This document shows positions 1 through 64,000 of a stretch of 64,000 nt of DNA, one piece after another. The translations under genes and the position numbers were made by a program. The DNA is from Promethearchaeota archaeon (GTDB lineage: Archaea > Asgardarchaeota > Lokiarchaeia > Sigyniarchaeales > SOKP01), in assembly GCA_019058425.1 (NCBI GenBank), contig JAHPYZ010000012.1:1-64000 (forward strand). Reading direction: 5' to 3'. Each line of letters opens with the position of its first letter. The first letter of the stretch is position 1. The notes under the pieces are model-generated. The model was not told the DNA's origin. It did no database searches and saw nothing but the letters and a program-made list of their open reading frames with translations.

Positions 1-1
1 T

Positions 2-544
2 GCGGTTAGGAGTGGCCTTGGGAGATATGGCAGGAATAATATTTGTTATATTGACGGTTGGGGCAGTATGTTTTACCTATATACTTATTTTACAGATTTT
101 CAGTTTGAAGATAATCATTGGACAGAAATTAAAATGATGGACCAATGTGAAAATTGTACAATTTGCTTTAATAATTGTATTACCAAGGCAATCCCCGCCC
201 CTACAGATGAAAATTTTGTAATAAATGCAACTAATTGCATTCCTGTATACAATGAAATTGAAGGCATAATTCCAGATTGGATTCCTTCTGAAGCTCATAA
301 TGCTTTAATAGGTTGCATGGGATGTCAAAAATCATGTCCTAGTAATCATGAAGTAATCGGCTTAACAGAACGTCTTGGAGATATTACAGAGGATGAGACT
401 AAAAAGATATTAAATGGAAACCACGATAAAGAATTAATAGATTCTTTATTAAAAAAGCTTAAAATGTTTACCCCAGAATATGGAGAACGAATGCTTATAG
501 TTATTAAAAGAAATTTAGAGTTACTCTTAAAAAAACCTAATTAA
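2..544 (+). CDS. QueG-like 4Fe-4S double-cluster protein, C-terminal part (5' end outside window)
   Basis: The reading frame is open from base 2, so the gene begins upstream of the window; the first in-frame ATG (68) is internal. The visible N-terminal stretch AVRSGLGRYGRNNICYIDG is the conserved GLG..G.N segment that precedes the paired-cluster domain of epoxyqueuosine-reductase-like (COG1600-type) proteins. After it come CENCTICFNNC (CxxCxxCxxxC) and CMGCQKSCP, the ligands of two [4Fe-4S] clusters. The C-terminal 60 residues are charged and helical. A cobalamin-binding N-terminal domain as in QueG would lie outside the window and cannot be checked. The fold assignment is fairly safe. True queuosine function is not, because reductive-dehalogenase-like relatives share this domain. 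Confidence 0.75.
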   Translation, partial: AVRSGLGRYGRNNICYIDGWGSMFYLYTYFTDFQFEDNHWTEIKMMDQCENCTICFNNCITKAIPAPTDENFVINATNCIPVYNEIEGIIPDWIPSEAHNALIGCMGCQKSCPSNHEVIGLTERLGDITEDETKKILNGNHDKELIDSLLKKLKMFTPEYGERMLIVIKRNLELLLKKPN

Positions 545-640
545 ATTTAAAAAAAAATTTATTTTTATTAGAAATTTTTCTTTTTTCTATTCAATATTAC
601 AATCATTTCTTCAATTTAAAATTAAATATATTATTAGGTA

Positions 641-970
641 TTAGGGATATTGATTTATTTCTTCAAGGTATATTTTAAACCTTGAAATTAACCAACATAG
701 AGTATCATAATCCAGGTCTGAATCAAAAATTTTCTCAGCTCTTTTTACAACATCTCTTTCGGAATATTTTTTGGATCCTTTTTCAAATAGTAATTCTAGT
801 TCTGCAAGAGCCCAACATAAAGCATCAAAAGGAAAATTACTATCTAATAAATGTTGATAAAATTGATCGGTTTTTAACCTTCGATTTTCATTCATTTCAA
901 TGACTTTTAAAGACTTAACTTCATTTTCAGGCAAAAATTCATTATATAATCCAGATATTGCTTTTCTCAT
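641..970 (-). CDS. small protein with internal FDxLCW repeat, unknown function
   Basis: 109 residues. ATG at 970 is chosen because GAGGTG lies 8 nt upstream on the minus strand; an in-frame GTG at 982 lies inside that ribosome binding site. The protein is acidic and helical, with no signal peptide or membrane segment. Two similar stretches are visible, PFDALCWALAELELLFE and DYDTLCWLISRFKIYLEE, suggesting a duplicated helical unit with an invariant Leu-Cys-Trp. I do not recognise the family. It is on the same strand as the two genes at 1101-1776 but separated by AT-rich spacers. Confidence 0.6.
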   Translation of the reverse strand: MRKAISGLYNEFLPENEVKSLKVIEMNENRRLKTDQFYQHLLDSNFPFDALCWALAELELLFEKGSKKYSERDVVKRAEKIFDSDLDYDTLCWLISRFKIYLEEINQYP

Positions 971-1100
971 TTTTTTTACCACCTCTTTTTATTTTAAATA
1001 AATAAATTTTATCCAAAACTCAAAAAACATTAAAAACCTTGAAAATTGGCATCTTATAATTATAATTTGAATAACAGATATTTCAAACGTTAAACGTAAT

Positions 1101-1289
1101 TTATGTTTTATTCTGCAGAGATCTTACCAGCTTATCTAATTTCTTTTTACATTGCCAATGAGCAACAGAATTTTTGAAATCTTGTTTTAAAGTAGAATTA
1201 TTACTTTTATTTTCTTTTTGTTTACTTTGATTAGAATCAAATATACTTCTGTTATTTAACCGATGAAAATTTTCAATCTCGTTTCTCAT
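1101..1289 (-). CDS. small basic protein, hypothetical
   Basis: 62 residues, rich in Lys, Asn and Ser. A purine-rich AAGAGAAGAT precedes the ATG by a few bases and could act as a ribosome binding site. There are no recognisable motifs; the C-terminal half (around HWQCKKKLDKLVRSLQ) looks like an amphipathic basic helix. It lies 25 bp downstream of the universal stress gene on the same strand, so the two could be cotranscribed. It may be a real small protein or a chance frame; nothing else on either strand competes with it. Confidence 0.4.
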   Translation of the reverse strand: MRNEIENFHRLNNRSIFDSNQSKQKENKSNNSTLKQDFKNSVAHWQCKKKLDKLVRSLQNKT

Positions 1290-1314
1290 TTTATCTTCTC
1301 TTAATTATGATTAA

Positions 1315-1776
1315 TTATCTAACAATTAAAATATCACAAGAAGTATGTTTTACTACTTTCTGTGTAACAGATCCAATGATTGTGCGTTTAATTTTAGAAT
1401 GTATTCCCTTAGTTCCAATTACAGTAAGATCAAAAAACTCTTCTTTTGTAATTCTTTTAATATAATCTTCGGGAGGTTCTCTTGTGATAAGTCGGCTCTC
1501 GATTGGTAAATTTTCCCTTTCAAATACTTCTTTCAATCTATATAAAAGTTTTTTTCCTTCTTCTTTTGCATGATCCAATAACGATTGTTCACTTATATAA
1601 TAAGAACTACCACCTGATGGAAGCGCTATTGATGTCAGTGCTATTTTCTTAGGATGTTCAATTGAATGAATCATTATAACCTTACAATTCCAGCTTTTTT
1701 GAAGTTCAATTACCTTTTCTACAGCTCTTAATGAATTTAATGAATCATCAATAGCAAGCAGAATTTTGTTATACAT
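1315..1776 (-). CDS. universal stress protein, UspA family
   Basis: 153 residues, one UspA domain, the usual length. ATG at 1776 is preferred because GAGGTGG sits a few bases upstream; a GTG at 1785 overlaps that site. The N-terminus MYNKILLAIDDSLNS is the first strand and loop of the fold. The C-terminal GTKG...GS...VV pattern is the ATP-binding G-x2-G-x9-G(S/T) signature, so this is the nucleotide-binding subclass. Members are cytoplasmic dimers induced by stress or starvation. No target pathway is implied by the neighbours. Confidence 0.9.
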   Translation of the reverse strand: MYNKILLAIDDSLNSLRAVEKVIELQKSWNCKVIMIHSIEHPKKIALTSIALPSGGSSYYISEQSLLDHAKEEGKKLLYRLKEVFERENLPIESRLITREPPEDYIKRITKEEFFDLTVIGTKGIHSKIKRTIIGSVTQKVVKHTSCDILIVR

Positions 1777-1900
1777 AAAAACCACCTCAGAATTTGTTCT
1801 TATTGAATAAATTTCAATATTGAATGTTTTATTATATTATATTTTTTTCTTCATTTACCATATAATATTTATTAAATAAACTATTTAAATACTTCGGATA

Positions 1901-1932
1901 TAGTTCGGGGAAAGGTGAGGGATATCGAACTA
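1901..1932. promoter_or_regulatory. inverted repeat TAGTTCG/CGAACTA
   Basis: TAGTTCG (1901-1907) and its exact complement CGAACTA (1926-1932) flank an 18-nt spacer containing GGTGAGGG. It lies between the divergent universal stress gene and the small membrane protein/TauE pair. It could be an operator or an RNA hairpin. CGAACTAT recurs at 3939-3946 before the next regulatory gene. Function unknown. Confidence 0.3.
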
Positions 1933-2053
1933 GATTCGAGATAAATAAATATTTTTTGAAAAACATAATCTTTAAATAAAATTCTATTATTATATTTAAT
2001 TATATCTAACTATAACTAATGAAACTTAATTAAAATTACCTAAATATATAAAA

Positions 2054-2209
2054 ATGACAATAGATTGGGAAATTGGAAAAGAAGCACGTGAATTAGATGA
2101 AAGACCATTTAAAGAAAGAATAAGAATAGAAAAAGGCTCAATTAAAAAAATAAGTATTGCTTTATTATGCTATTCTTTTGTAATGATAATATTTTATTTA
2201 GTTCTTTAG
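2054..2209 (+). CDS. small single-helix membrane protein upstream of TauE/SafE transporter
   Basis: 51 residues, starting MTIDWEIGKEARELDERPF. The first 30 residues are charged; the last about 20 (around ISIALLCYSFVMIIFYLVL) form one membrane helix ending at the stop. It ends 12 bp before the transporter gene, so the two are almost certainly cotranscribed. No strong ribosome binding site precedes the ATG, which fits a short or absent leader. The arrangement suggests an accessory subunit of the transporter, but this is inference from position. No family recognised. Confidence 0.6.
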   Translation: MTIDWEIGKEARELDERPFKERIRIEKGSIKKISIALLCYSFVMIIFYLVL

Positions 2210-2221
2210 TGCTCAATAATC

Positions 2222-3013
2222 ATGGAATTGATTATATTCGTAATTTTATTAGCATTTTTATTTGAATCCATTGATTCAATGGCAGGTATGGGATTTGGTA
2301 CCGCCTTATCACCATTATTGTTATTATTTGGTTATACACCACTTCAAATAGTTCCAACCATCTTAATTTCAGAAGCAATTACTGGAGTAATTGATACATT
2401 TTTTGATCATGAATTCAATAATATTCGTTATTCTTTTCGACCGTTAAATGATGCCACTAAAATCGCGCTAATAATGGCATTTTTTGGATGCTTAGCTATA
2501 TTTGCTTCAGTTCTTCTAGGTTATTACGCAATTAAATTTCCTAGTATCGTTATTAAGACTTATGTTGCAGTTTTAGTTATTTTTATGGGTATATCTGGTA
2601 TTATTAGAATAAAACTAGTGCAAATTGAGATTTCACACCCACGCAGAAAGATGTTAATAGGGTTTTCTGCAATAGCAGGTTTTAATAAGGGGATTGGCGG
2701 CGGTGGATATGGACCAGTAATAACTATGGGACAGATTTTTTCTGGAGTCTATGAAAAAAGTGCTACTGCAATCGTTTCTTTTGCAGAATCTATCGTTTCA
2801 ATTGTAGGTATTTTAACATTTTTTTTAATTAGTTTTGCAGGAGTAGAATTGGATCTTGTACTTCTGCCCTCATTATTTACTGGAGGGTTTTTTGCTGCAC
2901 TTTGTGCCCCATATCTAGTAAGAGTAATACCTAATAAAATCTGGAAATATTTTATCCCATTTTATGCCATTGGAATTGGAATATTTTCAATTGTTAAGAT
3001 ATTTTTTTTATAG
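2222..3013 (+). CDS. sulfite/organosulfonate exporter, TauE/SafE family membrane protein
   Basis: 263 residues, the normal size for the family, with about seven or eight hydrophobic helices. The first repeat contains ESIDSMAGMGFGTALSPLLL and the second AGFNKGIGGGGYGPVITMGQ, the two glycine-rich signatures expected of the duplicated TauE/SafE fold. Family members export sulfite, sulfoacetate or related small anions; the substrate cannot be read from sequence. It follows the 51-residue membrane protein by 12 bp. A sulfosugar-type gene cluster lies about 48 kb away; a link is possible but unproven. Confidence 0.88.
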   Translation: MELIIFVILLAFLFESIDSMAGMGFGTALSPLLLLFGYTPLQIVPTILISEAITGVIDTFFDHEFNNIRYSFRPLNDATKIALIMAFFGCLAIFASVLLGYYAIKFPSIVIKTYVAVLVIFMGISGIIRIKLVQIEISHPRRKMLIGFSAIAGFNKGIGGGGYGPVITMGQIFSGVYEKSATAIVSFAESIVSIVGILTFFLISFAGVELDLVLLPSLFTGGFFAALCAPYLVRVIPNKIWKYFIPFYAIGIGIFSIVKIFFL

Positions 3014-3141
3014 TTTTTAAACAACCTAATAGATCAAAATATATGTAGATGTGAAGAAACTCCCTTAAAATACCTAAAAATTATCCACTTTTTTAAAGAA
3101 TTGTTAAAAATGAAGATCACCCAAATAAATAACCAAGCAAT

Positions 3142-3723
3142 TTAGTTATAAATTGAAGAATTTAAGAAATAACGTCTCTGAGAATGATTTATAAATTTCT
3201 GAAAATAGCTATCCCAAATGTTTTTCAGAATTCTTTTTATCTCTATTTTCAGAGAATCACCAATATTGATAAGATTTTTTGTAATTTCGGTTCGAATTAA
3301 ATTTTCTTTTAAAATTTCAGATTCAATAATTTTATATAAAGACTGTATCTTTTCGGATAATATAATCTCTGATACAATATTTAAGAACTGCAATCTATAA
3401 ATTTTTAATTTTTCAGGTACAACTATAATTATAACAATATTTGCTGGAGTTTCATCATCAAATACTGATCTAATTTGACTTCTTTTTAAGAAAATTTTAA
3501 ATTTCTTTGCACAATATATTTTTTCTTTATATTTTATATCAATATGTTCAAAAACATCGCAGTCATCGAAATCTAAATACCATATTGGATGGTATTTAAT
3601 GAGAAGCATAAGTTCTTCTTTTTTTTCCAAAGGCTTATCTGGATAAATAATAAGAGGGATGATATTTAGGATTCTATTATAAAACATCACAAAAACGTGG
3701 ATTAATTCTGAATCGAATGTCAT
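3142..3723 (-). CDS. hypothetical protein, roughly 190 aa, mixed alpha/beta
   Basis: 193 residues. The ATG at 3723 is preceded by AAGGA with good spacing. The N-terminal half alternates hydrophobic strands (MFYNRILNIIPLIIYPD, then a WYLDFDDCDVF segment and NIVIIIVVP). The C-terminal half is strongly helical with charged heptad-like runs. There are no metal, nucleotide or membrane motifs. The pattern of a small alpha/beta domain followed by long helices resembles archaeal signalling or roadblock-like regulators, but I cannot name a family. Confidence 0.65.
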   Translation of the reverse strand: MTFDSELIHVFVMFYNRILNIIPLIIYPDKPLEKKEELMLLIKYHPIWYLDFDDCDVFEHIDIKYKEKIYCAKKFKIFLKRSQIRSVFDDETPANIVIIIVVPEKLKIYRLQFLNIVSEIILSEKIQSLYKIIESEILKENLIRTEITKNLINIGDSLKIEIKRILKNIWDSYFQKFINHSQRRYFLNSSIYN

Positions 3724-4094
3724 ATTTTTTCCTTCTTTTTTTTTACATTTGTTTAACGAATCTCATAATAAATATGTTGAATTACATATATAAGGATATC
3801 GAAAACAATAATAATAATGCCGATAAACGATAAGATATATGATACTTTAAAATTAATTGATTGAACATAAAGACTACCGAATAATCTTCAACTAATATAA
3901 ATAAAATCCACACAATATACGGGAATCGCTATTATATCCGAACTATCTTCGATAGGTTTATATATTATAAAATATATATATCATATTAGAAGAACTATAT
4001 AAATATAATATAAAGAAGAAGACTAAATTGAATAATATTCAGATTATTATCAAATTGTATATTAACTCTAAATTAAAAGAATAAGTTGATTATA
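3724..4094. other. divergent intergenic region with CGAACTAT and CTATC-TTC-GATAG elements
   Basis: 371 bp between divergent genes. It holds CGAACTAT (3939-3946, also present in the 1926 repeat), a small perfect inverted repeat CTATC/GATAG with a TTC loop (3944-3956), a long AT-rich TATA-like block (3957-4010) and GAATAATATTC at 4030-4040. No reading frame or RNA gene was recognised in it. Confidence 0.4.
4030..4040. promoter_or_regulatory. candidate Lrp-type operator GAATAATATTC
   Basis: GAATAATATTC lies 54 nt before the ATG of the zinc-ribbon Lrp gene. Its reverse complement GAATATTATTC occurs at 6526 before the second Lrp paralogue, and GAATAATATCC at 8980 before gdhA. Lrp-family proteins commonly bind AT-rich imperfect palindromes and regulate themselves and glutamate metabolism. 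The assignment is inferred. Confidence 0.4.
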
Positions 4095-4679
4095 ATGGTA
4101 ACGTGTCCTAAATGTGGAGAAGAATACTCGTTAGGTAGAAAAATTAATCACAGCTGTAAAGGCTTTTCAATAGAACATGGTGTTATTTTTAATGATGATC
4201 GTAAGAATAATCCTTGGAACTGTTATAGTATAGATGAAGTAGATAAAAAAATTTTAAATGTGTTGCAAAGAAATGATAAAATCTCGTATCGGGAACTATC
4301 AGAGAAATTGGAGCTAGCTGCAAGTACAATTCATAATAGAGTGGTAAAATTGATTGAAGAGGAAATTATAAAGCAATTTGGAGCTATAGTAGATCCAGAA
4401 AAAATAGGTTATAATAGTATAGCAATAGTTGGACTTTCAGTTGATCCAATGAAAATGAAGCAAATTGCGGAGATAATATCATCATATGATGAAACTCAAC
4501 TTGTAGCAATTTCAACAGGAGACCATGACATTATAGCTCAGATCATTGCTAAGGATGAGAAATCTCTTTGGAACTTTATAAATATAAAAATCAAGACGAT
4601 AAATGGAATAAAACCTCACATCCATGTATCAAACTTTTTAGATATATTCAAATCAACGCATTCGATAAAAATCGCCTAA
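4095..4679 (+). CDS. Lrp/AsnC transcription regulator with N-terminal zinc ribbon
   Basis: 194 residues from the ATG at 4095 (an in-frame TTG at 4086 is less likely). Residues 1-25 carry CPKCGEEY...HSC, a C-x2-C plus later His/Cys, so a probable zinc-binding ribbon. The HTH_AsnC domain follows (about 50-100; DKKILNVLQRNDKISYREL, AASTIHNRV recognition helix). The C-terminal RAM effector-binding domain contains the GDHDI turn. The HTH and RAM parts closely match the receiver-fused paralogue at 6613-7506. Canonical Lrp proteins are about 150 residues, so the extra N-terminus is a distinct sensor. It probably controls amino-acid or glutamate metabolism, given gdhA nearby. Confidence 0.85.
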   Translation: MVTCPKCGEEYSLGRKINHSCKGFSIEHGVIFNDDRKNNPWNCYSIDEVDKKILNVLQRNDKISYRELSEKLELAASTIHNRVVKLIEEEIIKQFGAIVDPEKIGYNSIAIVGLSVDPMKMKQIAEIISSYDETQLVAISTGDHDIIAQIIAKDEKSLWNFINIKIKTINGIKPHIHVSNFLDIFKSTHSIKIA

Positions 4680-4765
4680 GATTATAAAATTCTAAAATCA
4701 ATTAATATTTATTTAAAAAATTAGCTAATTTTAAGTTGTCGAGAGAATATTTATTTAAATCTTAT

Positions 4766-5212
4766 TTATTCATCATTAAACTGCTTCACAATTGTAAACC
4801 AAAAATTTACTATTGAATTAATAATCCTAGAGAATTCTTTCATTTCTAAAGGCTTAATTACATAGCAATTTGCATGGAGATCATAAGCTTTTAATAAATC
4901 TTCTTTAGCATCTGATACAGTCAAAATAACTATTGGAATCCGTTTCAATTCTTCCATTTTCTTAATTTCTTCCAATACATAAAATCCATTCCTTTTTGGC
5001 AGGTTTAAGTCCAAAAGAATTAAATTTGGTTTATCCACATTACTGTATTTTCCTTGCTTCTTTAAAAATTCTATTGCTTCAACACCATCCCTTACTACTT
5101 CCAAATTACTGACAATTTTATTCTCTTCAAGAACTTCTTTAGTAAGTCGAATATCTGCAGCGTTATCTTCTACAAGTAAGATTTTAGCTTTCACTCTATA
5201 GTATTCATTCAT
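4766..5212 (-). CDS. single-domain response regulator (CheY/Rcp1-like)
   Basis: 148 residues, receiver domain only. ILLVEDNAADIRL supplies the acidic pair, NLILLDLNLPKRNG the phospho-accepting aspartate, ILTVSDA the switch Thr/Ser and VIKPLEM the conserved lysine. The LNLPKRNGFYVLEEIK form is typical of Rcp1-type receivers that partner cytoplasmic-domain kinases. It starts 12 bp after the histidine kinase gene on the same strand, so they form an operon and probable cognate pair. With no output domain it must act through protein contact or phosphorelay. The receiver-Lrp protein divergently encoded from the kinase is a possible downstream acceptor. Confidence 0.9.
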   Translation of the reverse strand: MNEYYRVKAKILLVEDNAADIRLTKEVLEENKIVSNLEVVRDGVEAIEFLKKQGKYSNVDKPNLILLDLNLPKRNGFYVLEEIKKMEELKRIPIVILTVSDAKEDLLKAYDLHANCYVIKPLEMKEFSRIINSIVNFWFTIVKQFNDE

Positions 5213-5224
5213 AATTTTATCTCT

Positions 5225-6292
5225 TTAGTCTTTAATCATTTCAGTTATAACTGTAAAATAAAAAGTTGATCCTTTTCCAATTTCCGATTCAACCCATATT
5301 TTTCCACCATAACGTTGAACTATTTTTTTACAAATAGGTAGTCCTATACCTGTACCTGGATATTCTTCCTTAGTATGAAGGCGATAAAAAATATTAAAAA
5401 GCTTATCAAAAAATTTTGAATCAATCCCTATACCATTATCTTTTATAGAAAACAATAATTCATCATTTCTTTTTCTTACACCTATATGAATTTTAGGTGG
5501 TTCTTCTCTTCGAAATTTTATAGCATTACTAAGAAGATTCTGAAATAATTGAGTAAATTGAGTTTTATCAACTTTTATTATCGGTAATTTATCATAAGTA
5601 ATAACCGCACCACTTTCTTTTATTGCTTCTTGTAAATTATATAAAGCATTTTTCAGTATCTTCTCAATATTATTTAGTTTTGAAGGTTTAGCATGCGTAG
5701 TGATTCTTGAGTACGACAATAGATCCTTTATAAGAGTGTTCATTTTTCTTGCTCCTTCTGTAATAAATTGGATGAATTCTTTCCCATCATTATCAATTTT
5801 ATTGTGATATCTATCTTCTAAAAGTTGAGAAAAACTAACAATTGCACGTAATGGTTCTTGTAGGTCATGCGATGCTACATAGGCAAACTGCTGTAAATCT
5901 TCATTAGAACGTTTTAAATCTTCCATTATTTCACTAAATTCAATTTCCCTTTTTGAAATATGCTCAGATAGAAATGAAACTACTACACCAACAATAAATA
6001 ACGATATAGCTCTCATAAAATTGTTTAAAGTTTCAAGTGTAAAGAACTGATCTTCTGGGACGATATTAAAAATAATTAATATTAGAGCTAAAAAGAGGGG
6101 TATAATTAACCCTTTTTTTTTCCACCATAAACACGCTAGGATTGAAGGAAAATAAAAAAAATGCGCTACTAATATAGAGGTTCTGAGAATAACTTCAAAA
6201 TAATAGATTAATAAACATGAAATTATTAATAAAGCTGAAATAATCAATATTCTAATTCTTTCTTCCTTAAATTTCACATTCTTGTCATCCAT
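5225..6292 (-). CDS. membrane-bound sensor histidine kinase
   Basis: 355 residues. The first about 110 hold four hydrophobic helices with little extracellular sequence. A short coiled-coil linker leads to the HisKA domain with the phospho-accepting histidine in AYVASHDLQEPLRAI. The HATPase domain shows the N box (NLLSNAIKF), G1 (DNGIGID), F box and G2 (GTGIGLPICKKIV). The kinase class is the phytochrome/Rcp1-type HisKA found in many archaea. The signal is unknown; the short-loop membrane region suggests sensing within the membrane. The downstream receiver gene is its likely partner. Confidence 0.92.
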   Translation of the reverse strand: MDDKNVKFKEERIRILIISALLIISCLLIYYFEVILRTSILVAHFFYFPSILACLWWKKKGLIIPLFLALILIIFNIVPEDQFFTLETLNNFMRAISLFIVGVVVSFLSEHISKREIEFSEIMEDLKRSNEDLQQFAYVASHDLQEPLRAIVSFSQLLEDRYHNKIDNDGKEFIQFITEGARKMNTLIKDLLSYSRITTHAKPSKLNNIEKILKNALYNLQEAIKESGAVITYDKLPIIKVDKTQFTQLFQNLLSNAIKFRREEPPKIHIGVRKRNDELLFSIKDNGIGIDSKFFDKLFNIFYRLHTKEEYPGTGIGLPICKKIVQRYGGKIWVESEIGKGSTFYFTVITEMIKD

Positions 6293-6612
6293 TTTTCTGT
6301 TTATATTAAATTATGGTTAATTAGAATTTGTAATCTATTAATAAGAATATTGTCCAATGTAAAATAAATTTTACCGAATAAAAATATAAATAATTTTTAA
6401 TAAGAAAAATGAGATGATAAATTATTATTCTTAAAATCTTTTGTAGTTTGCCTTCTTTTCTTAATAAAATTTTGTTAAAATATCTCTTTTTAAATTTGAA
6501 ATAAAAAAATTATAAATATTAAAATGAATATTATTCAGAATAAGGAACAAATATTTGGAAAAATTATTAATTTAAAAATCAAAAATTTAAAATTTAATTC
6601 TGGTGAACAACA
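6293..6612. other. divergent promoter region, AT-rich
   Basis: 320 bp between the histidine kinase and the receiver-Lrp gene. Beyond the GAATATTATTC site at 6526 and a GGTGA ribosome binding site at 6602-6606, it shows only A/T runs typical of archaeal promoters. No small reading frame stood out. Confidence 0.4.
6526..6536. promoter_or_regulatory. candidate Lrp-type operator GAATATTATTC
   Basis: This is the reverse complement of the site at 4030, lying 76 nt before the receiver-Lrp start. Both sites are followed by AGA on the strand shown. It is probably an autoregulatory element; the function is inferred. Confidence 0.4.
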
Positions 6613-7506
6613 ATAGAAGCACAAAAACTAGATATTATCTTAATTGAAGATAATAAAGCTGATGTTCGTCTAATTAATGAATTATTAAAATCTTCTGAAG
6701 AATTCAATTTTGAATTAGAAGCAAATCCTAGGCTTTCTGAAAGTATTGTTCGTCTCAAAACCAAAAAATTTGATATTATCTTACTAGATTTAACTTTACC
6801 AGACAGCGACAGAGAATCAACATTAGATACAGTCTTAAATGTCACTAAAGAAATTCCTATAGTCATATTAACTGGATTAGATGATAAAGATTCAGCATTA
6901 CAATCTCTCCAGAAGGGTGCTCAAGATTATATAATAAAAAATGATCTTAATGGACCAAGTCTTATAAGAGCAATTTTATATGCTATTGAAAGACACAAAA
7001 TTGAAACTGAAAAAGAAAAAGAAAAAATTTTAAGAGTGCCATTTGATGAAAAAGATAAAGAAATCCTTAATTATCTACAAGATAATTATAGAATATCTTA
7101 TAAAGATTTAAGTAAAAAAGTGAATTTAGCTGCTAGTACTATACATAATCGAGTACAAAATATGATAAAGGAAGGGATTATAAAAAAATTCGATACATTT
7201 GTGGATCCTTTCAGGGTGGGATACAACTCTATTGCAATTCTCGGTCTTTCTATAGATCCATTGAGTTTAGATGATATTGCGAGAAGACTCTCAAATTATG
7301 ATGAAATACAATTAATTGCCTCTTCTACAGGAGATCACAATTTATTAGTTAAAATTGTTGCCAGAGATGAAAAAAATCTCTGGAAATTTATAAATGAAAA
7401 GATTAAAATATTGGACGGAATCAAATTACCGATGCACGTGTCAAGTTTTATAGACATTTTTAAAATGTCCCATAAAATTAATTTTAAAGTTGAGAAACAA
7501 GAGTGA
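6613..7506 (+). CDS. response-regulator receiver fused to Lrp/AsnC DNA-binding and RAM domains
   Basis: 297 residues if translation starts at ATA 6613. The frame is closed by TGA at 6604-6606, and the first ATG/GTG/TTG in frame is GTG 7036, which would discard a complete receiver domain. GGTGA (6602-6606) lies 6 nt before the ATA. The receiver shows IEDNKADVRL (acidic pair), IILLDLTLPDSD (phospho-Asp), ILTGLDD (Thr) and YIIKNDL (Lys). After a charged linker come HTH_AsnC (AASTIHNRV) and the RAM domain (GDHNL). This fusion would let phosphorylation gate an Lrp-type regulator. The kinase at 5225-6292 is the nearest candidate donor. gdhA lies 23 bp beyond its 3' end in the opposite orientation. 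Confidence 0.85.
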   Translation: MEAQKLDIILIEDNKADVRLINELLKSSEEFNFELEANPRLSESIVRLKTKKFDIILLDLTLPDSDRESTLDTVLNVTKEIPIVILTGLDDKDSALQSLQKGAQDYIIKNDLNGPSLIRAILYAIERHKIETEKEKEKILRVPFDEKDKEILNYLQDNYRISYKDLSKKVNLAASTIHNRVQNMIKEGIIKKFDTFVDPFRVGYNSIAILGLSIDPLSLDDIARRLSNYDEIQLIASSTGDHNLLVKIVARDEKNLWKFINEKIKILDGIKLPMHVSSFIDIFKMSHKINFKVEKQE

Positions 7507-7529
7507 TTATAATTTATTAAAGGAAATTT

Positions 7530-8885
7530 TTAAGGAAAAATACCTCTCAACTCAATTGCTTTGGCCAATCTTGAAATAGCAATCATATATGAAGCTATTC
7601 TTAAAGAAACATTTTTTTCTTTTGAGAGATAATAAACATCTTCAAAAGCATTTACAAGTATATTCTTTAATTCTTGATTAATTCTTTCAAGTTTCCAAAA
7701 ATAACTATGAATATCTTGAATATATTCAAAGTAAGAGACACAAACACCTCCAGCATTAGCAAGAATATCAGGTACCACTATAATTCCATTATTCTTTAGA
7801 ATAATATCAGCTTCAGGAGTAGTTGGACCATTAGCACCTTCTAATATTATTTTACAATTTATTTTTTTCGCATTTAATTGAGTTATTTGATTTTCTAATG
7901 CTGCTGGAATAAGGATATCGCACTCTAAAGTAAGAATATCTTCATTATTAATAAATTCATAATTCTCATTTTGAAAATCCTTTAAATATTTTTTTTTATC
8001 TCTCCAATCAAGTAATTCTATAATATCTAATCCCTCTTTGGTGAATAATCCCCCACTAATATCTGAAACTGCAATTATTTTACAACCTTTTTCACATAGA
8101 ATCTTTGCAATATTTCCTCCCACATTACCGAATCCTTGGACAACAATCTTTTGAGATTCTAAATCTATGTTCATCTTATTACATAGAGCTTCAAGTACAA
8201 AATACAATCCCATTCCAGTAGCAGTTTCTCTCCCTACTGACCCTCCTATCTCTATTGGTTTCCCAGTTACTACTCCCGGAATAGCTCTACCTTTATTCAT
8301 AGAATAAGTATCCATTATCCAAGCCATAATTTGAGAATCTGTATTAACATCTGGCGCAGGAATATCCATATCTGGACCTATAATATTTATGATTTCTGCT
8401 GTATATCTACGAGTTAACCTTTCTAATTCGCTTTTCGACAATTTTCTGGGATCAACACAAATACCTCCTTTTGCTCCTCCCAGAGGCAAACACAAAAGGC
8501 TACATTTCCAGGTCATCCACGTAGCTAATGCTTTGACTTCATCAAGATTAACATTTGGCGCAAATCTAATGCCCCCTTTACCAGGACCACGAACAGTGGA
8601 ATGTTGAACCCTGTAACCTTCAAATATCTCAAGATTTCCATCATCCTTTTTAATTGGTACCGACACTATTAAGGATCGCTCTACACTTTTAAGGAACTTT
8701 TTAATGTTATCATCTAAATTCATCTCTTTGGCAACAATATCAATTTGTTTCTTTGCCATTTCGAACGGATTTCTTTCTGAGATTAACTCTTTTTCTTCCT
8801 TTTCATAAATCTCAATCTCATCTTGAGAAATTAAAGTCTCTGGATAAATGAATTTTATTTGCTCTTTTTTTTTATTATCTAACAT
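7530..8885 (-). CDS. gdhA: glutamate dehydrogenase
   Basis: 451 residues, slightly longer than the usual about 420 because of a charged N-terminal extension of about 40 residues. It interconverts glutamate and 2-oxoglutarate plus ammonia in the cytoplasm as a hexamer. Visible signatures: GKGGIRFAPNV and the catalytic-lysine loop LPLGGAKGGICVDP, PAPDVNTDSQIMAWIMD, the Rossmann glycine motif QGFGNVGGNIAKIL and EGANGPTTPEAD. The cofactor (NAD or NADP) cannot be decided by eye. Its 3' end faces the receiver-Lrp gene, and a candidate Lrp site lies upstream at 8980, consistent with Lrp control. Confidence 0.95.
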   Translation of the reverse strand: MLDNKKKEQIKFIYPETLISQDEIEIYEKEEKELISERNPFEMAKKQIDIVAKEMNLDDNIKKFLKSVERSLIVSVPIKKDDGNLEIFEGYRVQHSTVRGPGKGGIRFAPNVNLDEVKALATWMTWKCSLLCLPLGGAKGGICVDPRKLSKSELERLTRRYTAEIINIIGPDMDIPAPDVNTDSQIMAWIMDTYSMNKGRAIPGVVTGKPIEIGGSVGRETATGMGLYFVLEALCNKMNIDLESQKIVVQGFGNVGGNIAKILCEKGCKIIAVSDISGGLFTKEGLDIIELLDWRDKKKYLKDFQNENYEFINNEDILTLECDILIPAALENQITQLNAKKINCKIILEGANGPTTPEADIILKNNGIIVVPDILANAGGVCVSYFEYIQDIHSYFWKLERINQELKNILVNAFEDVYYLSKEKNVSLRIASYMIAISRLAKAIELRGIFP

Positions 8886-8979
8886 ATCGAATAAAGTTCA
8901 GTTTTGAGTTTTTCTAACAAAATTCAATAGAAGATATTTCTCCATTTTATATATATCATTTAATATTTATAAATATGTT

Positions 8980-8990
8980 GAATAATATCC
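8980..8990. promoter_or_regulatory. candidate Lrp-type operator GAATAATATCC before gdhA
   Basis: It matches the 4030 site at 10 of 11 positions and lies about 95 nt upstream of the gdhA start on the minus strand. Glutamate dehydrogenase is a classic target of archaeal Lrp proteins. The inference rests on motif sharing only. Confidence 0.3.
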
Positions 8991-9139
8991 TATCACAAAC
9001 ATTAATAAGCGAAGATCATTCGGAAGCACCCAGAAAAAGTGAAACTTATTCAATAAAAAAATTTATTAATAGAAGGAATGATAAATCATTTATTTTTAGA
9101 ATTTAGAAAATTAAGTCAAAAATTTCTCAAAGAAAAATT

Positions 9140-9151
9140 AAAAAAAAAAAA
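9140..9151 (-). terminator. T-tract terminator after methylene-H4MPT dehydrogenase gene
   Basis: A run of 12 A on the plus strand, hence 12 U in the minus-strand transcript, lies directly after the stop codon. Archaeal polymerase terminates at such tracts without a hairpin. Confidence 0.5.
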
Positions 9152-10831
9152 TTAATGTGAAATTTTTATTTCTTTACCAAATAATATTTTTTTAGCTTTT
9201 TCAAATGCATCATTATAATCAAATATCTTTTTTCCTTTTGTAGCCGCTGCTTCCTTTAGAATTGATGCTTCTACTTCTGATTTAAGACGTCCAACTGCTA
9301 ATGCACCTATTCCAAAAATAGTTGAATAAATATTTTTATTATTATCTTTAGGTTTTAAACCTTCAATTCCATATGGCGGAACTAAATTAATATCAATAAC
9401 TAATTTATTTTGTAATTTGATCATCAAATCCTTTGATAATACTTGAACTCCTGCTGCTGCTAATGCCCAAATAATATCAGCATCTTCTATTATATCAAAT
9501 TTCTGTTCATCATTAAAAGCAAATTTCCCTTTTATTAAAGTAGCATCTTCTCCAGCTTCATTAGATAAATCTCTTGCTAAATTTTTAATAAAATTTTTAC
9601 TTGATTTATCCCATGTCTCTATTATATACGTTTTACATTTTAATTTTGCAGATAAAACAGCAGAAATTCTAGCCACGGGACCTGCTCCTAAGATGACAAC
9701 TTTCTTTCCTTTTAAATCTTCAATATTATGTATCAATGCAAATTCCAAAGTTTTTGCTACTATAGAGGAAGCAGTTGTGTGTGAACCTCGCGGGTCAATA
9801 ATTACTGGACATTCAAAGGGGGGAACTAACGAATTTATTACTTTTTTAGCAATTTTATTTCCTTCTTTTACATTCGAGCCTCCTACAAAAAAAGTTGTAG
9901 GAGCACTAGGCTTTCGAGAAAAAATAGCATCTTGCACTAATTTTGGTACTTGATCAGCAGAAATTTTACTAAATGGAACAACAATATCAAAACCAGCATC
10001 ATAAGCCATATTGATATCAAATGGGGATGCATTTTCATCAGTATCGAAAAAATAGCAAATTTTCTCAAGTGCTTCTTTTTTTTTAATTTTAATTGGAGTT
10101 AAATTGATTGTTTTATTTAAAATTGATTCGAGTGTAGAATTTTCAACGGTTGTTCCTATTTGAGGAGTTCTGGTAATTTTTATTTCTTCAATTTCAACTC
10201 CCAATTCTTCCGCATATTGCTTTATTCCATTAAAATGTCTAGCATCACATATAAAAAAAGCTGTTATATTTTTACTTTTTGACTCTCGTGCTTTATTCAT
10301 AATCATCATCATCATCCACGCTTCCCTTACTTTATATCTGACTTCGTTTTCTTGTTCATCATATTCTTGTTTTAAATATTGGTTCCATAGCAAAGCTCTT
10401 TGAAAATCAGAATCATTTTTAAACATATCTTTTCTTAAATTCGAATGGTCATTAAATACAGGCTTAAATTGTTTTAAAAGGGATCTATGTTCATCTAGAC
10501 TAGTGTAAAGATAACCTTCAGCATTTTCAGAGATATCAATCATCTGATATGGAATATTATAATTCTTGAATAATACTGAGATTGGGTCGTCTTGTGATAT
10601 TACTTCTTCCCATCTACTTCCTTTTTCTTCAACTGCAAAATTAGGGTGTAATTTTTCAATAAAATTCTTAATTAAATCAAGGTACTCTTTTGAAATTAAA
10701 TGTAAATTCCAAGCTAAATCATGTTTTTTTTCTGCTGGAGCTTCGAACCACCAATCAATAGGGAATTCACTTTCAATTAATATCAATTTTAAATCGCTCC
10801 TCTTTAATGGTATTAACTCTAAAACTTCCAT
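9152..10831 (-). CDS. NAD(P)-dependent methylene-tetrahydromethanopterin dehydrogenase with large N-terminal domain
   Basis: 559 residues. From about residue 255 onward it is an MtdB-type enzyme: FDTDENASPFDINMAYDAGF, LVQDAIFSRKPSAPTTFFVG, VPPFECPVIIDPRGSHTTAS and the Rossmann motif VVILGAGPVARIS. Such enzymes oxidise or reduce methylene-H4MPT in the archaeal C1/Wood-Ljungdahl branch. MtdB proteins are normally about 290-300 residues, so the first about 255 residues are an extra domain, helical with AFFICDARHF near 191-200, weakly reminiscent of TraB-like folds. I do not recognise it securely. ATG at 10831 has GAGGTG and GGGAGA just upstream. A perfect palindrome at 10961 may be its operator. 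The partner Fwd genes lie at 38.8-42 kb. Confidence 0.85.
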   Translation of the reverse strand: MEVLELIPLKRSDLKLILIESEFPIDWWFEAPAEKKHDLAWNLHLISKEYLDLIKNFIEKLHPNFAVEEKGSRWEEVISQDDPISVLFKNYNIPYQMIDISENAEGYLYTSLDEHRSLLKQFKPVFNDHSNLRKDMFKNDSDFQRALLWNQYLKQEYDEQENEVRYKVREAWMMMMIMNKARESKSKNITAFFICDARHFNGIKQYAEELGVEIEEIKITRTPQIGTTVENSTLESILNKTINLTPIKIKKKEALEKICYFFDTDENASPFDINMAYDAGFDIVVPFSKISADQVPKLVQDAIFSRKPSAPTTFFVGGSNVKEGNKIAKKVINSLVPPFECPVIIDPRGSHTTASSIVAKTLEFALIHNIEDLKGKKVVILGAGPVARISAVLSAKLKCKTYIIETWDKSSKNFIKNLARDLSNEAGEDATLIKGKFAFNDEQKFDIIEDADIIWALAAAGVQVLSKDLMIKLQNKLVIDINLVPPYGIEGLKPKDNNKNIYSTIFGIGALAVGRLKSEVEASILKEAAATKGKKIFDYNDAFEKAKKILFGKEIKISH

Positions 10832-10960
10832 TTTCTCCCATACACCTCTTAACAGTTTTTTAATTTATTTGAAATTGATCTTTAATTGTAGATTTTCCTA
10901 TATCATATTATGTTTTTATTACATAAAAATCTATGTATCCAAAAATTTTAATGCAGTAAT

Positions 10961-10979
10961 ATGATCACTGTATGATCAT
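10961..10979. promoter_or_regulatory. palindrome ATGATCA-CTGTA-TGATCAT
   Basis: Perfect 7-bp arms with a 5-nt centre, about 130 nt upstream of the H4MPT dehydrogenase start. The size and symmetry fit a dimeric helix-turn-helix operator. The regulator is unknown. Confidence 0.45.
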
Positions 10980-10994
10980 TAATCTACAAATTTG

Positions 10995-11028
10995 AAGCAA
11001 AGTATGAAATCTACCTTGGTAGTTGCTT
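10995..11028. repeat. nested hairpin AAGCAA..CTACC-TT-GGTAG..TTGCTT
   Basis: The outer arms AAGCAA (10995-11000) and TTGCTT (11023-11028) enclose CTACC/GGTAG with a 2-nt loop. It may form a small RNA hairpin or cruciform; no other support. Confidence 0.3.
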
Positions 11029-11247
11029 TATCATAGAAAATATATAATTTAAACAAGAATACTATTTGAAGTACAGCATTTTATAATTATAACGTAAAGA
11101 ATTATAGAGCTTTTTACATTTTCCATGTAGTATATCTAGATATGGTGCTAGATAGAAAACACTAAAAAAAAAATTAAATTCGATGAAAGTATTCTAAAAA
11201 CCTTTCTTATTAAATTAAACTAAATGATAAGAATTTGAAAAAGAAAA

Positions 11248-11439
11248 TTATTTTTTTAATTTTGAAAAACAATCCTCACAAAAAAAAATTCTACGATATT
11301 TAGAAGCATCCCAAACCATATGACCTGATTTATATTTCTTTTCACAACCCCAACATAATTTATACACATTGGTATCAACAGAGTGTTCATCATCAATATG
11401 GAAATTGTCATTCTGAATAATTTCTTTATAACTTCTCAC
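11248..11439 (-). CDS. small CxxC zinc-finger-like protein
   Basis: 63 residues from GTG 11439. Two pairs of cysteines, CWGC and CEDC, are spaced by about 30 residues, a likely zinc-binding treble-clef or ribbon. The C-terminus FFCEDCFSKLKK is typical of such small domains. No signal or membrane segment. It is transcribed away from the NifX/OsmC operon, and the shared upstream region carries copies of the island's palindromic motif, so it may belong to the same regulon. Confidence 0.55.
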   Translation of the reverse strand: MRSYKEIIQNDNFHIDDEHSVDTNVYKLCWGCEKKYKSGHMVWDASKYRRIFFCEDCFSKLKK

Positions 11440-11528
11440 TTTCTTAAATCACTACATTTTGTTAGTTTTGAATGAGTATTCATTATCTAAGACTATTTAA
11501 TAGATATTAAAACTATAATTTAAGTATT

Positions 11529-11544
11529 ATGAATAATCATCCAT
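11529..11544. promoter_or_regulatory. Fe-S island palindrome copy ATGAATAATCATCCAT
   Basis: Matches the island motif ATGAATAATTATTCAT at 14 of 16 positions. It is 90 nt upstream of the CxxC protein on the minus strand and about 140 nt from the first NifX gene. Confidence 0.45.
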
Positions 11545-11614
11545 AAAAAACTATTTTTTTTCTTTTTTTCCTAAATTTATTTCAAATTCATTATTATCAT
11601 TAAATTTAAGTTTT

Positions 11615-11630
11615 AAGCATAATTATTCAT
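11615..11630. promoter_or_regulatory. Fe-S island palindrome copy AAGCATAATTATTCAT
   Basis: Matches ATGAATAATTATTCAT at 14 of 16 positions, 57 nt before the start of the first NifX-like gene. The other two NifX genes have exact copies at nearly the same distance (54 and 51 nt). Confidence 0.55.
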
Positions 11631-11687
11631 AAATAATTTTTGTATGCAATTACTCATTACAAAAAGAAAAAGATAAGTGTGAGGTAA

Positions 11688-12068
11688 ATGAATAAAATAA
11701 TTGGAATTCCTTCTGACGGTCCTGAAACATCTGATGATATATCAGCTCATTTTGGACATTGTAATTATTTCGTTGGAATTGAAATCTATGATGATGGTAA
11801 GTACGAAAAAACTTTTGCATTACCTAATAATGGTCATTCTGGGTGTATGGAACCAGTTATAAACATGAAACAAAGAAATGTTACTGATATGATTTTAACT
11901 GGTATTGGGATGCGCCCATTCATGGGTTTTCAACAAATTAACATTAATTTATTTCAAGGTATTCAAGGAAGTATAGAAAAAAATATACAAATGTTTTTAG
12001 AGGGAAACCTTAGATCATTAACTAATGCAAGCTGTGGAAGTAACTCAAACCCTGCTCACACTCATTAA
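11688..12068 (+). CDS. dinitrogenase iron-molybdenum cofactor-binding (NifX/NifB-C) family protein, copy 1
   Basis: 126 residues, one NifX-like (COG1433) domain. The start is supported by GAGGT a few bases before ATG. Signatures: MNKIIGIPSDGPE strand-loop, HFGHCNYFVGIEI, the NNGHSGCMEP segment, TGIGMRPFMGF and a C-terminal Cys/His tail (SCGSNSNPAHTH). Members bind Fe-S or FeMo-type clusters and in archaea accompany MinD-type ATPases and metal homeostasis genes rather than nitrogenase. The downstream gene is OsmC at 40 bp. The upstream palindrome at 11615 is probably its operator. Confidence 0.85.
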   Translation: MNKIIGIPSDGPETSDDISAHFGHCNYFVGIEIYDDGKYEKTFALPNNGHSGCMEPVINMKQRNVTDMILTGIGMRPFMGFQQININLFQGIQGSIEKNIQMFLEGNLRSLTNASCGSNSNPAHTH

Positions 12069-12107
12069 AATGAAAAAAAAATACTATAATTGAGTGGATG
12101 ATTATAA

Positions 12108-12608
12108 ATGCCAAGTTTTAAAGAAACATACGAAGCCATCAAGGCAGATTGGAATGCTGGAGAAAAAAATTTTAACGTCGAATGTGAGATGCTGCCAGAT
12201 GGTATGCAAGTTAAATGTACGATGGGTGCAAAACCGTTTGAAATACTTATTGATGCGCCCCCAGGTCTAGATGGAACTAATGAAGGACCTTCACCATTAT
12301 TAGTTATCCTATCTTCTATTGGAGCCTGTATTATTGCAGTTACAAAGTTTTGGGCTAAAATTATGGATATAAAAATAGAAGAAATGAAAGTTTTTTCTCG
12401 TGGGCATATCAATTTAGGTGCTATTTTTGGAATTGACGATTCAAAATTAGCTGGTTATGATAAACTAGAACCAGTTATTAGAATCAAAGCAGATGCTCCA
12501 GAAGAAAAAATTAATGAGTTAATGGATAAGGTCTTTACTCATTGTCCTGTTGTTACTAATTTTGGTGGAGCTTCCAAGATTACACCAAAAGTTCAGATTA
12601 GAAAATAA
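12108..12608 (+). CDS. OsmC/Ohr-family thiol peroxidase-like protein
   Basis: 166 residues, the OsmC fold. The two expected cysteines are in SSIGACIIAV (helix) and HCPVVTNF (C-terminal). The PLLVILSSIGAC helix and the final THCPV...I..KVQI pattern are typical. OsmC/Ohr proteins reduce organic hydroperoxides in the cytoplasm; many archaeal members are of the YhfA/SirA-associated type and may handle reactive sulfur instead. It follows NifX copy 1 by 39 bp and ends at a T-tract, so both probably form one transcript protecting Fe-S chemistry from oxidants. Confidence 0.85.
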   Translation: MPSFKETYEAIKADWNAGEKNFNVECEMLPDGMQVKCTMGAKPFEILIDAPPGLDGTNEGPSPLLVILSSIGACIIAVTKFWAKIMDIKIEEMKVFSRGHINLGAIFGIDDSKLAGYDKLEPVIRIKADAPEEKINELMDKVFTHCPVVTNFGGASKITPKVQIRK

Positions 12609-12616
12609 GCATTATT

Positions 12617-12632
12617 CTCTTTTTTTTTTTAA
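12617..12632 (+). terminator. T-tract terminator after OsmC
   Basis: Eleven T in a row at 12620-12630, preceded by TCTC, just after the OsmC stop. This is typical of hairpin-independent archaeal termination. Confidence 0.5.
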
Positions 12633-12671
12633 TTTTAATTATTTATCATTTAATTCGATATAGACGAAATT

Positions 12672-13094
12672 ATGGATAATGAAAAATTATTTCCTATATA
12701 TGTAAATCCAAATTTTTGCGTTTTATGTCAACGATGTTCATATAGTTGTCCAAATAAAGCCATTTTCTTTAAAAAATCACTCCGATATGTAGACTATGAT
12801 AAGTGTCAGGGATGTTTAAAATGTGTAGATGTATGTGAGCATGGAGCTATTGAGGTTATTTCAATCACTGAAGGAAACTTAAAAGGTTTTTGTATTGAAA
12901 AAGAAAAATGTGATTTATGCAAACTCTGTTTGGAAGAAGATTTTTGTTTTCAAGAACTATTTAAGCTCAAAACTGATGAATTATCAAGAGAAGAATTCAT
13001 CATATTTAATAAAGAAAACATTTTAGAATGTCTTAAATGTTTAAAATGCTTTAAAAACTGTCCAAAAAATGCAATAATACCTGAAATTGTCTAA
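12672..13094 (+). CDS. polyferredoxin-like protein with multiple 4Fe-4S motifs
   Basis: 140 residues. The N-terminal half has CVLCQRCSYSCPNKAIFF and CQGCLKCVDVCEHGAIEV, an 8Fe ferredoxin. The C-terminal half has CDLCKLC and CLKCLKCFKNCPKNAII, giving at least one further cluster. No signal peptide, so a cytoplasmic electron carrier or Fe-S donor. It overlaps the next small Cys protein by 8 bp, implying translational coupling. It lies in the NifX/MinD-ferredoxin island and could be the redox partner of those ATPases. Confidence 0.85.
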   Translation: MDNEKLFPIYVNPNFCVLCQRCSYSCPNKAIFFKKSLRYVDYDKCQGCLKCVDVCEHGAIEVISITEGNLKGFCIEKEKCDLCKLCLEEDFCFQELFKLKTDELSREEFIIFNKENILECLKCLKCFKNCPKNAIIPEIV

Positions 13095-13302
13095 ATTGAA
13101 ATCTAATAATAAAGTATGTAAATGGTATCAAGTCTGCCCAATTAAATTTTTTGTAGAAAGTGGCAAATTAGACCGGAAATGGGTTGAGGAATATTGTTTA
13201 ATTAACAATAAAGATTGCAAAAGATATCAATTAGAAGAAAGTGGAAAATCCCATCCAGATAATCTGCTTCCAAATGGAGTTATTAAAGAGGATCTTTTTT
13301 AA
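13087..13302 (+). CDS. small four-cysteine protein coupled to polyferredoxin
   Basis: 71 residues, probably starting at TTG 13087 (or TTG 13096), overlapping the ferredoxin gene. The pattern is CKWYQVCPIKFF...EEYCLINNKDCKRY, followed by SHPDNLLPNG. The four cysteines suggest a metal or Fe-S site. I recall short archaeal proteins with a similar C-x5-CP...YC-x6-C-x-RY arrangement but cannot name the family. Its 3' end overlaps the converging NifX copy 2 by 4 bp. Confidence 0.65.
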   Translation: MSKLKSNNKVCKWYQVCPIKFFVESGKLDRKWVEEYCLINNKDCKRYQLEESGKSHPDNLLPNGVIKEDLF

Positions 13303-13715
13303 TCAGAATGAAAGTGATGATGATCATGTTTATTATTATCATCAGCTTCAGTATGAATCTTTTCAACTCCATAACCTTTTCCTCCCCCTGGAGAACAAAT
13401 ACTTTCTCCTCCTTCTAAAGTCCCATCTAATATCTTATTGATAACATCATCGATTTTACCGGTTACTCCTATAATAACATCAATTCCATACTGATTAAAA
13501 AAATCCTTAGCTCTGTGCCCCATCCCTCCTGTAATCATACACTTTGCTCCGTGATTATTTACAAATTGTGGTATACTACCTACACTATGTCCTGGATTTG
13601 GTAAGACAATTTTTTCTAATACTTCATTATTTTCAATTGTAACAAATGTAAACTCTGGTGCTCGTCCAAAATGTGGACAGACATTTCCTGAATCTGTACT
13701 AATAGCAATTTTCAA
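13299..13715 (-). CDS. NifX/NifB-C family cluster-binding protein, copy 2, His-rich tail
   Basis: 138 residues from TTG 13715, giving the family-typical MKIAIST N-terminus with GAGTTGA upstream; a further in-frame TTG at 13727 adds four residues. Conserved CPHFGRAPEFTFV, NPGHSVGS, ITGGMGHRAKDFF and the GGESICSPGGG segment are present. The C-terminus ends in a His/Asp-rich tail (KHDHHHFHSD), a likely metal-binding addition. It is divergent from the DUF134 regulator, with an exact island palindrome 54 nt upstream of its start. Confidence 0.85.
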   Translation of the reverse strand: MKIAISTDSGNVCPHFGRAPEFTFVTIENNEVLEKIVLPNPGHSVGSIPQFVNNHGAKCMITGGMGHRAKDFFNQYGIDVIIGVTGKIDDVINKILDGTLEGGESICSPGGGKGYGVEKIHTEADDNNKHDHHHFHSD

Positions 13716-13769
13716 ATTTATTATCAACTCGTTTTTAAGTTATATAAGGAGTTGATAAATATAAATTTA

Positions 13770-13785
13770 ATGAATAATTATTCAT
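13770..13785. promoter_or_regulatory. Fe-S island palindrome ATGAATAATTATTCAT (exact)
   Basis: Perfect 16-bp palindrome between divergent NifX copy 2 and the DUF134 regulator gene. The identical 16-mer recurs at 16772. An exact 16-mer repeated in two divergent promoters is unlikely by chance even at 70% A+T. Its place next to a helix-turn-helix gene suggests autoregulation. Confidence 0.7.
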
Positions 13786-13899
13786 AATAATAATTGTACA
13801 ACTAATAAAACAAGGTTTTATTATAATTTTGAATAATTAATAATAAAAATTTGAATTAATATTCTTAAATAGTGACAATATATTTTTTGGTGAATTAAG

Positions 13900-14319
13900 A
13901 TAGGAAGAAGAAGACATCGACGCTGGGTAAATCAACCACCGAATAACTTTTACTTTTCAAGGGAACAACCTGTCACTGAAGATAGTATTATACTAACCGT
14001 TGCTGAATTTGAAGCTATGCGTTTAAAACATTATTTAGGACTAAATCAGAAAGAATCCGCTGAAAGAATGGGTGTAAGTCAACCCACCTTTTCTAGAATT
14101 CTTGAAAGTGCTCATCAAAAAAACACTTCAGCTATTATTGAAGGAAAAGAGATTAAAGTTTATGGGGGCAATTTTGATTACAAATTAAGTTTTAAGGGAT
14201 ATGGTTGCCTAAATTGTAATTATGAATGGGAAGATTCTGAAGCTGCTAAAGAAAGAAAAGTAAATTGTGTTAAATGTAATTCTCAAAATGTTTATTATAT
14301 TGTTAGAGAATTTTTCTAA
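13900..14319 (+). CDS. DUF134 (COG1342) helix-turn-helix protein with C-terminal zinc ribbon, ATA start
   Basis: 139 residues if started at ATA 13900. The frame is closed by TGA 13891-13893; the first canonical start is ATG 14017, which would remove the conserved N-terminus. GGTGA (13889-13893) is 6 nt before the ATA. The protein then begins GRRRHRRW...PPNNFYF, matching the arginine-rich DUF134 N-terminus, and continues with TVAEFEAMRLKHY and the HTH GVSQPTFSRILESA. The C-terminus carries CLNCNYEW...CVKCNSQNVYY, a zinc ribbon. DUF134 genes are commonly linked to NifX-type genes. It is the best candidate binder of the palindrome 115 nt upstream. Confidence 0.85.
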   Translation: MGRRRHRRWVNQPPNNFYFSREQPVTEDSIILTVAEFEAMRLKHYLGLNQKESAERMGVSQPTFSRILESAHQKNTSAIIEGKEIKVYGGNFDYKLSFKGYGCLNCNYEWEDSEAAKERKVNCVKCNSQNVYYIVREFF

Positions 14320-14362
14320 AATCTTTGTTATTAACAACTAATTTTAAACAAAATAAGTAGTT

Positions 14363-15292
14363 TCAGGCACTATTGTTCCATAATATTGATTTTAAATTTT
14401 TATAGATCCCTTTAATGGATATACTTGCTTTAGAATCTGGATCATACTCTACAACTGGTTCAGCAAAAGACATTGCTTTTGGAATAGATAAATCAAATGG
14501 AATCTTACCAAGTTTAGTAAATCCTGAATCATTTATTGTTTTTTCAAATTCTGCTTGAAACTTGGTTTTTAAATCAGCTTTATTAATGATTAAGCCAAAG
14601 GGAATTTTGAATTGTCTAACAACTTCGATCACACGCATTAAATCATGTAAACCAGAAGGAGTGGGTTCAGAGATAGTGATCACGTAATCTAAATTAGATA
14701 TAGTCGCTATTACAGGACACCCTATCCCCGGAGGACCATCAATTAAAATAAGATTGCTCATATTATATGAATTTGAGCTTTTCGAATATTCTTTAACATC
14801 TGAAACTAATTTTCCAGAAGTGGTGCTACCTAAAATTGTTTTCCCATAAATTAAAGGTATTCCCTTATTACTAATATATGAAATAATTTCTCCACTTTTT
14901 ACTGTATTTATATAAAACGCATCTTCCGGACATAAGACTTTGCAAGCACCACATCCCTCGCATTTTAATATATCAATTACCGGTATTGAATTGTCATTAT
15001 CCCACTTCAATGCATTAAATTCGCAAAAATGGGCGTCTATACATTGTCTACAATTAATACATTTTTCTTCTATAAATTCTGCCTTTCTAGTAGTAAATGT
15101 ATCTTCTTTATTTATTGCAGATTCATCTTCAGGAGGGAGAATTATAGCTAAATTTGGAGCGTCCACATCACAATCCATTACAATAACTTGGGTTTCTAAA
15201 TCGTTTTTTGCTAAACTTGCTAAGGAAGCTGTCAATGAAGTTTTTCCAACCCCTCCTTTCCCTGAAACGATTCCTACTATTTTTCTTTCCAT
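14363..15292 (-). CDS. MinD-superfamily P-loop ATPase with inserted 2x[4Fe-4S] ferredoxin domain (a)
   Basis: 309 residues. The deviant Walker A VSGKGGVGKTSL starts at residue 9. The ferredoxin insertion at about 75-125 shows CINCRQCIDAHFCEFNAL and CEGCGACKVLCPEDAFY. The switch region has LILIDGPPGIGCPV. This COG1149 class is found in tandem pairs next to NifX proteins in archaea and anaerobes; the role is thought to be ATP-dependent Fe-S or electron transfer, unproven. ATG with AGGAGA upstream. It lies 18 bp after its paralogue, in an operon NifX3-ATPase-ATPase. Confidence 0.9.
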   Translation of the reverse strand: MERKIVGIVSGKGGVGKTSLTASLASLAKNDLETQVIVMDCDVDAPNLAIILPPEDESAINKEDTFTTRKAEFIEEKCINCRQCIDAHFCEFNALKWDNDNSIPVIDILKCEGCGACKVLCPEDAFYINTVKSGEIISYISNKGIPLIYGKTILGSTTSGKLVSDVKEYSKSSNSYNMSNLILIDGPPGIGCPVIATISNLDYVITISEPTPSGLHDLMRVIEVVRQFKIPFGLIINKADLKTKFQAEFEKTINDSGFTKLGKIPFDLSIPKAMSFAEPVVEYDPDSKASISIKGIYKNLKSILWNNSA

Positions 15293-15310
15293 AATCTCCT
15301 ATTCCTCATA

Positions 15311-16237
15311 TTAAGAATCTTGTATTTCTATCCATTTTTTTAGATTTCTATAAATCTTAGTAAAAGCGATATATCCGTCACCTTCTTTATTGAATACACT
15401 CCCGTTATCCATTAACGGTGTTCCCTGACAGTAAGACTCGACAATTTCAGTATCCAAGGGAATATCTCCCAAGATTTCAATTTGTTCTTCTTCTAATTCT
15501 TCTAAAAATTGATTCTTAAAGCCCAATAATGAAGATCTATTGACAATAACACGAAATTCTTTACCTAAAAGCTTAATCAATTCTATTATTCTAATTAAAT
15601 CTAATTTACCAAATTTTGTTGGTTCTGTTATAGGAATAACTAAATCTGCAAAATCAATTAAAAGCTCTACATCACAATGTGCACCAGGAGCAGTGTCTAG
15701 AATAATAATATCGTATTTTCTTGGTTCAGATCTTAAGATAACCTCGAGTTTTTCTAGAAGCTCTTCAACAATTGCAGCTGATCTAGCTTCTGACGGTTTT
15801 AATTCTCCTAGAAATAGTGAGAGTTCATTAACTTCAGTAAAATATGTCCACCCTATAGTCCTTGAATCAGCCCTAATAGCATTTTCTGGACAGATTTTAT
15901 AACAAAGTTGACAACCAGAACAAATATTTAATATTGGAATCGGAAACGCATCGTTCACATATAAAAGAGCATTTGATAGACAATTCTTAGCGCAAATACC
16001 ACATTTAGAACATTTTTCTTCAATAATTTCTGGTTTGAAAAATGGAACTCCTTTTTTGTTTTCAAGTTTACCATTCAATAATAAATATGTATTGGGATTT
16101 TCTACGTCTCCATCTATAAGAAGAACTCTATATCCTTCATCTTTAAACATGACAGCAATATTAACTGCACATAAAGTCTTTCCTGTTCCTCCTTTACCCC
16201 CAGTAATACATATTATTTTAGGTTTTTTAGTAACCAT
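15311..16237 (-). CDS. MinD-superfamily P-loop ATPase with inserted 2x[4Fe-4S] ferredoxin domain (b)
   Basis: 308 residues, paralogue of the next gene in the operon. The Walker A is TGGKGGTGKTLCAVN. Ferredoxin motifs are CSKCGICAKNCLSNALL and CSGCQLCYKICPENAIR. The switch-like loop is IIILDTAPGAHCDVE and the C-terminal signature EPTKFGKLDLIRII is intact. One ATPase has GGVGKT and the other GGTGKT, so they are probably a heterodimer. It sits 39 bp after NifX copy 3. No ribosome binding site is seen before the ATG. Confidence 0.9.
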   Translation of the reverse strand: MVTKKPKIICITGGKGGTGKTLCAVNIAVMFKDEGYRVLLIDGDVENPNTYLLLNGKLENKKGVPFFKPEIIEEKCSKCGICAKNCLSNALLYVNDAFPIPILNICSGCQLCYKICPENAIRADSRTIGWTYFTEVNELSLFLGELKPSEARSAAIVEELLEKLEVILRSEPRKYDIIILDTAPGAHCDVELLIDFADLVIPITEPTKFGKLDLIRIIELIKLLGKEFRVIVNRSSLLGFKNQFLEELEEEQIEILGDIPLDTEIVESYCQGTPLMDNGSVFNKEGDGYIAFTKIYRNLKKWIEIQDS

Positions 16238-16276
16238 GATATTAAATATATATTAATAAAAATGTAATAGCTCCGC

Positions 16277-16720
16277 TTAAGGATTGTTCATTCCGCCTCT
16301 ACCTTGGCCTCCTCGACCCATACCACGCCCACCACCACTCATTCCATGATGGGGTGCTACGTTCGCAGAAGAGATTTCTTGCAATTTATTTTCAAGATAA
16401 AGGTCCATTACTTCTTTTATTGTCATTTCTTTATCAGGAGCCTGAATAATTTTGATATTTATAGCTTTAAGACCATTAGCTGCATTAGGACCTAAAAATC
16501 CTACAATAACAGTATCAGCATTATTATTACCGATTATTTGAGTTGCTTGGACACCTGCTCCTCCCATAGCCCCTGCTGCAGGATTTGGGATAGTTTTTAC
16601 AGCTGTTATTTCTTTTTTTTCCAATTCAACAAATGTAAAACTAGCACATCTGCCAAAACGAGGGCTCATATAATCATTTAACCCGCCTTTTCCCACTGAA
16701 GGAATTGCGACGATACTCAT
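16277..16720 (-). CDS. NifX/NifB-C family cluster-binding protein, copy 3, Gly-rich tail
   Basis: 147 residues from ATG 16720, which has GGTTGA 6 nt upstream; the in-frame TTG at 16735 lies in front of that site. Conserved features are IPSVGKGGLNDYMSPRFGRC, IPNPAAGAMGGAGVQ, VIVGFLGPNAANGLKA and a C-terminal HHGMSGGGRGMGRGGQGRGG tail. The MGGAGVQATQ loop is the subtype that accompanies MinD-ferredoxin ATPases. It is the first gene of a three-gene minus-strand operon. An exact island palindrome lies 51 nt upstream. Confidence 0.88.
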   Translation of the reverse strand: MSIVAIPSVGKGGLNDYMSPRFGRCASFTFVELEKKEITAVKTIPNPAAGAMGGAGVQATQIIGNNNADTVIVGFLGPNAANGLKAINIKIIQAPDKEMTIKEVMDLYLENKLQEISSANVAPHHGMSGGGRGMGRGGQGRGGMNNP

Positions 16721-16771
16721 TCTTTTTTCAACCAATTTTTTTAATTTTTATTTTAGAAACTTTTTAATTTA

Positions 16772-16787
16772 ATGAATAATTATTCAT
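16772..16787. promoter_or_regulatory. Fe-S island palindrome ATGAATAATTATTCAT (exact, in an 18-bp palindrome)
   Basis: Identical to the 13770 site and extended to AATGAATAATTATTCATT. It lies between the divergent NifX3-ATPase operon and the NBP35-IscU-radical SAM operon, 51 and 74 nt from their starts. It probably controls both. Confidence 0.7.
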
Positions 16788-16861
16788 TATTAATATTTAA
16801 AAAATATTAAAATATATAAATTTAACCATTAAAAATAACTAAAATTAAGAGGTGCAAGGAT

Positions 16862-17737
16862 ATTCAGAATAAAGAAGAAATTCCAGATATTGATTTGAAG
16901 AAAACAGTTGAACAAGGAAAGAAAGAAAAGATGGATGAATTGACCCAAAACATTGAGAAGAATATGGCAAAAATTAAACATAAAATTGTTGTTATATCTG
17001 GGAAAGGTGGAGTAGGAAAAACAACTGTAGCTGTAAACCTTGCTATGAGTTTAGTAAGCGTTGGACTAAGAGTTGGAATTTTAGATGTGGATATTACTGG
17101 TCCAAATATATTAAAAATGTTAGGTATTGACCCAAATCTTAAACCGAGAGTAGATGCTGAGAAAAAAAGATTCTATCCTGTTAATGGACCATTAAATCTC
17201 AAAACTATGAGTATGGCATTTCTCATTGAAAGTTCAGATTCACCCGTCATTTGGAGAGGACCAATGAAAATGAGTGCAGTACGTCAATTTTTAGGAGAAG
17301 CGATTTGGGGTGAATTAGATTATCTAATTTGCGATCTTCCTCCGGGTACGAGCGATGAAACTTTGGATATTTTACAGCTCATTCCTGATGAGAATGTTAT
17401 TGTAGTTTCAACTCCTCAGGAAGTTGCTTTAATGGACGCCCGAAAAACTATTCGAATGGCCCAAATAATGGAGCGAAAAGTATTAGGTTTAATAGAAAAC
17501 ATGTCTGGATTTAATTGTCCCCATTGTGGAGAATATATTGATCTATACCCTCCAGGAGGAGTGGAGAAAGCAGCTCAAGATTTTGATATTCAACTACTAG
17601 GTAAAATTCCTTTCGAAATTGAAGTAAGTCAGCAAGGAGATCAAGGAATGCCATTTATATTAAAATATCCTAAGAGTGACTCGACCAAGGCTTTTAAAGG
17701 AACAGTTAAAAAAATTCGAGAAATGTTGGAAAAATAA
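16862..17737 (+). CDS. NBP35/Mrp (ApbC)-type Fe-S carrier ATPase, copy 1, ATT start
   Basis: 291 residues from ATT 16862, the codon aligning with the ATG-started paralogue at 42906 (QNKEEIPDI against VEEEVPDI). The first canonical start is TTG 16895. GAGGTG (16849-16854) is 7 nt before the ATT. Walker A is SGKGGVGKTTVAVN; DVDITGPNI, the switch LICDLPPGTSDETLDI and FNCPHCGEYI (the CxxC that bridges a cluster at the dimer interface) are present. Family members load and transfer [4Fe-4S] clusters. An IscU-like scaffold follows at 80 bp and probably shares the transcript. Confidence 0.92.
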   Translation: MQNKEEIPDIDLKKTVEQGKKEKMDELTQNIEKNMAKIKHKIVVISGKGGVGKTTVAVNLAMSLVSVGLRVGILDVDITGPNILKMLGIDPNLKPRVDAEKKRFYPVNGPLNLKTMSMAFLIESSDSPVIWRGPMKMSAVRQFLGEAIWGELDYLICDLPPGTSDETLDILQLIPDENVIVVSTPQEVALMDARKTIRMAQIMERKVLGLIENMSGFNCPHCGEYIDLYPPGGVEKAAQDFDIQLLGKIPFEIEVSQQGDQGMPFILKYPKSDSTKAFKGTVKKIREMLEK

Positions 17738-17816
17738 AAATTGGATGTTTTAATTTTAATTATCATCTAATCAAAAATAATATTTTATAAGAAAACCTTG
17801 AATTACTAAGAAAAAA

Positions 17817-18257
17817 ATGCCATTAGACGATTTGGATAAATGGGTAGCGGAAATTCAGAAGGAAATTGATGAAGAAGAAATTAAAAGATATAATAAATAT
17901 ATTGTTGAATTATTTCAAAATCCAAAAAACTGGGGTAAACCAAAAGATAATGAAATAAGTGTATGGTATGCCTATGAGGGTTTCTGTGGTGATACTATGC
18001 AATTCTTTCTGAAGATCAATAAAGAAATTATTGAAAAAATAAACTTTATTACAGATGGGTGTGGTGCTACCGTAGCAGCAGGGAGTCAAATTACTATAAT
18101 ATTGGAAGGTCAAACATTAGAATTTGCCGAAAAATTACAACCTATTGATATAGATAATGCATTAGGAGGGTTACCAGAAGATCATAAACATTGTGCGGAA
18201 TTAGCAGTGACTACTATTAAACGTGCAATTGAGAAATATAAGTTCCAAAATTCTTGA
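17817..18257 (+). CDS. IscU/NifU-like Fe-S cluster scaffold
   Basis: 146 residues, with the three ligand cysteines of IscU-type scaffolds in FCGDTMQFF, TDGCGATVAAGS and HCAELAV, plus the key Asp after the first. The N-terminal extension of about 35 residues is acidic and helical. It assembles clusters from iron and sulfide for delivery, here probably to the NBP35 ATPase encoded upstream. No cysteine desulfurase lies in this island. The radical SAM gene starts 9 bp downstream. Confidence 0.88.
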   Translation: MPLDDLDKWVAEIQKEIDEEEIKRYNKYIVELFQNPKNWGKPKDNEISVWYAYEGFCGDTMQFFLKINKEIIEKINFITDGCGATVAAGSQITIILEGQTLEFAEKLQPIDIDNALGGLPEDHKHCAELAVTTIKRAIEKYKFQNS

Positions 18258-18266
18258 TAGAATAAT

Positions 18267-19202
18267 ATGAAATATGTATATGGACCTGTACCTAGTAGAA
18301 GATTAGGAAATTCATTAGGAATTGATCCAATTCCTTCAAAGACCTGTAATTATCAATGTATCTATTGTCAATTAGGTAAAACAACTAATTTTACAAATAG
18401 TAGAAAGAAATTCTTTCCAAAGGAAGAGATTATCGCTGAAATGGAAAAAGCAGTTAAACTAAATTACAATAAATTTGATTATGTAACATTTGTGGGTAGT
18501 GGTGAACCTACATTATATAAAGATTTAGACTATTTAATCACAAAATCCAAAAAAATATCTGAAAAACCTATATGTGTAATTACTAATGGTAGCTTACTTT
18601 ATAAAAAAGAAGTTCAGGATGCATTAATCAATTCGGATGTGGTTTTACCTAGTCTAGATGCTGGAGATGAAAAATCTTTCATAAAAATAAATCGCCCTCA
18701 TCCTTCTATTGAATTTGAAAAGATGATTCAAGGACTTATAGATTTTCGAAAAAAATTTAGAGGTGAATTTTGGATAGAAGTAATGTTGATGAGAGGAATT
18801 AATGATACAAAAGAAGAATTATCGAAAATTAAGGAAAAAATAGACTTGATAAAGCCAGATAGAATTGATATTAATGTTCCAATAAGGCCTCCAGTTGAAA
18901 AATGGGTTAGAATTCCTGAAATTAATGTAATATCCGTTTTAAATGAAATTTTTGGAGAATTTAATAATATTAATTATCCTGAAGATGGCCACTTCAGTAT
19001 CTATTCATTTGATTTTGATAAAGAAGTCATATCAATCCTCGAACGCCATCCAATGAGACAGGATCAAATAATCAAAACATTTTCTTGTTTTGGTCTAAAT
19101 AAAAATGAAATTAATACAAAATTAAAAATTCTCCAATCAAAAAATAAAATTAAGAAATTTAATTATAATGATCAAATATTCTGGAAATTGAATGTGAATT
19201 AA
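18267..19202 (+). CDS. radical SAM protein, COG0731 type
   Basis: 311 residues. The N-terminal YGPVPSRRLGNSLGIDPIP and the cluster motif CNYQCIYCQLG (CxxxCxxC) are the signature of COG0731 Fe-S oxidoreductases. FVGSGEPTLY is the SAM-binding GGE-like motif. The C-terminal third (about 250-311) resembles a small winged helix. COG0731 proteins are related to the wyosine enzyme TYW1, but archaeal members of this length with no flavodoxin part have unknown substrates. Its position behind IscU and NBP35 suggests a role in, or dependence on, Fe-S assembly. Confidence 0.85.
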   Translation: MKYVYGPVPSRRLGNSLGIDPIPSKTCNYQCIYCQLGKTTNFTNSRKKFFPKEEIIAEMEKAVKLNYNKFDYVTFVGSGEPTLYKDLDYLITKSKKISEKPICVITNGSLLYKKEVQDALINSDVVLPSLDAGDEKSFIKINRPHPSIEFEKMIQGLIDFRKKFRGEFWIEVMLMRGINDTKEELSKIKEKIDLIKPDRIDINVPIRPPVEKWVRIPEINVISVLNEIFGEFNNINYPEDGHFSIYSFDFDKEVISILERHPMRQDQIIKTFSCFGLNKNEINTKLKILQSKNKIKKFNYNDQIFWKLNVN

Positions 19203-19235
19203 ATTTAATTTATTTGTTCTAAAAAGTTAAAATAT

Positions 19236-19616
19236 TCAATATTCAAGAATTAAACTTTCTAATGCATCTAATACTTCAGGATTGAGATGATGTTCAATCT
19301 CACAGGATAATTTATGAATAATTGATTTATTTTCCAACCTTAGAACATGGATAAAAAAATTATGTAAGCAATTATAATTCTTAATAATACTTAATGCAAT
19401 ATCCTTTCCTTTTTTTGTTAATCTTAAAGATTTTCTAGGGTTCCAGATTACTAAACCGTTTGCTCTTAACTTATACAACATGTTAGTCACAGAAGAAGGT
19501 TTGACATTTAAAAATTTTGAGATTTCAGAATTGGATGTCCAACCTCCCTTATTTCCTTTTGAAACTAGATAAATTCCTTTGAGATAATCCTCATAACTTT
19601 CTTGAATTTCTGTCAT
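19236..19616 (-). CDS. DtxR/MntR-family metal-dependent repressor
   Basis: 126 residues. The N-terminal winged helix reads ESYEDYLKGIYLVSKGNKGG, then NSEISKFLNVKPSSVTNMLYKL and the wing LTKKGKDIALSI. The dimerisation part has HNFFIHVL and CEIEHHLNPEVLDALESL, carrying the Glu/His/Cys metal ligands. There is no C-terminal SH3-like domain, so it is MntR-sized. In archaea these proteins sense Fe or Mn and repress uptake. The feo genes lie 700 bp away with TTAG-n6-CTAA operators that fit DtxR/IdeR sites. Confidence 0.88.
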   Translation of the reverse strand: MTEIQESYEDYLKGIYLVSKGNKGGWTSNSEISKFLNVKPSSVTNMLYKLRANGLVIWNPRKSLRLTKKGKDIALSIIKNYNCLHNFFIHVLRLENKSIIHKLSCEIEHHLNPEVLDALESLILEY

Positions 19617-19636
19617 TATATCACTGGACTTTTAAT

Positions 19637-19650
19637 AAAAAAAAAAAAAA
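19637..19650 (-). terminator. T-tract after DUF5320 gene
   Basis: Fourteen A on the plus strand directly after the DUF5320 stop. It may end or attenuate transcription before the DtxR gene on the same strand. Confidence 0.4.
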
Positions 19651-19653
19651 TAA

Positions 19654-20028
19654 TTATTCTTTCTTTTCTAATTCTTCAATTCTTTTAGAAATATCGGTTA
19701 TTGCGTTATGTATCCCCTCTACTTGTGATTCTAGGTATTCCTTCTCCTGCTTTAGTATTGTTAATTGGTTCTCAGGAGTACTTCTTGGGATAAATTCGGT
19801 TGAATATGCGGGATAAACTGGTGTATAAATTGGAGTTCCATAACCCCAACCTCGACCATAGCCATAACCCCTACCATATCCAACACCTCTATTCCGTCCC
19901 CAACCTCGACCTAAACCCATCCCAGGGCCTTTTGTATATCCGGGAGTATCATAACCTGCACAATAACCAAAACCTCTACCAGTTCTAGAACCTAATCCTC
20001 TAGGTCCAGTTCTATCTCCACCTGGCAT
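19654..20028 (-). CDS. DUF5320-type Gly/Arg/Tyr-rich protein with C-terminal coiled coil
   Basis: 124 residues. It begins MPGGDRTGPRGLGSRTGRGF, the start pattern of DUF5320 proteins (M-P-G-G-D-x-T-G-P), followed by a low-complexity stretch of Gly-Arg-Tyr repeats to about residue 70. The last 45 residues (NQLTILKQEKEYLESQVEGI) form a coiled coil. Such proteins usually neighbour NifX-type genes; the function is unknown. Upstream copies of the island palindrome (20051 and 20112) place it in the same regulon. Confidence 0.85.
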   Translation of the reverse strand: MPGGDRTGPRGLGSRTGRGFGYCAGYDTPGYTKGPGMGLGRGWGRNRGVGYGRGYGYGRGWGYGTPIYTPVYPAYSTEFIPRSTPENQLTILKQEKEYLESQVEGIHNAITDISKRIEELEKKE

Positions 20029-20050
20029 AATTATTTTTCACTTATTTGAT

Positions 20051-20066
20051 TTGAATTATTATTCAT
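20051..20066. promoter_or_regulatory. Fe-S island palindrome copy TTGAATTATTATTCAT
   Basis: It matches the island motif at 14 of 16 positions and lies only 22 nt upstream of the DUF5320 start codon, so binding here would block the start of transcription. Confidence 0.5.
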
Positions 20067-20111
20067 TATTTCTTTCTATTATATTAATAGTAAACTACTT
20101 ATTTAAATATT

Positions 20112-20127
20112 ATGAATATATATTCAT
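20112..20127. promoter_or_regulatory. Fe-S island palindrome variant ATGAATATATATTCAT
   Basis: Perfect 16-bp palindrome with the same ATGAATA/TATTCAT arms as the exact copies, differing only at the two central bases. It lies 84 nt from the DUF5320 start. Confidence 0.5.
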
Positions 20128-20305
20128 AATAGTTATATATTTATTTTTTTATAAATAATAAATGTCTTAGAAATTACTATAATTATAAAATCTAGTTTTT
20201 TTTTAATTATACTTAACTTTCATAATATTGTTATTTAATTTCAATATAGTATTTTCACTTAATATGTGAAATGATTTTACAAAAACATAAGATAATTTTT
20301 TTATA

Positions 20306-20333
20306 TTAGTTATACCTAATTAAATATGACTAA
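20306..20333. promoter_or_regulatory. tandem DtxR/IdeR-like operators before feoA-1
   Basis: TTAGTTATACCTAA (20306-20319) abuts TTAAATATGACTAA (20320-20333). The first has TTAG..CTAA arms as in DtxR/IdeR iron boxes, and its complement reads TTAGGTATAACTAA, nearly the single site before feoA-2. It ends 26 nt before the feoA-1 ATG, a repressing position. Confidence 0.55.
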
Positions 20334-20359
20334 TTTTATCTAGAAAAAAGATTTTTATC

Positions 20360-20632
20360 ATGGATTTAGACAATAAAAAATACTCGAAACATTACAATGC
20401 TTATTCTGGTATTTATTGTTTAAATGAATGTCCTATTGGTCAAAAATGTATGGTAAAAAGAGTGAATGCAGGTTATCATGCGAAAAGAAGACTTGCTTGT
20501 TTAGGAATTGTTCCTGGAGTTGAAATTATAAAAAAAAAAGCAGCTCCCTTTCGCGGACCTGTTGAGATTATGGTGAAAGGATCTTCATTAGTGATTGGTA
20601 GAGGTTTAGCAGCAAAAATTATAGTAAAATAA
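20360..20632 (+). CDS. feoA: FeoA-like ferrous iron transport accessory protein, copy 1
   Basis: 90 residues, an SH3-like FeoA domain. The core CMVKRVNAGYHAKRRLACLG, IVPGVEIIKKKAAPFRGPVE and SSLVIGRGLAAKIIVK is the standard beta-barrel pattern. An N-terminal extension of about 25 residues contains cysteines (IYCLNECPIGQKC). It acts in the cytoplasm, probably on the FeoB G-domain. No ribosome binding site precedes the ATG, consistent with a leaderless message. Tandem DtxR-type operators lie just upstream. Confidence 0.9.
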   Translation: MDLDNKKYSKHYNAYSGIYCLNECPIGQKCMVKRVNAGYHAKRRLACLGIVPGVEIIKKKAAPFRGPVEIMVKGSSLVIGRGLAAKIIVK

Positions 20633-20872
20633 TTCTAATCTTTAATCCATAAAACTAATATGTCTTTTTCTTGAAATTTCTTAGGATTTTAATATTTTAT
20701 AAATCAAATTAGAGAGATATAAATAATCTTAATATCAAAGTCAATTTTTTATTTTGAATCATAAAAGTGAGATTTAATAGACTCAGATACTCCTAAATTA
20801 TAAGTTCAATTTTGTCAAAAAATATGTAGAATTTTATAATTAAAACCAATTAAAATTAAAGGGTGATAAAAA

Positions 20873-21238
20873 ATTAACGAAAAAGAAAAATATATTGTAT
20901 ATGTGCAAACTACTCATGACCCAGAGCGTCAATATTCACCGTTAGTATTGGCTCAAACAGCAAAGGCAATGGATATTAAAGCAACAGTATATTATCTTGG
21001 TACAGGATTAAAAATTTTAAAACCTGGTGAAGCTGAAAAAATCAAACTTGGGTCTTTTCCAAGTGTAAAAGAAATGATTGATAAAGCAATGGGAATGGGT
21101 GTAGAATTCCTTGTATGTGAAGCATCAAAAAGAATGCTAGGTTGGGAAAAAGTAGAATTAATACCCGGAGTTAAAATCGTTGGGGCTGCGACTCTTAATG
21201 ATTTAGTGTTAGAAGCTGATGCTACTCAATGGTTTTAA
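20873..21238 (+). CDS. DsrE/DsrF-like sulfur-relay family protein, ATT start
   Basis: 121 residues if started at ATT 20873. TAA at 20867-20869 closes the frame, and the first canonical start, GTG 20903, would cut the first beta strand (KYIVYVQTTHD). GGGTGA (20861-20866) is 6 nt before the ATT. The fold shows YSPLVLAQTAKAMDIKATVY, a Gly-rich TGLKIL turn and FLVCEASKRMLGW with one candidate catalytic Cys. DsrE-like proteins bind persulfide sulfur. Its location between two feoA genes is unusual and suggests sulfur supply for Fe-S assembly. Confidence 0.82.
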   Translation: MNEKEKYIVYVQTTHDPERQYSPLVLAQTAKAMDIKATVYYLGTGLKILKPGEAEKIKLGSFPSVKEMIDKAMGMGVEFLVCEASKRMLGWEKVELIPGVKIVGAATLNDLVLEADATQWF

Positions 21239-21423
21239 CCCCAATCTATTAATCGTACTTGCTTAGAAGTTATTAAAATGAAATAATATAATTTTAATAA
21301 TTACAATTCCTAAGCATAAATAGCTAATATCTTAAATGAAAATATTAAAATCAAGAATTTTGGTATTAAATTTTAAAGTTAGAATAAATTAAATCTTAAT
21401 AATTAAAAAAGAAAAATTTATAT

Positions 21424-21437
21424 TTAGGTATGACTAA
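21424..21437. promoter_or_regulatory. DtxR/IdeR-like operator TTAGGTATGACTAA before feoA-2
   Basis: TTAG-n6-CTAA inverted arms as in the iron boxes of DtxR/IdeR, 46 nt before the feoA-2 GTG. It matches the complement of the feoA-1 site at 13 of 14 positions. Confidence 0.55.
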
Positions 21438-21483
21438 TTCTTTATTGAGAGATAGTATTCTTTTTTAAAAAACCCTAATCAGG

Positions 21484-21792
21484 GTGAATAAAATAATTAG
21501 ACACAAATCAAAAAATCATCTTATAAGAAAATCATCATTTGTAACACTTCTTAAATGCCTTACAGAATGTCATAAAGGTGAAGTTGTCATTGTTGTTAAT
21601 GTAAATGCAGGATACAAAGCCAAAAGACGTCTTGCTAACTTAGGGATTGTTCCTGGGGTTAAATTAATTAAAAAAAAATCTGCCCCATTAAGAGGTCCAC
21701 TCGAAATAATCGTAAGAGGATCTTCTCTCGTAATAGGAAGAGGTTTAGCAGAAAAAATCATTGTAAAATGCAATGATGAATGTTCCCTCTAA
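21484..21792 (+). CDS. feoA: FeoA-like ferrous iron transport accessory protein, copy 2
   Basis: 102 residues from GTG 21484. The core mirrors copy 1: VNVNAGYKAKRRLANLGIVP, IKKKSAPLRGPLE and SSLVIGRGLAEKIIVK. The start is uncertain: the GTG lies inside a GGGTGA ribosome-binding-like site, and the ATA at 21493 is 5 nt after it, the same layout as the ATA/ATT-started genes nearby. The short C-terminal tail ends CNDECSL. It lies 59 bp before the feoB ATG and is surely cotranscribed. Confidence 0.88.
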   Translation: MNKIIRHKSKNHLIRKSSFVTLLKCLTECHKGEVVIVVNVNAGYKAKRRLANLGIVPGVKLIKKKSAPLRGPLEIIVRGSSLVIGRGLAEKIIVKCNDECSL

Positions 21793-21851
21793 ATAAAGTT
21801 ATTAACTAATTCAATTCTATAAATTCTAAATTATATTATTTGTTCTTGACT

Positions 21852-24005
21852 ATGAGTTGTCACTTCTCAAATACTCCAAAGGGGAAAAAAGAGCAACATT
21901 ATAAGAGTTCAATCAATATTGCTTTAGCTGGTAATCCAAATGTAGGTAAATCTGTTATATTCAATCAATTAACCGGGCTTTCACAGACAATTGGAAATTG
22001 GCCTGGGAAAACTGTAGAGAAAATGGAAGGGTTTTTGGATTTTCTAGGGTATCGTTTTAATATAGTTGATTTACCAGGTATTTATTCATTATCAACCTAC
22101 AGTATCGAAGAAATAGTGAGTAGAGAGTATATAGTCTCTGAAAATGTAGATTTAATAATTAATGTAATTGATGCTACTAATTTGGAACGTAATTTATTTT
22201 TTACATTTCAGCTATTAGAATTAAAGGTTCCGATGATTCTTGCAATAAATCAAATGGACATTCTACATAAGAGAAATATGGATATTGATTTCGATAAACT
22301 AGAAAAAATTTTTATGCTACCGGTTCTTCCCATAGTTGCTATCCATGGCGTGGGGGTTCATCAACTTCTTGAAGAAGTAATTGAAATGGTAGTATACAGC
22401 CATCCACATTTACATCATAGTAGAAGTAAAGGTGAAAGATCTAAACATCATTCACATGGTTATAATCGGAGAACCCATGCTCATAAAAAAGTATCATCGG
22501 ATTCAATATTAATGGGGGAATTTAAATTTCCCGATTTATCTCCCATCCTGTCCTTTGGAAAAGAAGTTGAAATAAAAATCAGTGAAATTATCGATAGTAT
22601 CAGAGATGATCAAGATATTATTAATAATTCCTATTATCCTATAAGATTCTTAGCAATAAAGCTTTTAGAAAATGATGAAGAGATAAAAAAACTATTTATA
22701 AACCAAGAATCCCCCTCCAAAATAATTCAAAAAACTAAAGATGTACGAGATGATTTAGAAGAGATCCATGGGGAAGATATTAGTACCATAATCTCTTCAG
22801 AAATTTATAATAATATAAATAAAATCACGCAAGAAGTATTGGTAGTAAAATCTGGAAAACAAGCTAAGAAAAAATCGATAGCTGATACATTAGATCATCT
22901 TACAACCCACTCAATTTGGGGATATGTCATTTTAATCCTTGCGATTATAGGTATTTATATGTTCACATTTTCAATAGGAAATTTTTTGAGTGGGATATTA
23001 GATAATTGGTATGAAATATGGAGTGAAGGCATATATTCACTACTAGGAGAATCCTCATTGGGAGTTAAAATTTTTTGGGACGGAGGGGTTGGAGGATTAA
23101 TTGGAGCACTTGGGGGTGTTTTAGTGTATGTAATCCCATTTTTTCTGATAATCGAGATTTTGCAGGATTCTGGATATTTACCCCGAGCAGCCTTCCTAAT
23201 GGATAGAATCATGCACTTTCTTGGTGTTCACGGGAAAACAATTATTCCAATGATTTTAGGTTTTGGATGTAATGTACCTGCATGTGCGGGATGTAGAATA
23301 ATGGAAACTGAGCGTGAAAAGAAGATTTCAATTGTTTTAACTTCACTTATACCTTGTGCAGCAACGATAACAGTGGTTATGGGATTAGTTGGAAGATATT
23401 TAGGTTTAGGATGGGTGGTTTTTCTTTTTTTAATAAATTTTTCAGTAATATTGATTATCGGTAGAATTTTAAATAAGACAACTCCCGGAACTTGTACTGA
23501 ATTGATAATGGAAATGCATGAATATCGTGTACCTAATTATACTGTTATTGCAAAGCAAACATGGTTAAGAACTAAAGAATTTGTTTTTAGAGCGCTACCG
23601 ATAATTGTAATTCTTGGAATTATATTAGAAATTCTATTAATTTTTAACGCACTAGAACCAGTTAATTTAGTATTATCACCCATATCTGTACTATGGTTAG
23701 GCTTGCCTGCTACTGTAGGAGTATTTTTAATTTATGGAATTTTACGTAAAGAATTAACACTAGTACTTCTAGCTCTTTTTGCTGAAAATTTGGGTCTTAC
23801 GCTCTTAGAGCTTTTAACTCCTATCCAGATGATTGTGTTTAGTTTGGTAACTATGCTTTACATTCCTTGTTTTGCTACAATTATTATTATTGCAAAGCAA
23901 ACGAATTGGAAATATGCGCTAAAGATTTCAGCTATGGAGATTGCCATTGCGTTGTTAATCGGTGGAATTGTTAATTGGAGTTTTATCTTCTTCTCAAGTT
24001 TATAA
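21852..24005 (+). CDS. feoB: FeoB ferrous iron transporter GTPase
   Basis: 717 residues from ATG 21852 (TTG 21840 is possible). The N-terminal G domain has LAGNPNVGKSVIFNQLTG, the DLPGIYSLS switch, INQMD and a GDI-like region. A histidine-rich insertion at about 183-215 (HPHLHH, KHHSHG, THAHKK) could bind metal. The membrane part shows the two Gate motifs with conserved cysteines (FGCNVPACAGCRIM and MLYIPCFATII). It imports Fe2+ driven by nucleotide hydrolysis and ion gradients. It sits behind feoA-2 and under the DtxR-like operator. Confidence 0.95.
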   Translation: MSCHFSNTPKGKKEQHYKSSINIALAGNPNVGKSVIFNQLTGLSQTIGNWPGKTVEKMEGFLDFLGYRFNIVDLPGIYSLSTYSIEEIVSREYIVSENVDLIINVIDATNLERNLFFTFQLLELKVPMILAINQMDILHKRNMDIDFDKLEKIFMLPVLPIVAIHGVGVHQLLEEVIEMVVYSHPHLHHSRSKGERSKHHSHGYNRRTHAHKKVSSDSILMGEFKFPDLSPILSFGKEVEIKISEIIDSIRDDQDIINNSYYPIRFLAIKLLENDEEIKKLFINQESPSKIIQKTKDVRDDLEEIHGEDISTIISSEIYNNINKITQEVLVVKSGKQAKKKSIADTLDHLTTHSIWGYVILILAIIGIYMFTFSIGNFLSGILDNWYEIWSEGIYSLLGESSLGVKIFWDGGVGGLIGALGGVLVYVIPFFLIIEILQDSGYLPRAAFLMDRIMHFLGVHGKTIIPMILGFGCNVPACAGCRIMETEREKKISIVLTSLIPCAATITVVMGLVGRYLGLGWVVFLFLINFSVILIIGRILNKTTPGTCTELIMEMHEYRVPNYTVIAKQTWLRTKEFVFRALPIIVILGIILEILLIFNALEPVNLVLSPISVLWLGLPATVGVFLIYGILRKELTLVLLALFAENLGLTLLELLTPIQMIVFSLVTMLYIPCFATIIIIAKQTNWKYALKISAMEIAIALLIGGIVNWSFIFFSSL

Positions 24006-24173
24006 GAATGCTTGATTCAACAATATATTTACAGCTGAGTTCCCATTAATTTACCCCATCATTAAAAATAATCATATTGATTTATTAAATCTACAGCAGT
24101 AAGGAAAAAGAAGAATTTGCTTTACATTTATTAAAGTAAAATTAGATAAATTCAATTCAATTATTTGATAAAA

Positions 24174-25694
24174 CTAGATTCTATCATATAAACGACTTAA
24201 ATCTCTTATTTCATTTTTATGTTCTTCAGTAACTTGTTCCCAAGTGAATCTCCATTCCCAATTATTCCCAATTGATCCAGGAAGATTCATTCTAGCTTCA
24301 TCTCCTAACCTTAAAAGATCTTGTAATGGAATTACAGCCATATCCGCAACAGAACTCCAAGCAAGACGTATTAGATCTCCAACAATATCCTTACCATTTG
24401 AATTTGTATAGTCAAGAACTTCTTGTTTAACATTTTTTGGTAAATTTTTAAACCAAGATTTTATAGTTTGGTTATCATGAGTCCCTGTGTATATGATTTT
24501 ATTATGCTGATGAAAATGTGGAAGGTATTTGTTTTTTACAAAATTTTTATCTTTATCACCGAAAGCAAATTGTAAAACAAGCATACCCGGAAAACCAGCT
24601 TGTTGTAGGAGTTCTTCAACTTCAGGAGTAATTATTCCTAAATCTTCGGCAATTATTGGTAAAGAACCTAATTCATCTTGTAACACTAAGAAAAGATCGA
24701 TCCCCGGACCTGGAATCCATTCTCCAATGATTGCAGTTGTATCACATGCATCAATTTGCCAATATGACTCAAATCCTCGAAAATGGTCTATCCTTAATAT
24801 ATCCACTTGTTCAAGATTGTGCTTAATCCTCTGAATCCACCATCGATATCCCTGCTTTTTCATTAAAGGCCAATTATATAATGGATTTCCCCATAATTGT
24901 CCTGTAGAAGAAAAATAATCAGGGGGAACTCCTGCAACAAATTCTAACCTTTTTTCACTGTCTAGAGAATAAAGTTCTGGATTCGCCCAAACATCTGCTG
25001 AATCATAAGCAACAAAAATTGGCATATCTCCAATTATTCTAATATTTTTAAGATTTGCGTATTTTTTTACTTCATTCCATTGTTTAAAGAAAATATATTG
25101 GGTAAAATGTTGAAATTTTATTTCTTTTTTATGATTATTTTTCCATTTTTCTAAAGCGATTGGATCTCGAAATTGCAAATCTTCATCCCATTCATTCCAA
25201 GGTTTTAAATCATAAAATCTTTTTAGAGACATGAAAATACTAAAATCATCTAACCAATAAGAATTCTTTATTATGAAATTGGAAAATTCTTTTCCTAATG
25301 TAGGTGGTTGATTTTGAATAAAATTTTCATAAGCACGTTCTAAAATTTCCCATTTATATGAAATTACATGTCCGAAATTCACATAAGGTTCTACAAATGG
25401 TTCATGAGGTTTACACTCTATTTTAGTTAATAGTTCCAATTCATATAACCTTTCAGGACTGATAATTAAAATATTTCCAGCAAAAGCAGAAAAACATTGA
25501 TATGGTGAATTACCATAGCTGGTGGGTCCTAATGGTAGAATTTGCCAAAGGTTTTGATCAAATTTTTCCAAAAAATCAATAAATTTAAAAGCATTAGGTC
25601 CTAAATCTCCAATTCCATACTCTCCAGGTAGGCTCGTTGGATGAAGTAGAATACCCCCATATCTATTAATTGTTATTGAATTTTCTAAAACCAT
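24174..25694 (-). CDS. malQ: 4-alpha-glucanotransferase (amylomaltase, GH77)
   Basis: 506 residues, the full GH77 length. It begins with GGILLHPTSLPGEYGIGDLG. ILRIDHFRGFESYW holds the nucleophile Asp, IIAEDLGIITPEV the acid/base Glu, and YTGTHDNQTIKSW the third acidic residue. It transfers alpha-1,4-glucan segments between maltooligosaccharides in the cytoplasm. It is the last gene of a five-gene minus-strand array behind the ABC sugar importer, so it probably processes the imported maltodextrins. A T-tract separates it from the ATPase gene. Confidence 0.95.
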   Translation of the reverse strand: MVLENSITINRYGGILLHPTSLPGEYGIGDLGPNAFKFIDFLEKFDQNLWQILPLGPTSYGNSPYQCFSAFAGNILIISPERLYELELLTKIECKPHEPFVEPYVNFGHVISYKWEILERAYENFIQNQPPTLGKEFSNFIIKNSYWLDDFSIFMSLKRFYDLKPWNEWDEDLQFRDPIALEKWKNNHKKEIKFQHFTQYIFFKQWNEVKKYANLKNIRIIGDMPIFVAYDSADVWANPELYSLDSEKRLEFVAGVPPDYFSSTGQLWGNPLYNWPLMKKQGYRWWIQRIKHNLEQVDILRIDHFRGFESYWQIDACDTTAIIGEWIPGPGIDLFLVLQDELGSLPIIAEDLGIITPEVEELLQQAGFPGMLVLQFAFGDKDKNFVKNKYLPHFHQHNKIIYTGTHDNQTIKSWFKNLPKNVKQEVLDYTNSNGKDIVGDLIRLAWSSVADMAVIPLQDLLRLGDEARMNLPGSIGNNWEWRFTWEQVTEEHKNEIRDLSRLYDRI

Positions 25695-25765
25695 TTTTTT
25701 GCAGCTTTAATTATTACTAATATGACCATAAATTATTGAATTAATATTTTTATTCTTTAAATAAT

Positions 25766-25775
25766 AAAAAAAAAA
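25766..25775 (-). terminator. T-tract after ABC ATPase gene
   Basis: Ten A on the plus strand 11 bp after the ATPase stop, followed by further A-rich sequence. It may end the transporter operon before malQ. Confidence 0.4.
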
Positions 25776-25786
25776 GAAAAAATTAG

Positions 25787-27166
25787 TTAAGGTATTATTC
25801 TTAATTCTGAGTCCTTATCAAAAAAATGAATTTGCTCCGTACTGAATGTAACTTCAACTTCTTCATCAACTCTTAGGGTACTAATGCCTTCTAACTTAAC
25901 AATCATTGTAAATTCTTTTGGAAAATCAATATAGACATACTTTTCAATTACTGGTTTAGGAAAATCAATATAAATAAAGGTATCAGAACCAATAGGTTCA
26001 GACACTCCAATCGTTACTTTATACCGATTATCAGTAGATCCAGCGGTATTCACTTGTATATGTTCTGGTCGTATTCCCAAAATAACTTCTTTATTGACAT
26101 ATTTCCATAAAACATAATACCTTTCAGGAATTTTGTACTCTAATACATCACTTACAAAAGTTAAAGAATTCTCTTTTTCTTCAATTTTTCCATTAACAAA
26201 ATTCATAGAAGGTGAACCGATAAACCCTGCAACAAATTTATTTACTGGTGATAAGTAAACTTCATCAGGAGTTCCAACTTGTTGCAAAATTCCTTCATTC
26301 ATAACAGCAATTCTATGACCTAAGGTCATCGCTTCGATTTGATCATGAGTTACATAAATTGAAGTGACTCCTAATTTCTTAGATAATCTCTGTAATTCAG
26401 CTCTCATTTGGACACGTAGTTTTGCATCTAAATTGCTCAAAGGCTCATCCAAAAGAAAAACAGTAGGATTTCGTATAATAGCTCGTCCAAGGGCAACTCG
26501 TTGGCGTTGTCCTCCACTCAATTGTTTAGGTTTCTTATACAATTGTTCTTCAAGTTCTAATAGTTTAGCAGTATTATTGACTTTTTCTTCAATATCCCTT
26601 TCTGTTGCAATATATTCTTGAATCGATTTACTTTTATTTCCAATTATAGAAATAAGCTTCTCTCTTATTTCCTTTCTAATTTCAGAATAAGCAACAATAG
26701 TCACGAAGAAACTAACTACTCCTGCAATAAAAATAGTATTCCCCAGTCCTAATAGAATTAAATTTAGGAGTTGACCAATTCCATATAAACCAGCAATAAT
26801 TAGAATATACAAAGATAAAAATAACAATTGAAGTAATCTTTTACCTGATTTTTTTGATTTTGCTCTCAAACCAAAAGCTAAATTATCAAAGACATTGTAA
26901 TGAGGATATAAAGCATAACTCTGAAAAACCATAGCTATACTTCTGTCTTTTGGTTCAACCTCATTAACAATTTTTTCTCCAATTTTAATTGTTCCTTCTG
27001 TTATAATATCTAGTCCCGCCAACATTCTCAGTGTTGTAGATTTTCCACAACCAGATGGTCCAACTAAACAAAGAAACTCATGGTCTTCTATTTCTAAATT
27101 AAAATCTTTTACCGCTGTGAAATTACCAAATCTTTTTGTTACATTTTCATATTTTACTTTAGCCAT
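25787..27166 (-). CDS. sugar ABC transporter ATPase (MalK/MsmX-like) with membrane-helix insertion
   Basis: 459 residues. Strong AGGAGG before the ATG. Walker A GPSGCGKST (36-44), Q-loop Q82, signature LSGGQ (216-220), Walker B VFLLDE (236-241), then a MalK-type OB-fold regulatory domain to the end. In MalK the Q-loop and signature are about 50 residues apart; here they are 134 apart. The extra stretch, about 107-190, contains two long hydrophobic runs (LLQLLFLSLYILIIAGLYGI and the segment around IFIAGVVSFFVTIVAY), which look like membrane helices. All catalytic motifs are intact, so the insertion is not decay. It lies 13 bp after the permease gene. Confidence 0.93.
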   Translation of the reverse strand: MAKVKYENVTKRFGNFTAVKDFNLEIEDHEFLCLVGPSGCGKSTTLRMLAGLDIITEGTIKIGEKIVNEVEPKDRSIAMVFQSYALYPHYNVFDNLAFGLRAKSKKSGKRLLQLLFLSLYILIIAGLYGIGQLLNLILLGLGNTIFIAGVVSFFVTIVAYSEIRKEIREKLISIIGNKSKSIQEYIATERDIEEKVNNTAKLLELEEQLYKKPKQLSGGQRQRVALGRAIIRNPTVFLLDEPLSNLDAKLRVQMRAELQRLSKKLGVTSIYVTHDQIEAMTLGHRIAVMNEGILQQVGTPDEVYLSPVNKFVAGFIGSPSMNFVNGKIEEKENSLTFVSDVLEYKIPERYYVLWKYVNKEVILGIRPEHIQVNTAGSTDNRYKVTIGVSEPIGSDTFIYIDFPKPVIEKYVYIDFPKEFTMIVKLEGISTLRVDEEVEVTFSTEQIHFFDKDSELRIIP

Positions 27167-27179
27167 TTTCTTAACCTCC

Positions 27180-28775
27180 TTATTTTACTCCTCCCGCTAC
27201 TACTCCTGATACTAACTGTTTTTGTAGTAATAAATAGAATATAACAACAGGTGCTGCTACTAATATTGAATATGGTGATAAAAGTTCATAAAACGTTGGA
27301 TTATCAGGAGCATTTAGGTTTTGATAATTGAAAAAAAGTAATGGTAGAGTAGCACGTGGATCTGTTTCACCTATGAATGTCCGTGCTAAAACAAATTCTT
27401 GCCATGCAGAAAGAAATGTAAATACCATAACTGCAACCATACCCGATTTTGCTAGTGGGATCACAATTTTGAAAAATGTGCTAAATTTTCCATAGCCATC
27501 AATATATGCAGCTTCTTCGATATCTACGGGGATTGTTTCAAAATAGCCTTTCATCATCCAAGTAACATATGCCGTAGATCCAGTAGCCATAACCAATAGT
27601 AGTCCAAATAGTACAACAGGGCGTTCCAAAAGTCCCAATGAACTCATAATGACATACTGAGGAATCAGTAATATAATCGCTGGAAACATTTGGGTTGAAA
27701 GTATTAAAAAAGTCATAATACCTTTACCCCTAAATCTGAATCGAGCTAAAGCGTAAGCAGAAGCTACTGAAAGTGCTAGTCCAAGGAAACTTGTTCCAAA
27801 ACCAATGAAGAGGCTATTGAAAAGAGCATTTCTAAATGCTGGTTCATCCACTCCCACAGTAAACATTACTGAGGAATAATTCATGATCATTGATCCTATC
27901 GGATCCCTAGGAAACCTAGCATGATTAATCTCAAACGGAGTTGAAAAAGATGCAATTACTGCTAAATAAACGGGAAAAAGAGTAAATATCAAATATAATA
28001 CAAGAACAAAATATAGTGGGATATTTTTCAAAAAGTTCCTCAATCCTACTTTAACAGATATATTTACTGATTTTTTTGTCCCTTCTTTATCCTTTGACAG
28101 AGTAATAGTTCCACCTTTTTCTATTAGAATATCAATTTCGCCTATATTTCTTTTTGATTGATATTTATTTCTAAGAAAAATATATGCTGTAATACCGATT
28201 ATGCATAGAGAAGAAATCATGAAGGTTATACTAGAATTCTCAATAATCATAGATTGACCCGCTATATCTCCTTTTATCCACTCAAAACCAGAAATTGTTC
28301 CTCCCATTGAAGGCAAAGTCTCAAGAGTTATTAAACTAAATCTTAACCAGAATCCTAACAAAGCAGCTACAGCGCTGAAAATAATTAAGATACCAATTAT
28401 AATTTTTGTTGTTTTAAACCACTTCTTTCTAATGATATATTGATATATGCAAATAGCTGTGATAAGCATTAAAAATGAATTACCAATGATATAAAAGGTT
28501 AAATTTCGAATAAGTAATGAAATCAGTTGTGTAAGAGGAGTATTTAGATATATTGGATTAGCACTTTGCCATTGTGAGCCAGATCCAGTAGTGTATTTTA
28601 TTCGATTCCACAGAATTGTTTCTGTTTCCCAAAAACCAACTATAATAAGAATGAAGCTAAATATCACTAGAAATAATGAGATATAGTCCCAGTTCATTTG
28701 AGATAGTTTGGAAAAATTTCTCTTGGGAATTTCATTCTGTTCAGATAAATTATCAGTTTCTATTAAATTCGCCAT
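27180..28775 (-). CDS. sugar ABC transporter permease (MalG-like) with N-terminal membrane extension
   Basis: 531 residues against about 280 for a typical MalG. The C-terminal 280 residues are a standard permease with the EAA loop IEEAAYIDGYGKFSTFFKIV, which contacts the ATPase. The first about 250 residues add four hydrophobic helices and a soluble strand-rich linker (about 205-245, GGTITLSKDKEGTKKSVNIS). It starts 2 bp after the other permease gene and shares its transcript. Nothing suggests decay; the added membrane part parallels the insertions in the other two components. Confidence 0.92.
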   Translation of the reverse strand: MANLIETDNLSEQNEIPKRNFSKLSQMNWDYISLFLVIFSFILIIVGFWETETILWNRIKYTTGSGSQWQSANPIYLNTPLTQLISLLIRNLTFYIIGNSFLMLITAICIYQYIIRKKWFKTTKIIIGILIIFSAVAALLGFWLRFSLITLETLPSMGGTISGFEWIKGDIAGQSMIIENSSITFMISSLCIIGITAYIFLRNKYQSKRNIGEIDILIEKGGTITLSKDKEGTKKSVNISVKVGLRNFLKNIPLYFVLVLYLIFTLFPVYLAVIASFSTPFEINHARFPRDPIGSMIMNYSSVMFTVGVDEPAFRNALFNSLFIGFGTSFLGLALSVASAYALARFRFRGKGIMTFLILSTQMFPAIILLIPQYVIMSSLGLLERPVVLFGLLLVMATGSTAYVTWMMKGYFETIPVDIEEAAYIDGYGKFSTFFKIVIPLAKSGMVAVMVFTFLSAWQEFVLARTFIGETDPRATLPLLFFNYQNLNAPDNPTFYELLSPYSILVAAPVVIFYLLLQKQLVSGVVAGGVK

Positions 28776-28777
28776 TA

Positions 28778-30340
28778 TTATGTCTCAACCTCCCACATCT
28801 GTTCTGTTTTAATTAGTTTTCGATAAACAAGACTGAACGATATCAAAATTATGAATACAGTAAAACTTAGAGCACTTGCTTGAGAATATTGTCTATCTGG
28901 ATTGAATCGAGTATAAATGAATGTGACAAAAATATCATAATAGACTGGATCTCCTATTCCTGTTTGGTTTTGAGATAACAAATATACCACATTAAATAAA
29001 TTGAACGTCCAAATGATTCCCAATAATGATACAGTTAATAGTGTAGGTTTAAGAAGAGGGAGCGTAACCTTTTTAAATTGACCCCAGCTTGATAAACCAT
29101 CAATCTCTGCTGCTTCATATAATTCATTTGGTATTGACTGCAATGTTGCTAAGAAAGAAAGCATCATAAATGGAACACCAAGCCATACATTAATTAAAAT
29201 GGCAGAAAATGTAATCATTTTGAATTGATAACCGAATATATAGATATTATCTGTAATCCAAAATGTAGATTGAATTTGTGGGATATCAATTATTCTATAG
29301 CCTAATATTCCCTCCTGAATCCTACCTAATGTTCCTTGAAGAAGGTCATTAAACAATAGTATTAATAAGATACCTATAATTCCAAGCACAACAAAAACTA
29401 AAGGTCGAAAATTGCGTTTAATTTTAATCCGCTTATCTAATAATTTGTAGGAATAAACAGTAAGGATTATTATTGCTATAACCGCAATCAGTAAACACAG
29501 CAAATTACCAAAAGTAAAGGCAGCACTATTTCCAAATTGATTAGTAAGAGATCCTAGTATCCCTAAATCACTATCAAAGACATATGATCTCCACATCAAT
29601 GTAGAAACAAATGACGGAATAGCCCAAGGTAAAATAAATAATGAACGGAAAATACCTCTACCTGCAAACTTTCGATTCAAAAGCACTGCTAATCCAATCC
29701 CCATTATAACATGAAGAAATGTACAGAAAAATGTCCAAAAAAAAGTATTAAACAGAATTCTTAAGAAATCGATATCTGGTGCAGTTAAAACATCTCTATA
29801 TTCATCTAAAGGAAGGCCTAAAGTCCCTAAGAATGTAAAACTCTTTATGATCCATTCAAAGATAAATAGTGTAAGAGGAGCAACTAGTAATCCAAAAACG
29901 AAAGCAATAGTAACTTTAACAATTTTGCTTTTAAACCTATTTATTATCTTTAATCTCTTGTAAGCTAAACGACTGTACCAAACAGTGAAAATAACTGTTA
30001 ATAAGAGTGTTAATCCCGATATCATGAAAATACCCTTATCAAATGGCTCATCTAAAAAGAAGAAACTTACGAGCGAAACAAATGACAAATTGTTAGCATC
30101 TGTATAGTATAGAAACGCATTTCTTAATTCTAAAGCAGAAGGATTTCGGTAAAAACTGATCATTAATGCAAAACCTATAGGAAGAAACACAAATAAAATT
30201 AAGGCTAAATATGCAGGTAATAAAAACAAGAAATCTGCTAAACTCTCTTTAATTGGTTTCTTTTCCCTCTTCACTTTTTTTCTAAGTTTCCATCTTTTTT
30301 TTCTTTCAGGTTTAATTTCTAATTCTTGTACAACTTCCAA
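28778..30340 (-). CDS. sugar ABC transporter permease (MalF-like) with extra membrane helices
   Basis: 520 residues, starting at TTG 30340 with AGTGA upstream. The EAA loop is LYEAAEIDGLSSWGQFKKVT. The core resembles a MalF/UgpA permease of about 300 residues. Two insertions each carry two hydrophobic helices: about 100-165 (around GLTLLLTVIFTVWY and FVFGLLVAPLTLFIFEW) and about 275-345 (around CLLIAVIAIIILTVY and FVVLGIIGILLILLFNDL). The N-terminus is highly basic. It lies 77 bp after the binding-protein gene. Confidence 0.92.
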   Translation of the reverse strand: MEVVQELEIKPERKKRWKLRKKVKREKKPIKESLADFLFLLPAYLALILFVFLPIGFALMISFYRNPSALELRNAFLYYTDANNLSFVSLVSFFFLDEPFDKGIFMISGLTLLLTVIFTVWYSRLAYKRLKIINRFKSKIVKVTIAFVFGLLVAPLTLFIFEWIIKSFTFLGTLGLPLDEYRDVLTAPDIDFLRILFNTFFWTFFCTFLHVIMGIGLAVLLNRKFAGRGIFRSLFILPWAIPSFVSTLMWRSYVFDSDLGILGSLTNQFGNSAAFTFGNLLCLLIAVIAIIILTVYSYKLLDKRIKIKRNFRPLVFVVLGIIGILLILLFNDLLQGTLGRIQEGILGYRIIDIPQIQSTFWITDNIYIFGYQFKMITFSAILINVWLGVPFMMLSFLATLQSIPNELYEAAEIDGLSSWGQFKKVTLPLLKPTLLTVSLLGIIWTFNLFNVVYLLSQNQTGIGDPVYYDIFVTFIYTRFNPDRQYSQASALSFTVFIILISFSLVYRKLIKTEQMWEVET

Positions 30341-30386
30341 CTAATTCACTTTTTTATAGTTTTATAAGATCTATTCAATTTAAAAT

Positions 30387-30397
30387 AAAAAAAAAAA
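30387..30397 (-). terminator. T-tract after sugar-binding protein gene
   Basis: Eleven A on the plus strand 20 bp after the binding-protein stop. It could attenuate transcription into the permeases, giving excess binding protein as is common in such operons. Confidence 0.4.
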
Positions 30398-30417
30398 GAT
30401 TTTTTAGATAAAAATTT

Positions 30418-31839
30418 TTATCTTCTCTTTCTCATAGAATATATGACAATTCCTAACGTACCTGTTATGAGAATACCTAATACAAGGGATATCTCAAATC
30501 CCGGGATAGTAACCTGTTCTGTTCTACCCCATCCGGGTAAAATTTCATTCCATTCAGCAATAGTACTTGAAAGTAAAGAATCTAAACTAATTTGATCTGC
30601 TAAATATTGATCCAGATATCCCCCAAGGACATTTTCCATTTGACCATAGAATGGTGAAGGTGTTAATTGGTGTGCATTCAAACACTGGTTAAAGTAAGGC
30701 TCGACATATTGGAAAGAAGGTGATGCCATAAAAGTTGTATTAGCCATTGCACTCATTCTAGCAGGAACATGAGAATTATTAATCCCTGACAACACCATCA
30801 TTTTCTCAGAAGATAAAAATTGAGTTAATTTCAAAGCAGCATCATATTCATCAGTCTGTGAAGAAATTGTATAGTAATTCCCACCTAATAATGCACCTTG
30901 ATTACCATCAGCATCATGAGGTAATAACATAAATCCAAGATTAGAGGCTCCATATGTAGTCCCATTAAATTGAGGATAATTTGTTAGTAAATTCTCTATT
31001 TCCCAAGGTCCTGTAGCAACCATTGCAACTCTTCCATTCCCGAAATCAGGAATGTAATTTCCCCATCCTTGCTCTACCCATGGACGAGTCAATGTTGAGT
31101 CAGTAAGATTTTTAATATACTGTAATGCACCTCGTGAAACTGCACTATCAACATCAATATGCTCTGTATCATATATATACCTCTCCATAAATTGAGCACC
31201 ATGACCATAATAATATGGTTGAGCACCATAAAACATACCTTGTAGTGATAAAGCATAAACACCTGCAGTAGCATTCAACAGAGCAATATTTGTATCAAAT
31301 TCAGACCAAGTCCAAGAAACGTTAAAGGAAATTTCATGGGAAGGAATTCCAGCAACATCAAATAAATGTTTATTAAACATAAATATAGGACAGTCTATAG
31401 CTTGTGGAAAACCCCAGATCTCACCTGCGTAAGTCATCAATCCAAGAGCAGCTGGAATAAAATCATTTAGATCTGCTGAAGTGTATTCCTCTGTTAATGG
31501 ATGAATTAAACCATCATATGCAAATCTAATAACATCATCTCTCGGAGTTCTCAATACATCTGGTTCTGTCCCTGCTATAAAAGCAGTTGCAAATTCATCA
31601 CCTACTCCAAAAAATCCATGTTGCGTGGCAGTAACTGTGATAGTAGGATTTTGCGCCTCAAATTTAGCGATTTTTTCTAAAACAATTGGTTTTTCGGCAT
31701 CGTTTTCAGTGTACCAAAATGTAATAGACGCCGCTTGAGAAGGTTTTGGATCATAAGCAGATACATTCCAGAGAAATATCATACTCATACTAAGAAATAA
31801 TAAAATCGCAAGAAATAACGAATTTTTTTTATTATTCAT
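30418..31839 (-). CDS. ABC transporter sugar-binding protein, double membrane anchor
   Basis: 473 residues from ATG 31839 (upstream in-frame starts to 31902 lengthen the N-terminus without a visible ribosome binding site). The N-terminal helix NSLFLAILLFLSMSMIFLW is a signal peptide or anchor. Then comes the family-1 binding fold: ITFWYTENDAE, FATAFIAGTEPDVLRTPRDD, GEIWGFPQAIDCP and AMVATGPWEIENL. The C-terminus ends in a second helix (ISLVLGILITGTLGIVIYSM) plus RKRR, an archaeal membrane anchor. It captures maltodextrin-like sugars at the cell surface for the permeases encoded downstream. Confidence 0.92.
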   Translation of the reverse strand: MNNKKNSLFLAILLFLSMSMIFLWNVSAYDPKPSQAASITFWYTENDAEKPIVLEKIAKFEAQNPTITVTATQHGFFGVGDEFATAFIAGTEPDVLRTPRDDVIRFAYDGLIHPLTEEYTSADLNDFIPAALGLMTYAGEIWGFPQAIDCPIFMFNKHLFDVAGIPSHEISFNVSWTWSEFDTNIALLNATAGVYALSLQGMFYGAQPYYYGHGAQFMERYIYDTEHIDVDSAVSRGALQYIKNLTDSTLTRPWVEQGWGNYIPDFGNGRVAMVATGPWEIENLLTNYPQFNGTTYGASNLGFMLLPHDADGNQGALLGGNYYTISSQTDEYDAALKLTQFLSSEKMMVLSGINNSHVPARMSAMANTTFMASPSFQYVEPYFNQCLNAHQLTPSPFYGQMENVLGGYLDQYLADQISLDSLLSSTIAEWNEILPGWGRTEQVTIPGFEISLVLGILITGTLGIVIYSMRKRR

Positions 31840-31949
31840 ATAATACGCCTTTTTGAATTTTTTAATTCTTTTATTTTTTTTTACAAATTTAGTTAAAATC
31901 ACAAATTTGTAACATGGTATTTAATAATTTACTTTATTTCTTATAAGAT

Positions 31950-32040
31950 TAGGATTATAGTGCCAAAAAATAAATTATAAAACTATTATCGATCTATTCT
32001 TTAAATTTAAAAAAAAAAACCACCTTTTACACTAATCCTA
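31950..32040. promoter_or_regulatory. 8-bp inverted repeat TAGGATTA/TAATCCTA in divergent sugar promoter
   Basis: TAGGATTA (31950-31957) and TAATCCTA (32033-32040) lie on the two sides of the divergent promoter between the ABC operon and the GH57 gene; both are flanked by GTG/CAC. They could be paired half-sites for a sugar regulator. Function inferred. Confidence 0.35.
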
Positions 32041-32114
32041 CAAGTAATAAATTTTAATAAGAAACTTTAAATAATAATTGGCAGTTGGGTAATATATTTA
32101 TTAGGAGTAACTTT

Positions 32115-34079
32115 ATGCCCGTTGTCTTGGGTCTTTTATTTCATGGGAACTTCCCTTTTTCGATGCATTACACCGTAGCATATCATAGTTGCTACAAGCA
32201 TTTACCAATTATAATGCGTGAATACCCTGATGTACAAGTAAACTTGCATTTATCGGCTCCATTATTACAACAATTAGCATGGAAAAATCCAGAGACGTTG
32301 AAGCATTTTAAGGAGGGCATAAATACTAACCAGTTTGAACTTCTAGGCTCTTCATATGCCCAAAATATTCTATATAACTGTTCTGAATGGATAAACAGAG
32401 AACAAATTAAATGGAATCGTATCACAATTAAGAAACTATTCCCACAATTGAAAAGACTAAAAGGGTACTGGAATGCTGAAAGAGTATTTTATAACGAGAT
32501 GATTAGTTTGTTATTAGATTCTGGTTATAATTATACATTAGTCGAAAATAACATTCTTAAGAAAGCTTTAGCATCAAAAAGTGCATCGGTTGAACATGTA
32601 TGGAAAAGTAAAATAAGAGAAAAAAATGCGAAATTCTATTTCCTTCCTGATAATCAACAAGTTAAAGAAAAGATTAATAGAGTAATACAATCGGGACAAT
32701 TATCAGAATTCTTTAGGTTTTTAGACAAAAATATAGAGTCTGACTCAGATAGTAAAGTTTTATGTTATGCTGAGGATGCTGAGGTGGTTGGCTTTTGGCA
32801 GATTGCACGAAATTTAAATTATAAAAAATCTCATGAAAACTTTAAATTACTTTTAAAGGGACTTACAGACAATAATTGGATTGAAGTCAAACTTTTTTCT
32901 GATATTATTAAGCATGAAGAAGCATATGAAATAGGTACTATCCCCAATGGACAAGCATCTTGGATGGTAGAAAGTGTAAAAGTAGATGGATATAAAGACT
33001 GGTTTGACTATATCGAACAATCTCCAGAAGTCGAATATTATAGGAAATACTATAGAAGTACTGAGGATAAATTTAAATCTTTACCAAATAAAATTAAAAA
33101 GAGAAACCTTACTAATGAATTGTTAAAATATTTTCTATCACAGCAATTTGAATTTGGATGTGCCCCCGGTTCTTTTGGTGATTTAGATTCACGGTATCTT
33201 ATGAATGTTCCAGGTATGCAACTTTGGGATGATAGAATGACTCTAAATACAATTTTTGATTGGTTATCCAAGGATCAAAAACAAACAACTAAACCCATGT
33301 GGAAATTCAGAGGATCATCTCCTGTTATTGAATGGTTCGCATTTAAATGGATCTGCCAATTTAGTCCATTTGGAGGGAGATGTACTCTTTTAGTTAACAG
33401 AGATAAAGATTCCATATTTTCACCAAATCTTTTCTTTTCATCACAAGATAGAAATGTGCTATATAATGCGCTTCCCCATCTAAAAATTCATGTTAAGTAT
33501 CCTGGTATTGAAGAAATAACAAATACTCATGGGAATTTCTTAATGGATGATTGTTCCGTTAATAATGAACCAATAGGCACCATGATGGATTATAAAGTAG
33601 AAATAAATCAAGAAAATAGAAAATATTATAAAGGGAAATCTCTAAAACATACTTTTTTTAACTCTTTGATTTTACCAATGGAGAATTCAATTTTGTTTTG
33701 GTATGCTGAGACGGGAATATTAATAAAAAAAGAAATTAAAGAAATTGATACACATTTAAACATTATTTACATCCTTCAAAATATATCAGAAGACAATAAG
33801 ACGATTAAATTTACTATAACAAATGAATTTGCCCCAGAATCCTTAATTGTACTTGAAAATGGTAAAAACAGTCTTAAGTTGGATATAGCTGAAGAAAAAA
33901 GTGGTACTAAAATAATTGTTAACAATACTATTACGAATTCTAAAGTAACAGTTATTAGTAAAGTAAAACCACTAGAAGTTAAAAAAATACCATCGGAATT
34001 TGCTATAAGGTACAAAATAATTTATCAATTTAAACTTGTTAAAAAGGAAATTAAAAATATCCCATTATTAGTAAAATAA
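32115..34079 (+). CDS. glycoside hydrolase family 57 protein (alpha-amylase/glucanotransferase-like)
   Basis: 654 residues from ATG 32115, with AGGAG 8 nt upstream. The start VVLGLLFHGNFPFSMHYTVA carries the GH57 His motif. LKGYWNAERVFYNEMI is where family 57 has its conserved W-x-x-E nucleophile region, and YAEDAEVVGFWQIARN matches the segment with the second catalytic acid. The C-terminal half is beta-rich, as in GH57 glucanotransferases. GH57 enzymes act on alpha-1,4-glucans in archaea. No signal peptide, so intracellular. It is divergent from the maltodextrin-type importer, fitting joint use with MalQ. Confidence 0.8.
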   Translation: MPVVLGLLFHGNFPFSMHYTVAYHSCYKHLPIIMREYPDVQVNLHLSAPLLQQLAWKNPETLKHFKEGINTNQFELLGSSYAQNILYNCSEWINREQIKWNRITIKKLFPQLKRLKGYWNAERVFYNEMISLLLDSGYNYTLVENNILKKALASKSASVEHVWKSKIREKNAKFYFLPDNQQVKEKINRVIQSGQLSEFFRFLDKNIESDSDSKVLCYAEDAEVVGFWQIARNLNYKKSHENFKLLLKGLTDNNWIEVKLFSDIIKHEEAYEIGTIPNGQASWMVESVKVDGYKDWFDYIEQSPEVEYYRKYYRSTEDKFKSLPNKIKKRNLTNELLKYFLSQQFEFGCAPGSFGDLDSRYLMNVPGMQLWDDRMTLNTIFDWLSKDQKQTTKPMWKFRGSSPVIEWFAFKWICQFSPFGGRCTLLVNRDKDSIFSPNLFFSSQDRNVLYNALPHLKIHVKYPGIEEITNTHGNFLMDDCSVNNEPIGTMMDYKVEINQENRKYYKGKSLKHTFFNSLILPMENSILFWYAETGILIKKEIKEIDTHLNIIYILQNISEDNKTIKFTITNEFAPESLIVLENGKNSLKLDIAEEKSGTKIIVNNTITNSKVTVISKVKPLEVKKIPSEFAIRYKIIYQFKLVKKEIKNIPLLVK

Positions 34080-34225
34080 AGTAAAAAGTTTTTCGTAAAA
34101 TGAAAATGTGAAGAAAGAATATTCGAGGAAATGGTATGAAGAATCTTAATTTAAGTATCCATAAACCTAAATTAAATAATAAATTCTATATTATTAAGCA
34201 ATTCTAAACTTAAGGATATCTCTAA

Positions 34226-35650
34226 ATGTTTGTCGAATATTTTTATTACTTAAAAGAACGTTTACCCGTTAGTATTACGGAATATATGACATTAATGGAA
34301 GCTCTCAATCAAGGGCTAATCCATAATATGGTAGAGTTTTACTACACTTCCCGCTCAATTTTATGTAAAAACGAGCATCATTTCGATATTTATGACATTG
34401 CATTTGCAAATTTCTTTAAGGAAGCCATGGTAGAATTCCCTGAAGATATTAAGCAAGAAATTTGGGATTGGCTCAATAAAGATATAACCCTTCCAGAGCT
34501 AATTGAAGGTCTACAACTCCTTCTGAGAGAATATCAAGAGTATATTAATATAGATAATCTTGAACAGTTCTTAGAAGAATTATTGGAAAAATATGGGGCC
34601 GAATTTGGTGATAAACTCTTAATTAATGCTCCCAATGAAATCAAGGATGAAATTTGGAAGTGGTTGGAAAAAAATTTTGATTTATCTGAAGCACAAGGCA
34701 ATTTTCAAGAAATGATGAACCAATTCTTTGATCTCGAAGAAATGCAGAATAGATTTGAAGAATTAATGCAGATGCAAGATGAAGAACATAATGGAGGAGA
34801 TCATTGGATTGGTACTCAAGGAACATCTCCATTTGGTCATGGGGGTCAGAATCCAATGGGTATGAGAGTTGGTGGTTCTTCAGGGATGCGTATGGCAATG
34901 CAAATTGCTCAGAAAAGAATCTTTAAGGATTATCGGAAAGATATCGTACTCGATACAAGACAGATAAAAGTTGCTCTAAAACGCCTAAAAAAACTGGAAG
35001 AAATTGGAAAAAAAGATGAATTAGATTTAGATAAAACCATTGATAAAACTGCTAAAAATTGTGGAGATATTGAAATTGTATTTGATAAAAAAAGAAAAAA
35101 CAACGTTAGAATGCTCCTTTTAATGGACGTTGGAGGTAGTATGACACCATATGCTCACCTAGTTAACCTTCTCTTCTCCGCGGCTAATAATATGTCTCAT
35201 TGGCGTGAATTTAAACATTTTTACTTCCATAATTGCCTTTATGAGTCAATCTATTTAAATGCTCGTAGAAATCCCGATGAGGCAATAGAATTTAATGAAT
35301 TTTTAAGAAAATATGATAATAAATATAAAGTAGTAATCGTGGGTGATGCAGCTATGGCGAGCTGGGAATTAACAGAGAAATATGGAAGTATTTATTATTA
35401 TCATAGGAATGAATTGCCCGGAATATATTATATCAAAGAAGTTGCTAACCATTTTAAAAATAACGTTGTGTGGTTAAATCCAGAACTCATTAGACCAGAA
35501 TGGGCACCTTGGACCCGAAAAATAATATCAAGCATCATCCCTATGTTTGATTTAACTGTTGAGGGAATCGAAGAGGCTATGGATTTCCTTCGTAAAGGCG
35601 GTAAAAATATGTTTACAACAGTTCAACACTTTAAAGGATTAAATTATTAG
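34226..35650 (+). CDS. CoxE-like VWA-domain protein
   Basis: 474 residues. An N-terminal helical region (residues 1-170) is followed by a Gln/Gly/Met-rich linker, then a von Willebrand A domain from about 285. Its metal site reads LLLMDVGGSMTPYA, i.e. D-x-G-x-S rather than D-x-S-x-S, as in CoxE-related proteins, followed by FKHFYFHNCLYESIY and VIVGDAAMASWEL. CoxE-type proteins normally work with a MoxR AAA ATPase to insert metals or remodel complexes; no MoxR gene is in this window. It lies behind the GH57 gene with no operon signs. Confidence 0.8.
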   Translation: MFVEYFYYLKERLPVSITEYMTLMEALNQGLIHNMVEFYYTSRSILCKNEHHFDIYDIAFANFFKEAMVEFPEDIKQEIWDWLNKDITLPELIEGLQLLLREYQEYINIDNLEQFLEELLEKYGAEFGDKLLINAPNEIKDEIWKWLEKNFDLSEAQGNFQEMMNQFFDLEEMQNRFEELMQMQDEEHNGGDHWIGTQGTSPFGHGGQNPMGMRVGGSSGMRMAMQIAQKRIFKDYRKDIVLDTRQIKVALKRLKKLEEIGKKDELDLDKTIDKTAKNCGDIEIVFDKKRKNNVRMLLLMDVGGSMTPYAHLVNLLFSAANNMSHWREFKHFYFHNCLYESIYLNARRNPDEAIEFNEFLRKYDNKYKVVIVGDAAMASWELTEKYGSIYYYHRNELPGIYYIKEVANHFKNNVVWLNPELIRPEWAPWTRKIISSIIPMFDLTVEGIEEAMDFLRKGGKNMFTTVQHFKGLNY

Positions 35651-35659
35651 GAAGAATCA

Positions 35660-36187
35660 TTAACCCCCTATCGGTTTAGGTGTTTTTATATCTAGCATGA
35701 ACTGAAGCAGACCGAAAGAGATAAGTATAAATATAATTCCAAGTACTATCAACCAATCTGCATATCTCTGATCATATACATATTTCGATGCATAAAAAAG
35801 AATGATAAAACCAAAAGAGCAAAGAATTAGTAAAATTGAAGCCACAATGCTTTCAGTAATAAATGCTTCATGAATATTTTCAGGAATTATGAAAATAGGA
35901 ACTCCTTCTCTATCCAATGCAACTGCGTCGGGTTTTCTCACTATTAAGTATACTACTCCAGTTTGAAGAATAAATAATATTATAAATATAATAATAGTAC
36001 CTAATAACCTCGTTGGTATAGGTAAAGATATTCTAGGAATCCTAAATCTGGGAAATATAATTTTCGGCTTCTTTAGTTTGTTCCCAAAAATCCAAGGTGT
36101 TTTTCTTTTTATCTTTTCTAATATTGTTTCAGATCCAGTTATTTCTTCCTTATTTTTTCGATTTTCCAATATTTCTTGTTTTGGCAA
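35660..36187 (-). CDS. membrane protein with basic N-terminus, three helices, unknown
   Basis: 175 residues from TTG 36187 (AAAGGCA upstream). Residues 1-58 are soluble and strongly basic. Helices follow at about 62-84 (LLGTIIIFIILFILQTGVVY), 113-135 and 142-163. The loop between the first two helices contains an FIIPENIHEAF segment and is probably extracellular. I do not recognise the family. It ends 9 bp from the convergent VWA gene. Confidence 0.65.
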   Translation of the reverse strand: MPKQEILENRKNKEEITGSETILEKIKRKTPWIFGNKLKKPKIIFPRFRIPRISLPIPTRLLGTIIIFIILFILQTGVVYLIVRKPDAVALDREGVPIFIIPENIHEAFITESIVASILLILCSFGFIILFYASKYVYDQRYADWLIVLGIIFILISFGLLQFMLDIKTPKPIGG

Positions 36188-36484
36188 AATGCCTTTAGTC
36201 TTTAAATTTCGATGATTGATTCAAATTTGGAATCTATTTAATGAAATTTTACCTTTTGTTCGATTTAAATCAATCAAGCCAATAAACGAATATATTCACT
36301 TTTTAGATTGATGGTTTTATATAGAGGAGATGAGAAAAAGTCAATAATGATTAATGATTTTCTAGATACTTATTGGTTTTCTTGACAAAAAAGATATCAT
36401 AACAATAAATTTTTAAAAGAAAAAAACTGATTAGGTAATTAAAAAAATCCAATCCTGATAATTTAAGATGAATAATGTCTGATT

Positions 36485-37522
36485 ATGAAGAGAAGACTAA
36501 GAGATAAGTACATAATTATATTATTAATAGCTACGAGTTTTCTATCTGTTCTATATTATATTAATAAGGCTAAAATAATTAGTTTTGAGACTCAAGAAAC
36601 AGATTACAATACTAATGATTCCTTTTTAGAGAACACATTTTCTCTGGGTACTTCTAATGATCAATTATATACCTTTTTCATTGAAAATGCCCCAAAAACT
36701 AATATGAATTGTAGTATCGATGAATTTTTAGAAAAAAATGAGGAAATCTTATGTATTTTCATTGCTGGAACGAATTTATCTTTAGATTTTCTTATATTAC
36801 TGAAAAACCTTTTGAAACACAAAGTATTAAAAGAGGAAATCTCTCAGGAAATTGAAGTAGTTAAACTAACCAGTTTAGAAAATAGAATCCTTAATTTAAT
36901 TCAAGATTTCTTAAGTACAAATCGGGTATTCAACAAAGAAAAAGTTGCTATGTACATAAAATCAAGATTTCATACAAATGGGAATTTAAATTATATCGGG
37001 ATAAACGGAGTGTTAGATTCACTTATTAAAAAAAAAGCAATTTTAGAAGGTTCAAAACTAACGTCAAAAACTCTTTTACTCAATACAAATAGATTACAGA
37101 TATTTAACTTGATAAAGGAAAAACCCGGAATTTATAGAAACAAACTGGTCAAATATTTGAATTTATGTTCATTCGTAGTTAATTGGCATTTATCAATTTT
37201 GAAGAGATTTCATTTAATCAGAGAAAGAGATATCGAAGGGCATCTTTGTTATTTTAAATCCTCACAGAACTCGCTATATGATAATGTCTATCATACTATA
37301 TTTAAAGATCAGTGTAAGAGAATTATAGATTATTTGGATTCAAATAATAAAGGGTGCACTAAGTATCGAATTGCAAAGGCATTAAATATGCACTTTAATA
37401 CCATTTCTAAATATTTAAATAAGTTGGAAGAATTTGACCTACTCATTAAAGAGAGAGAAGCAAATAAAGAATTAATCTTTTTGAATTCAATCAATTTTAA
37501 GAAGATAATGAACTTCAAGTAG
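36485..37522 (+). CDS. membrane-anchored winged-helix regulator
   Basis: 345 residues. A single N-terminal helix (IIILLIATSFLSVLYYI) anchors the protein. A charged region to about residue 130 is followed by two winged-helix units: about 195-250 (LQIFNLIKEKPGIYRNKLVK, VVNWHLSILKRFHLI) and about 275-335 (IIDYLDSNNKGCTKYRIAKA, FNTISKYLNKLEEF). Archaeal membrane-tethered wHTH proteins of this layout are presumed one-component regulators. Both wHTH units face the cytoplasm if the N-terminus is outside. Targets are unknown. Confidence 0.75.
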   Translation: MKRRLRDKYIIILLIATSFLSVLYYINKAKIISFETQETDYNTNDSFLENTFSLGTSNDQLYTFFIENAPKTNMNCSIDEFLEKNEEILCIFIAGTNLSLDFLILLKNLLKHKVLKEEISQEIEVVKLTSLENRILNLIQDFLSTNRVFNKEKVAMYIKSRFHTNGNLNYIGINGVLDSLIKKKAILEGSKLTSKTLLLNTNRLQIFNLIKEKPGIYRNKLVKYLNLCSFVVNWHLSILKRFHLIRERDIEGHLCYFKSSQNSLYDNVYHTIFKDQCKRIIDYLDSNNKGCTKYRIAKALNMHFNTISKYLNKLEEFDLLIKEREANKELIFLNSINFKKIMNFK

Positions 37523-37551
37523 ATCTATTATCAAAATAAGTGTTAAATAAT

Positions 37552-38694
37552 TCATTTAGTAATTTGCTCTCCAGCGATTTCTGGGAGACTTAAAGAAGAT
37601 TGAATCTCTGTTTTCGTCAGACCTTTTCTGATCCAAATTATTCCTAGAACAAATCCTACAACTATTACTAGAAACATAGAAGCTAAATAAGTACCTTCCG
37701 CAGCACTGAATCCAAATAGCTCATAATCACTAACCGTTAATAATAATATCATAGAAGAAATTCTTGTCCATATTAACAGTAGAAGCAATTGATCATAATA
37801 CATTCTATTTTTCAATTTCAGTGAGATTTTATTTGCATTTTTAAATAAGGTAAAAAACGTATAGGTAACTAAAATTATATCAATAATCGCATCGCTATAA
37901 GAATATGTAATTGTTGATTGGTCCCAGTTGAGATATCTTACCCAATTAATTATAGTAATAATGAATACTAAAAAGCTATATGTAGTAATTGGTGCTTTAT
38001 TACCACTTTTTGGCTTAATCATAAGCCCTAATATTGGTAAAATAATAATAAACAAAGGAAATATCATTAATGGCATTTGCAGATATAAATTCAATGTATT
38101 CCATTGAAATGAAATAAAAAGTATTCCAAAAGAGATAAATCCAATAAACCAGAAAATCAAATAAAAAATTAAGCTTGTTCTTTTACTTTCTATTGAATAC
38201 TTGCCAATTAGCTTAACAGAGAGATCTCTGAAAAACAGAATTAAGAATATTGAGCTAATTAAATACCATAAAAAATAAGCCACAATATACAATCCTATGA
38301 AAATAAATATTGGGATAAATAAAGAAACGATTAGCCAAATTAGATGAATACTTATTAATTTGATAATCGTTTTCTTTTCTTTCAAATCTTTGAAAAAAGA
38401 TCTAAACCAAGAACTCAAAAACAAAAATATCAAAAAGAAACTGAATGTTATCAATAATAAAAATGCAATCCCATGTATATCAGGGATTCTTCCTGGAGTT
38501 GGTAAAGAAGTAGCCTGACCAATTAAAACAATTACAATAGTATAAAATATTATTAAAGCATTTGATATAAGCCAGAGATAGCCTAAGAATGAATTTTTTC
38601 TTAATTCTCTAAAAAATAATTTAAAAGAATCAATAAAAGAAAGGTCCTTTGAATTTGAACTTGATTCAGAAATAATTAATCCACTTTTTATCAA
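37552..38694 (-). CDS. polytopic membrane protein, about ten helices, unknown
   Basis: 380 residues, almost wholly hydrophobic, with about ten predicted helices, a soluble N-terminus (1-35) and a short polar C-terminus. No transporter signature. The layout (paired helices with short loops, a long C-terminal helix pair) resembles the 365-residue membrane protein at 47577-48674; they may be distant paralogues. The start at TTG 38694 is uncertain. Confidence 0.65.
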   Translation of the reverse strand: MIKSGLIISESSSNSKDLSFIDSFKLFFRELRKNSFLGYLWLISNALIIFYTIVIVLIGQATSLPTPGRIPDIHGIAFLLLITFSFFLIFLFLSSWFRSFFKDLKEKKTIIKLISIHLIWLIVSLFIPIFIFIGLYIVAYFLWYLISSIFLILFFRDLSVKLIGKYSIESKRTSLIFYLIFWFIGFISFGILFISFQWNTLNLYLQMPLMIFPLFIIILPILGLMIKPKSGNKAPITTYSFLVFIITIINWVRYLNWDQSTITYSYSDAIIDIILVTYTFFTLFKNANKISLKLKNRMYYDQLLLLLIWTRISSMILLLTVSDYELFGFSAAEGTYLASMFLVIVVGFVLGIIWIRKGLTKTEIQSSLSLPEIAGEQITK

Positions 38695-38768
38695 TTTATT
38701 TTCTGTAAAAATTTAATCGAGTTTGCTTAAATAAATCTTTTCAAATATAAAGAAAGGAAAAATAAAAA

Positions 38769-40433
38769 TTAATTAATTCTTCTCAAAAGTTCCTCCTCAA
38801 TTGAAACTTTATAAGAATCATAAAAAACAGAGGAGTATTTTTGGAAAAACTCCTTTTTTTTGTTCATTATAAACTCTTTTTCTTTTATTTCTAACCCCCC
38901 CCTTGACCAAAACAAAAAGCCATCTGGATTGAGATTGATTTTCTCTTGTTTCTTAATAATTTCTCCTGATTTTATTACATAATCAATATTTTGTAGAGCA
39001 TTTCTTAGTTCATTGTAGTTTTTAGAGAGATTAATTTCACTAATATTAATATCTAAGATGTTCAAATCACCATCTGTACCATGACCAAGATTTCCTTTGA
39101 TATCTATCAATCCTAAGGATTTAGCTGGACTTGTTCTGGTAATACATACGAATTCTGAAAATGTCAAAACTTTTTCTTCACTAGTTAGAGGATTGTTTTT
39201 GAGGAATTCATTATCCATCTCTTTCATAAAAATAACACGAGCTTGCTTATTTACTAACCATGTAGCAATCTCAGGAATATCAGAAACATTAGCATAATTA
39301 GGAAAATTTAATGAAAAACTTATTTGAAATTTATTTTTAATATTTAATGCCAAATCAAGAGCATTAGCCCATAATATACAATGAAGGTAATTTTTTTTGT
39401 CAAAATTTCTTTTTGAAACAAAAGAATCTCCTTCAAATTCTATTGCGGAACTTATCAGTTTATCTGGATTATCTATAATTTCTTCTGTAAACGTTGATTT
39501 AATGAGTCTTCTATCAGAAGTAATTAAAGGGTTTACTGGATTGAAACCTAAAAATGCTAGATCAATATCAAAATGTTGATTTTCATTTATAAATCCGATA
39601 ATCTTCTTATTATCACCATCAATATTATATGAATTAGCATGTGTAATGTGAAAAATTTGATTTCTTTTTAGATTCCGATTAATTGGAATGTCTAATGACT
39701 TGATTTTTTCTAAGATTAAATCTAAATTATCTTTACCTATTTTATTTTCATAACCTTCAATATGGGCATGAACGGAATGTGGCATTCCAAGTTTTTCATT
39801 GCATTTGACAAGATTTTCATACACATCTAAGGCTGAGAAATTATATAATCTTCCTTGTTGTGAGATATCTTCCCTTAGATCTTTAAGATTCCATGTTTCA
39901 TTTTCAAAGGGATTATAGGCTTTAAATCCATAACCATATGTTTTTGAAAGAAGATCAGATAGAAAGATCGCCATCTCATCAATTTTTCCTCTCTGAAATT
40001 CAAGTTCTAAAGGCCAGAAGTTACTAACATTTAACAACATCCCTTTATCGAGAACAGGTATTTGTTTAAAGTTGAAAATTGTTTGTTTTGCTAAAGATGG
40101 AAAGACATTAGCTTCAAGTATAAACGTATATCCATTAGCTATATAATTTTTTGCAATATTCTTTAGTGTTAATCCTTTCCAAATCTCAATAAATTTTGGA
40201 TTATTTGAGTTGAGAAGACGTGCCCAATTAGTTTGCTGAGATGCTAAATGTGTATGAATATCAAGAGCTGCAGGGATGACTGTTTTATTCTTTGCATCTA
40301 TTTCTTTTACATCAGTTTCACTACTGAATTTTTCTACAATTTTTCCTGACTCTATTAAAATATCTTTTATCTCTCCATCAAGATCGTTGATGGGATCGAA
40401 TACTAAACCATTTTTGATAATCAATTTATCCAT
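38769..40433 (-). CDS. fwdA: formylmethanofuran dehydrogenase subunit A
   Basis: 554 residues from ATG 40433 (TTG 40448 would add five). An amidohydrolase fold: the N-terminal MDKLIIKNGLVFDPINDLDG and the metal motif ALDIHTHLASQQTNWARLL match FwdA, as do HAHIEGYE and HITHANSYNIDG further on. FwdA hydrolyses formate onto methanofuran after CO2 reduction by the FwdB active site. The C-terminus SRGGLEIKEKEF is short but complete. It is the last gene of an fwdB-fwdD-fwdA operon with 4- and 18-bp gaps. Confidence 0.92.
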   Translation of the reverse strand: MDKLIIKNGLVFDPINDLDGEIKDILIESGKIVEKFSSETDVKEIDAKNKTVIPAALDIHTHLASQQTNWARLLNSNNPKFIEIWKGLTLKNIAKNYIANGYTFILEANVFPSLAKQTIFNFKQIPVLDKGMLLNVSNFWPLELEFQRGKIDEMAIFLSDLLSKTYGYGFKAYNPFENETWNLKDLREDISQQGRLYNFSALDVYENLVKCNEKLGMPHSVHAHIEGYENKIGKDNLDLILEKIKSLDIPINRNLKRNQIFHITHANSYNIDGDNKKIIGFINENQHFDIDLAFLGFNPVNPLITSDRRLIKSTFTEEIIDNPDKLISSAIEFEGDSFVSKRNFDKKNYLHCILWANALDLALNIKNKFQISFSLNFPNYANVSDIPEIATWLVNKQARVIFMKEMDNEFLKNNPLTSEEKVLTFSEFVCITRTSPAKSLGLIDIKGNLGHGTDGDLNILDINISEINLSKNYNELRNALQNIDYVIKSGEIIKKQEKINLNPDGFLFWSRGGLEIKEKEFIMNKKKEFFQKYSSVFYDSYKVSIEEELLRRIN

Positions 40434-40451
40434 TTCTAATATTCCCAAAGT

Positions 40452-40826
40452 CTACCTTTCTTTAATTGAAGTTATTAAATCTTTTACGCTTTTTACTGTA
40501 TCTGTAGTTACTTCCACTTTTACTTTTAAATTTTTATAGAATAGTTCATTATTCTCAAATCCAGTAATTTGATTAGCCCAAAAAGAGACGGGCATATTAA
40601 TAATTCCTTGTGGTACATTTTTATCTTGAATTGGTTTTATAATAACATTACCAAAATCATTACTTAATTTTAAGTTTAACTTTGGAGTAAGATTAAGGCT
40701 TTTAAAATCATCTGGATTAAGTATTCCAATGGCTAAATGTTCTTTGAGAGATTTTTCATCTCCAAAAGAATATTCTTTTACCTGATCATAATCCACCATT
40801 CTAACTGTGTTTACAATCATTTCCAT
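40452..40826 (-). CDS. fwdD: formylmethanofuran dehydrogenase subunit D
   Basis: 124 residues, the molybdopterin-dinucleotide-binding beta-barrel. AGGAGG precedes the ATG. Motifs: HLAIGILNPDDFKSLNL and PQGIINMPVSFWANQIT, the standard FwdD N-P-x-D and G-x-x-x-M-P features. It completes the pterin site of FwdB. Spacing of 4 bp from fwdB shows tight operon structure. Confidence 0.9.
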   Translation of the reverse strand: MEMIVNTVRMVDYDQVKEYSFGDEKSLKEHLAIGILNPDDFKSLNLTPKLNLKLSNDFGNVIIKPIQDKNVPQGIINMPVSFWANQITGFENNELFYKNLKVKVEVTTDTVKSVKDLITSIKER

Positions 40827-40830
40827 TTTA

Positions 40831-42135
40831 TTAATCCTCCTTAAATCCCTCCATAATTTTATCTAATATTTCTTTATCAGAAAGAATGTTGTTTGGGGGA
40901 TTTACGATTTTTTTTAAATCAATTGGTATATGATCCAAGCGATAAGCTAATCCTTCACATTCAATTCCTGTGATAGCTGAAGGAATTATTATATCTGCAG
41001 CATTTGAAGTTGCAGATTGTTTATTATCGATAAGGATTAAAGGTTTTGCCATCAATTTCTTACTTAATTGCCAAGGTAAATGTGAAATAGGGTCTGTTCC
41101 AACAATTAAAGAACAATCAAAATCTTCATTTTCAATTTTTGAAATGATGTTATCTTTTGATTCAATTAATTGATTGTTTTCAAATTGTAAACCATGATTT
41201 TTACCGCATACTGACAACGCAACATGATCAAATCCTAGCATATTATAATGACCACCTAACATAATGATAGATATACGTCCCTTTTGTTGTTTTGCATTTA
41301 TTAATTGCACTAATTCAAGTAATTCTTTAATCACGGTGGATCCATTATGAGAACCTAAAATTCCTTGACCAATAAAGATTATTCCATTTTCTGCTCCTGT
41401 TAAATGGAGTAATAATCTTTTTAGATCATCTTTATCAATACCAGCAACACCATTGGTTGGAATACTATCTGTGGTACAGCATTCTTCTTTTAAGACACGA
41501 ATTAGATCTAGATCTTTTCCGCATTCAATCTGAAGTGCAACATCTCGTACTCCCATTACTCCAAAAGAAGCTGTTTTCACCGGATCTATCACGATTAGAG
41601 TTTTGATTTCTCGACCTGTCATTCTAAACTTCCCACGTGAAAAAAGAGCTTTATTTAATAAACGTGGTATTGATTCCGCAGGATTTGCTCCCCATGAAAT
41701 CAACAAATCTGCTTTATTTATGATTTCTGATATTGTTGTTAATGTTATTCCTGTTTCTTTCGAAATATTTAGAACTTTTCCTTGGCATATTGTAGAATTA
41801 GAATCTATGAAGCCATTGATATGTTTGGCAAGCTTAATTCCCGCTAATTGAGCTTCACAACTTACTGTAGAAAAACCATACAATAGAGGTTTGGAAGATT
41901 TGTTGATAATATTGATGACATTGTCTATAGATTCATCTAATGTTGCCTTCTCTAATACACCATATTTTCTAATAAGGGGATTATAGATTCGATTTTTAGC
42001 TGTGATTTGGTCGAATCGTTCTTTTCCTTTCAAGCACGCTCCTATAACCTCATCAATATATAGTCCATCACTTTTAATAATAATATCATCACATAAAAGT
42101 GAACAACCTGAACATGTAACCCGTTCACTAGCCAT
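40831..42135 (-). CDS. fwdB: formylmethanofuran dehydrogenase subunit B
   Basis: 434 residues. The N-terminal CSGCSLLCDDI ligates a [4Fe-4S] cluster, and GACLKGKERF carries the active-site cysteine that binds Mo or W, so this is not the selenocysteine form. SWGANPAESIPRLL, LSVCGKNHGLQ and IIPSAITGIECEG are typical of the molybdopterin oxidoreductase fold. It reduces CO2 to formate for FwdA. Metal choice (Mo or W) cannot be read. The Fe-S protein gene lies 44 bp upstream. No fwdC gene is present in this window. Confidence 0.93.
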   Translation of the reverse strand: MASERVTCSGCSLLCDDIIIKSDGLYIDEVIGACLKGKERFDQITAKNRIYNPLIRKYGVLEKATLDESIDNVINIINKSSKPLLYGFSTVSCEAQLAGIKLAKHINGFIDSNSTICQGKVLNISKETGITLTTISEIINKADLLISWGANPAESIPRLLNKALFSRGKFRMTGREIKTLIVIDPVKTASFGVMGVRDVALQIECGKDLDLIRVLKEECCTTDSIPTNGVAGIDKDDLKRLLLHLTGAENGIIFIGQGILGSHNGSTVIKELLELVQLINAKQQKGRISIIMLGGHYNMLGFDHVALSVCGKNHGLQFENNQLIESKDNIISKIENEDFDCSLIVGTDPISHLPWQLSKKLMAKPLILIDNKQSATSNAADIIIPSAITGIECEGLAYRLDHIPIDLKKIVNPPNNILSDKEILDKIMEGFKED

Positions 42136-42179
42136 ATTTCATAACACTATTTATCTCAAATTAATTTGTCAATCAATAA

Positions 42180-42647
42180 TCATACGTAATCAATTTTTAC
42201 AGCTTCACGTGGACAATAAGTCTCACAGACTCTACATTCTCTTTCCCTTCCTTCTGCTTCAATTCTTCGACAATGTTCTATTGCTAATAATTCACATTTT
42301 CCTTCCTTAACTTGAAATAATTGATGCTTTTCAGGAGGATAATCTGGAGCTTTACCACTTAATGTTGGGGGACAATATCTAGCATTAACAGGGCACACGG
42401 TAACACAAACACCACATCCATCACATAGTTCGGTATCAACATCGATCTTAAGCTCTTTTTCTTTGCCCTCTTCAGCACCTATTAAATCTTTTAATGTATC
42501 ATAATTCTTTTTGTATTTCGGTTCTAATAATGGAGTGCAATCATCAATTTTTACCTTTCCTTGCAATAAATCTAATGCAAAAGCCATGCAGGTTGGTTTC
42601 CCACACTTTTTACAGTTAGTTTTTGGTAGAAATTTATAGAGCTCCAT
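42180..42647 (-). CDS. Fe-S protein with ACS-gamma-type cluster motif plus ferredoxin (Fwd-associated)
   Basis: 155 residues. The N-terminal YKFLPKTNCKKCGKPTCMAF is the [4Fe-4S] motif of corrinoid/ACS-gamma and related proteins (C-x2-C-G-x3-C). CDGCGVCVTVCPVNA and CRVCETYCPREAVKI complete an 8Fe ferredoxin. As first gene of the fwd operon it is the likely electron donor or a FwdG/F-like subunit; it does not match canonical FwdE. The LSGKAPDYPPEK loop is unusual. An 8Fe domain with long loops like this is seen in archaeal hydrogenase-linked Fwd complexes. Confidence 0.8.
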   Translation of the reverse strand: MELYKFLPKTNCKKCGKPTCMAFALDLLQGKVKIDDCTPLLEPKYKKNYDTLKDLIGAEEGKEKELKIDVDTELCDGCGVCVTVCPVNARYCPPTLSGKAPDYPPEKHQLFQVKEGKCELLAIEHCRRIEAEGRERECRVCETYCPREAVKIDYV

Positions 42648-42712
42648 GAAGTTACTTACTGGAATTAAATAACACCTTCAAAAATTTATTATTCTTCGCA
42701 TTTCAGTATTGA

Positions 42713-42722
42713 AGAATATTCT
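42713..42722. promoter_or_regulatory. palindrome AGAATATTCT between fwd operon and NBP35 copy 2
   Basis: A perfect 10-bp palindrome in the divergent promoter, 66 nt from the Fe-S protein start. Weakly similar to the Lrp-type motif core. Low weight. Confidence 0.25.
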
Positions 42723-42905
42723 GAGATTTATTAATTTCTTTAGTTTATGTATTATAAATTTCTTGTGGTAAGAATTATAATTATAATTGAAAACTTAGAA
42801 ATTTTCATAATTTATTAGCAATAAGATTAAAGGAACTAATGCGTTTTACACATTTAAGATTAATAAAATAATGATGTATTTATTAAAACTAAAGTGAGAA
42901 AGGAA

Positions 42906-43760
42906 ATGGTAGAAGAAGAGGTTCCAGATATAAACCTTAAAGAAATGATGTTGGATGAGCGTTCTAAAAACATTAAAACAAATATGGAAAAGATAAAATA
43001 CAAGATTGTAATCATCTCTGGAAAAGGAGGTGTAGGAAAAACTACGGTTGCTATTAACCTTGCTATGAGTTTAGCTAGTGTTGGATTGAGAGTAGGGATT
43101 CTTGATGTTGATATTACTGGACCGAATGTCATAAAAATGTTGGGAATTAGTCCTGAGTTGAAACCGAAAGTTGATGCTGAAGCTAAAAGATTTTATCCAG
43201 TTAATGGACCTTTAAACCTCAAAGTTATGAGTATGGCTTTTTTAACTCTCAATCCTGATGAACCGGTTATATGGAGAGGTCCAATGAAAATGAGTGCTGT
43301 TAGGCAATTCTTAGGAGATGCTGAATGGGGCGAACTTGACTATTTAATCTGCGACCTACCGCCCGGAACTAGCGATGAAACTTTGGATATCCTCCAACTT
43401 ATCCCAGATGAGAATGTTATCGTAGTTTCAACCCCTCAGGAGGTTGCCTTAATGGATGCAAGAAAGACAATAAAAATGGCGATGGTTATGGAAAGAAATA
43501 TTCTTGGAATAATTGAGAATATGAGTGGTTTTAATTGCCCACATTGTGGGGAATATGTAGATCTTTACCCTCCTGGTGGGGTGGAGAAAGCTACAGCAGA
43601 TTTTAATATTACACTATTAGGCAAAATCCCTTTTGAAACTGAAGTTAGTCAACAAGGTGACCAAGGATTACCATTTATTTTAAAGTATCCAGAAAGTAAA
43701 TCCGCTACAGCATTTAAGGAAACTGTTAAAAAAATTAGAGGACATTTAGAAAAACAATAA
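42906..43760 (+). CDS. NBP35/Mrp (ApbC)-type Fe-S carrier ATPase, copy 2
   Basis: 284 residues from ATG 42906 (GTG 42894 possible). It is about 80% identical by eye to copy 1 at 16862-17737, including SGKGGVGKTTVAIN, LICDLPPGTSDETLDI and FNCPHCGEYV. Both copies keep every motif, so both should work. This copy is divergent from the fwd operon, which needs many [4Fe-4S] clusters, while copy 1 sits with IscU. They may serve different clients. The high identity suggests fairly recent duplication. Confidence 0.92.
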   Translation: MVEEEVPDINLKEMMLDERSKNIKTNMEKIKYKIVIISGKGGVGKTTVAINLAMSLASVGLRVGILDVDITGPNVIKMLGISPELKPKVDAEAKRFYPVNGPLNLKVMSMAFLTLNPDEPVIWRGPMKMSAVRQFLGDAEWGELDYLICDLPPGTSDETLDILQLIPDENVIVVSTPQEVALMDARKTIKMAMVMERNILGIIENMSGFNCPHCGEYVDLYPPGGVEKATADFNITLLGKIPFETEVSQQGDQGLPFILKYPESKSATAFKETVKKIRGHLEKQ

Positions 43761-43767
43761 AAATTCC

Positions 43768-43775
43768 TTTTTTTT
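43768..43775 (+). terminator. T-tract after NBP35 copy 2
   Basis: Eight T a few bases after the stop; typical archaeal terminator. Confidence 0.45.
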
Positions 43776-43962
43776 ATATGAACTTTTTATTGTATGTGTC
43801 ATCCTCACGAATCAATAAAATATTATAAACTTGGCACTTGGATTATCTAATTATTTTCCAGATAATATACCATGTTATTAAAAATGTATATTAGATGTTT
43901 TTATTAAACAAAAACAATTTTAGTAATATAGAGAATTAATTAGATTAATAACAGGGATAATT

Positions 43963-44451
43963 ATTACAGCGGAAGTTAAGCTTTTAGGAGGAATTCGTGG
44001 AATTATAATATGCAAAGTAAGTGGTGAATACTTACTTGACCTCATTTTAGACACAAAAATTAATCCAGTTTTACTGTCTTCTTTTGTTGGCGCATTAGGA
44101 TTATTTGGAGAAAACTTAGGAAAAATAGAAGAAATTAAAATCAAAGGTCTTAATGTTGATATGATTGTAGTTTATAAATATAATCTTATCTTCGTTGCTA
44201 TTCTGGACAAGGAATTTGTAAAACATGATATAAGAGAAGAAGCGGAAAAAGCGCTGGACATGTTCTACTCACTATATCGCAGGGAAATCGATGAAAACTG
44301 TAATGAAGTTAGTCAATTCAATTCATTTAAAAATATATTATTTACACAAATTGAAGAATACTTCAATAGGATTAAGGAAAAAACTGAAGTAAAAAATTTT
44401 GGTTTTTTTACGGATGCAATTAGGAAATCAAGAACTAATTCAACTCCCTAA
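43963..44451 (+). CDS. roadblock/LC7- or longin-like small GTPase-regulator-type protein, non-ATG start
   Basis: 162 residues if started at ATT 43963 (AGGGA 5 nt upstream). No ATG, GTG or TTG occurs in this frame from the stop at 43924 until ATG 44161, which would cut the domain in half. The reading gives GGIRGIIICKVSGEYLLDLI, INPVLLSSFVGALGLFGENL and LNVDMIVVYKYNLIFVAILD, the beta-alpha-beta pattern of archaeal roadblock/longin proteins that pair with small GTPases in Asgard archaea. A helical C-terminal region follows. The exact start is uncertain, anywhere from 43927 on. It overlaps the convergent DUF89 gene by 4 bp. Confidence 0.65.
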   Translation: MTAEVKLLGGIRGIIICKVSGEYLLDLILDTKINPVLLSSFVGALGLFGENLGKIEEIKIKGLNVDMIVVYKYNLIFVAILDKEFVKHDIREEAEKALDMFYSLYRREIDENCNEVSQFNSFKNILFTQIEEYFNRIKEKTEVKNFGFFTDAIRKSRTNSTP

Positions 44452-45332
44452 AAGCTTTTTTCCTTCTTTTTAAATATTAGATCTCCTATCTTTACTCCAA
44501 AAATTCTTTCCATTAAATTACATTTAGCTTTTAACAAATAGTACACATCTTTTTGAGGAATATCCAAACCATAAAGGCTTTCAAAATTACCTTGTCCTTT
44601 AGACAAAATAACACTATCTTTTTCAAAGAAAAATTTGTTAAATTCTTCTGAAGTATCCGATAAAATTATTCCTGGAGCATCATTTGACTCAATAACATGA
44701 ACTAATTCTGTTAGATTAATAAATTTCGCATCTTCAATAGTAGCATCATTAATAATTGGCGCTGATCTCACAGAATAGATTATCTCTAGATCTGGATAAT
44801 ATTTTTTAAGTATAATGATTAGAATTTTATCAAAAACAATCTCTCCCGCGTTATCTCCTAATATTAATAATTGTTTTGAATTTTGAAGTGAGTTTTGGAA
44901 TTTTCCATAATCATTAATTACCAAATTTTCAATTATAAAATTTTTTAAATCGGAAATAATGTCCATATCATGCTGGCTCGCAAAATCGATTGTATTGCCA
45001 AGAGCAGAAGCTAAAAGCGCCTTGAGTAATGGATCTTCTGCATCTTCAATAATTTGTAATAGTTCATCGTATTGGGTTAATACAAGATTATTATATTTGT
45101 TTTTCAAATCATGATAGGGATCTTCGTTTTTTAACAATTCTGAAATAATATTGTATGTTACTTTTCCTAGAATAGGAGCTGCAGCTTCATTAATATCAAA
45201 GTTAAGAAGATATTCCATTAGTTTTTTCTGTGCAGTAATAATAACATTACGAGGAATATTAGGTTTTAGTAATTTAAATGCTTTTAATAATTGATTGAAA
45301 AGACATCCAACACATTCGGGTTCTAATTGCAT
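44448..45332 (-). CDS. DUF89/ARMT1-type metal-dependent phosphatase
   Basis: 294 residues. MQLEPECVGCLFNQLLKAF is the N-terminal CxxC motif of archaeal DUF89 proteins. QLLILGDNAGEIVFDKILI is the catalytic Asp-Asn metal-binding site, followed by GIILSDTSEEF and VILSKGQGNFESL. The family performs damage control on sugar phosphates or protein substrates (ARMT1 is the eukaryotic branch). Physiological substrate unknown. No operon partner. Confidence 0.85.
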   Translation of the reverse strand: MQLEPECVGCLFNQLLKAFKLLKPNIPRNVIITAQKKLMEYLLNFDINEAAAPILGKVTYNIISELLKNEDPYHDLKNKYNNLVLTQYDELLQIIEDAEDPLLKALLASALGNTIDFASQHDMDIISDLKNFIIENLVINDYGKFQNSLQNSKQLLILGDNAGEIVFDKILIIILKKYYPDLEIIYSVRSAPIINDATIEDAKFINLTELVHVIESNDAPGIILSDTSEEFNKFFFEKDSVILSKGQGNFESLYGLDIPQKDVYYLLKAKCNLMERIFGVKIGDLIFKKKEKSF

Positions 45333-45415
45333 TTTACATTAAAATTCGGTATTTACATAGAATAAAAAAGATAAAGATTAAAACTCTTTTACTAAAGATA
45401 AATCAAGATTAAATT

Positions 45416-45426
45416 AAAAAAAAAAA
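45416..45426 (-). terminator. T-tract after MFS transporter gene
   Basis: Eleven A on the plus strand 16 bp after the MFS stop. Confidence 0.45.
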
Positions 45427-45442
45427 GGAAGTTAATATTAAT

Positions 45443-46783
45443 CTAAAGCTCAGAGATCGCTTTTTTTCTCGCTAATTTTTGTTCTTCGGTAAGTTCGAGT
45501 TCACCTCTTCGAACAAAGAACATAAATCCCAATGCTAAAATTAAGAATATAGCTCCATCTAGTAACAATGATGTTCTTCCAAAAGCATCTCTTAATCCTC
45601 CTACACTCAATGGGCCAAGTATTTGTGCTAACACGCTAAAGAAGTAATAAAGTCCTGTATATGTTCCAATCTTCCTTGCACTAGGTGCTAATTCCCAAAT
45701 AATGACAATTGTATTTACATTAACCAAAGCATATCCAATACCATAGAATACCAAGATAATCATAGTAACTGTTGTTGTTTGAACAGCAAAACCAATTAAT
45801 AAGGCTACAAACATTATTGCTAAGCCTATTTTAATGCAAAGTCTTCTACCAATCTTAGGAGCTAATAATGCTAATGGAAAAGCTGCTATGATAAATGGTA
45901 TTGCGACAAAGTTAAATAAGAATCCAGCGAATCCAGAGCCTAAACCTAATACTCCATTAGGACCAGAACCGGCATAAATTGAGAATAAGGCTTCTAACCC
46001 ATTATGAGTTAAAAATAAAGAAAAAATTGTTAAAAGCATAAAAATGGTACTCTTGTCTTCCTCTTTTAAAATATCCTTAATACTACTGATTAAACCAATT
46101 TTTTCTTTTTTGTCTTTAGTTTTCTCACCTTCTCTTGCTTCCGCTTCCAGAATTAATTTATAACTAAATGACTGATTCTCATCTATTTTAAAGAAAAGTA
46201 CTATTAAAGCAGCAACCATTATCACTGAAGCTATGATAAAAGTAACCTGTAACCCAATATAATCGGAGACTAAACTCATAGTATAAGCTACGATTGCACC
46301 AAGTCCACCCATAATATTAATAACTGCATTTGCTTTACTTCTATGAACGGGTCTCACAAAATCTGGCATTAAGGCAACAGCTTGAGATCGATAGAAACCC
46401 ATACTTATACTAAAAAGAAACATCCAGACTAATAGGATCGATAGAGATCCTGTAGGGAGAAACCCAGTAGGAATAAGAGAGAAAAATATAGCCGATAAGA
46501 TAACTCCCACAATTATATAGGGCATACGCCGTCCATATTTGGTTCGCGTATTATCAGAAACTGACCCCATTATTGGTTGAATTATTACACCAACAAGATT
46601 ATCAAGAGTCATTAATGCACCTACTAATAATCCTGCTATGAGAACACCTGTAAAATAGAGATCTAATTGTTGACTTACTTGAGTATTGTATAAACTCCAT
46701 GAAATACCAGTTGTAAAAAATGCCAAACCAATAATAAAAGTCTGCTTTATCTCAAGTTTTTCCTCCTTCTCACCTTCAGACAT
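45443..46783 (-). CDS. MFS sugar transporter (GPH/SLC45-like)
   Basis: 446 residues from ATG 46783 (GTG 46792 possible), twelve helices. The N-terminal half carries QPIMGSVSDNTRTKYGRRMP, the loop signature of glycoside-cation symporters and SLC45-type carriers. A charged cytoplasmic loop lies in the middle (EAREGEKTKDKKEK). The second half holds GGLRDAFGRTSLLL. Substrate probably a sugar or glycoside. It lies about 2 kb from the OFA-type transporter and the isomerase/GH31 pair, so a role in the same pathway is possible. Confidence 0.85.
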   Translation of the reverse strand: MSEGEKEEKLEIKQTFIIGLAFFTTGISWSLYNTQVSQQLDLYFTGVLIAGLLVGALMTLDNLVGVIIQPIMGSVSDNTRTKYGRRMPYIIVGVILSAIFFSLIPTGFLPTGSLSILLVWMFLFSISMGFYRSQAVALMPDFVRPVHRSKANAVINIMGGLGAIVAYTMSLVSDYIGLQVTFIIASVIMVAALIVLFFKIDENQSFSYKLILEAEAREGEKTKDKKEKIGLISSIKDILKEEDKSTIFMLLTIFSLFLTHNGLEALFSIYAGSGPNGVLGLGSGFAGFLFNFVAIPFIIAAFPLALLAPKIGRRLCIKIGLAIMFVALLIGFAVQTTTVTMIILVFYGIGYALVNVNTIVIIWELAPSARKIGTYTGLYYFFSVLAQILGPLSVGGLRDAFGRTSLLLDGAIFLILALGFMFFVRRGELELTEEQKLARKKAISEL

Positions 46784-46911
46784 TTTTTTCACATTTTGTT
46801 TTTAATTTAAATTTTTAAAAATTAATTAGATATAGTTGCTTAAATAGATTTACTAAATAAATAATACAACAAAATCAAATTTATTTAGAGTGCTATGAAA
46901 AAAAAAGGAAT

Positions 46912-47064
46912 TTACAGAGTAATTTCAATTTTAATATTGTCGATGTTTTCAGGAACACCCTTTGTTGTTTTCAAATAGCCCTGAATTATATTCGACAGCA
47001 TCTCTTGCATGAAATCCTTTAATGGTATCTTTCTATCATTAACTGATAATATTACTTTTGTCAT
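46912..47064 (-). CDS. small 50-aa protein, hypothetical
   Basis: 50 residues starting MTKVILSVNDRKIPLKDF. It reads like a complete small domain: a beta hairpin, a helix (FMQEMLSNIIQGYLKTT) and a strand (NIDNIKIEITL). It lies in a 784-bp gap between membrane-protein genes and its coding appearance is good, with acidic/hydrophobic alternation. I do not recognise it, but small regulator-like proteins of this form are common in archaea. Confidence 0.5.
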   Translation of the reverse strand: MTKVILSVNDRKIPLKDFMQEMLSNIIQGYLKTTKGVPENIDNIKIEITL

Positions 47065-47175
47065 AAATACCTCAAAACTAATTTATATATTAAAATTTTT
47101 TATTATCGTTTATAAAAATCAATTGAAGATATGAAAAAAATTTAAAGATTATTTTCTATTTCTTTTTTCTGTAAC

Positions 47176-47233
47176 CTGTACAAGGTTGGTTAGCTTGCTA
47201 CTAGCATTTTTTAGCAAGTATCATTCCGTACAG
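47176..47233. repeat. nested inverted repeats, possible structured RNA or cruciform
   Basis: CTGTAC (47176-47181) pairs with GTACAG (47228-47233) around an inner hairpin CTTGCTA (47194-47200)/TAGCAAG (47212-47218). Just after it are a TATATATTTT/AAAATATATA palindrome and a further AGAGAT/ATCTCT pair (to about 47308). G+C is higher than in neighbouring spacers. Possibly a small RNA gene. Confidence 0.35.
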
Positions 47234-47338
47234 TATATATTTTTAAAATATATATAGCTTCTGGAGCTGTTCGAGAGATGTATTTAAATATTGGATAATC
47301 TCTAATTTGTATAAATTAAAATAACCTATTCAACAAGG

Positions 47339-47485
47339 TCAACCTCCACCACCATTTGTTTCCGTGTTTGACAAAAGAATTGTAAGAGTAATTATTATTG
47401 CTGCTAATCCTGTTAAGCTGAAAATAATTATTAATATTGTTTTGATGTTTAGTTTTCTTACTTGGGCTGAATCAATTTCATTCAT
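47339..47485 (-). CDS. small single-helix membrane protein
   Basis: 48 residues starting MNEIDSAQVRKLNIK, then one membrane helix (about 15-38, TILIIIFSLTGLAAIIITLT) and a C-terminal NTETNGGGG tail. It has the same layout as the 51-residue protein before TauE: short charged N-terminus, one helix. It lies 91 bp after the polytopic membrane protein on the same strand and may be its partner. Function unknown. Confidence 0.55.
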   Translation of the reverse strand: MNEIDSAQVRKLNIKTILIIIFSLTGLAAIIITLTILLSNTETNGGGG

Positions 47486-47576
47486 AATTTTACTATCATG
47501 CAAAATAATTTTTTATATTAATTAGTAAGTACTTCTTAAAAACATTAATTGAAGGGATATTTTATAATAATAAGAT

Positions 47577-48674
47577 TTATGACTTTTGCCCTTCTTTATG
47601 TCTAAAAATAGTATACATACCAATTACGATGGTAAAGAAAATAAAGAACCACCATAAAACTTGTACTTGATATATTATTAGCGCTGCTTTTTCTAGTGGT
47701 GTTAGCAGGATCTCTAACTCTATACGTATATTGCTTAATTGAACTATTAGTTTCATTAAAATAACAAATAAAGCTATAGTACCAGCTCTAAAAATTTTAA
47801 GTTTTTCTTTTAAGTAATCAACTCTATCAAAAAGGGAACCAATAATATAGATAAATAGTAATAAATCAATAAGAAATGAAAGGATATCATATCCCGCATT
47901 ATCAAAAAATATAAATTCTGTCCAAAGATCAATCACAAGATAAATAACATAAAAGAAAATTAATAGGTTGAATAATGTAATATACGCTGCTAATTTTTTG
48001 GTTAAAACTAATCTTAATAATACTATAATTATTAAAAAAATAAACACCCAAAAAAGATTAACAAATACTCGTGCAAAATTTTCAGCTCCAGGGGCAGGAT
48101 ATCCTCTAAAAAACCGAATTAACAATGAAATTAACCACCAACTTAAAAGTAGAAAGCCTATAAACTCAACACTTCGAGTAAATATCCTAGAACCTTTTTT
48201 TTCATATAAAACATTATCAACTTTAGTTGATGTATCCATACAAACCTTATATGCAAAAAAGGCCGTTATCGCGGCATTGGCAAAAAAACAGAATAAGTAG
48301 AAAATATCTATAATCCATCCAAATATTATTACAACAGGAACAGTCAGAAGAGCAGTTATGATAATAATAATGATTCCAATTTTTTCAATTGGCACAAATA
48401 AAGAAATGATTAATAATACAAACGTAAAACCAGCAAATACGCTTAAAAAGGCGAAAATATATCTACTAAGTGTGTTATCTTGGAGGACAACAAAACCGAT
48501 TATGAATAACAACCAAGAAATAATAAATATTATAACAATTACTAATAAAAGTGCTTTTTTTGAGAGACTTTTTAATCCAGAAATAAACCTCATATGAGAA
48601 TTCACAGTTCTGTGTTTAATATAAGCATCTTTAATGTCCCATGTTTTAATTAATTTTTTTTTGTTACTATTCAT
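47577..48674 (-). CDS. polytopic membrane protein, about ten helices, unknown
   Basis: 365 residues from ATG 48674, which has AGTGA upstream; ATG 48701 would add nine. It is very hydrophobic with about ten helices. Characteristic features are the FLIDLLLFIYIIGSLFDRVD and KLKIFRAGTIALFVILMKLI segments near the C-terminus, and a final helix with VQVLWWFFIFFTIVIGMYTI. No known transporter motif. It may be related to the 380-residue protein at 37552-38694. Confidence 0.65.
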   Translation of the reverse strand: MNSNKKKLIKTWDIKDAYIKHRTVNSHMRFISGLKSLSKKALLLVIVIIFIISWLLFIIGFVVLQDNTLSRYIFAFLSVFAGFTFVLLIISLFVPIEKIGIIIIIITALLTVPVVIIFGWIIDIFYLFCFFANAAITAFFAYKVCMDTSTKVDNVLYEKKGSRIFTRSVEFIGFLLLSWWLISLLIRFFRGYPAPGAENFARVFVNLFWVFIFLIIIVLLRLVLTKKLAAYITLFNLLIFFYVIYLVIDLWTEFIFFDNAGYDILSFLIDLLLFIYIIGSLFDRVDYLKEKLKIFRAGTIALFVILMKLIVQLSNIRIELEILLTPLEKAALIIYQVQVLWWFFIFFTIVIGMYTIFRHKEGQKS

Positions 48675-48797
48675 AAATTCACTTTTTTGTATAAATATCA
48701 TAAGATTCAGAGTCTAGGAATTTTTAAAATATTAAAAAAATGTTTTTATCCTTCATATAATTCTTAGACATAAAAATCTATTAAAATGATATAAAAA

Positions 48798-50084
48798 ATG
48801 TCTGATGTACAAAAAATTAGAAATCGCTGGATTGTTGTCATCGGAGCTATTATGATCCAACTGGCATTAGGAACAATATACTCATGGGGAACGTTAACCA
48901 TTTTTGTTAGTCCATATTTGAATGAAGTAAGAGAAATAACAGTTTATATTTTCGGTGTAGGCTTATTATCTTTCGCTATAACAATGATTTTCGCTGGAAA
49001 ACTACAACAAAAGTATGGTCCTAGAAACATCGCCATTCTAGGAGGTGTTTTATTGGGTGGAGGAGTCATTTTATCTTCATTTATGACAACATTTATTGGA
49101 TTGTTAATTACTTATGGTATAATTTTTGGAGCTGGAATTGGATTTGGATATGTTTGTCCAATCGCGGCAGCAGGCAAATGGTTTCCTGATAAAAAAGGAT
49201 TTATTAATGGGATTGCTGTAGCAGGATTTGGGGCAGGTTCATTTATATTTAATTATGTGATTAAAGCTCTTGCTAATCCAACTGGCTTAGAAGTTACTGA
49301 TCCTACCTTTCTTGCAACAGTTTCTCGAAATATTCCTATGATGTTTATAATTCTTGGGATTATATATTTAGTTTTAATTGTTGGAGGGGCAATGACATTG
49401 AGTAACCCACCTGAAGGATGGCTACCTCAAGGGTGGACTCCTCCTCCCCCATCAGAAGAAAGTGGAATATCTGGACTTGATTTTGAAAGAGGTCAAACAA
49501 TTAAGTTACCCCAATTCTGGATGTTATGGGCTACATTTGTATTGAGTGCCATAAGTGGATTAATGGTGATTGGAGCCTATGCATCATTCGCTAAGACTGT
49601 TGATGCTGGAGATAATTTTATATATGTTATTGGTACTGCAGATTTTGTGTTCATAGGTAGCTTAGCAGCACTCTTTAATGGTTTAGGAAGGATTGTGTGG
49701 GGGACAATAGCTGACTTTATAACTTATAAGAAATCAATGCTAATTATGTTTTCTACTCAAGCAGTTTTGATGTTTATTTACTTTACAACAAATGTAAACG
49801 AAATTTTCTTTCTAATAATGACGTGTGCTATATATTTCTGCTTTGGAGGAAATTTCAGCTTATTCCCTACTGCAACGACTGATTTGTTCGGAGCTAAGAA
49901 TTTAGGTCCAAATTATGGAATAGTGTTTACAGCTTATGGTATAGCGGGTTTTCTAGGAGCAACTATGACTCTGCCGATTGTAGAAGCATTTGGAAGCTAT
50001 TTAATCCTGTTTGTGGTAATGGGATTAATGTCAGTAGGAGCCGCTGTTTTAGCATATTTAATAAAACCACCAACTCGTAAATAA
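48798..50084 (+). CDS. MFS transporter, oxalate/formate antiporter (OFA) family
   Basis: 428 residues, twelve helices. MIQLALGTIYSWGTLTIFVS is the OFA N-terminal signature, followed by GAGIGFGYVCPIAAAGKWFP and ATTDLFGAKNLGPNYGIVFT, both family hallmarks. OFA carriers exchange small organic anions such as oxalate, formate or pyruvate. The next genes are a sugar isomerase and a sulfoquinovosidase-like GH31 enzyme 92 bp and 1.4 kb downstream, so the carrier may import a sulfosugar derivative or export a short-chain sulfonate. That is inferred. Confidence 0.88.
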   Translation: MSDVQKIRNRWIVVIGAIMIQLALGTIYSWGTLTIFVSPYLNEVREITVYIFGVGLLSFAITMIFAGKLQQKYGPRNIAILGGVLLGGGVILSSFMTTFIGLLITYGIIFGAGIGFGYVCPIAAAGKWFPDKKGFINGIAVAGFGAGSFIFNYVIKALANPTGLEVTDPTFLATVSRNIPMMFIILGIIYLVLIVGGAMTLSNPPEGWLPQGWTPPPPSEESGISGLDFERGQTIKLPQFWMLWATFVLSAISGLMVIGAYASFAKTVDAGDNFIYVIGTADFVFIGSLAALFNGLGRIVWGTIADFITYKKSMLIMFSTQAVLMFIYFTTNVNEIFFLIMTCAIYFCFGGNFSLFPTATTDLFGAKNLGPNYGIVFTAYGIAGFLGATMTLPIVEAFGSYLILFVVMGLMSVGAAVLAYLIKPPTRK

Positions 50085-50107
50085 TCGTATATTTAATTTT
50101 TCTCATC

Positions 50108-50120
50108 TTTTTTTCTTTTT
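50108..50120 (+). terminator. T-tract after OFA transporter
   Basis: Two T runs separated by one C, 23 bp after the stop. It could separate the transporter from the isomerase/GH31 pair. Confidence 0.35.
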
Positions 50121-50176
50121 AGCTAGAAAAGAACAAATGTGAAATTTTTAAAATTAACAAATATAGGATTAAAAAT

Positions 50177-51493
50177 ATGAAACAAAATATTCGAATAGGA
50201 ATAGTTTGTATCGCAAGGAAAACCTTTGACTACACAACCGCTTTTGAGATTTATAAAAAGATTCAAAACGATTTAAAATCGGTTGAAAATGTAGAATGGG
50301 AAATTATACATGATTTAATTATAGAAATTGAAGAAGCACAGACAGCTGCTCGTTATCTTACTTCCAAAGAAATCGATGGATTAGTTTGTATAAGTGGAAC
50401 ATTTGCATTAGGGCATCTAGTATTAGAATTAAATAAGATCATAGAAAAACCGATTTTATTATGGGGTTTGAACGAATTGCCTTATGATGGTGGAAAAATT
50501 CGCCTGAACTCTGTCTGTGGAATAAATTTGAATGCTTCAAATCTGTATAAAGCAGGAGTAAAGAATTATCATGTAGTTATCGGGGATGAAATTGATGAAG
50601 ACTGGTTAGATGCAATCAGAGTCTTGAAAGTATTTAAAATTTCCCATTTAGGTATTATTGGTTCGAAAGCTAAAGGATTCTTTAATTTAGATGTAGATGA
50701 GTTAGATTTATATAAGCAAATTGGTATCCTCATAGATCATTTTGAATTGAGTGAAATTTTCAATTTTGAAGCCAATAAAATGCATATTAGTGAGAGAATT
50801 ACTCAAATAAAATCTATTTTTGATGTTTCAAACATAACTGAAAATCAATTAGAAAAAGTAGCAATTCTCACAGTAAAATTTGATACATTTATGAAATCAA
50901 ATAAATTAGACGCTATAGCTATTCGTTGTTGGCCAGAATTTGCTACTGATTTTGGAATTTCTCCTTGTGCTGCCATGTCAATCTTACAATCAGAAAACAA
51001 AATTTTAACATGTGAAGGAGATATTTTAGGTTCTCTTTCCATGCTTGCTCATAAAGCAATTGGAGCTGAAACTCCTTTTATAGCAGATTTTTCTCAAGTA
51101 AATTTTGAGGACGATTTTAGCGTGTTATGGCATTGTGGAGTAGCAGCGTGTAATTTATGGAATGGAAAGTGCATAAGATCATTAGATACATATTTTGCAG
51201 GAGGTAGAGGAGTTACTGCTGATTTTGTAATGAAATCGGGAGAAATTTCTATGTTAAGGTTTGACTATGCTCCTAGAGAGTATCGAATATTTCTAAAAAA
51301 AGCGAAAGGAATTCCCATGAAAAAAGAACTAAAAGGTACTTATGTAAAAGTAAAATTTGAAGAGAACATTAAGGAAGTACTGGATAAGATCATTCAAAAT
51401 GGAATTGCTCATCATATATCAATAGTATATGGTGATTTTATAAAACCATTGCAAATATTTGCAAATTTGAAAGGATGGAAAATAATCGAATAA
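50177..51493 (+). CDS. L-fucose/L-arabinose isomerase-like protein (COG2407)
   Basis: 438 residues. CEGDILGSLSMLAHKAIG is the conserved acidic metal-site motif of the family. It is followed by FSVLWHCGVAACNLW, the histidine-containing substrate segment, and an N-terminal Rossmann-like half with ISGTFALGHLVLEL. Such proteins interconvert aldoses and ketoses. Members in this branch are too divergent from FucI to assign L-fucose as the substrate. It lies 24 bp before the GH31 enzyme and is surely cotranscribed. If that enzyme releases sulfoquinovose, this protein is the natural candidate to isomerise it. Confidence 0.8.
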   Translation: MKQNIRIGIVCIARKTFDYTTAFEIYKKIQNDLKSVENVEWEIIHDLIIEIEEAQTAARYLTSKEIDGLVCISGTFALGHLVLELNKIIEKPILLWGLNELPYDGGKIRLNSVCGINLNASNLYKAGVKNYHVVIGDEIDEDWLDAIRVLKVFKISHLGIIGSKAKGFFNLDVDELDLYKQIGILIDHFELSEIFNFEANKMHISERITQIKSIFDVSNITENQLEKVAILTVKFDTFMKSNKLDAIAIRCWPEFATDFGISPCAAMSILQSENKILTCEGDILGSLSMLAHKAIGAETPFIADFSQVNFEDDFSVLWHCGVAACNLWNGKCIRSLDTYFAGGRGVTADFVMKSGEISMLRFDYAPREYRIFLKKAKGIPMKKELKGTYVKVKFEENIKEVLDKIIQNGIAHHISIVYGDFIKPLQIFANLKGWKIIE

Positions 51494-51517
51494 AATTTTA
51501 CTCTTTCTATACTTAAT

Positions 51518-53491
51518 ATGTTGAGATTCGAACAAGTAGCAAATGAGTTTGAGCTGTATTTCAGAGATTATCTATTTTTAAAACATAATCATGAAGAACC
51601 ATGTTTCAAAATAGGACTGGCTAACGCTCGTTATAAGATGCATCATGGAGAATTCAAAATAAGGGAGAAAATATTAGTTCAAATCCCTCTTTTAAAGTTT
51701 AAAATTATTTCTAATTCTAAAAATAACATAATTATAGAGTTTTATAAAGAAAATGAAAAGTTAATTGTGACTTTTGTTATTAAAAATAGTCAATTAGAGA
51801 TGCAATTTAAATGTTTTAATCCTGAAATAAACAGAATTTGGATTAGAATACCAGCTAATTCAGATGAAGCGATATATGGTTGTGGAGAACAATTTTCGGA
51901 ACTAAATTTGAGAGGTAAAGAAGTTCCATTATGGGTTGAAGAACAAGGTGTTGGTAGAGGAGATCCACCAATAACCGGTGATTGGTATACCACTTATTAT
52001 CCTCAACCTACCTTTATTTCATCTGAAAATTACTTTTGCCATTCAGAAAATTCTTGCTATGCAATATTCAATTTCACCCAAGAAACCTTTCATGAATTAT
52101 ACATTTGGAGTATCCCTAAATTTTTAGTGTTTGGAAAATATGAAACCGCTATTGAAACTATTAGTAACCTTTCGCAATTTCTAGGTAGGCAACCAAAATT
52201 GCCCGATTGGGTTTTTGATGGTGTTTGGTTAGGTGTACAGGGTGGAAAAGATATTGTCGAAGAAAAAATTAATACGTGTATAGAAAACGAGGTTAAAATT
52301 GCAGCTGTGTGGTGCCAAGATTGGCAAGGTATTCATATGCAAGGAGCACAGAAAAGACTTACCTGGAATTGGGAATATGACGAAGAATTATACCCTGATT
52401 TACCCAATTTTATCCGGAACTTAAACGAGAAAGGTATTAAATTCCTTGGTTATATTAATTCTATGCTTGCTAAGGATGAGGAACAATATATTGAGGCTTT
52501 AAGGAAAGATCTATGTGTGAAAAATAAGGAAGGAGATTTATATAAAATTATTACGGATACTGGGGAGAAGTCCCTTCTTGATTTGAGCAATCCAGATACT
52601 ATTAAATGGTTAAAAAGGATTATAAAAGACAATATGATTAACATTGGGTTGTCGGGATGGATGGCGGATTATGGTGAATATTTACCAATCGATTCTGCTA
52701 TATATTCTGGAGAAATTTCCGAGAATTTTCATAATAAATATCCTGTTATTTTTGCAAAAGCTAATTTGGAGGCTATCCAAGAGTCTGGAAAACTAGGCGA
52801 AATCGTGTTTTTTACAAGAGCAGGATATTCAAATATTTCAAAATATACTACTCTAGTTTGGGCTGGAGATCAACTGGTTGATTGGAGTATGCATGACGGA
52901 TTAGCGTCTGTAATTCCTGCCGGAATTTCATTAGGAATTTGTGGAATTGGTTACTATCATTTCGATATAGGAGGTTTCCACAGTTTAGGAAAATATATAA
53001 GAGATAAAGAAATATTTATGCGTTGGGTAGAAGTTAGTGTTTTTACTATGATAATGCGTACTCATGAAAGTATTAAACCATTTGATAATTGGCAATTCGA
53101 TTCGGATGAAGAAACTCTCAAACATTTTAGCCAAATGAGCCAGATTTATAGCTTTTTAAAACCTTATTTAAAGCAACTCTCTATAGAATATTTAGAAGAT
53201 GGTCTTCCACCTATTCGAGCATGTTACCTCCATTATGAAGATGATCCTGAACTTCATAATATAAAATACCAGTATTTATTTGGTAAAGATTTACTTGTGG
53301 CACCCGTGATTAAACCTAGTATAAAAGAATGGAGCGTTTATCTTCCTAATGATAATTGGATACATTTATGGACTGGTGATAAATATCAAGGAGGGTGGTA
53401 CACTGTTAAAGCCCCAATAGGTAAACCCCCTGTTTTTTATAGAGAAGGTTCGAGATTTTCTGACCTTTTTGAATCATTAAAAGTTCTATAA
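51518..53491 (+). CDS. glycoside hydrolase family 31, probable sulfoquinovosidase
   Basis: 657 residues. The nucleophile is D384 (GWMADYGEYLP) and the acid/base D451 (WAGDQL). The sulfonate-binding residues of E. coli YihQ as I recall them (Gln262, Gln288, Arg301, Trp304) correspond to Q241, Q267, R280 and W283 with a constant offset of 21, as do both catalytic Asp. Only Tyr508 differs (F487). IYGCGEQFSELNLRGKEVP and LGRQPKLPDW are also as in YihQ. No signal peptide, so intracellular. It would release sulfoquinovose from sulfoquinovosyl glycerol. Related alpha-glucosidases lack the QQ-R-W set. Confidence 0.88.
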   Translation: MLRFEQVANEFELYFRDYLFLKHNHEEPCFKIGLANARYKMHHGEFKIREKILVQIPLLKFKIISNSKNNIIIEFYKENEKLIVTFVIKNSQLEMQFKCFNPEINRIWIRIPANSDEAIYGCGEQFSELNLRGKEVPLWVEEQGVGRGDPPITGDWYTTYYPQPTFISSENYFCHSENSCYAIFNFTQETFHELYIWSIPKFLVFGKYETAIETISNLSQFLGRQPKLPDWVFDGVWLGVQGGKDIVEEKINTCIENEVKIAAVWCQDWQGIHMQGAQKRLTWNWEYDEELYPDLPNFIRNLNEKGIKFLGYINSMLAKDEEQYIEALRKDLCVKNKEGDLYKIITDTGEKSLLDLSNPDTIKWLKRIIKDNMINIGLSGWMADYGEYLPIDSAIYSGEISENFHNKYPVIFAKANLEAIQESGKLGEIVFFTRAGYSNISKYTTLVWAGDQLVDWSMHDGLASVIPAGISLGICGIGYYHFDIGGFHSLGKYIRDKEIFMRWVEVSVFTMIMRTHESIKPFDNWQFDSDEETLKHFSQMSQIYSFLKPYLKQLSIEYLEDGLPPIRACYLHYEDDPELHNIKYQYLFGKDLLVAPVIKPSIKEWSVYLPNDNWIHLWTGDKYQGGWYTVKAPIGKPPVFYREGSRFSDLFESLKVL

Positions 53492-54367
53492 TTCAATTAA
53501 TTCCTCTTTTTGTATTAATGATATTGCTTGATTAGGGCATTTTGAAACACAAATTCCACATCCAAAACACTTCTGAGAATTGAATTTCAATTCCTCGTTC
53601 TTGAGGTATCTACTCCCAAAATAGCACCATGTTTCACAGGTTCCACAATTAATACATTTATCTAAGTTTGTTTTCGCAACAAAATCACTTTTAATCATCT
53701 GGGGGGCTCCATATTTAATAAATTTATTAAGAACAACACAACAACATGGGCAACAATTACATACAACGTAATAAAACTGTGGATTTGGGAAATAAATCAA
53801 TTGATGTATTAGCCCTCTTCTATCAGATTCTAATAATAAATCTTCGATTTCTTTCTTAGAAACTTTTTTTAGATTATAAGATTTATATGGCACGTCATAA
53901 AGAGATTTTCCAACTCCTAAATGAATACAAGAATATATAGGATGGTCACAATTTGGTTTATCATATTTTCTTTGAGTTGATCGACAATAGCACAATCCAA
54001 TCGCAGCAACATTAGATCGTTTCAAGATTTCTAAAATTTCTTGAGAGGTACTGAATTTTGTATTGAGATCAATGTTTATGTTCAAAGGGAGAACCCTACC
54101 TCCCCATCTTCCCCTTAAAATATATCTGTTAACAAAACCCATAGTATAAAAGCCAAACTTTTTATCAAGTTTTCGAAAGAACTCAAGAATATAATATTCA
54201 GAAACTCCAAATAAACTTGTTAAGAGTTTGCCTAAAGCAGGTATGTTTTTTAATATCTTATCAATCTTAGATTTAAAATCTCTATAAGTTACTGATTTCA
54301 ATCTATATGCCTTCATTTCTTTTTTTCTGTGTTGTAGAATCTTAATAGATATTATAAAATTATGCAA
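53486..54367 (-). CDS. 4Fe-4S ferredoxin-domain protein with Cys-rich central region
   Basis: 293 residues; ATG 54316 (giving MKAYRLKSV) is an equally good start. The C-terminus is an 8Fe ferredoxin: CINCGTCETWCYFGSR and CFGCGICVSKCPNQAISL. The central part has CYCRSTQRKYDKPNC and CNCCPCCCVVLN, clustered cysteines likely to bind another cluster or metal. No membrane helix. Similar Fe-S proteins of anaerobes have unknown redox partners. Its 3' end overlaps the GH31 gene by 6 bp in convergent orientation. Confidence 0.8.
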   Translation of the reverse strand: MHNFIISIKILQHRKKEMKAYRLKSVTYRDFKSKIDKILKNIPALGKLLTSLFGVSEYYILEFFRKLDKKFGFYTMGFVNRYILRGRWGGRVLPLNINIDLNTKFSTSQEILEILKRSNVAAIGLCYCRSTQRKYDKPNCDHPIYSCIHLGVGKSLYDVPYKSYNLKKVSKKEIEDLLLESDRRGLIHQLIYFPNPQFYYVVCNCCPCCCVVLNKFIKYGAPQMIKSDFVAKTNLDKCINCGTCETWCYFGSRYLKNEELKFNSQKCFGCGICVSKCPNQAISLIQKEELIEL

Positions 54368-54458
54368 ATTAAATATATTCTATTTAAATAGAATGGTATC
54401 TTCAATGTAGTTAAATTTTGAGAAATCCTTTAATAAATATAAATTTTCTGAGAGTTCA

Positions 54459-57044
54459 ATGTTGAGATCCAAATTATTCCAAAAATCGAATAATTCAGAA
54501 GAAAAAGGATTGAGTTTGTATACTTATGCAAAGTATGCGAATCGTGAACTTCTCTTAGAAACCTTACTTCAATCTAAAGGAACGTATCAAACTTTATTTA
54601 TAGAACGCTTTAAAAAAAACCAAAGATCTTTTAAAATCAAAATAATTGCTACTAAAATACTCTATTCTGTTATTTTTGGGATTTTACCAATACTCTTGAT
54701 TGCAACATATTTAGAAATCATGGAAAGCCTTAGTATATATCCATATGCTGTAGAAAACATAATGCTGACAGGTATTATTTTCTTTGGATTATACTTTATC
54801 CTCCAATTTTTTAATTTCTTTCTTATGGGTATAATGGAATCAAGTATGGTAATGTCAGGACTCATTTTTAGCTGGTTTGAAACATTACCCATCTCCAAAC
54901 GAAATTTAAAGAGATTAGCATATTTAACTATTTTTCGAACCTTTGATCTTCCTATAATATTGATAGTATTTGGATTTCCAATAACAATGTTAATACAAAC
55001 ACAAAATTTCTTAGTCTTTTTAATTAGTCTCTGTATTTCTATAATGAATCTAATTTTCTCTTTCGATCTGCTTATTATATTAGGAGAAAGACTACAAAAA
55101 GTATTATATTCAAGCCCTAAGAGGGCTCTTAGGATTAGGTTATTAAATCTTTTGAGCTATATCATTGTGATTCTTGGGAGTATATATATTATTCAATGGG
55201 TTTTCAGTTCGATTGATGATATTTTCAATGCTCTACTTTTTTATGAACAAGCCACGGTTACAAATATAATCTTAAGCACTATTCCTTACCCTTTTAATCC
55301 AAGCTATTTATTATCTTTAGTAGTTACACCTTCTCAAATTTCCATTTATCTATGGATAAGTACTCTTACGGGACTAGGACTCTTTCTATTAATAACCTAT
55401 GTGATTCATAAGAAAACAACAAATAGTCTATCCAAAATCACAATTTCAATATCAACTAATATTCAAGAACCACTTGCAAAGGAAGAGATTAAAGAAGAGA
55501 AAACTCAAATAAAAATAAAGACTTATCCACCATTACTTGCGTTTTTACGTAAAGATCTTACTGCTGCTTCACATGATATTAAAGTTTTTCTATCACTAAT
55601 AATGCCAATAATACTATCATGCATTTTTACATTTTCATTTAATAGTAGCAATATCAACACTCCAATAATTATAGAAAGAGATATTATTGTATATTCCTTA
55701 GGTTTGTTGATTTTCTTCCCTATTATCTCCAGTATGTTAGTATATGGAATAACAAGCATTGATATTTCTGGAGAAACTGTTCTAGCAGCACTTCCTATAA
55801 ATCCTCGAGATAGAGCTAAAGCAAAACTAGTTTTAATGCTTATATTACAAACGATTGCTCTTTTTGCGCCAACTTTACTATTTGTATTAAGTCCAAAATT
55901 TTCAAATTTCTTTTTAGCTACTCTAATATCATTGCCATTTGTGTGGATCTTTCTCATTTTTACATTTGAATTAAAAATATTTTATTTTAATAAATTTCGA
56001 AATCGTTATACAATAGGCGAAATTAATATAGAAAACAGAATCTTCAAATGGGCATTAATAGTTTCGATCCAATATATCCTTATCTTTTGGATGTTATCTT
56101 TTATTCTTATTTTTTACAGGAATCTACAATATCAACCAATCTCAATATTCTATGGTATTACAACCTTGGTAAGCATCATATTTGGTACTTGGGTTTTCAA
56201 TAAAATGTTTCCAATTATCCATAAGAAAGAAATTGAATATTTATATATGGATACCATACCCACAAGATTTTCACGTCATCCATGGTGGAGTATAGGCTTA
56301 TTATTTCTTCTATTTTATGCTAATTTTATCTTGTCCGGTTTCATTCTCCAAATTACATTCTATTTAAGTGGTAATATGAGGGTTTATTCTTCTGGTTTTT
56401 ATGGACTAATCATCATATGTGGTGAAATTTTATTCAATCTTAGTTTCATTCCATTGTTTTTTTACATTATCCCTAGGAAATTAGGATTACCAAATGGTAA
56501 GCAATCAATAAAGAATTACTTAGAGAAAATTAATTTGGTGTGGCTTCGGAAATTAATAAAATTTATTCTATGGGCAACAGTAGGACTTTTAGTAATAATC
56601 GTTACTCATTTAATCTTAGCATTAATAGCAAGTGATTATACATATATTCCTGAAGGTTTAATATTGTTTAATGATTTTTTCTTGTATATCTTAAACTTTA
56701 TCAGTATTTACTTTTGGTATGAATTAATCCTTAGAGGAATAATTCTAACAATGTTGTTAAGAACTCGAAAAGAATGGAAGGCTATTACGCTGAATGCAAT
56801 TTTGGGACTCTTACTCAAAATTTTTCCTTTTTATTTATCTATTCCATATGAATTCTATGATAACGTACTAATATTTTATACATTATCCTTATTTTCAGAA
56901 TTCATAATCCAGTTTATTTTGGGATTTTTATTTGTTAAATCCAAAAGTTTAATTCCAGGTATTCTGCTTCAACTATTATTTGTTGTTATCTATATCCCTG
57001 TAATTTTTCCTTCGATTTTTTATTTTGGTTATCCTTTTTTTTAA
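54459..57044 (+). CDS. large membrane protein: ABC-2-permease-like region plus degenerate CPBP-like C-terminus
   Basis: 861 residues with some twenty hydrophobic helices. The first 620 residues look like two ABC-2-type permease halves with long helical hairpins and cytoplasmic segments (around ETLPISKRNLKRLAYL and AALPINPRDRAKAKLVLM). The last 220 residues resemble a CPBP (CAAX-protease-like) membrane domain: FWYELILRGIILTMLLR sits where EExxxR belongs, but the first Glu is Tyr, and the later His motif is not seen, so it is probably inactive. No ABC ATPase lies adjacent. Function unknown. Confidence 0.75.
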   Translation: MLRSKLFQKSNNSEEKGLSLYTYAKYANRELLLETLLQSKGTYQTLFIERFKKNQRSFKIKIIATKILYSVIFGILPILLIATYLEIMESLSIYPYAVENIMLTGIIFFGLYFILQFFNFFLMGIMESSMVMSGLIFSWFETLPISKRNLKRLAYLTIFRTFDLPIILIVFGFPITMLIQTQNFLVFLISLCISIMNLIFSFDLLIILGERLQKVLYSSPKRALRIRLLNLLSYIIVILGSIYIIQWVFSSIDDIFNALLFYEQATVTNIILSTIPYPFNPSYLLSLVVTPSQISIYLWISTLTGLGLFLLITYVIHKKTTNSLSKITISISTNIQEPLAKEEIKEEKTQIKIKTYPPLLAFLRKDLTAASHDIKVFLSLIMPIILSCIFTFSFNSSNINTPIIIERDIIVYSLGLLIFFPIISSMLVYGITSIDISGETVLAALPINPRDRAKAKLVLMLILQTIALFAPTLLFVLSPKFSNFFLATLISLPFVWIFLIFTFELKIFYFNKFRNRYTIGEINIENRIFKWALIVSIQYILIFWMLSFILIFYRNLQYQPISIFYGITTLVSIIFGTWVFNKMFPIIHKKEIEYLYMDTIPTRFSRHPWWSIGLLFLLFYANFILSGFILQITFYLSGNMRVYSSGFYGLIIICGEILFNLSFIPLFFYIIPRKLGLPNGKQSIKNYLEKINLVWLRKLIKFILWATVGLLVIIVTHLILALIASDYTYIPEGLILFNDFFLYILNFISIYFWYELILRGIILTMLLRTRKEWKAITLNAILGLLLKIFPFYLSIPYEFYDNVLIFYTLSLFSEFIIQFILGFLFVKSKSLIPGILLQLLFVVIYIPVIFPSIFYFGYPFF

Positions 57045-57129
57045 CTCTGAATTTAGTTTTAATTTCAATAGAATTTTTGCACTCAACAAAATCGTTAATT
57101 TAATTTAGTAGTTGTTTTACCTTATAATT

Positions 57130-57609
57130 ATGAAAATAAATGTAGTTTATGAAGAAAAACTTCAAATTGACGCTCAAAGAGCATTTGATCTTACATTACA
57201 ATGGCTTTATGGTCAATATAAATCGAAAATTAAAACATCTACACCACCAATATTTATTGAAGCGAAGCAAGGGACTATGATGACTAATACTGGTCATGAT
57301 CCTAATTGGAGAAAGAGAATTATGATTAATTTTTATACACTGGAAGGAAACCAAACACTCATAAGAGTTGAAGCTATACCCCTTGCACGAAACATATTTA
57401 GAGTTGAAAAATTAAAACAATCTTGGTATAATGGATTATTTTCTCATTTATTTTCATTACTTCAAACTGGAGGAAATTCCTCGCAACAAGAAAAAACTAT
57501 GACCCCTAGTATTGTCCAGGGACTTAAAATTAAATATTGTAAATATTGTGGAAATAAAATAGAAGAAACAGCTAAAATTTGTCCCACATGCGGTATCGAT
57601 ATTGAATAA
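57130..57609 (+). CDS. soluble domain plus C-terminal zinc ribbon, unknown
   Basis: 159 residues from ATG 57130 (TTG 57112 possible). The first about 105 residues form an alpha/beta domain beginning MKINVVYEEKLQIDAQRAF, with a conserved-looking WLYGQYKSKI helix and IMINFYTLEGNQTLIRVEAI strands. The last 25 residues are a zinc ribbon, CKYCGNKIEETAKICPTCG. Proteins with a membrane-association or ligand domain plus this zinc ribbon are common in archaea. The function is not known. It lies 86 bp after the large membrane protein, possibly in one transcript. Confidence 0.7.
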   Translation: MKINVVYEEKLQIDAQRAFDLTLQWLYGQYKSKIKTSTPPIFIEAKQGTMMTNTGHDPNWRKRIMINFYTLEGNQTLIRVEAIPLARNIFRVEKLKQSWYNGLFSHLFSLLQTGGNSSQQEKTMTPSIVQGLKIKYCKYCGNKIEETAKICPTCGIDIE

Positions 57610-57704
57610 ATACTGATATCTTCAGTCAATCTATCACCCCTATTTTTTTTCTGAAATTTGTCGGACTCTATGGATTTATTTGAGAAAATTTAAATCCTCT
57701 TCAT

Positions 57705-57857
57705 GTGACAAAATCTTATTATGATTGGGAATTGGAATTAAAAACCAAACCACACAATCGAAACAAGAAAAACAAGAAAATAAATGAATTGGGAATCTCT
57801 GTTGAGGATTTCAAAAGATTCATCAAATTATGGAAAAGTAAAAATATCGTATTCTAA
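57705..57857 (+). CDS. small 50-aa basic protein, hypothetical
   Basis: 50 residues from GTG 57705, starting VTKSYYDWELELKTKPHNRN. A Lys/Asn-rich middle is followed by an amphipathic helix LGISVEDFKRFIKLWKSKNI. It may be a remnant of a helix-turn-helix or transposase protein, or a chance frame. The surrounding 57610-57988 spacer has no other signal besides a T-tract near 57643. Low confidence. Confidence 0.35.
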   Translation: MTKSYYDWELELKTKPHNRNKKNKKINELGISVEDFKRFIKLWKSKNIVF

Positions 57858-57988
57858 AATCTATAATCTAATTTTTCTCTAAATCTTCGCGAATAAATAA
57901 TATTTAAATTCTTGAAGGTTGATTTTTGTTTATTACATTTTTATCTACATAAAAAAATTCTTGAAAATAATGAATTAAGTGAAAAAAG

Positions 57989-59083
57989 ATGTCAGAAGAA
58001 AGTATTGAAGCTGAACCAGAAAGAAAAAAAACTTTACATGAGAGGTGGCAATGGTTAGATCAATTCAGGGGTTTAATAATCATTTTCCTCATTATTTCAG
58101 TAATATCTTGGCAGCTTTCAGGTGATCCATTAAATTTAGCTGACCGACCAATAGGTCCTCCATTATTAAATCATGGTTTTCAATATCTTGACGGATATCC
58201 CACAATGATAACTATAATTGATATCGGACAGCAAATATTTATGTTTGTTTTAGGCTTAGGTGCTTATCTCGCTTTTACAAGTCGTAGAGAAAAAAAGGGG
58301 GTTAAAGAAGCATGGAAACATGGTATAATCCGTGTAGCAATTCTATATGGTTTAGCTTTTCTAGATGATGGCTTAATTGGAGGATTAATTTTTAGTGGTG
58401 AAATTCCCTGGAATGAGGTATTATGGTATGGAACATTAGCTAATCTGGCAATCGGATCATTTGCAGCATATCTCGCTGTTTATTTGATTCCTAAAGAACC
58501 AGATAAAAGAATTATAGTTAGTGTAGGTATTCTTGTTATACATGCAGTTCTCTATGCATTTCCCAATGTGTTTGTTCAAAATAGTCCCTCAACGGGAACA
58601 ATAGTGTTCCCCTGGAATGCTCTAAACCATGCTGCAATTGCAATAGCGGGAACTTGTTTTTGTCAATGGTATAAAACGGATCCCAATGATCCTACTGTAG
58701 GATTTAAAAAGAGAATTTTACCTGTAGCAATAATTTCTATCTTAGCCTTCTATTGCTTTGACTGGATTCAACCAGCAGAACATCATGATGCTACAACTTC
58801 GTTGGCTTTGCTATCAATAGCAGCATCAGGTTTTTTAATTGCTGTATTTTATAGTTTTGAGAAAATGAATTTTAAAGTGCCTGTCTTAAGTGAGATGGGA
58901 AAAAATCTCTTACTATTGTTTATATTAGCTTTCATTTTCGATCAATACGTCCAAATTTTTCCTAAAGATTTTTTAATAGATAATCCGTTGCTTACAATGC
59001 TCTTAATTGGCATTCTACCTATTGCTATTGAGGCTGGTATTGCAGTTCTCTTAGCTAAAAGAAATATTGTCATAAAAATTTAA
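57989..59083 (+). CDS. membrane acyltransferase-like protein (DUF1624/DUF5009, HGSNAT-like)
   Basis: 364 residues, about ten helices. The ATG has GTGA 6 nt upstream. The N-terminal cytoplasmic segment ends with RWQWLDQFRGLIIIFLIISV, the FRG motif of heparan-alpha-glucosaminide N-acetyltransferase-type proteins, and LNHGFQYLDGYPTMITIIDI follows, as in COG4299. Such proteins transfer acyl groups across membranes to sugars. No surface glycan genes flank it, so the substrate is unknown. Confidence 0.75.
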   Translation: MSEESIEAEPERKKTLHERWQWLDQFRGLIIIFLIISVISWQLSGDPLNLADRPIGPPLLNHGFQYLDGYPTMITIIDIGQQIFMFVLGLGAYLAFTSRREKKGVKEAWKHGIIRVAILYGLAFLDDGLIGGLIFSGEIPWNEVLWYGTLANLAIGSFAAYLAVYLIPKEPDKRIIVSVGILVIHAVLYAFPNVFVQNSPSTGTIVFPWNALNHAAIAIAGTCFCQWYKTDPNDPTVGFKKRILPVAIISILAFYCFDWIQPAEHHDATTSLALLSIAASGFLIAVFYSFEKMNFKVPVLSEMGKNLLLLFILAFIFDQYVQIFPKDFLIDNPLLTMLLIGILPIAIEAGIAVLLAKRNIVIKI

Positions 59084-59097
59084 AATCAATAAATCTC

Positions 59098-59105
59098 TTT
59101 TTTTT
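59098..59105 (+). terminator. T-tract after acyltransferase-like gene
   Basis: Eight T followed by ATTTTT, 15 bp after the stop. Confidence 0.45.
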
Positions 59106-59190
59106 ATTTTTAATTCAGAAAGAAGTATATATAATCATAATTACATTTTTCATTAAAAAAAAATAAGAATTTATAGATTTGAAATATTGT

Positions 59191-59898
59191 TTAGGATGAA
59201 TTCTTTTTACCTTGCTTTGCCTTGGATGAGAGATAATCAAAAAATTCTTTATCCTTTTTGATCTCCTCATCAGTATATCTAATTTCATGTTTCCAAGTAG
59301 TAATATTTCTATAAATTAAGCCAATTAGAATTAACAATCCAAAACTAAGCCCAGTATAAATCAAAATTGAATTTAAGAGATATTGGTTTCTGATTTCAAT
59401 TGGTTCTACAGGCATAATAATAGATACAACAAAGTTAAATGTTTCTTCTTGAATAATGCCCGAAACATTAAATTGCGCCCTAATTGTGCCGGAACATGAA
59501 ATGTTATTATATTGATCTATATTTGGGAAAATAAATGAATTGTATCCATATATTCTTGGTTCAGTAAAGTCCAGATCATTAAAATAAATTAGATCCTCAT
59601 CTCTATAAACATCATAAATCATATCAATTATTCCAATTTGTTCAATATCTGCAGAAGAAATTGTTTGATAGATGAGCAAAGTATCAAATGAATCTCCAAT
59701 TCTATGAGACATTCGAAAATCTACATTTACACCACTAAATCCTTCGCTATATTCAATAGTAAAGTCATTAGTCGTCCTATAATTCGATACGTCAAAATAA
59801 TTAGGGAGAATGAAAAAAAGAGATAAAACAATTCCGGTTGAAATAATTAATATTATTATTTTTAATGATAACTTCTTCTTAACAAGCACCTTAATCAA
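59191..59898 (-). CDS. membrane protein with extracellular beta domain, tandem paralogue a
   Basis: 235 residues. An N-terminal helix (about 11-30), an extracellular strand-rich domain (about 35-175, with SGTIRAQFNVSGIIQEETFN and SIIMPVEPIEIRNQ) and a second helix (about 180-202). A cytoplasmic tail ends TDEEIKKDKEFFDYLSSKAK. It is about half identical by eye to the gene at 60030-60746, including the IMPVEPIEIR stretch and the T-D-D/E-E-I-x-x-D-K-E-F tail. Start at TTG 59898. A tandem duplication; function unknown. Confidence 0.75.
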   Translation of the reverse strand: MIKVLVKKKLSLKIIILIISTGIVLSLFFILPNYFDVSNYRTTNDFTIEYSEGFSGVNVDFRMSHRIGDSFDTLLIYQTISSADIEQIGIIDMIYDVYRDEDLIYFNDLDFTEPRIYGYNSFIFPNIDQYNNISCSGTIRAQFNVSGIIQEETFNFVVSIIMPVEPIEIRNQYLLNSILIYTGLSFGLLILIGLIYRNITTWKHEIRYTDEEIKKDKEFFDYLSSKAKQGKKNSS

Positions 59899-60029
59899 AA
59901 TAAATCTTTAATTTAATCTAAAACTTTATAGGTATAAATTTATAAAAATAATTCTTAATTCAATTCAATTTTGTCCTAATATCTTAACTCGTCGGATTTT
60001 TAAGGAGATTTGAAATGAACTTAAAATTT

Positions 60030-60746
60030 TTAAGAGGAATCCTTTTTATATTTTTTTAATTTATCATCAATATAATCCCAAAATTCCTTATCTCTTTCTA
60101 TTTCATCATCAGTGTAAGTAGCTTCGCGTTTCCAAATCTGAATTGTCTTGAAAGTTAACAAAACAAGGACTAGCAGCAGGATCCCTAGACCATATTCAAT
60201 CCATATCAAATTCATAAAATAGACGTCTCGTATTTCAATGGGATTTACTGGCATTATAATCCATAATACAAAATTAATAGTTTCATTATGAACAATCCCT
60301 TCAACATTAAATTGCGCATTTATACTTCCAGTAACTGTAATATTATCGTATTCTCGAATACCTCCAATAACAAATGAATCATATTCATTTGTAACTGGTG
60401 GAGTAAATTCTAAATCATTATACCAAACAAGTGACGTATCACTATAGATGTCAAAAAAAACTCTGGTTATCCCAATTTCTTCGATGTTTGCTGAGGAAAT
60501 TGTTCGAAAAATCAGTAGAGAGTCAAATGAAGCATAATTCCTATAAGCGATTTGAAAATCGACATTTATACCACCATATTCTTCGCTATAATTAACAATA
60601 AAGTCATCAGAAGTCTGATAATGCTGTACGTCAAAAATACTAAAGAGATTTATAAAAAAGTAGAGAGTAAATCCCGATGCAATAAACAATAGTATTACTG
60701 ATATAGCATATATTCTTTTCTTTTTTTTAGAGAGAATTTTAATCAA
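60030..60746 (-). CDS. membrane protein with extracellular beta domain, tandem paralogue b
   Basis: 238 residues, same domain order as its paralogue: N-terminal helix, extracellular beta domain (SGVNVDF-like GGINVDFQIAY, GSINAQFNVEGIVHNETINF, IMPVNPIEIRD), second helix and a short charged tail (TDDEIERDKEFWDYI). The strand-rich ectodomain between two helices suggests a surface receptor or adhesion function, but no family is recognised. Start at TTG 60746. Separated from its copy by 131 bp. Confidence 0.75.
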   Translation of the reverse strand: MIKILSKKKKRIYAISVILLFIASGFTLYFFINLFSIFDVQHYQTSDDFIVNYSEEYGGINVDFQIAYRNYASFDSLLIFRTISSANIEEIGITRVFFDIYSDTSLVWYNDLEFTPPVTNEYDSFVIGGIREYDNITVTGSINAQFNVEGIVHNETINFVLWIIMPVNPIEIRDVYFMNLIWIEYGLGILLLVLVLLTFKTIQIWKREATYTDDEIERDKEFWDYIDDKLKKYKKDSS

Positions 60747-60869
60747 ATCTAGCTTCTATATTAATCTTAAATTTTGTAAGTATGGAACATTATAAAATTT
60801 TCTCATAAGAATTTAAAATTGAATTGATATCAAGACAGGAAAGATTAAAAACTATATTAATCGAGAAAG

Positions 60870-61222
60870 AAGAGACGAGAAGTTGCAAATGAATGCGGTA
60901 AAGCGTCCATTGCAACGGTACTGAGTTTCTTCACATGAAGTAAAGAAGTTCTCAACACATTAATTCAGAGCGCGTCATGATAAGATATACCAATCATCTA
61001 ATAATTTCTTATTTTTTGAATGGTGCTATCGTTTGATAACCTTACTAATTCTAGCGAATTAGCCAGATCGAACGTTATATATAAACCTAACGATTTATAT
61101 TTTAGTTCAAATTATGCTATTACACATAATTTCCTTTCATATCGCTCCTGATTACCTTGCGGTCCAATGCATCGAGTTAACAATACCACTTCTCGACGTT
61201 CACGCCGTTAGGAGTGAACAAT
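60870..61222 (-). ncRNA. candidate large structured non-coding RNA
   Basis: In a 633-bp gap without reading frames, local G+C reaches 40-47% against about 30% elsewhere. Several helices are visible: GTTCAC/GTGAAC (around 61198-61219), CTAATTC-TAGC-GAATTAG (61044-61061), a TTGCAA/TTGCAA-type stem (60883-60915) and a GAG..TTCTT/AAGAA..CTC hairpin (60923-60953). CGAGAAGT (60876-60883) pairs exactly with ACTTCTCG (61188-61195) as a closing helix. Minus strand is favoured by TTTAAATA upstream and T-rich sequence downstream. It does not match RNase P or SRP consensus by eye. Confidence 0.45.
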
Positions 61223-61379
61223 ATATAATTTGAAAGTATTATATTTAAATGCAATTATTAAGGAGTAATTAAAGATTTTTGTCGATTAATATTGCTTTAA
61301 AATTGTTTATGTCGTAGTTCACTATTTACGATATATATCACATTACTAATTATTAATAAAATAAAAAGAAGAAAATAGT

Positions 61380-61757
61380 TTAAAATGGGAAAAGATCGAT
61401 TGTAACATGTAATAAAGCGCTAAGTAAAAGAACAACGAGAACGTATAATAGGAATGCTATAATGGTTATAACTATTGCACTTAGTAATCCAACATTATGG
61501 CTAACACTAATTATTATCCAAGTTAAAATTAATACTATTAACCAAGCAAGCAAACCTCCAGTAAAATAGAAAACCAGGGCGTAGATTAAAGTAATTAAGA
61601 ATGCTGTTAAAAAGACATTGCCGAAATTAGTATGTCTAGCTTTACTAAAGAAACTCAAAGCTATACTCAAAAAAATCGCCATTATCAACAGAACTATAAG
61701 GTAAAAAACCAAAAGCCACATTATTTCTTCAAAGGATTGGAATATCATTTTAATCAT
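61380..61757 (-). CDS. small four-helix membrane protein, unknown
   Basis: 125 residues with four hydrophobic helices: about 14-36, 49-68, 70-90 and 95-118. The loops are short, and one contains KARHTNFGNVF. The pattern matches small YIP1-like or transport-associated archaeal membrane proteins, though no motif is diagnostic. It is separated from the NTF2-like gene by a promoter region and from the candidate RNA by about 160 bp. Confidence 0.65.
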   Translation of the reverse strand: MIKMIFQSFEEIMWLLVFYLIVLLIMAIFLSIALSFFSKARHTNFGNVFLTAFLITLIYALVFYFTGGLLAWLIVLILTWIIISVSHNVGLLSAIVITIIAFLLYVLVVLLLSALLHVTIDLFPF

Positions 61758-61873
61758 TGATTAAATGTAATTTAAATACCATAAATATTAAGAAATATTT
61801 ATACTATATGGAACTTAAAAAAAAACTATTAAAGTTAATGTAAATCCCAAAATTAATTCAAAAGAATAATAAT

Positions 61874-62239
61874 ATGAACTTAAAAGATCAAAAATTAACT
61901 GCTTTACAGTTTAATGAATATATCAATAATCAAGATATTGATGGGCTCTCTAGCCTCATAACAGAAGACCATATATTCGTAGACCGTCATGGAGATTCTT
62001 TTGGAGATATGGTTAATGGCTGGATAGATTTTTTTAGTAATTTTCCTACATATAAAAATTATTTTACAAGAGTCGAATCTTGAGGAAATTTAGTCATTTT
62101 AGTCGGATATGCCAAATGGTCTATGGATTCTCCAGAAGAAGATTACGCAATTTGGACTGCTAAAATTGAAAACGATCTTGTTGCGGAATGGTGTATTTAT
62201 GAAGATATAGACGAAAATATAAACAAATTTAACCTTTAA
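61874..62239 (+). pseudogene. NTF2/SnoaL-like protein interrupted by in-frame TGA
   Basis: The frame from ATG 61874 reaches TGA at 62081 (codon 70). It then continues in the same frame for 51 codons to TAA 62237, with clear homology-like sequence after the stop: GNLVILVGYAKWSMDSPEED and AIWTAKIENDLVAEWCIYED, the final strands of a SnoaL/NTF2-like cone fold. The first part is the N-terminal helix and strands (NEYINNQDIDGLSSLITED). The TGA falls in a loop between strands, where Cys or Trp is not expected. It could be a point mutation, a sequencing error or readthrough. Full length would be 121 residues, the family's usual size. Confidence 0.65.
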
Positions 62240-62250
62240 AGAACGAAAAA

Positions 62251-62355
62251 CTAAGTAAAAATTCCCAGTAATATCAGTAAAGCAATACATAGAGCTGCTA
62301 AACTTGATATTCCAAGCAACCCTAAAAGAATTTCATACAACTCTTTTAAAGTCAT
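62251..62355 (-). CDS. tiny single-helix membrane protein (34 aa)
   Basis: 34 residues, MTLKELYEILLGLLGISSLA then a hydrophobic run to LLGIFT. One membrane helix with a short amphipathic start. No homologue recognised. It lies convergent with the interrupted NTF2-like gene, 11 bp from its end. Tiny membrane proteins recur in this window (2054, 47339). Confidence 0.4.
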   Translation of the reverse strand: MTLKELYEILLGLLGISSLAALCIALLILLGIFT

Positions 62356-62712
62356 AATTATTTATTTTTTCGCCTCTTTATTTATTTTATTATTTATATT
62401 CAACTATACCCGATCTTGTATATAAAGGTATATATTTAAATGTTATGACTAAGAATCATATACATCACTTTTATTTATATTTATAGTAAATTAACGAATA
62501 ATATATATACAAATATATTTCGATAAAATTTATCGAAGGTATATTTTTAGTGGCAGATTTAATGTAGTTATTTTTATAACTCATTTTATTCATCTTATTT
62601 TAACCTGATATTAAAGTATACTTTAAATTTTAAACATAAAGGATTTATTTATACAATATTTTTTAACAATGATAAATACAATTATTAACTTTTAGTAGAA
62701 TGATGAAATATT
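62356..62712. other. promoter region of UPF0182 gene
   Basis: 357 bp, AT-rich, with the TTCGATAAAATTTATCGAA palindrome at 62519 and TATA-like tracts at 62420-62445 and 62500-62515. No reading frame was seen apart from the tiny gene to its left. Confidence 0.4.
62519..62537. promoter_or_regulatory. palindrome TTCGATAAAATTTATCGAA
   Basis: Perfect 9-bp arms around one A, about 175 nt before the UPF0182 start. A strong candidate operator; the regulator is unknown. No second copy was found in the window. Confidence 0.5.
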
Positions 62713-64000
62713 ATGGTAAAAAAATCCTGTGAAAAACATAAGAAATTCAATTATTATTGCAACGACTGTCAAGAAGCTAATCGCAAATATGAATTTCAAA
62801 AGAAAATAGATAGATTAGAACGTGGTGAAAGTTTTGAAGATATTGAAGAATCTGAAAAACTCCCAGTAACAAAGCCTCTAAAACTTGGTTTATTTCAAGT
62901 AAAGCCGAAGTTAAAGAAATATCTTAAGATTGTTTTACCAATAATAGCAATCGTTATCACTGTTTTAACTATTTTATGGTGGTGGCCTGCGTGGTTCGGT
63001 CCCATCAATCTGAATGCTCAGCTTTACAACAATAAGGCAGGAGGTCTTAATTATTATGAAGTTTATTTTCTGAATTTTTGGTCAACTAATTTCTTTTTCA
63101 ATAAGACAGCTTTAATAGGAGCGTTTATTGGAAGTATTATAATGAGTTTGCCACCAAATCGAAATTTATTGACTATAATTGGGACTCGTTTAAGATTTGG
63201 CAAACCTTCCATCTTAAAAGCTTTACTTTTTTGGTGGACGGCTGGTTTTGCTCTTTTTTACTTAATTGGTTTTGCACTTGATATTGGGGGTCAATTTTCT
63301 TGGGCTATGTACTTATTAGAAAAAGGTGAAATTAGTATATCGCCTTTAACGGTCTTGATTGATGCTTTTAACATTCTAATGAATCAGAATAACATGAATA
63401 TTCAATTCATATTCATTTATGCGAGGATTTATTTACCACTCATATATTTTATTTTTGCGATCTTAATTTTAAGAATGGTTTTAAACATCGTTAGCAATTA
63501 TTATTTGAGAAAAAATGACTATAATATGGTAGCAAATGCTCTTTTTATAGGTGCGTTGATTTGTGGATCGATTTTCCTTTCTTTCCCCTCATATTCTTTA
63601 AATGGGATTGAATTGATACAGATGTGGTCATTTATTTTAGCTTTTATATCACTTATTGGTTTTGGAGTATTGATATATTTCATTGGTCGCTATAAATTAG
63701 CGAAATACCCAAGAATGAAATTGATTTTAAAAAGAAATAAAATAAAAATAGGAATTGCGACAGGAGCATTAATTTTAATAATCGTTTTTCCCTTAATAAC
63801 AAGTATTGGACCAGTCTTTACATTAAGTAACACATCTGTTTATTCAACGTATGAATGGAATAGAAGAATTCAAAGACAAATTAGGTGGACTAGAGCATGC
63901 GCGGGATTAGACATGTTTGAGGAGCTTCCAATTGAAAATTTTACTTTATCATCATCAATAGTAAATGATACACAAATGCTCGAACGAATAAGGCAATTTG
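62713..64000 (+). CDS. UPF0182 (COG1615) membrane protein with N-terminal zinc-finger-like motif, cut by window end
   Basis: The frame runs from ATG 62713 to the window edge (429 codons). The N-terminus has CEKHKKFNYYCNDCQ, a C-x2-H...C-x2-C motif resembling a B-box zinc finger, then a charged linker. Seven or so hydrophobic helices follow from about residue 78, beginning IVLPIIAIVITVLTILWWWP. The visible end, RRIQRQIRWTRACAGLDMFE, is the start of the UPF0182 extracytoplasmic domain (the TR-x-A-x-GLD motif). The family function is unknown. The C-terminal part lies beyond the window. The zinc-finger extension is unusual for the family. Confidence 0.82.
   Translation, partial: MVKKSCEKHKKFNYYCNDCQEANRKYEFQKKIDRLERGESFEDIEESEKLPVTKPLKLGLFQVKPKLKKYLKIVLPIIAIVITVLTILWWWPAWFGPINLNAQLYNNKAGGLNYYEVYFLNFWSTNFFFNKTALIGAFIGSIIMSLPPNRNLLTIIGTRLRFGKPSILKALLFWWTAGFALFYLIGFALDIGGQFSWAMYLLEKGEISISPLTVLIDAFNILMNQNNMNIQFIFIYARIYLPLIYFIFAILILRMVLNIVSNYYLRKNDYNMVANALFIGALICGSIFLSFPSYSLNGIELIQMWSFILAFISLIGFGVLIYFIGRYKLAKYPRMKLILKRNKIKIGIATGALILIIVFPLITSIGPVFTLSNTSVYSTYEWNRRIQRQIRWTRACAGLDMFEELPIENFTLSSSIVNDTQMLERIRQF

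Follow-up and report, generated by a model that had tools for sequence, protein, structure and literature searches.

A predicted sulfoquinovosidase and sulfoquinovose isomerase gene pair, candidate entry steps of sulfoglycolysis in a lokiarchaeial genome

Sulfoquinovose (SQ) is an abundant sulfosugar of plants and algae, and the anoxic sediments inhabited by Lokiarchaeia receive algal sulfolipid. To our knowledge, sulfosugar breakdown has so far been described from bacteria only. The closest described systems are the sulfo-TAL (sulfo-SFT) pathway of Eubacterium rectale and Priestia/Bacillus, which features SftG, SftI, SftT/SqvA and SftR, and the sulfo-TK pathway of anaerobic Clostridia and Spirochaetota, which features SqvD, SqwGH, SqwI and SqwF. 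Production of SQ amounts to billions of tonnes a year, and according to a January 2026 review no SQ breakdown pathway has been characterised in archaea (PMC12890257). An earlier note on the DNA analysed here held the process to be little described in Asgard archaea; in agreement, no paper on the subject was found in the literature searched (subscription papers and preprints lie mostly outside it).

The window, the whole stretch of 64,000 nucleotides that was analysed, corresponds to positions 1-64,000 of contig JAHPYZ010000012.1 (GCA_019058425.1) of a Promethearchaeota archaeon of the Lokiarchaeia. The genome (G000) is a draft bin of 4.64 Mb in 143 contigs, estimated to be 97.6% complete with 7.4% contamination, and the contig in question (C124) spans 75 kb. 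Three genes lie in a row on the + strand, and encode an OFA/lactate-type MFS carrier (48798-50084, 428 aa), a predicted SQ isomerase of the SftI/SqvD type (50177-51493, 438 aa) and a predicted GH31 sulfoquinovosidase (SQase) of the YihQ/SftG type (51518-53491, 657 aa). They are separated by 92 and 24 bp, respectively; ORF coordinates thus agree with the gene order and the shorter gap already given in the earlier note. It is highly likely that the 50177-53491 region encodes an SQase paired with an SQ isomerase, i.e. the entry steps of SQ breakdown in an archaeal sulfoglycolysis. This reading is based on homology, residue conservation, operon linkage, co-occurrence and fold prediction, from which we infer substrates and catalysis, as well as export and the step that follows in the window genome.

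The best PDB match of the GH31 protein is E. coli YihQ (5aed; E 2e-203, 680 bits), and the structure of E. rectale SftG (6pnr) is matched at 627 bits, whereas YicI-type xylosidases reach merely about 155-160 bits. SftG is an assayed SQase, which cleaves nitrophenyl-sulfoquinovoside (PMC11968277). The protein also matches NCBIfam NF007746 at 819 bits, well over the cut-off of 553. The family is named there 'alpha-glucosidase', but we take this model (PRK10426) to be that of the E. coli YihQ family. In a 46-sequence alignment, residues Q262, Q288, R301, W304, D405, D472 and Y508 of YihQ fall on Q241, Q267, R280, W283, D384, D451 and F487 of the window protein at a constant offset of 21, and both the unbroken register and the Phe at the Tyr508 position reported earlier are therefore correct. 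Q241, Q267, R280 and W283, the Q-Q-R-W form of a sulfonate site that may alternatively be K-E-R-W, are predicted to surround the sulfonate, D384 and D451 to act as nucleophile and acid/base, respectively. Phe at the Tyr508 position is general in this Loki subclade. Tyr508 is a contact residue, regarded as usual rather than defining; the change is conservative, and is not taken to exclude the protein from SQases, which are diagnosed by the QQRW/KERW set together with the catalytic pair. Variation at the sulfonate site does occur within the clade, as the R301 position is occupied by Gln in several GH31 proteins linked to SQ isomerases in Loki and Spirochaetota; the window protein keeps Arg. The earlier note had pointed out that its reading depended on the Q-R-W residues not being shared by non-sulfo GH31 enzymes. 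The Q-Q-R-W set was found in none of nine such proteins (Klebsiella YicI, one haloarchaeal and one Bacteroides enzyme, six Asgard GH31s). In the GH31 phylogeny, which the same note had called for, the window protein falls among characterised SQases and is split from these nine at an SH-aLRT support of 100.

The sole NCBIfam match of the isomerase is NF048012, the model of the SftI sulfoquinovose isomerase (E 1.5e-67), hit at 228 bits, below the curated equivalog cut-off of 700. The Caloramator quimbayensis isomerase, 63% identical to that of the window, scores 219 bits on the same model. Its gene adjoins SqwGH-like transketolase halves, an RpiB-type isomerase, a Fe-ADH and an SQase, an arrangement having the anatomy of sulfo-TK operons. 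Since an isomerase of such an apparently complete operon scores just 219 bits, 228 bits are normal for this branch, and the cut-off seems to take in just one of the branches of SQ isomerases. Accepted SQ isomerases of the two branches are reported to share 32% identity (PMC11659671). Identity of the window isomerase to those found in bacterial sulfo-TK and sulfo-TAL operons is 52-63%, and ranges from 52 to 76% when Loki and bacterial SQ operons are taken together. The isomerase gene is linked to that of the SQase in the window, and to SF transaldolase (SF-TAL) or transketolase genes in relatives and bacteria.

The AlphaFold model of the isomerase (pLDDT 92.6) was matched by Foldseek to L-arabinose isomerase (TM 0.86) and L-fucose isomerase (TM about 0.78). 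A phmmer search of the PDB with the single sequence gave no match, arabinose isomerases being reached by profile and fold searches only. E280, D304, H412 and H413 do not vary across 37 isomerase sequences, and likely are the residues of the metal site, as judged from conservation and alignment; in the profile alignment the regions of E280 and of the C-terminal His-His fall on the corresponding Glu-Gly-Asp and His-His segments of arabinose isomerase. Loki isomerases, including that of the window, form one clade (support 99/97). The tree does not resolve the branching order of Loki and bacterial sequences, and hence no direction of transfer is claimed. A second match to the family in the window genome (C74:9654, 99 bits) was rejected as an SQ enzyme and treated as a general sugar isomerase, because the set to which it belongs, scoring 85-104 bits, occurs in most congeners without SQ links. 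No YihS-type isomerase, SF kinase (YihV) or SFP aldolase (YihT) is adjacent at the locus. The earlier note had seen no classical partner of the SQase there. This holds insofar as the isomerase is not of the YihS type, but the isomerase does count as a classical partner, SftI/SqvD being a known enzyme type of SQ pathways.

The carrier scores 352 bits against NCBIfam NF049980 (SfMCT L-lactate MFS transporter), above the cut-off of 320, and in congener G001 the isomerase-GH31 pair likewise has this carrier (82% identity) nearby. Judging from its family, it may serve either in the export of a C3 sulfonate, for instance sulfolactate, or in lactate transport. An additional MFS transporter, encoded on the - strand at 45443-46792, is weakly GPH-like (TIGR00792 GPH, 43.9 bits, below cut-off), weakly similar (up to 52 bits) to GPH carriers adjoining other SQ isomerases, and has a 57.6% identical homologue on the cluster contig of the congener (G001:C432). 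It is a possible sugar importer, tied to the cluster solely by neighbourhood in the two congeners.

Near relatives of the cluster that carry a name come from Lokiarchaeota/Lokiarchaeia and Sigynarchaeota bins. In Loki bins a transaldolase gene recurs directly upstream of the isomerase, and its product scores 295 bits against the solved Bacillus SF transaldolase (BmSF-TAL), 151 bits against the next transaldolase. SF-TAL-isomerase-GH31 operons were found in the Loki genomes L095, L096, L097, L100, L102 and L134. In G144, SF-TAL, SLA-reductase-like, isomerase and GH31 genes lie in a row; SF-TAL, reductase and isomerase genes are found together in G036 and G027. The sulfo-TAL combination of SF-TAL, SQ isomerase and SQase lies in a single operon in relatives such as G144 and G038. 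Among 228 Asgard genomes, most of which are metagenome bins, the isomerase is found in 24, SF-TAL in 20, the YihQ-like GH31 in 28 and all three in 16. Isomerase and SF-TAL share 18 genomes (Fisher p 1.1e-19), isomerase and GH31 share 21 (p 8.7e-21), and p for SF-TAL and GH31 is 1.1e-15; these values overstate independence because the genomes are related, though distinct families and genera are involved. The downstream route in relatives would plausibly be the known sulfo-TAL route. SQ use in an Asgard archaeon, proposed earlier from residue matches, is well supported at the sequence level by the SF-TAL operons and by co-occurrence, far beyond what such matches could achieve by themselves, and sulfosugar breakdown very probably occurs also in Asgard archaea. 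Other genes have been noticed close to the isomerase in some bins. Nickel-pincer (NPN, lactate-racemase-like) isomerase and aldehyde:ferredoxin oxidoreductase genes adjoin it in G020 and G160, while in G125 it has GlcD/GlcF-like genes nearby; a NagB-like/amidohydrolase pair is confined to isomerase carriers.

The search that detected SF-TAL in 20 of the 228 genomes found none in the window genome, in congener G001 (97% complete) or in G140 (99% complete), a genome of the same family; the latter two also host the isomerase-GH31 pair. No YihU/SftR-type SLA reductase was matched in the window genome in a search that included positive controls, and the NagB-like module and the nickel-pincer isomerase are absent from it as well. 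The sole transaldolase gene of this genome (C27, 37% identity) was weighed as a substitute for SF-TAL and dismissed, since it lies in a heptose-synthesis-type locus and its product lacks SF-TAL-specific residues. With none of these functions found, the window organism cannot be assigned a full pathway. Its genome appears to encode the entry steps, isomerase and SQase; a cleavage enzyme was not found there. Lacking SF-TAL, the genome is not a member of sulfo-TAL and is filed as a variant. The earlier note had expected a different downstream route, and had suggested a search for sulfofructose and sulfolactaldehyde enzymes. This search shows that the expectation does not hold for relatives, which have SF-TAL, and in some cases the SLA reductase, of a known pathway, and is retained for the window genome, in which neither SF-TAL nor a YihU-type reductase was detected.

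Other explanations of the locus may be considered. Starch-type genes (GH77, GH57 and a maltose-type ABC importer) are found at 24174-35650, 13-24 kb upstream of the cluster, and along with the 'alpha-glucosidase' name of the GH31 family they would fit an adjunct to starch use, in which the GH31 protein would act as an ordinary alpha-glucosidase or xylosidase, the isomerase on a neutral sugar. This is very improbable, given that the family model is presumably that of YihQ, that the Q-Q-R-W set and the fully supported split of the tree set the protein apart from non-sulfo enzymes, and that the isomerase repeatedly adjoins an SF transaldolase, which is not needed for starch. Mis-binning of bacterial DNA is barely conceivable. 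The contamination estimate of the bin and bacterial homologues of up to 63% identity would allow it, but formylmethanofuran dehydrogenase A/B genes are on the same contig, several genes flanking the cluster are common to congener G001, Loki isomerases form their own supported clade, and the GC3 of the cluster is like that of neighbour genes. The contig is regarded as archaeal because formylmethanofuran dehydrogenase subunit B (40831-42135) scores above its cut-off, and because of the flanks common to G001.

The substrate might be SQ, or a close 6-sulfo sugar, and the pair serve to turn over sulfosugar glycans of the cell itself, or to use another sulfosugar, rather than for growth on sulfolipid SQ. 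SQ is reported from N-glycans of some archaea (PMC12890257), the known energy-yielding downstream enzymes were not found in the window genome, and the Gln variants at R301 suggest that substrates vary in the clade. Such a role is unlikely, as most carriers also have SF-TAL, and the pair is patchy (24/228 genomes, 2/19 in the genus of the window organism), as expected for an acquired trait of nutrient use. Another explanation, doubtful yet deserving attention, is that the organism has an ordinary sulfo-TAL pathway, and SF-TAL was missed in an assembly gap, the genome being a draft and 18 of the 24 isomerase carriers having this enzyme. Against it, the cluster is well inside its contig, the OFA carrier stands where relatives have SF-TAL, G001 and G140 similarly lack the gene, and the transaldolase in the heptose-synthesis-type locus is no substitute. 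A bolder possibility is that the genus of the window organism and G140 break down SQ by SQase and SQ isomerase with neither SF transaldolase nor transketolase, C-C cleavage or transfer taking place in an as yet undescribed way and leading to a lactate-like sulfonate that would leave the cell by the OFA carrier. Aldehyde:ferredoxin oxidoreductase, nickel-pincer isomerase and the NagB-like/amidohydrolase pair of relatives would then mark new branches of sulfoglycolysis. We put this forward tentatively, as a possibility somewhat short of even.

According to the reading of the pair as entry steps of sulfoglycolysis, the GH31 enzyme would hydrolyse sulfoquinovosyl glycosides such as the SQ-glycerol derived from sulfolipid of decayed algae or plants, by a retaining mechanism involving two aspartates. 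The SQ released would be converted to 6-deoxy-6-sulfofructose by a metal-dependent isomerase of arabinose/fucose-isomerase fold. In relatives, SF transaldolase would move a glycerone unit to glyceraldehyde-3-phosphate, yielding fructose-6-phosphate and sulfolactaldehyde (SLA), and in some of them SLA reductase would then form DHPS, the expected product of genomes that have this enzyme. In the window organism a C3 sulfonate may leave the cell by the OFA carrier. Sulfolactate, which is lactate-like, is a reasonable guess for the product in part of the group, because of the lactate-type carrier, the nickel-pincer isomerase, the aldehyde:ferredoxin oxidoreductase and the GlcD/GlcF-like genes. If archaeal sulfoglycolysis is true, a second domain of life, in the form of the archaea nearest to eukaryotes, joins this part of the sulfur cycle; a concrete substrate becomes available for cultivating Asgard archaea, and sulfite-forming neighbours may be supplied with C3 sulfonates. 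With current SftI and YihQ models these genes receive no SQ name, which is a gap in annotation.

The enzymes are of known kinds, and what is new, as far as checked, is their occurrence in archaea and the form devoid of SF-TAL. The archaeal clusters share SQase and SQ isomerase with sulfo-TAL; relatives additionally share SF-TAL, whose archaeal forms are 64-85% identical to one another and close to BmSF-TAL, and some of them an SLA reductase belonging to the 3-hydroxyisobutyrate dehydrogenase family. They differ in the archaeal host and in that no DUF4867 gene was seen beside them, and the window genome differs also in having no detected SF-TAL and reductase. Sulfo-TK shares the isomerase branch, and may differ in SqwI, an RpiB-type protein to which no match was found in the window genome and 20 other Asgard genomes, in a search run without positive control. 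The GH31 protein resembles E. coli YihQ and E. rectale SftG in whole-length homology, both catalytic Asp and the Q-Q-R-W set; it departs from them in the Phe replacing Tyr508, and its archaeal subclade includes members with Gln for R301. Predicted fold and likely metal-site Glu, Asp and His are common to the isomerase and to L-arabinose and L-fucose isomerases, from which it is set apart by an identity of 12-14%, and by family and linkage, which assign it to SQ isomerases.

The SQ isomerases of the anaerobe and archaeal branch escape the NCBIfam model for SftI SQ isomerases (NF048012), as they score 219-228 bits against a cut-off of 700 bits. The model of the YihQ family (NF007746), matched by the window GH31, bears in NCBIfam the name alpha-glucosidase. 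Such clusters for sulfoquinovose (SQ) use will stay hidden from automatic annotation.

Gln replaces R301, a residue of the sulfonate site in YihQ numbering, in YihQ-type GH31s encoded by Lokiarchaeia (loci L083, L085, L097, L098, L101, L103 and L105) and by Spirochaetota (L111, L115, L119 and L121). The majority of these genes adjoin SQ isomerase genes, and the encoded proteins are possibly a specificity variant of sulfoquinovosidases (SQases).

Five consecutive GPH-type MFS genes, probably encoding sulfosugar importers, are located closely upstream of the sulfofructose transaldolase (SF-TAL) and SQ isomerase genes in L094 (1306-9111) and L097 (2119-9099), although in L097 one of the five is a short gene and two are inverted. 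In L104 (5382-9914), L113 (4090-8766) and L166, SF-TAL and SQ isomerase flank genes for a ferredoxin-like protein, an aldehyde:ferredoxin oxidoreductase, a nickel-pincer isomerase of group 22 and an AEC transporter. This set is a candidate for the ferredoxin-linked oxidation of sulfolactaldehyde to sulfolactate. GlcD-like and GlcF/TfrB-like genes, along with an AEC transporter gene, are found immediately ahead of SQ isomerase in L099 (3827-9874), and suggest the oxidation of a 2-hydroxyacid, perhaps sulfolactate.

Elsewhere in the window, a starch-type cluster (24174-35650) encodes a GH77 4-alpha-glucanotransferase, a maltose-type ABC importer and a GH57 protein. Four genes for Mrp/ParA-like P-loop ATPases are located at 14363-17737 and 42894-43760; those at 16895 and 42894 resemble each other, as judged by eye.

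A NagB-like gene is paired with an amidohydrolase gene in L027 (4842-6469), L171 (13385-15010) and L111 (6948-9891). The NagB-like protein has no Pfam match, and retains the motifs FMDEY and GHLAFNEP. Its gene was found in 11 of the 228 Asgard genomes, all 11 of which also have SQ isomerase (p about 1.5e-12, kinship between genomes being ignored). In Spirochaetia the pair shares a single operon with genes encoding a Gfo/Idh dehydrogenase, SQ isomerase and SQase; neither transaldolase nor transketolase genes were found near this operon, which possibly represents a branch of sulfosugar use so far undescribed.
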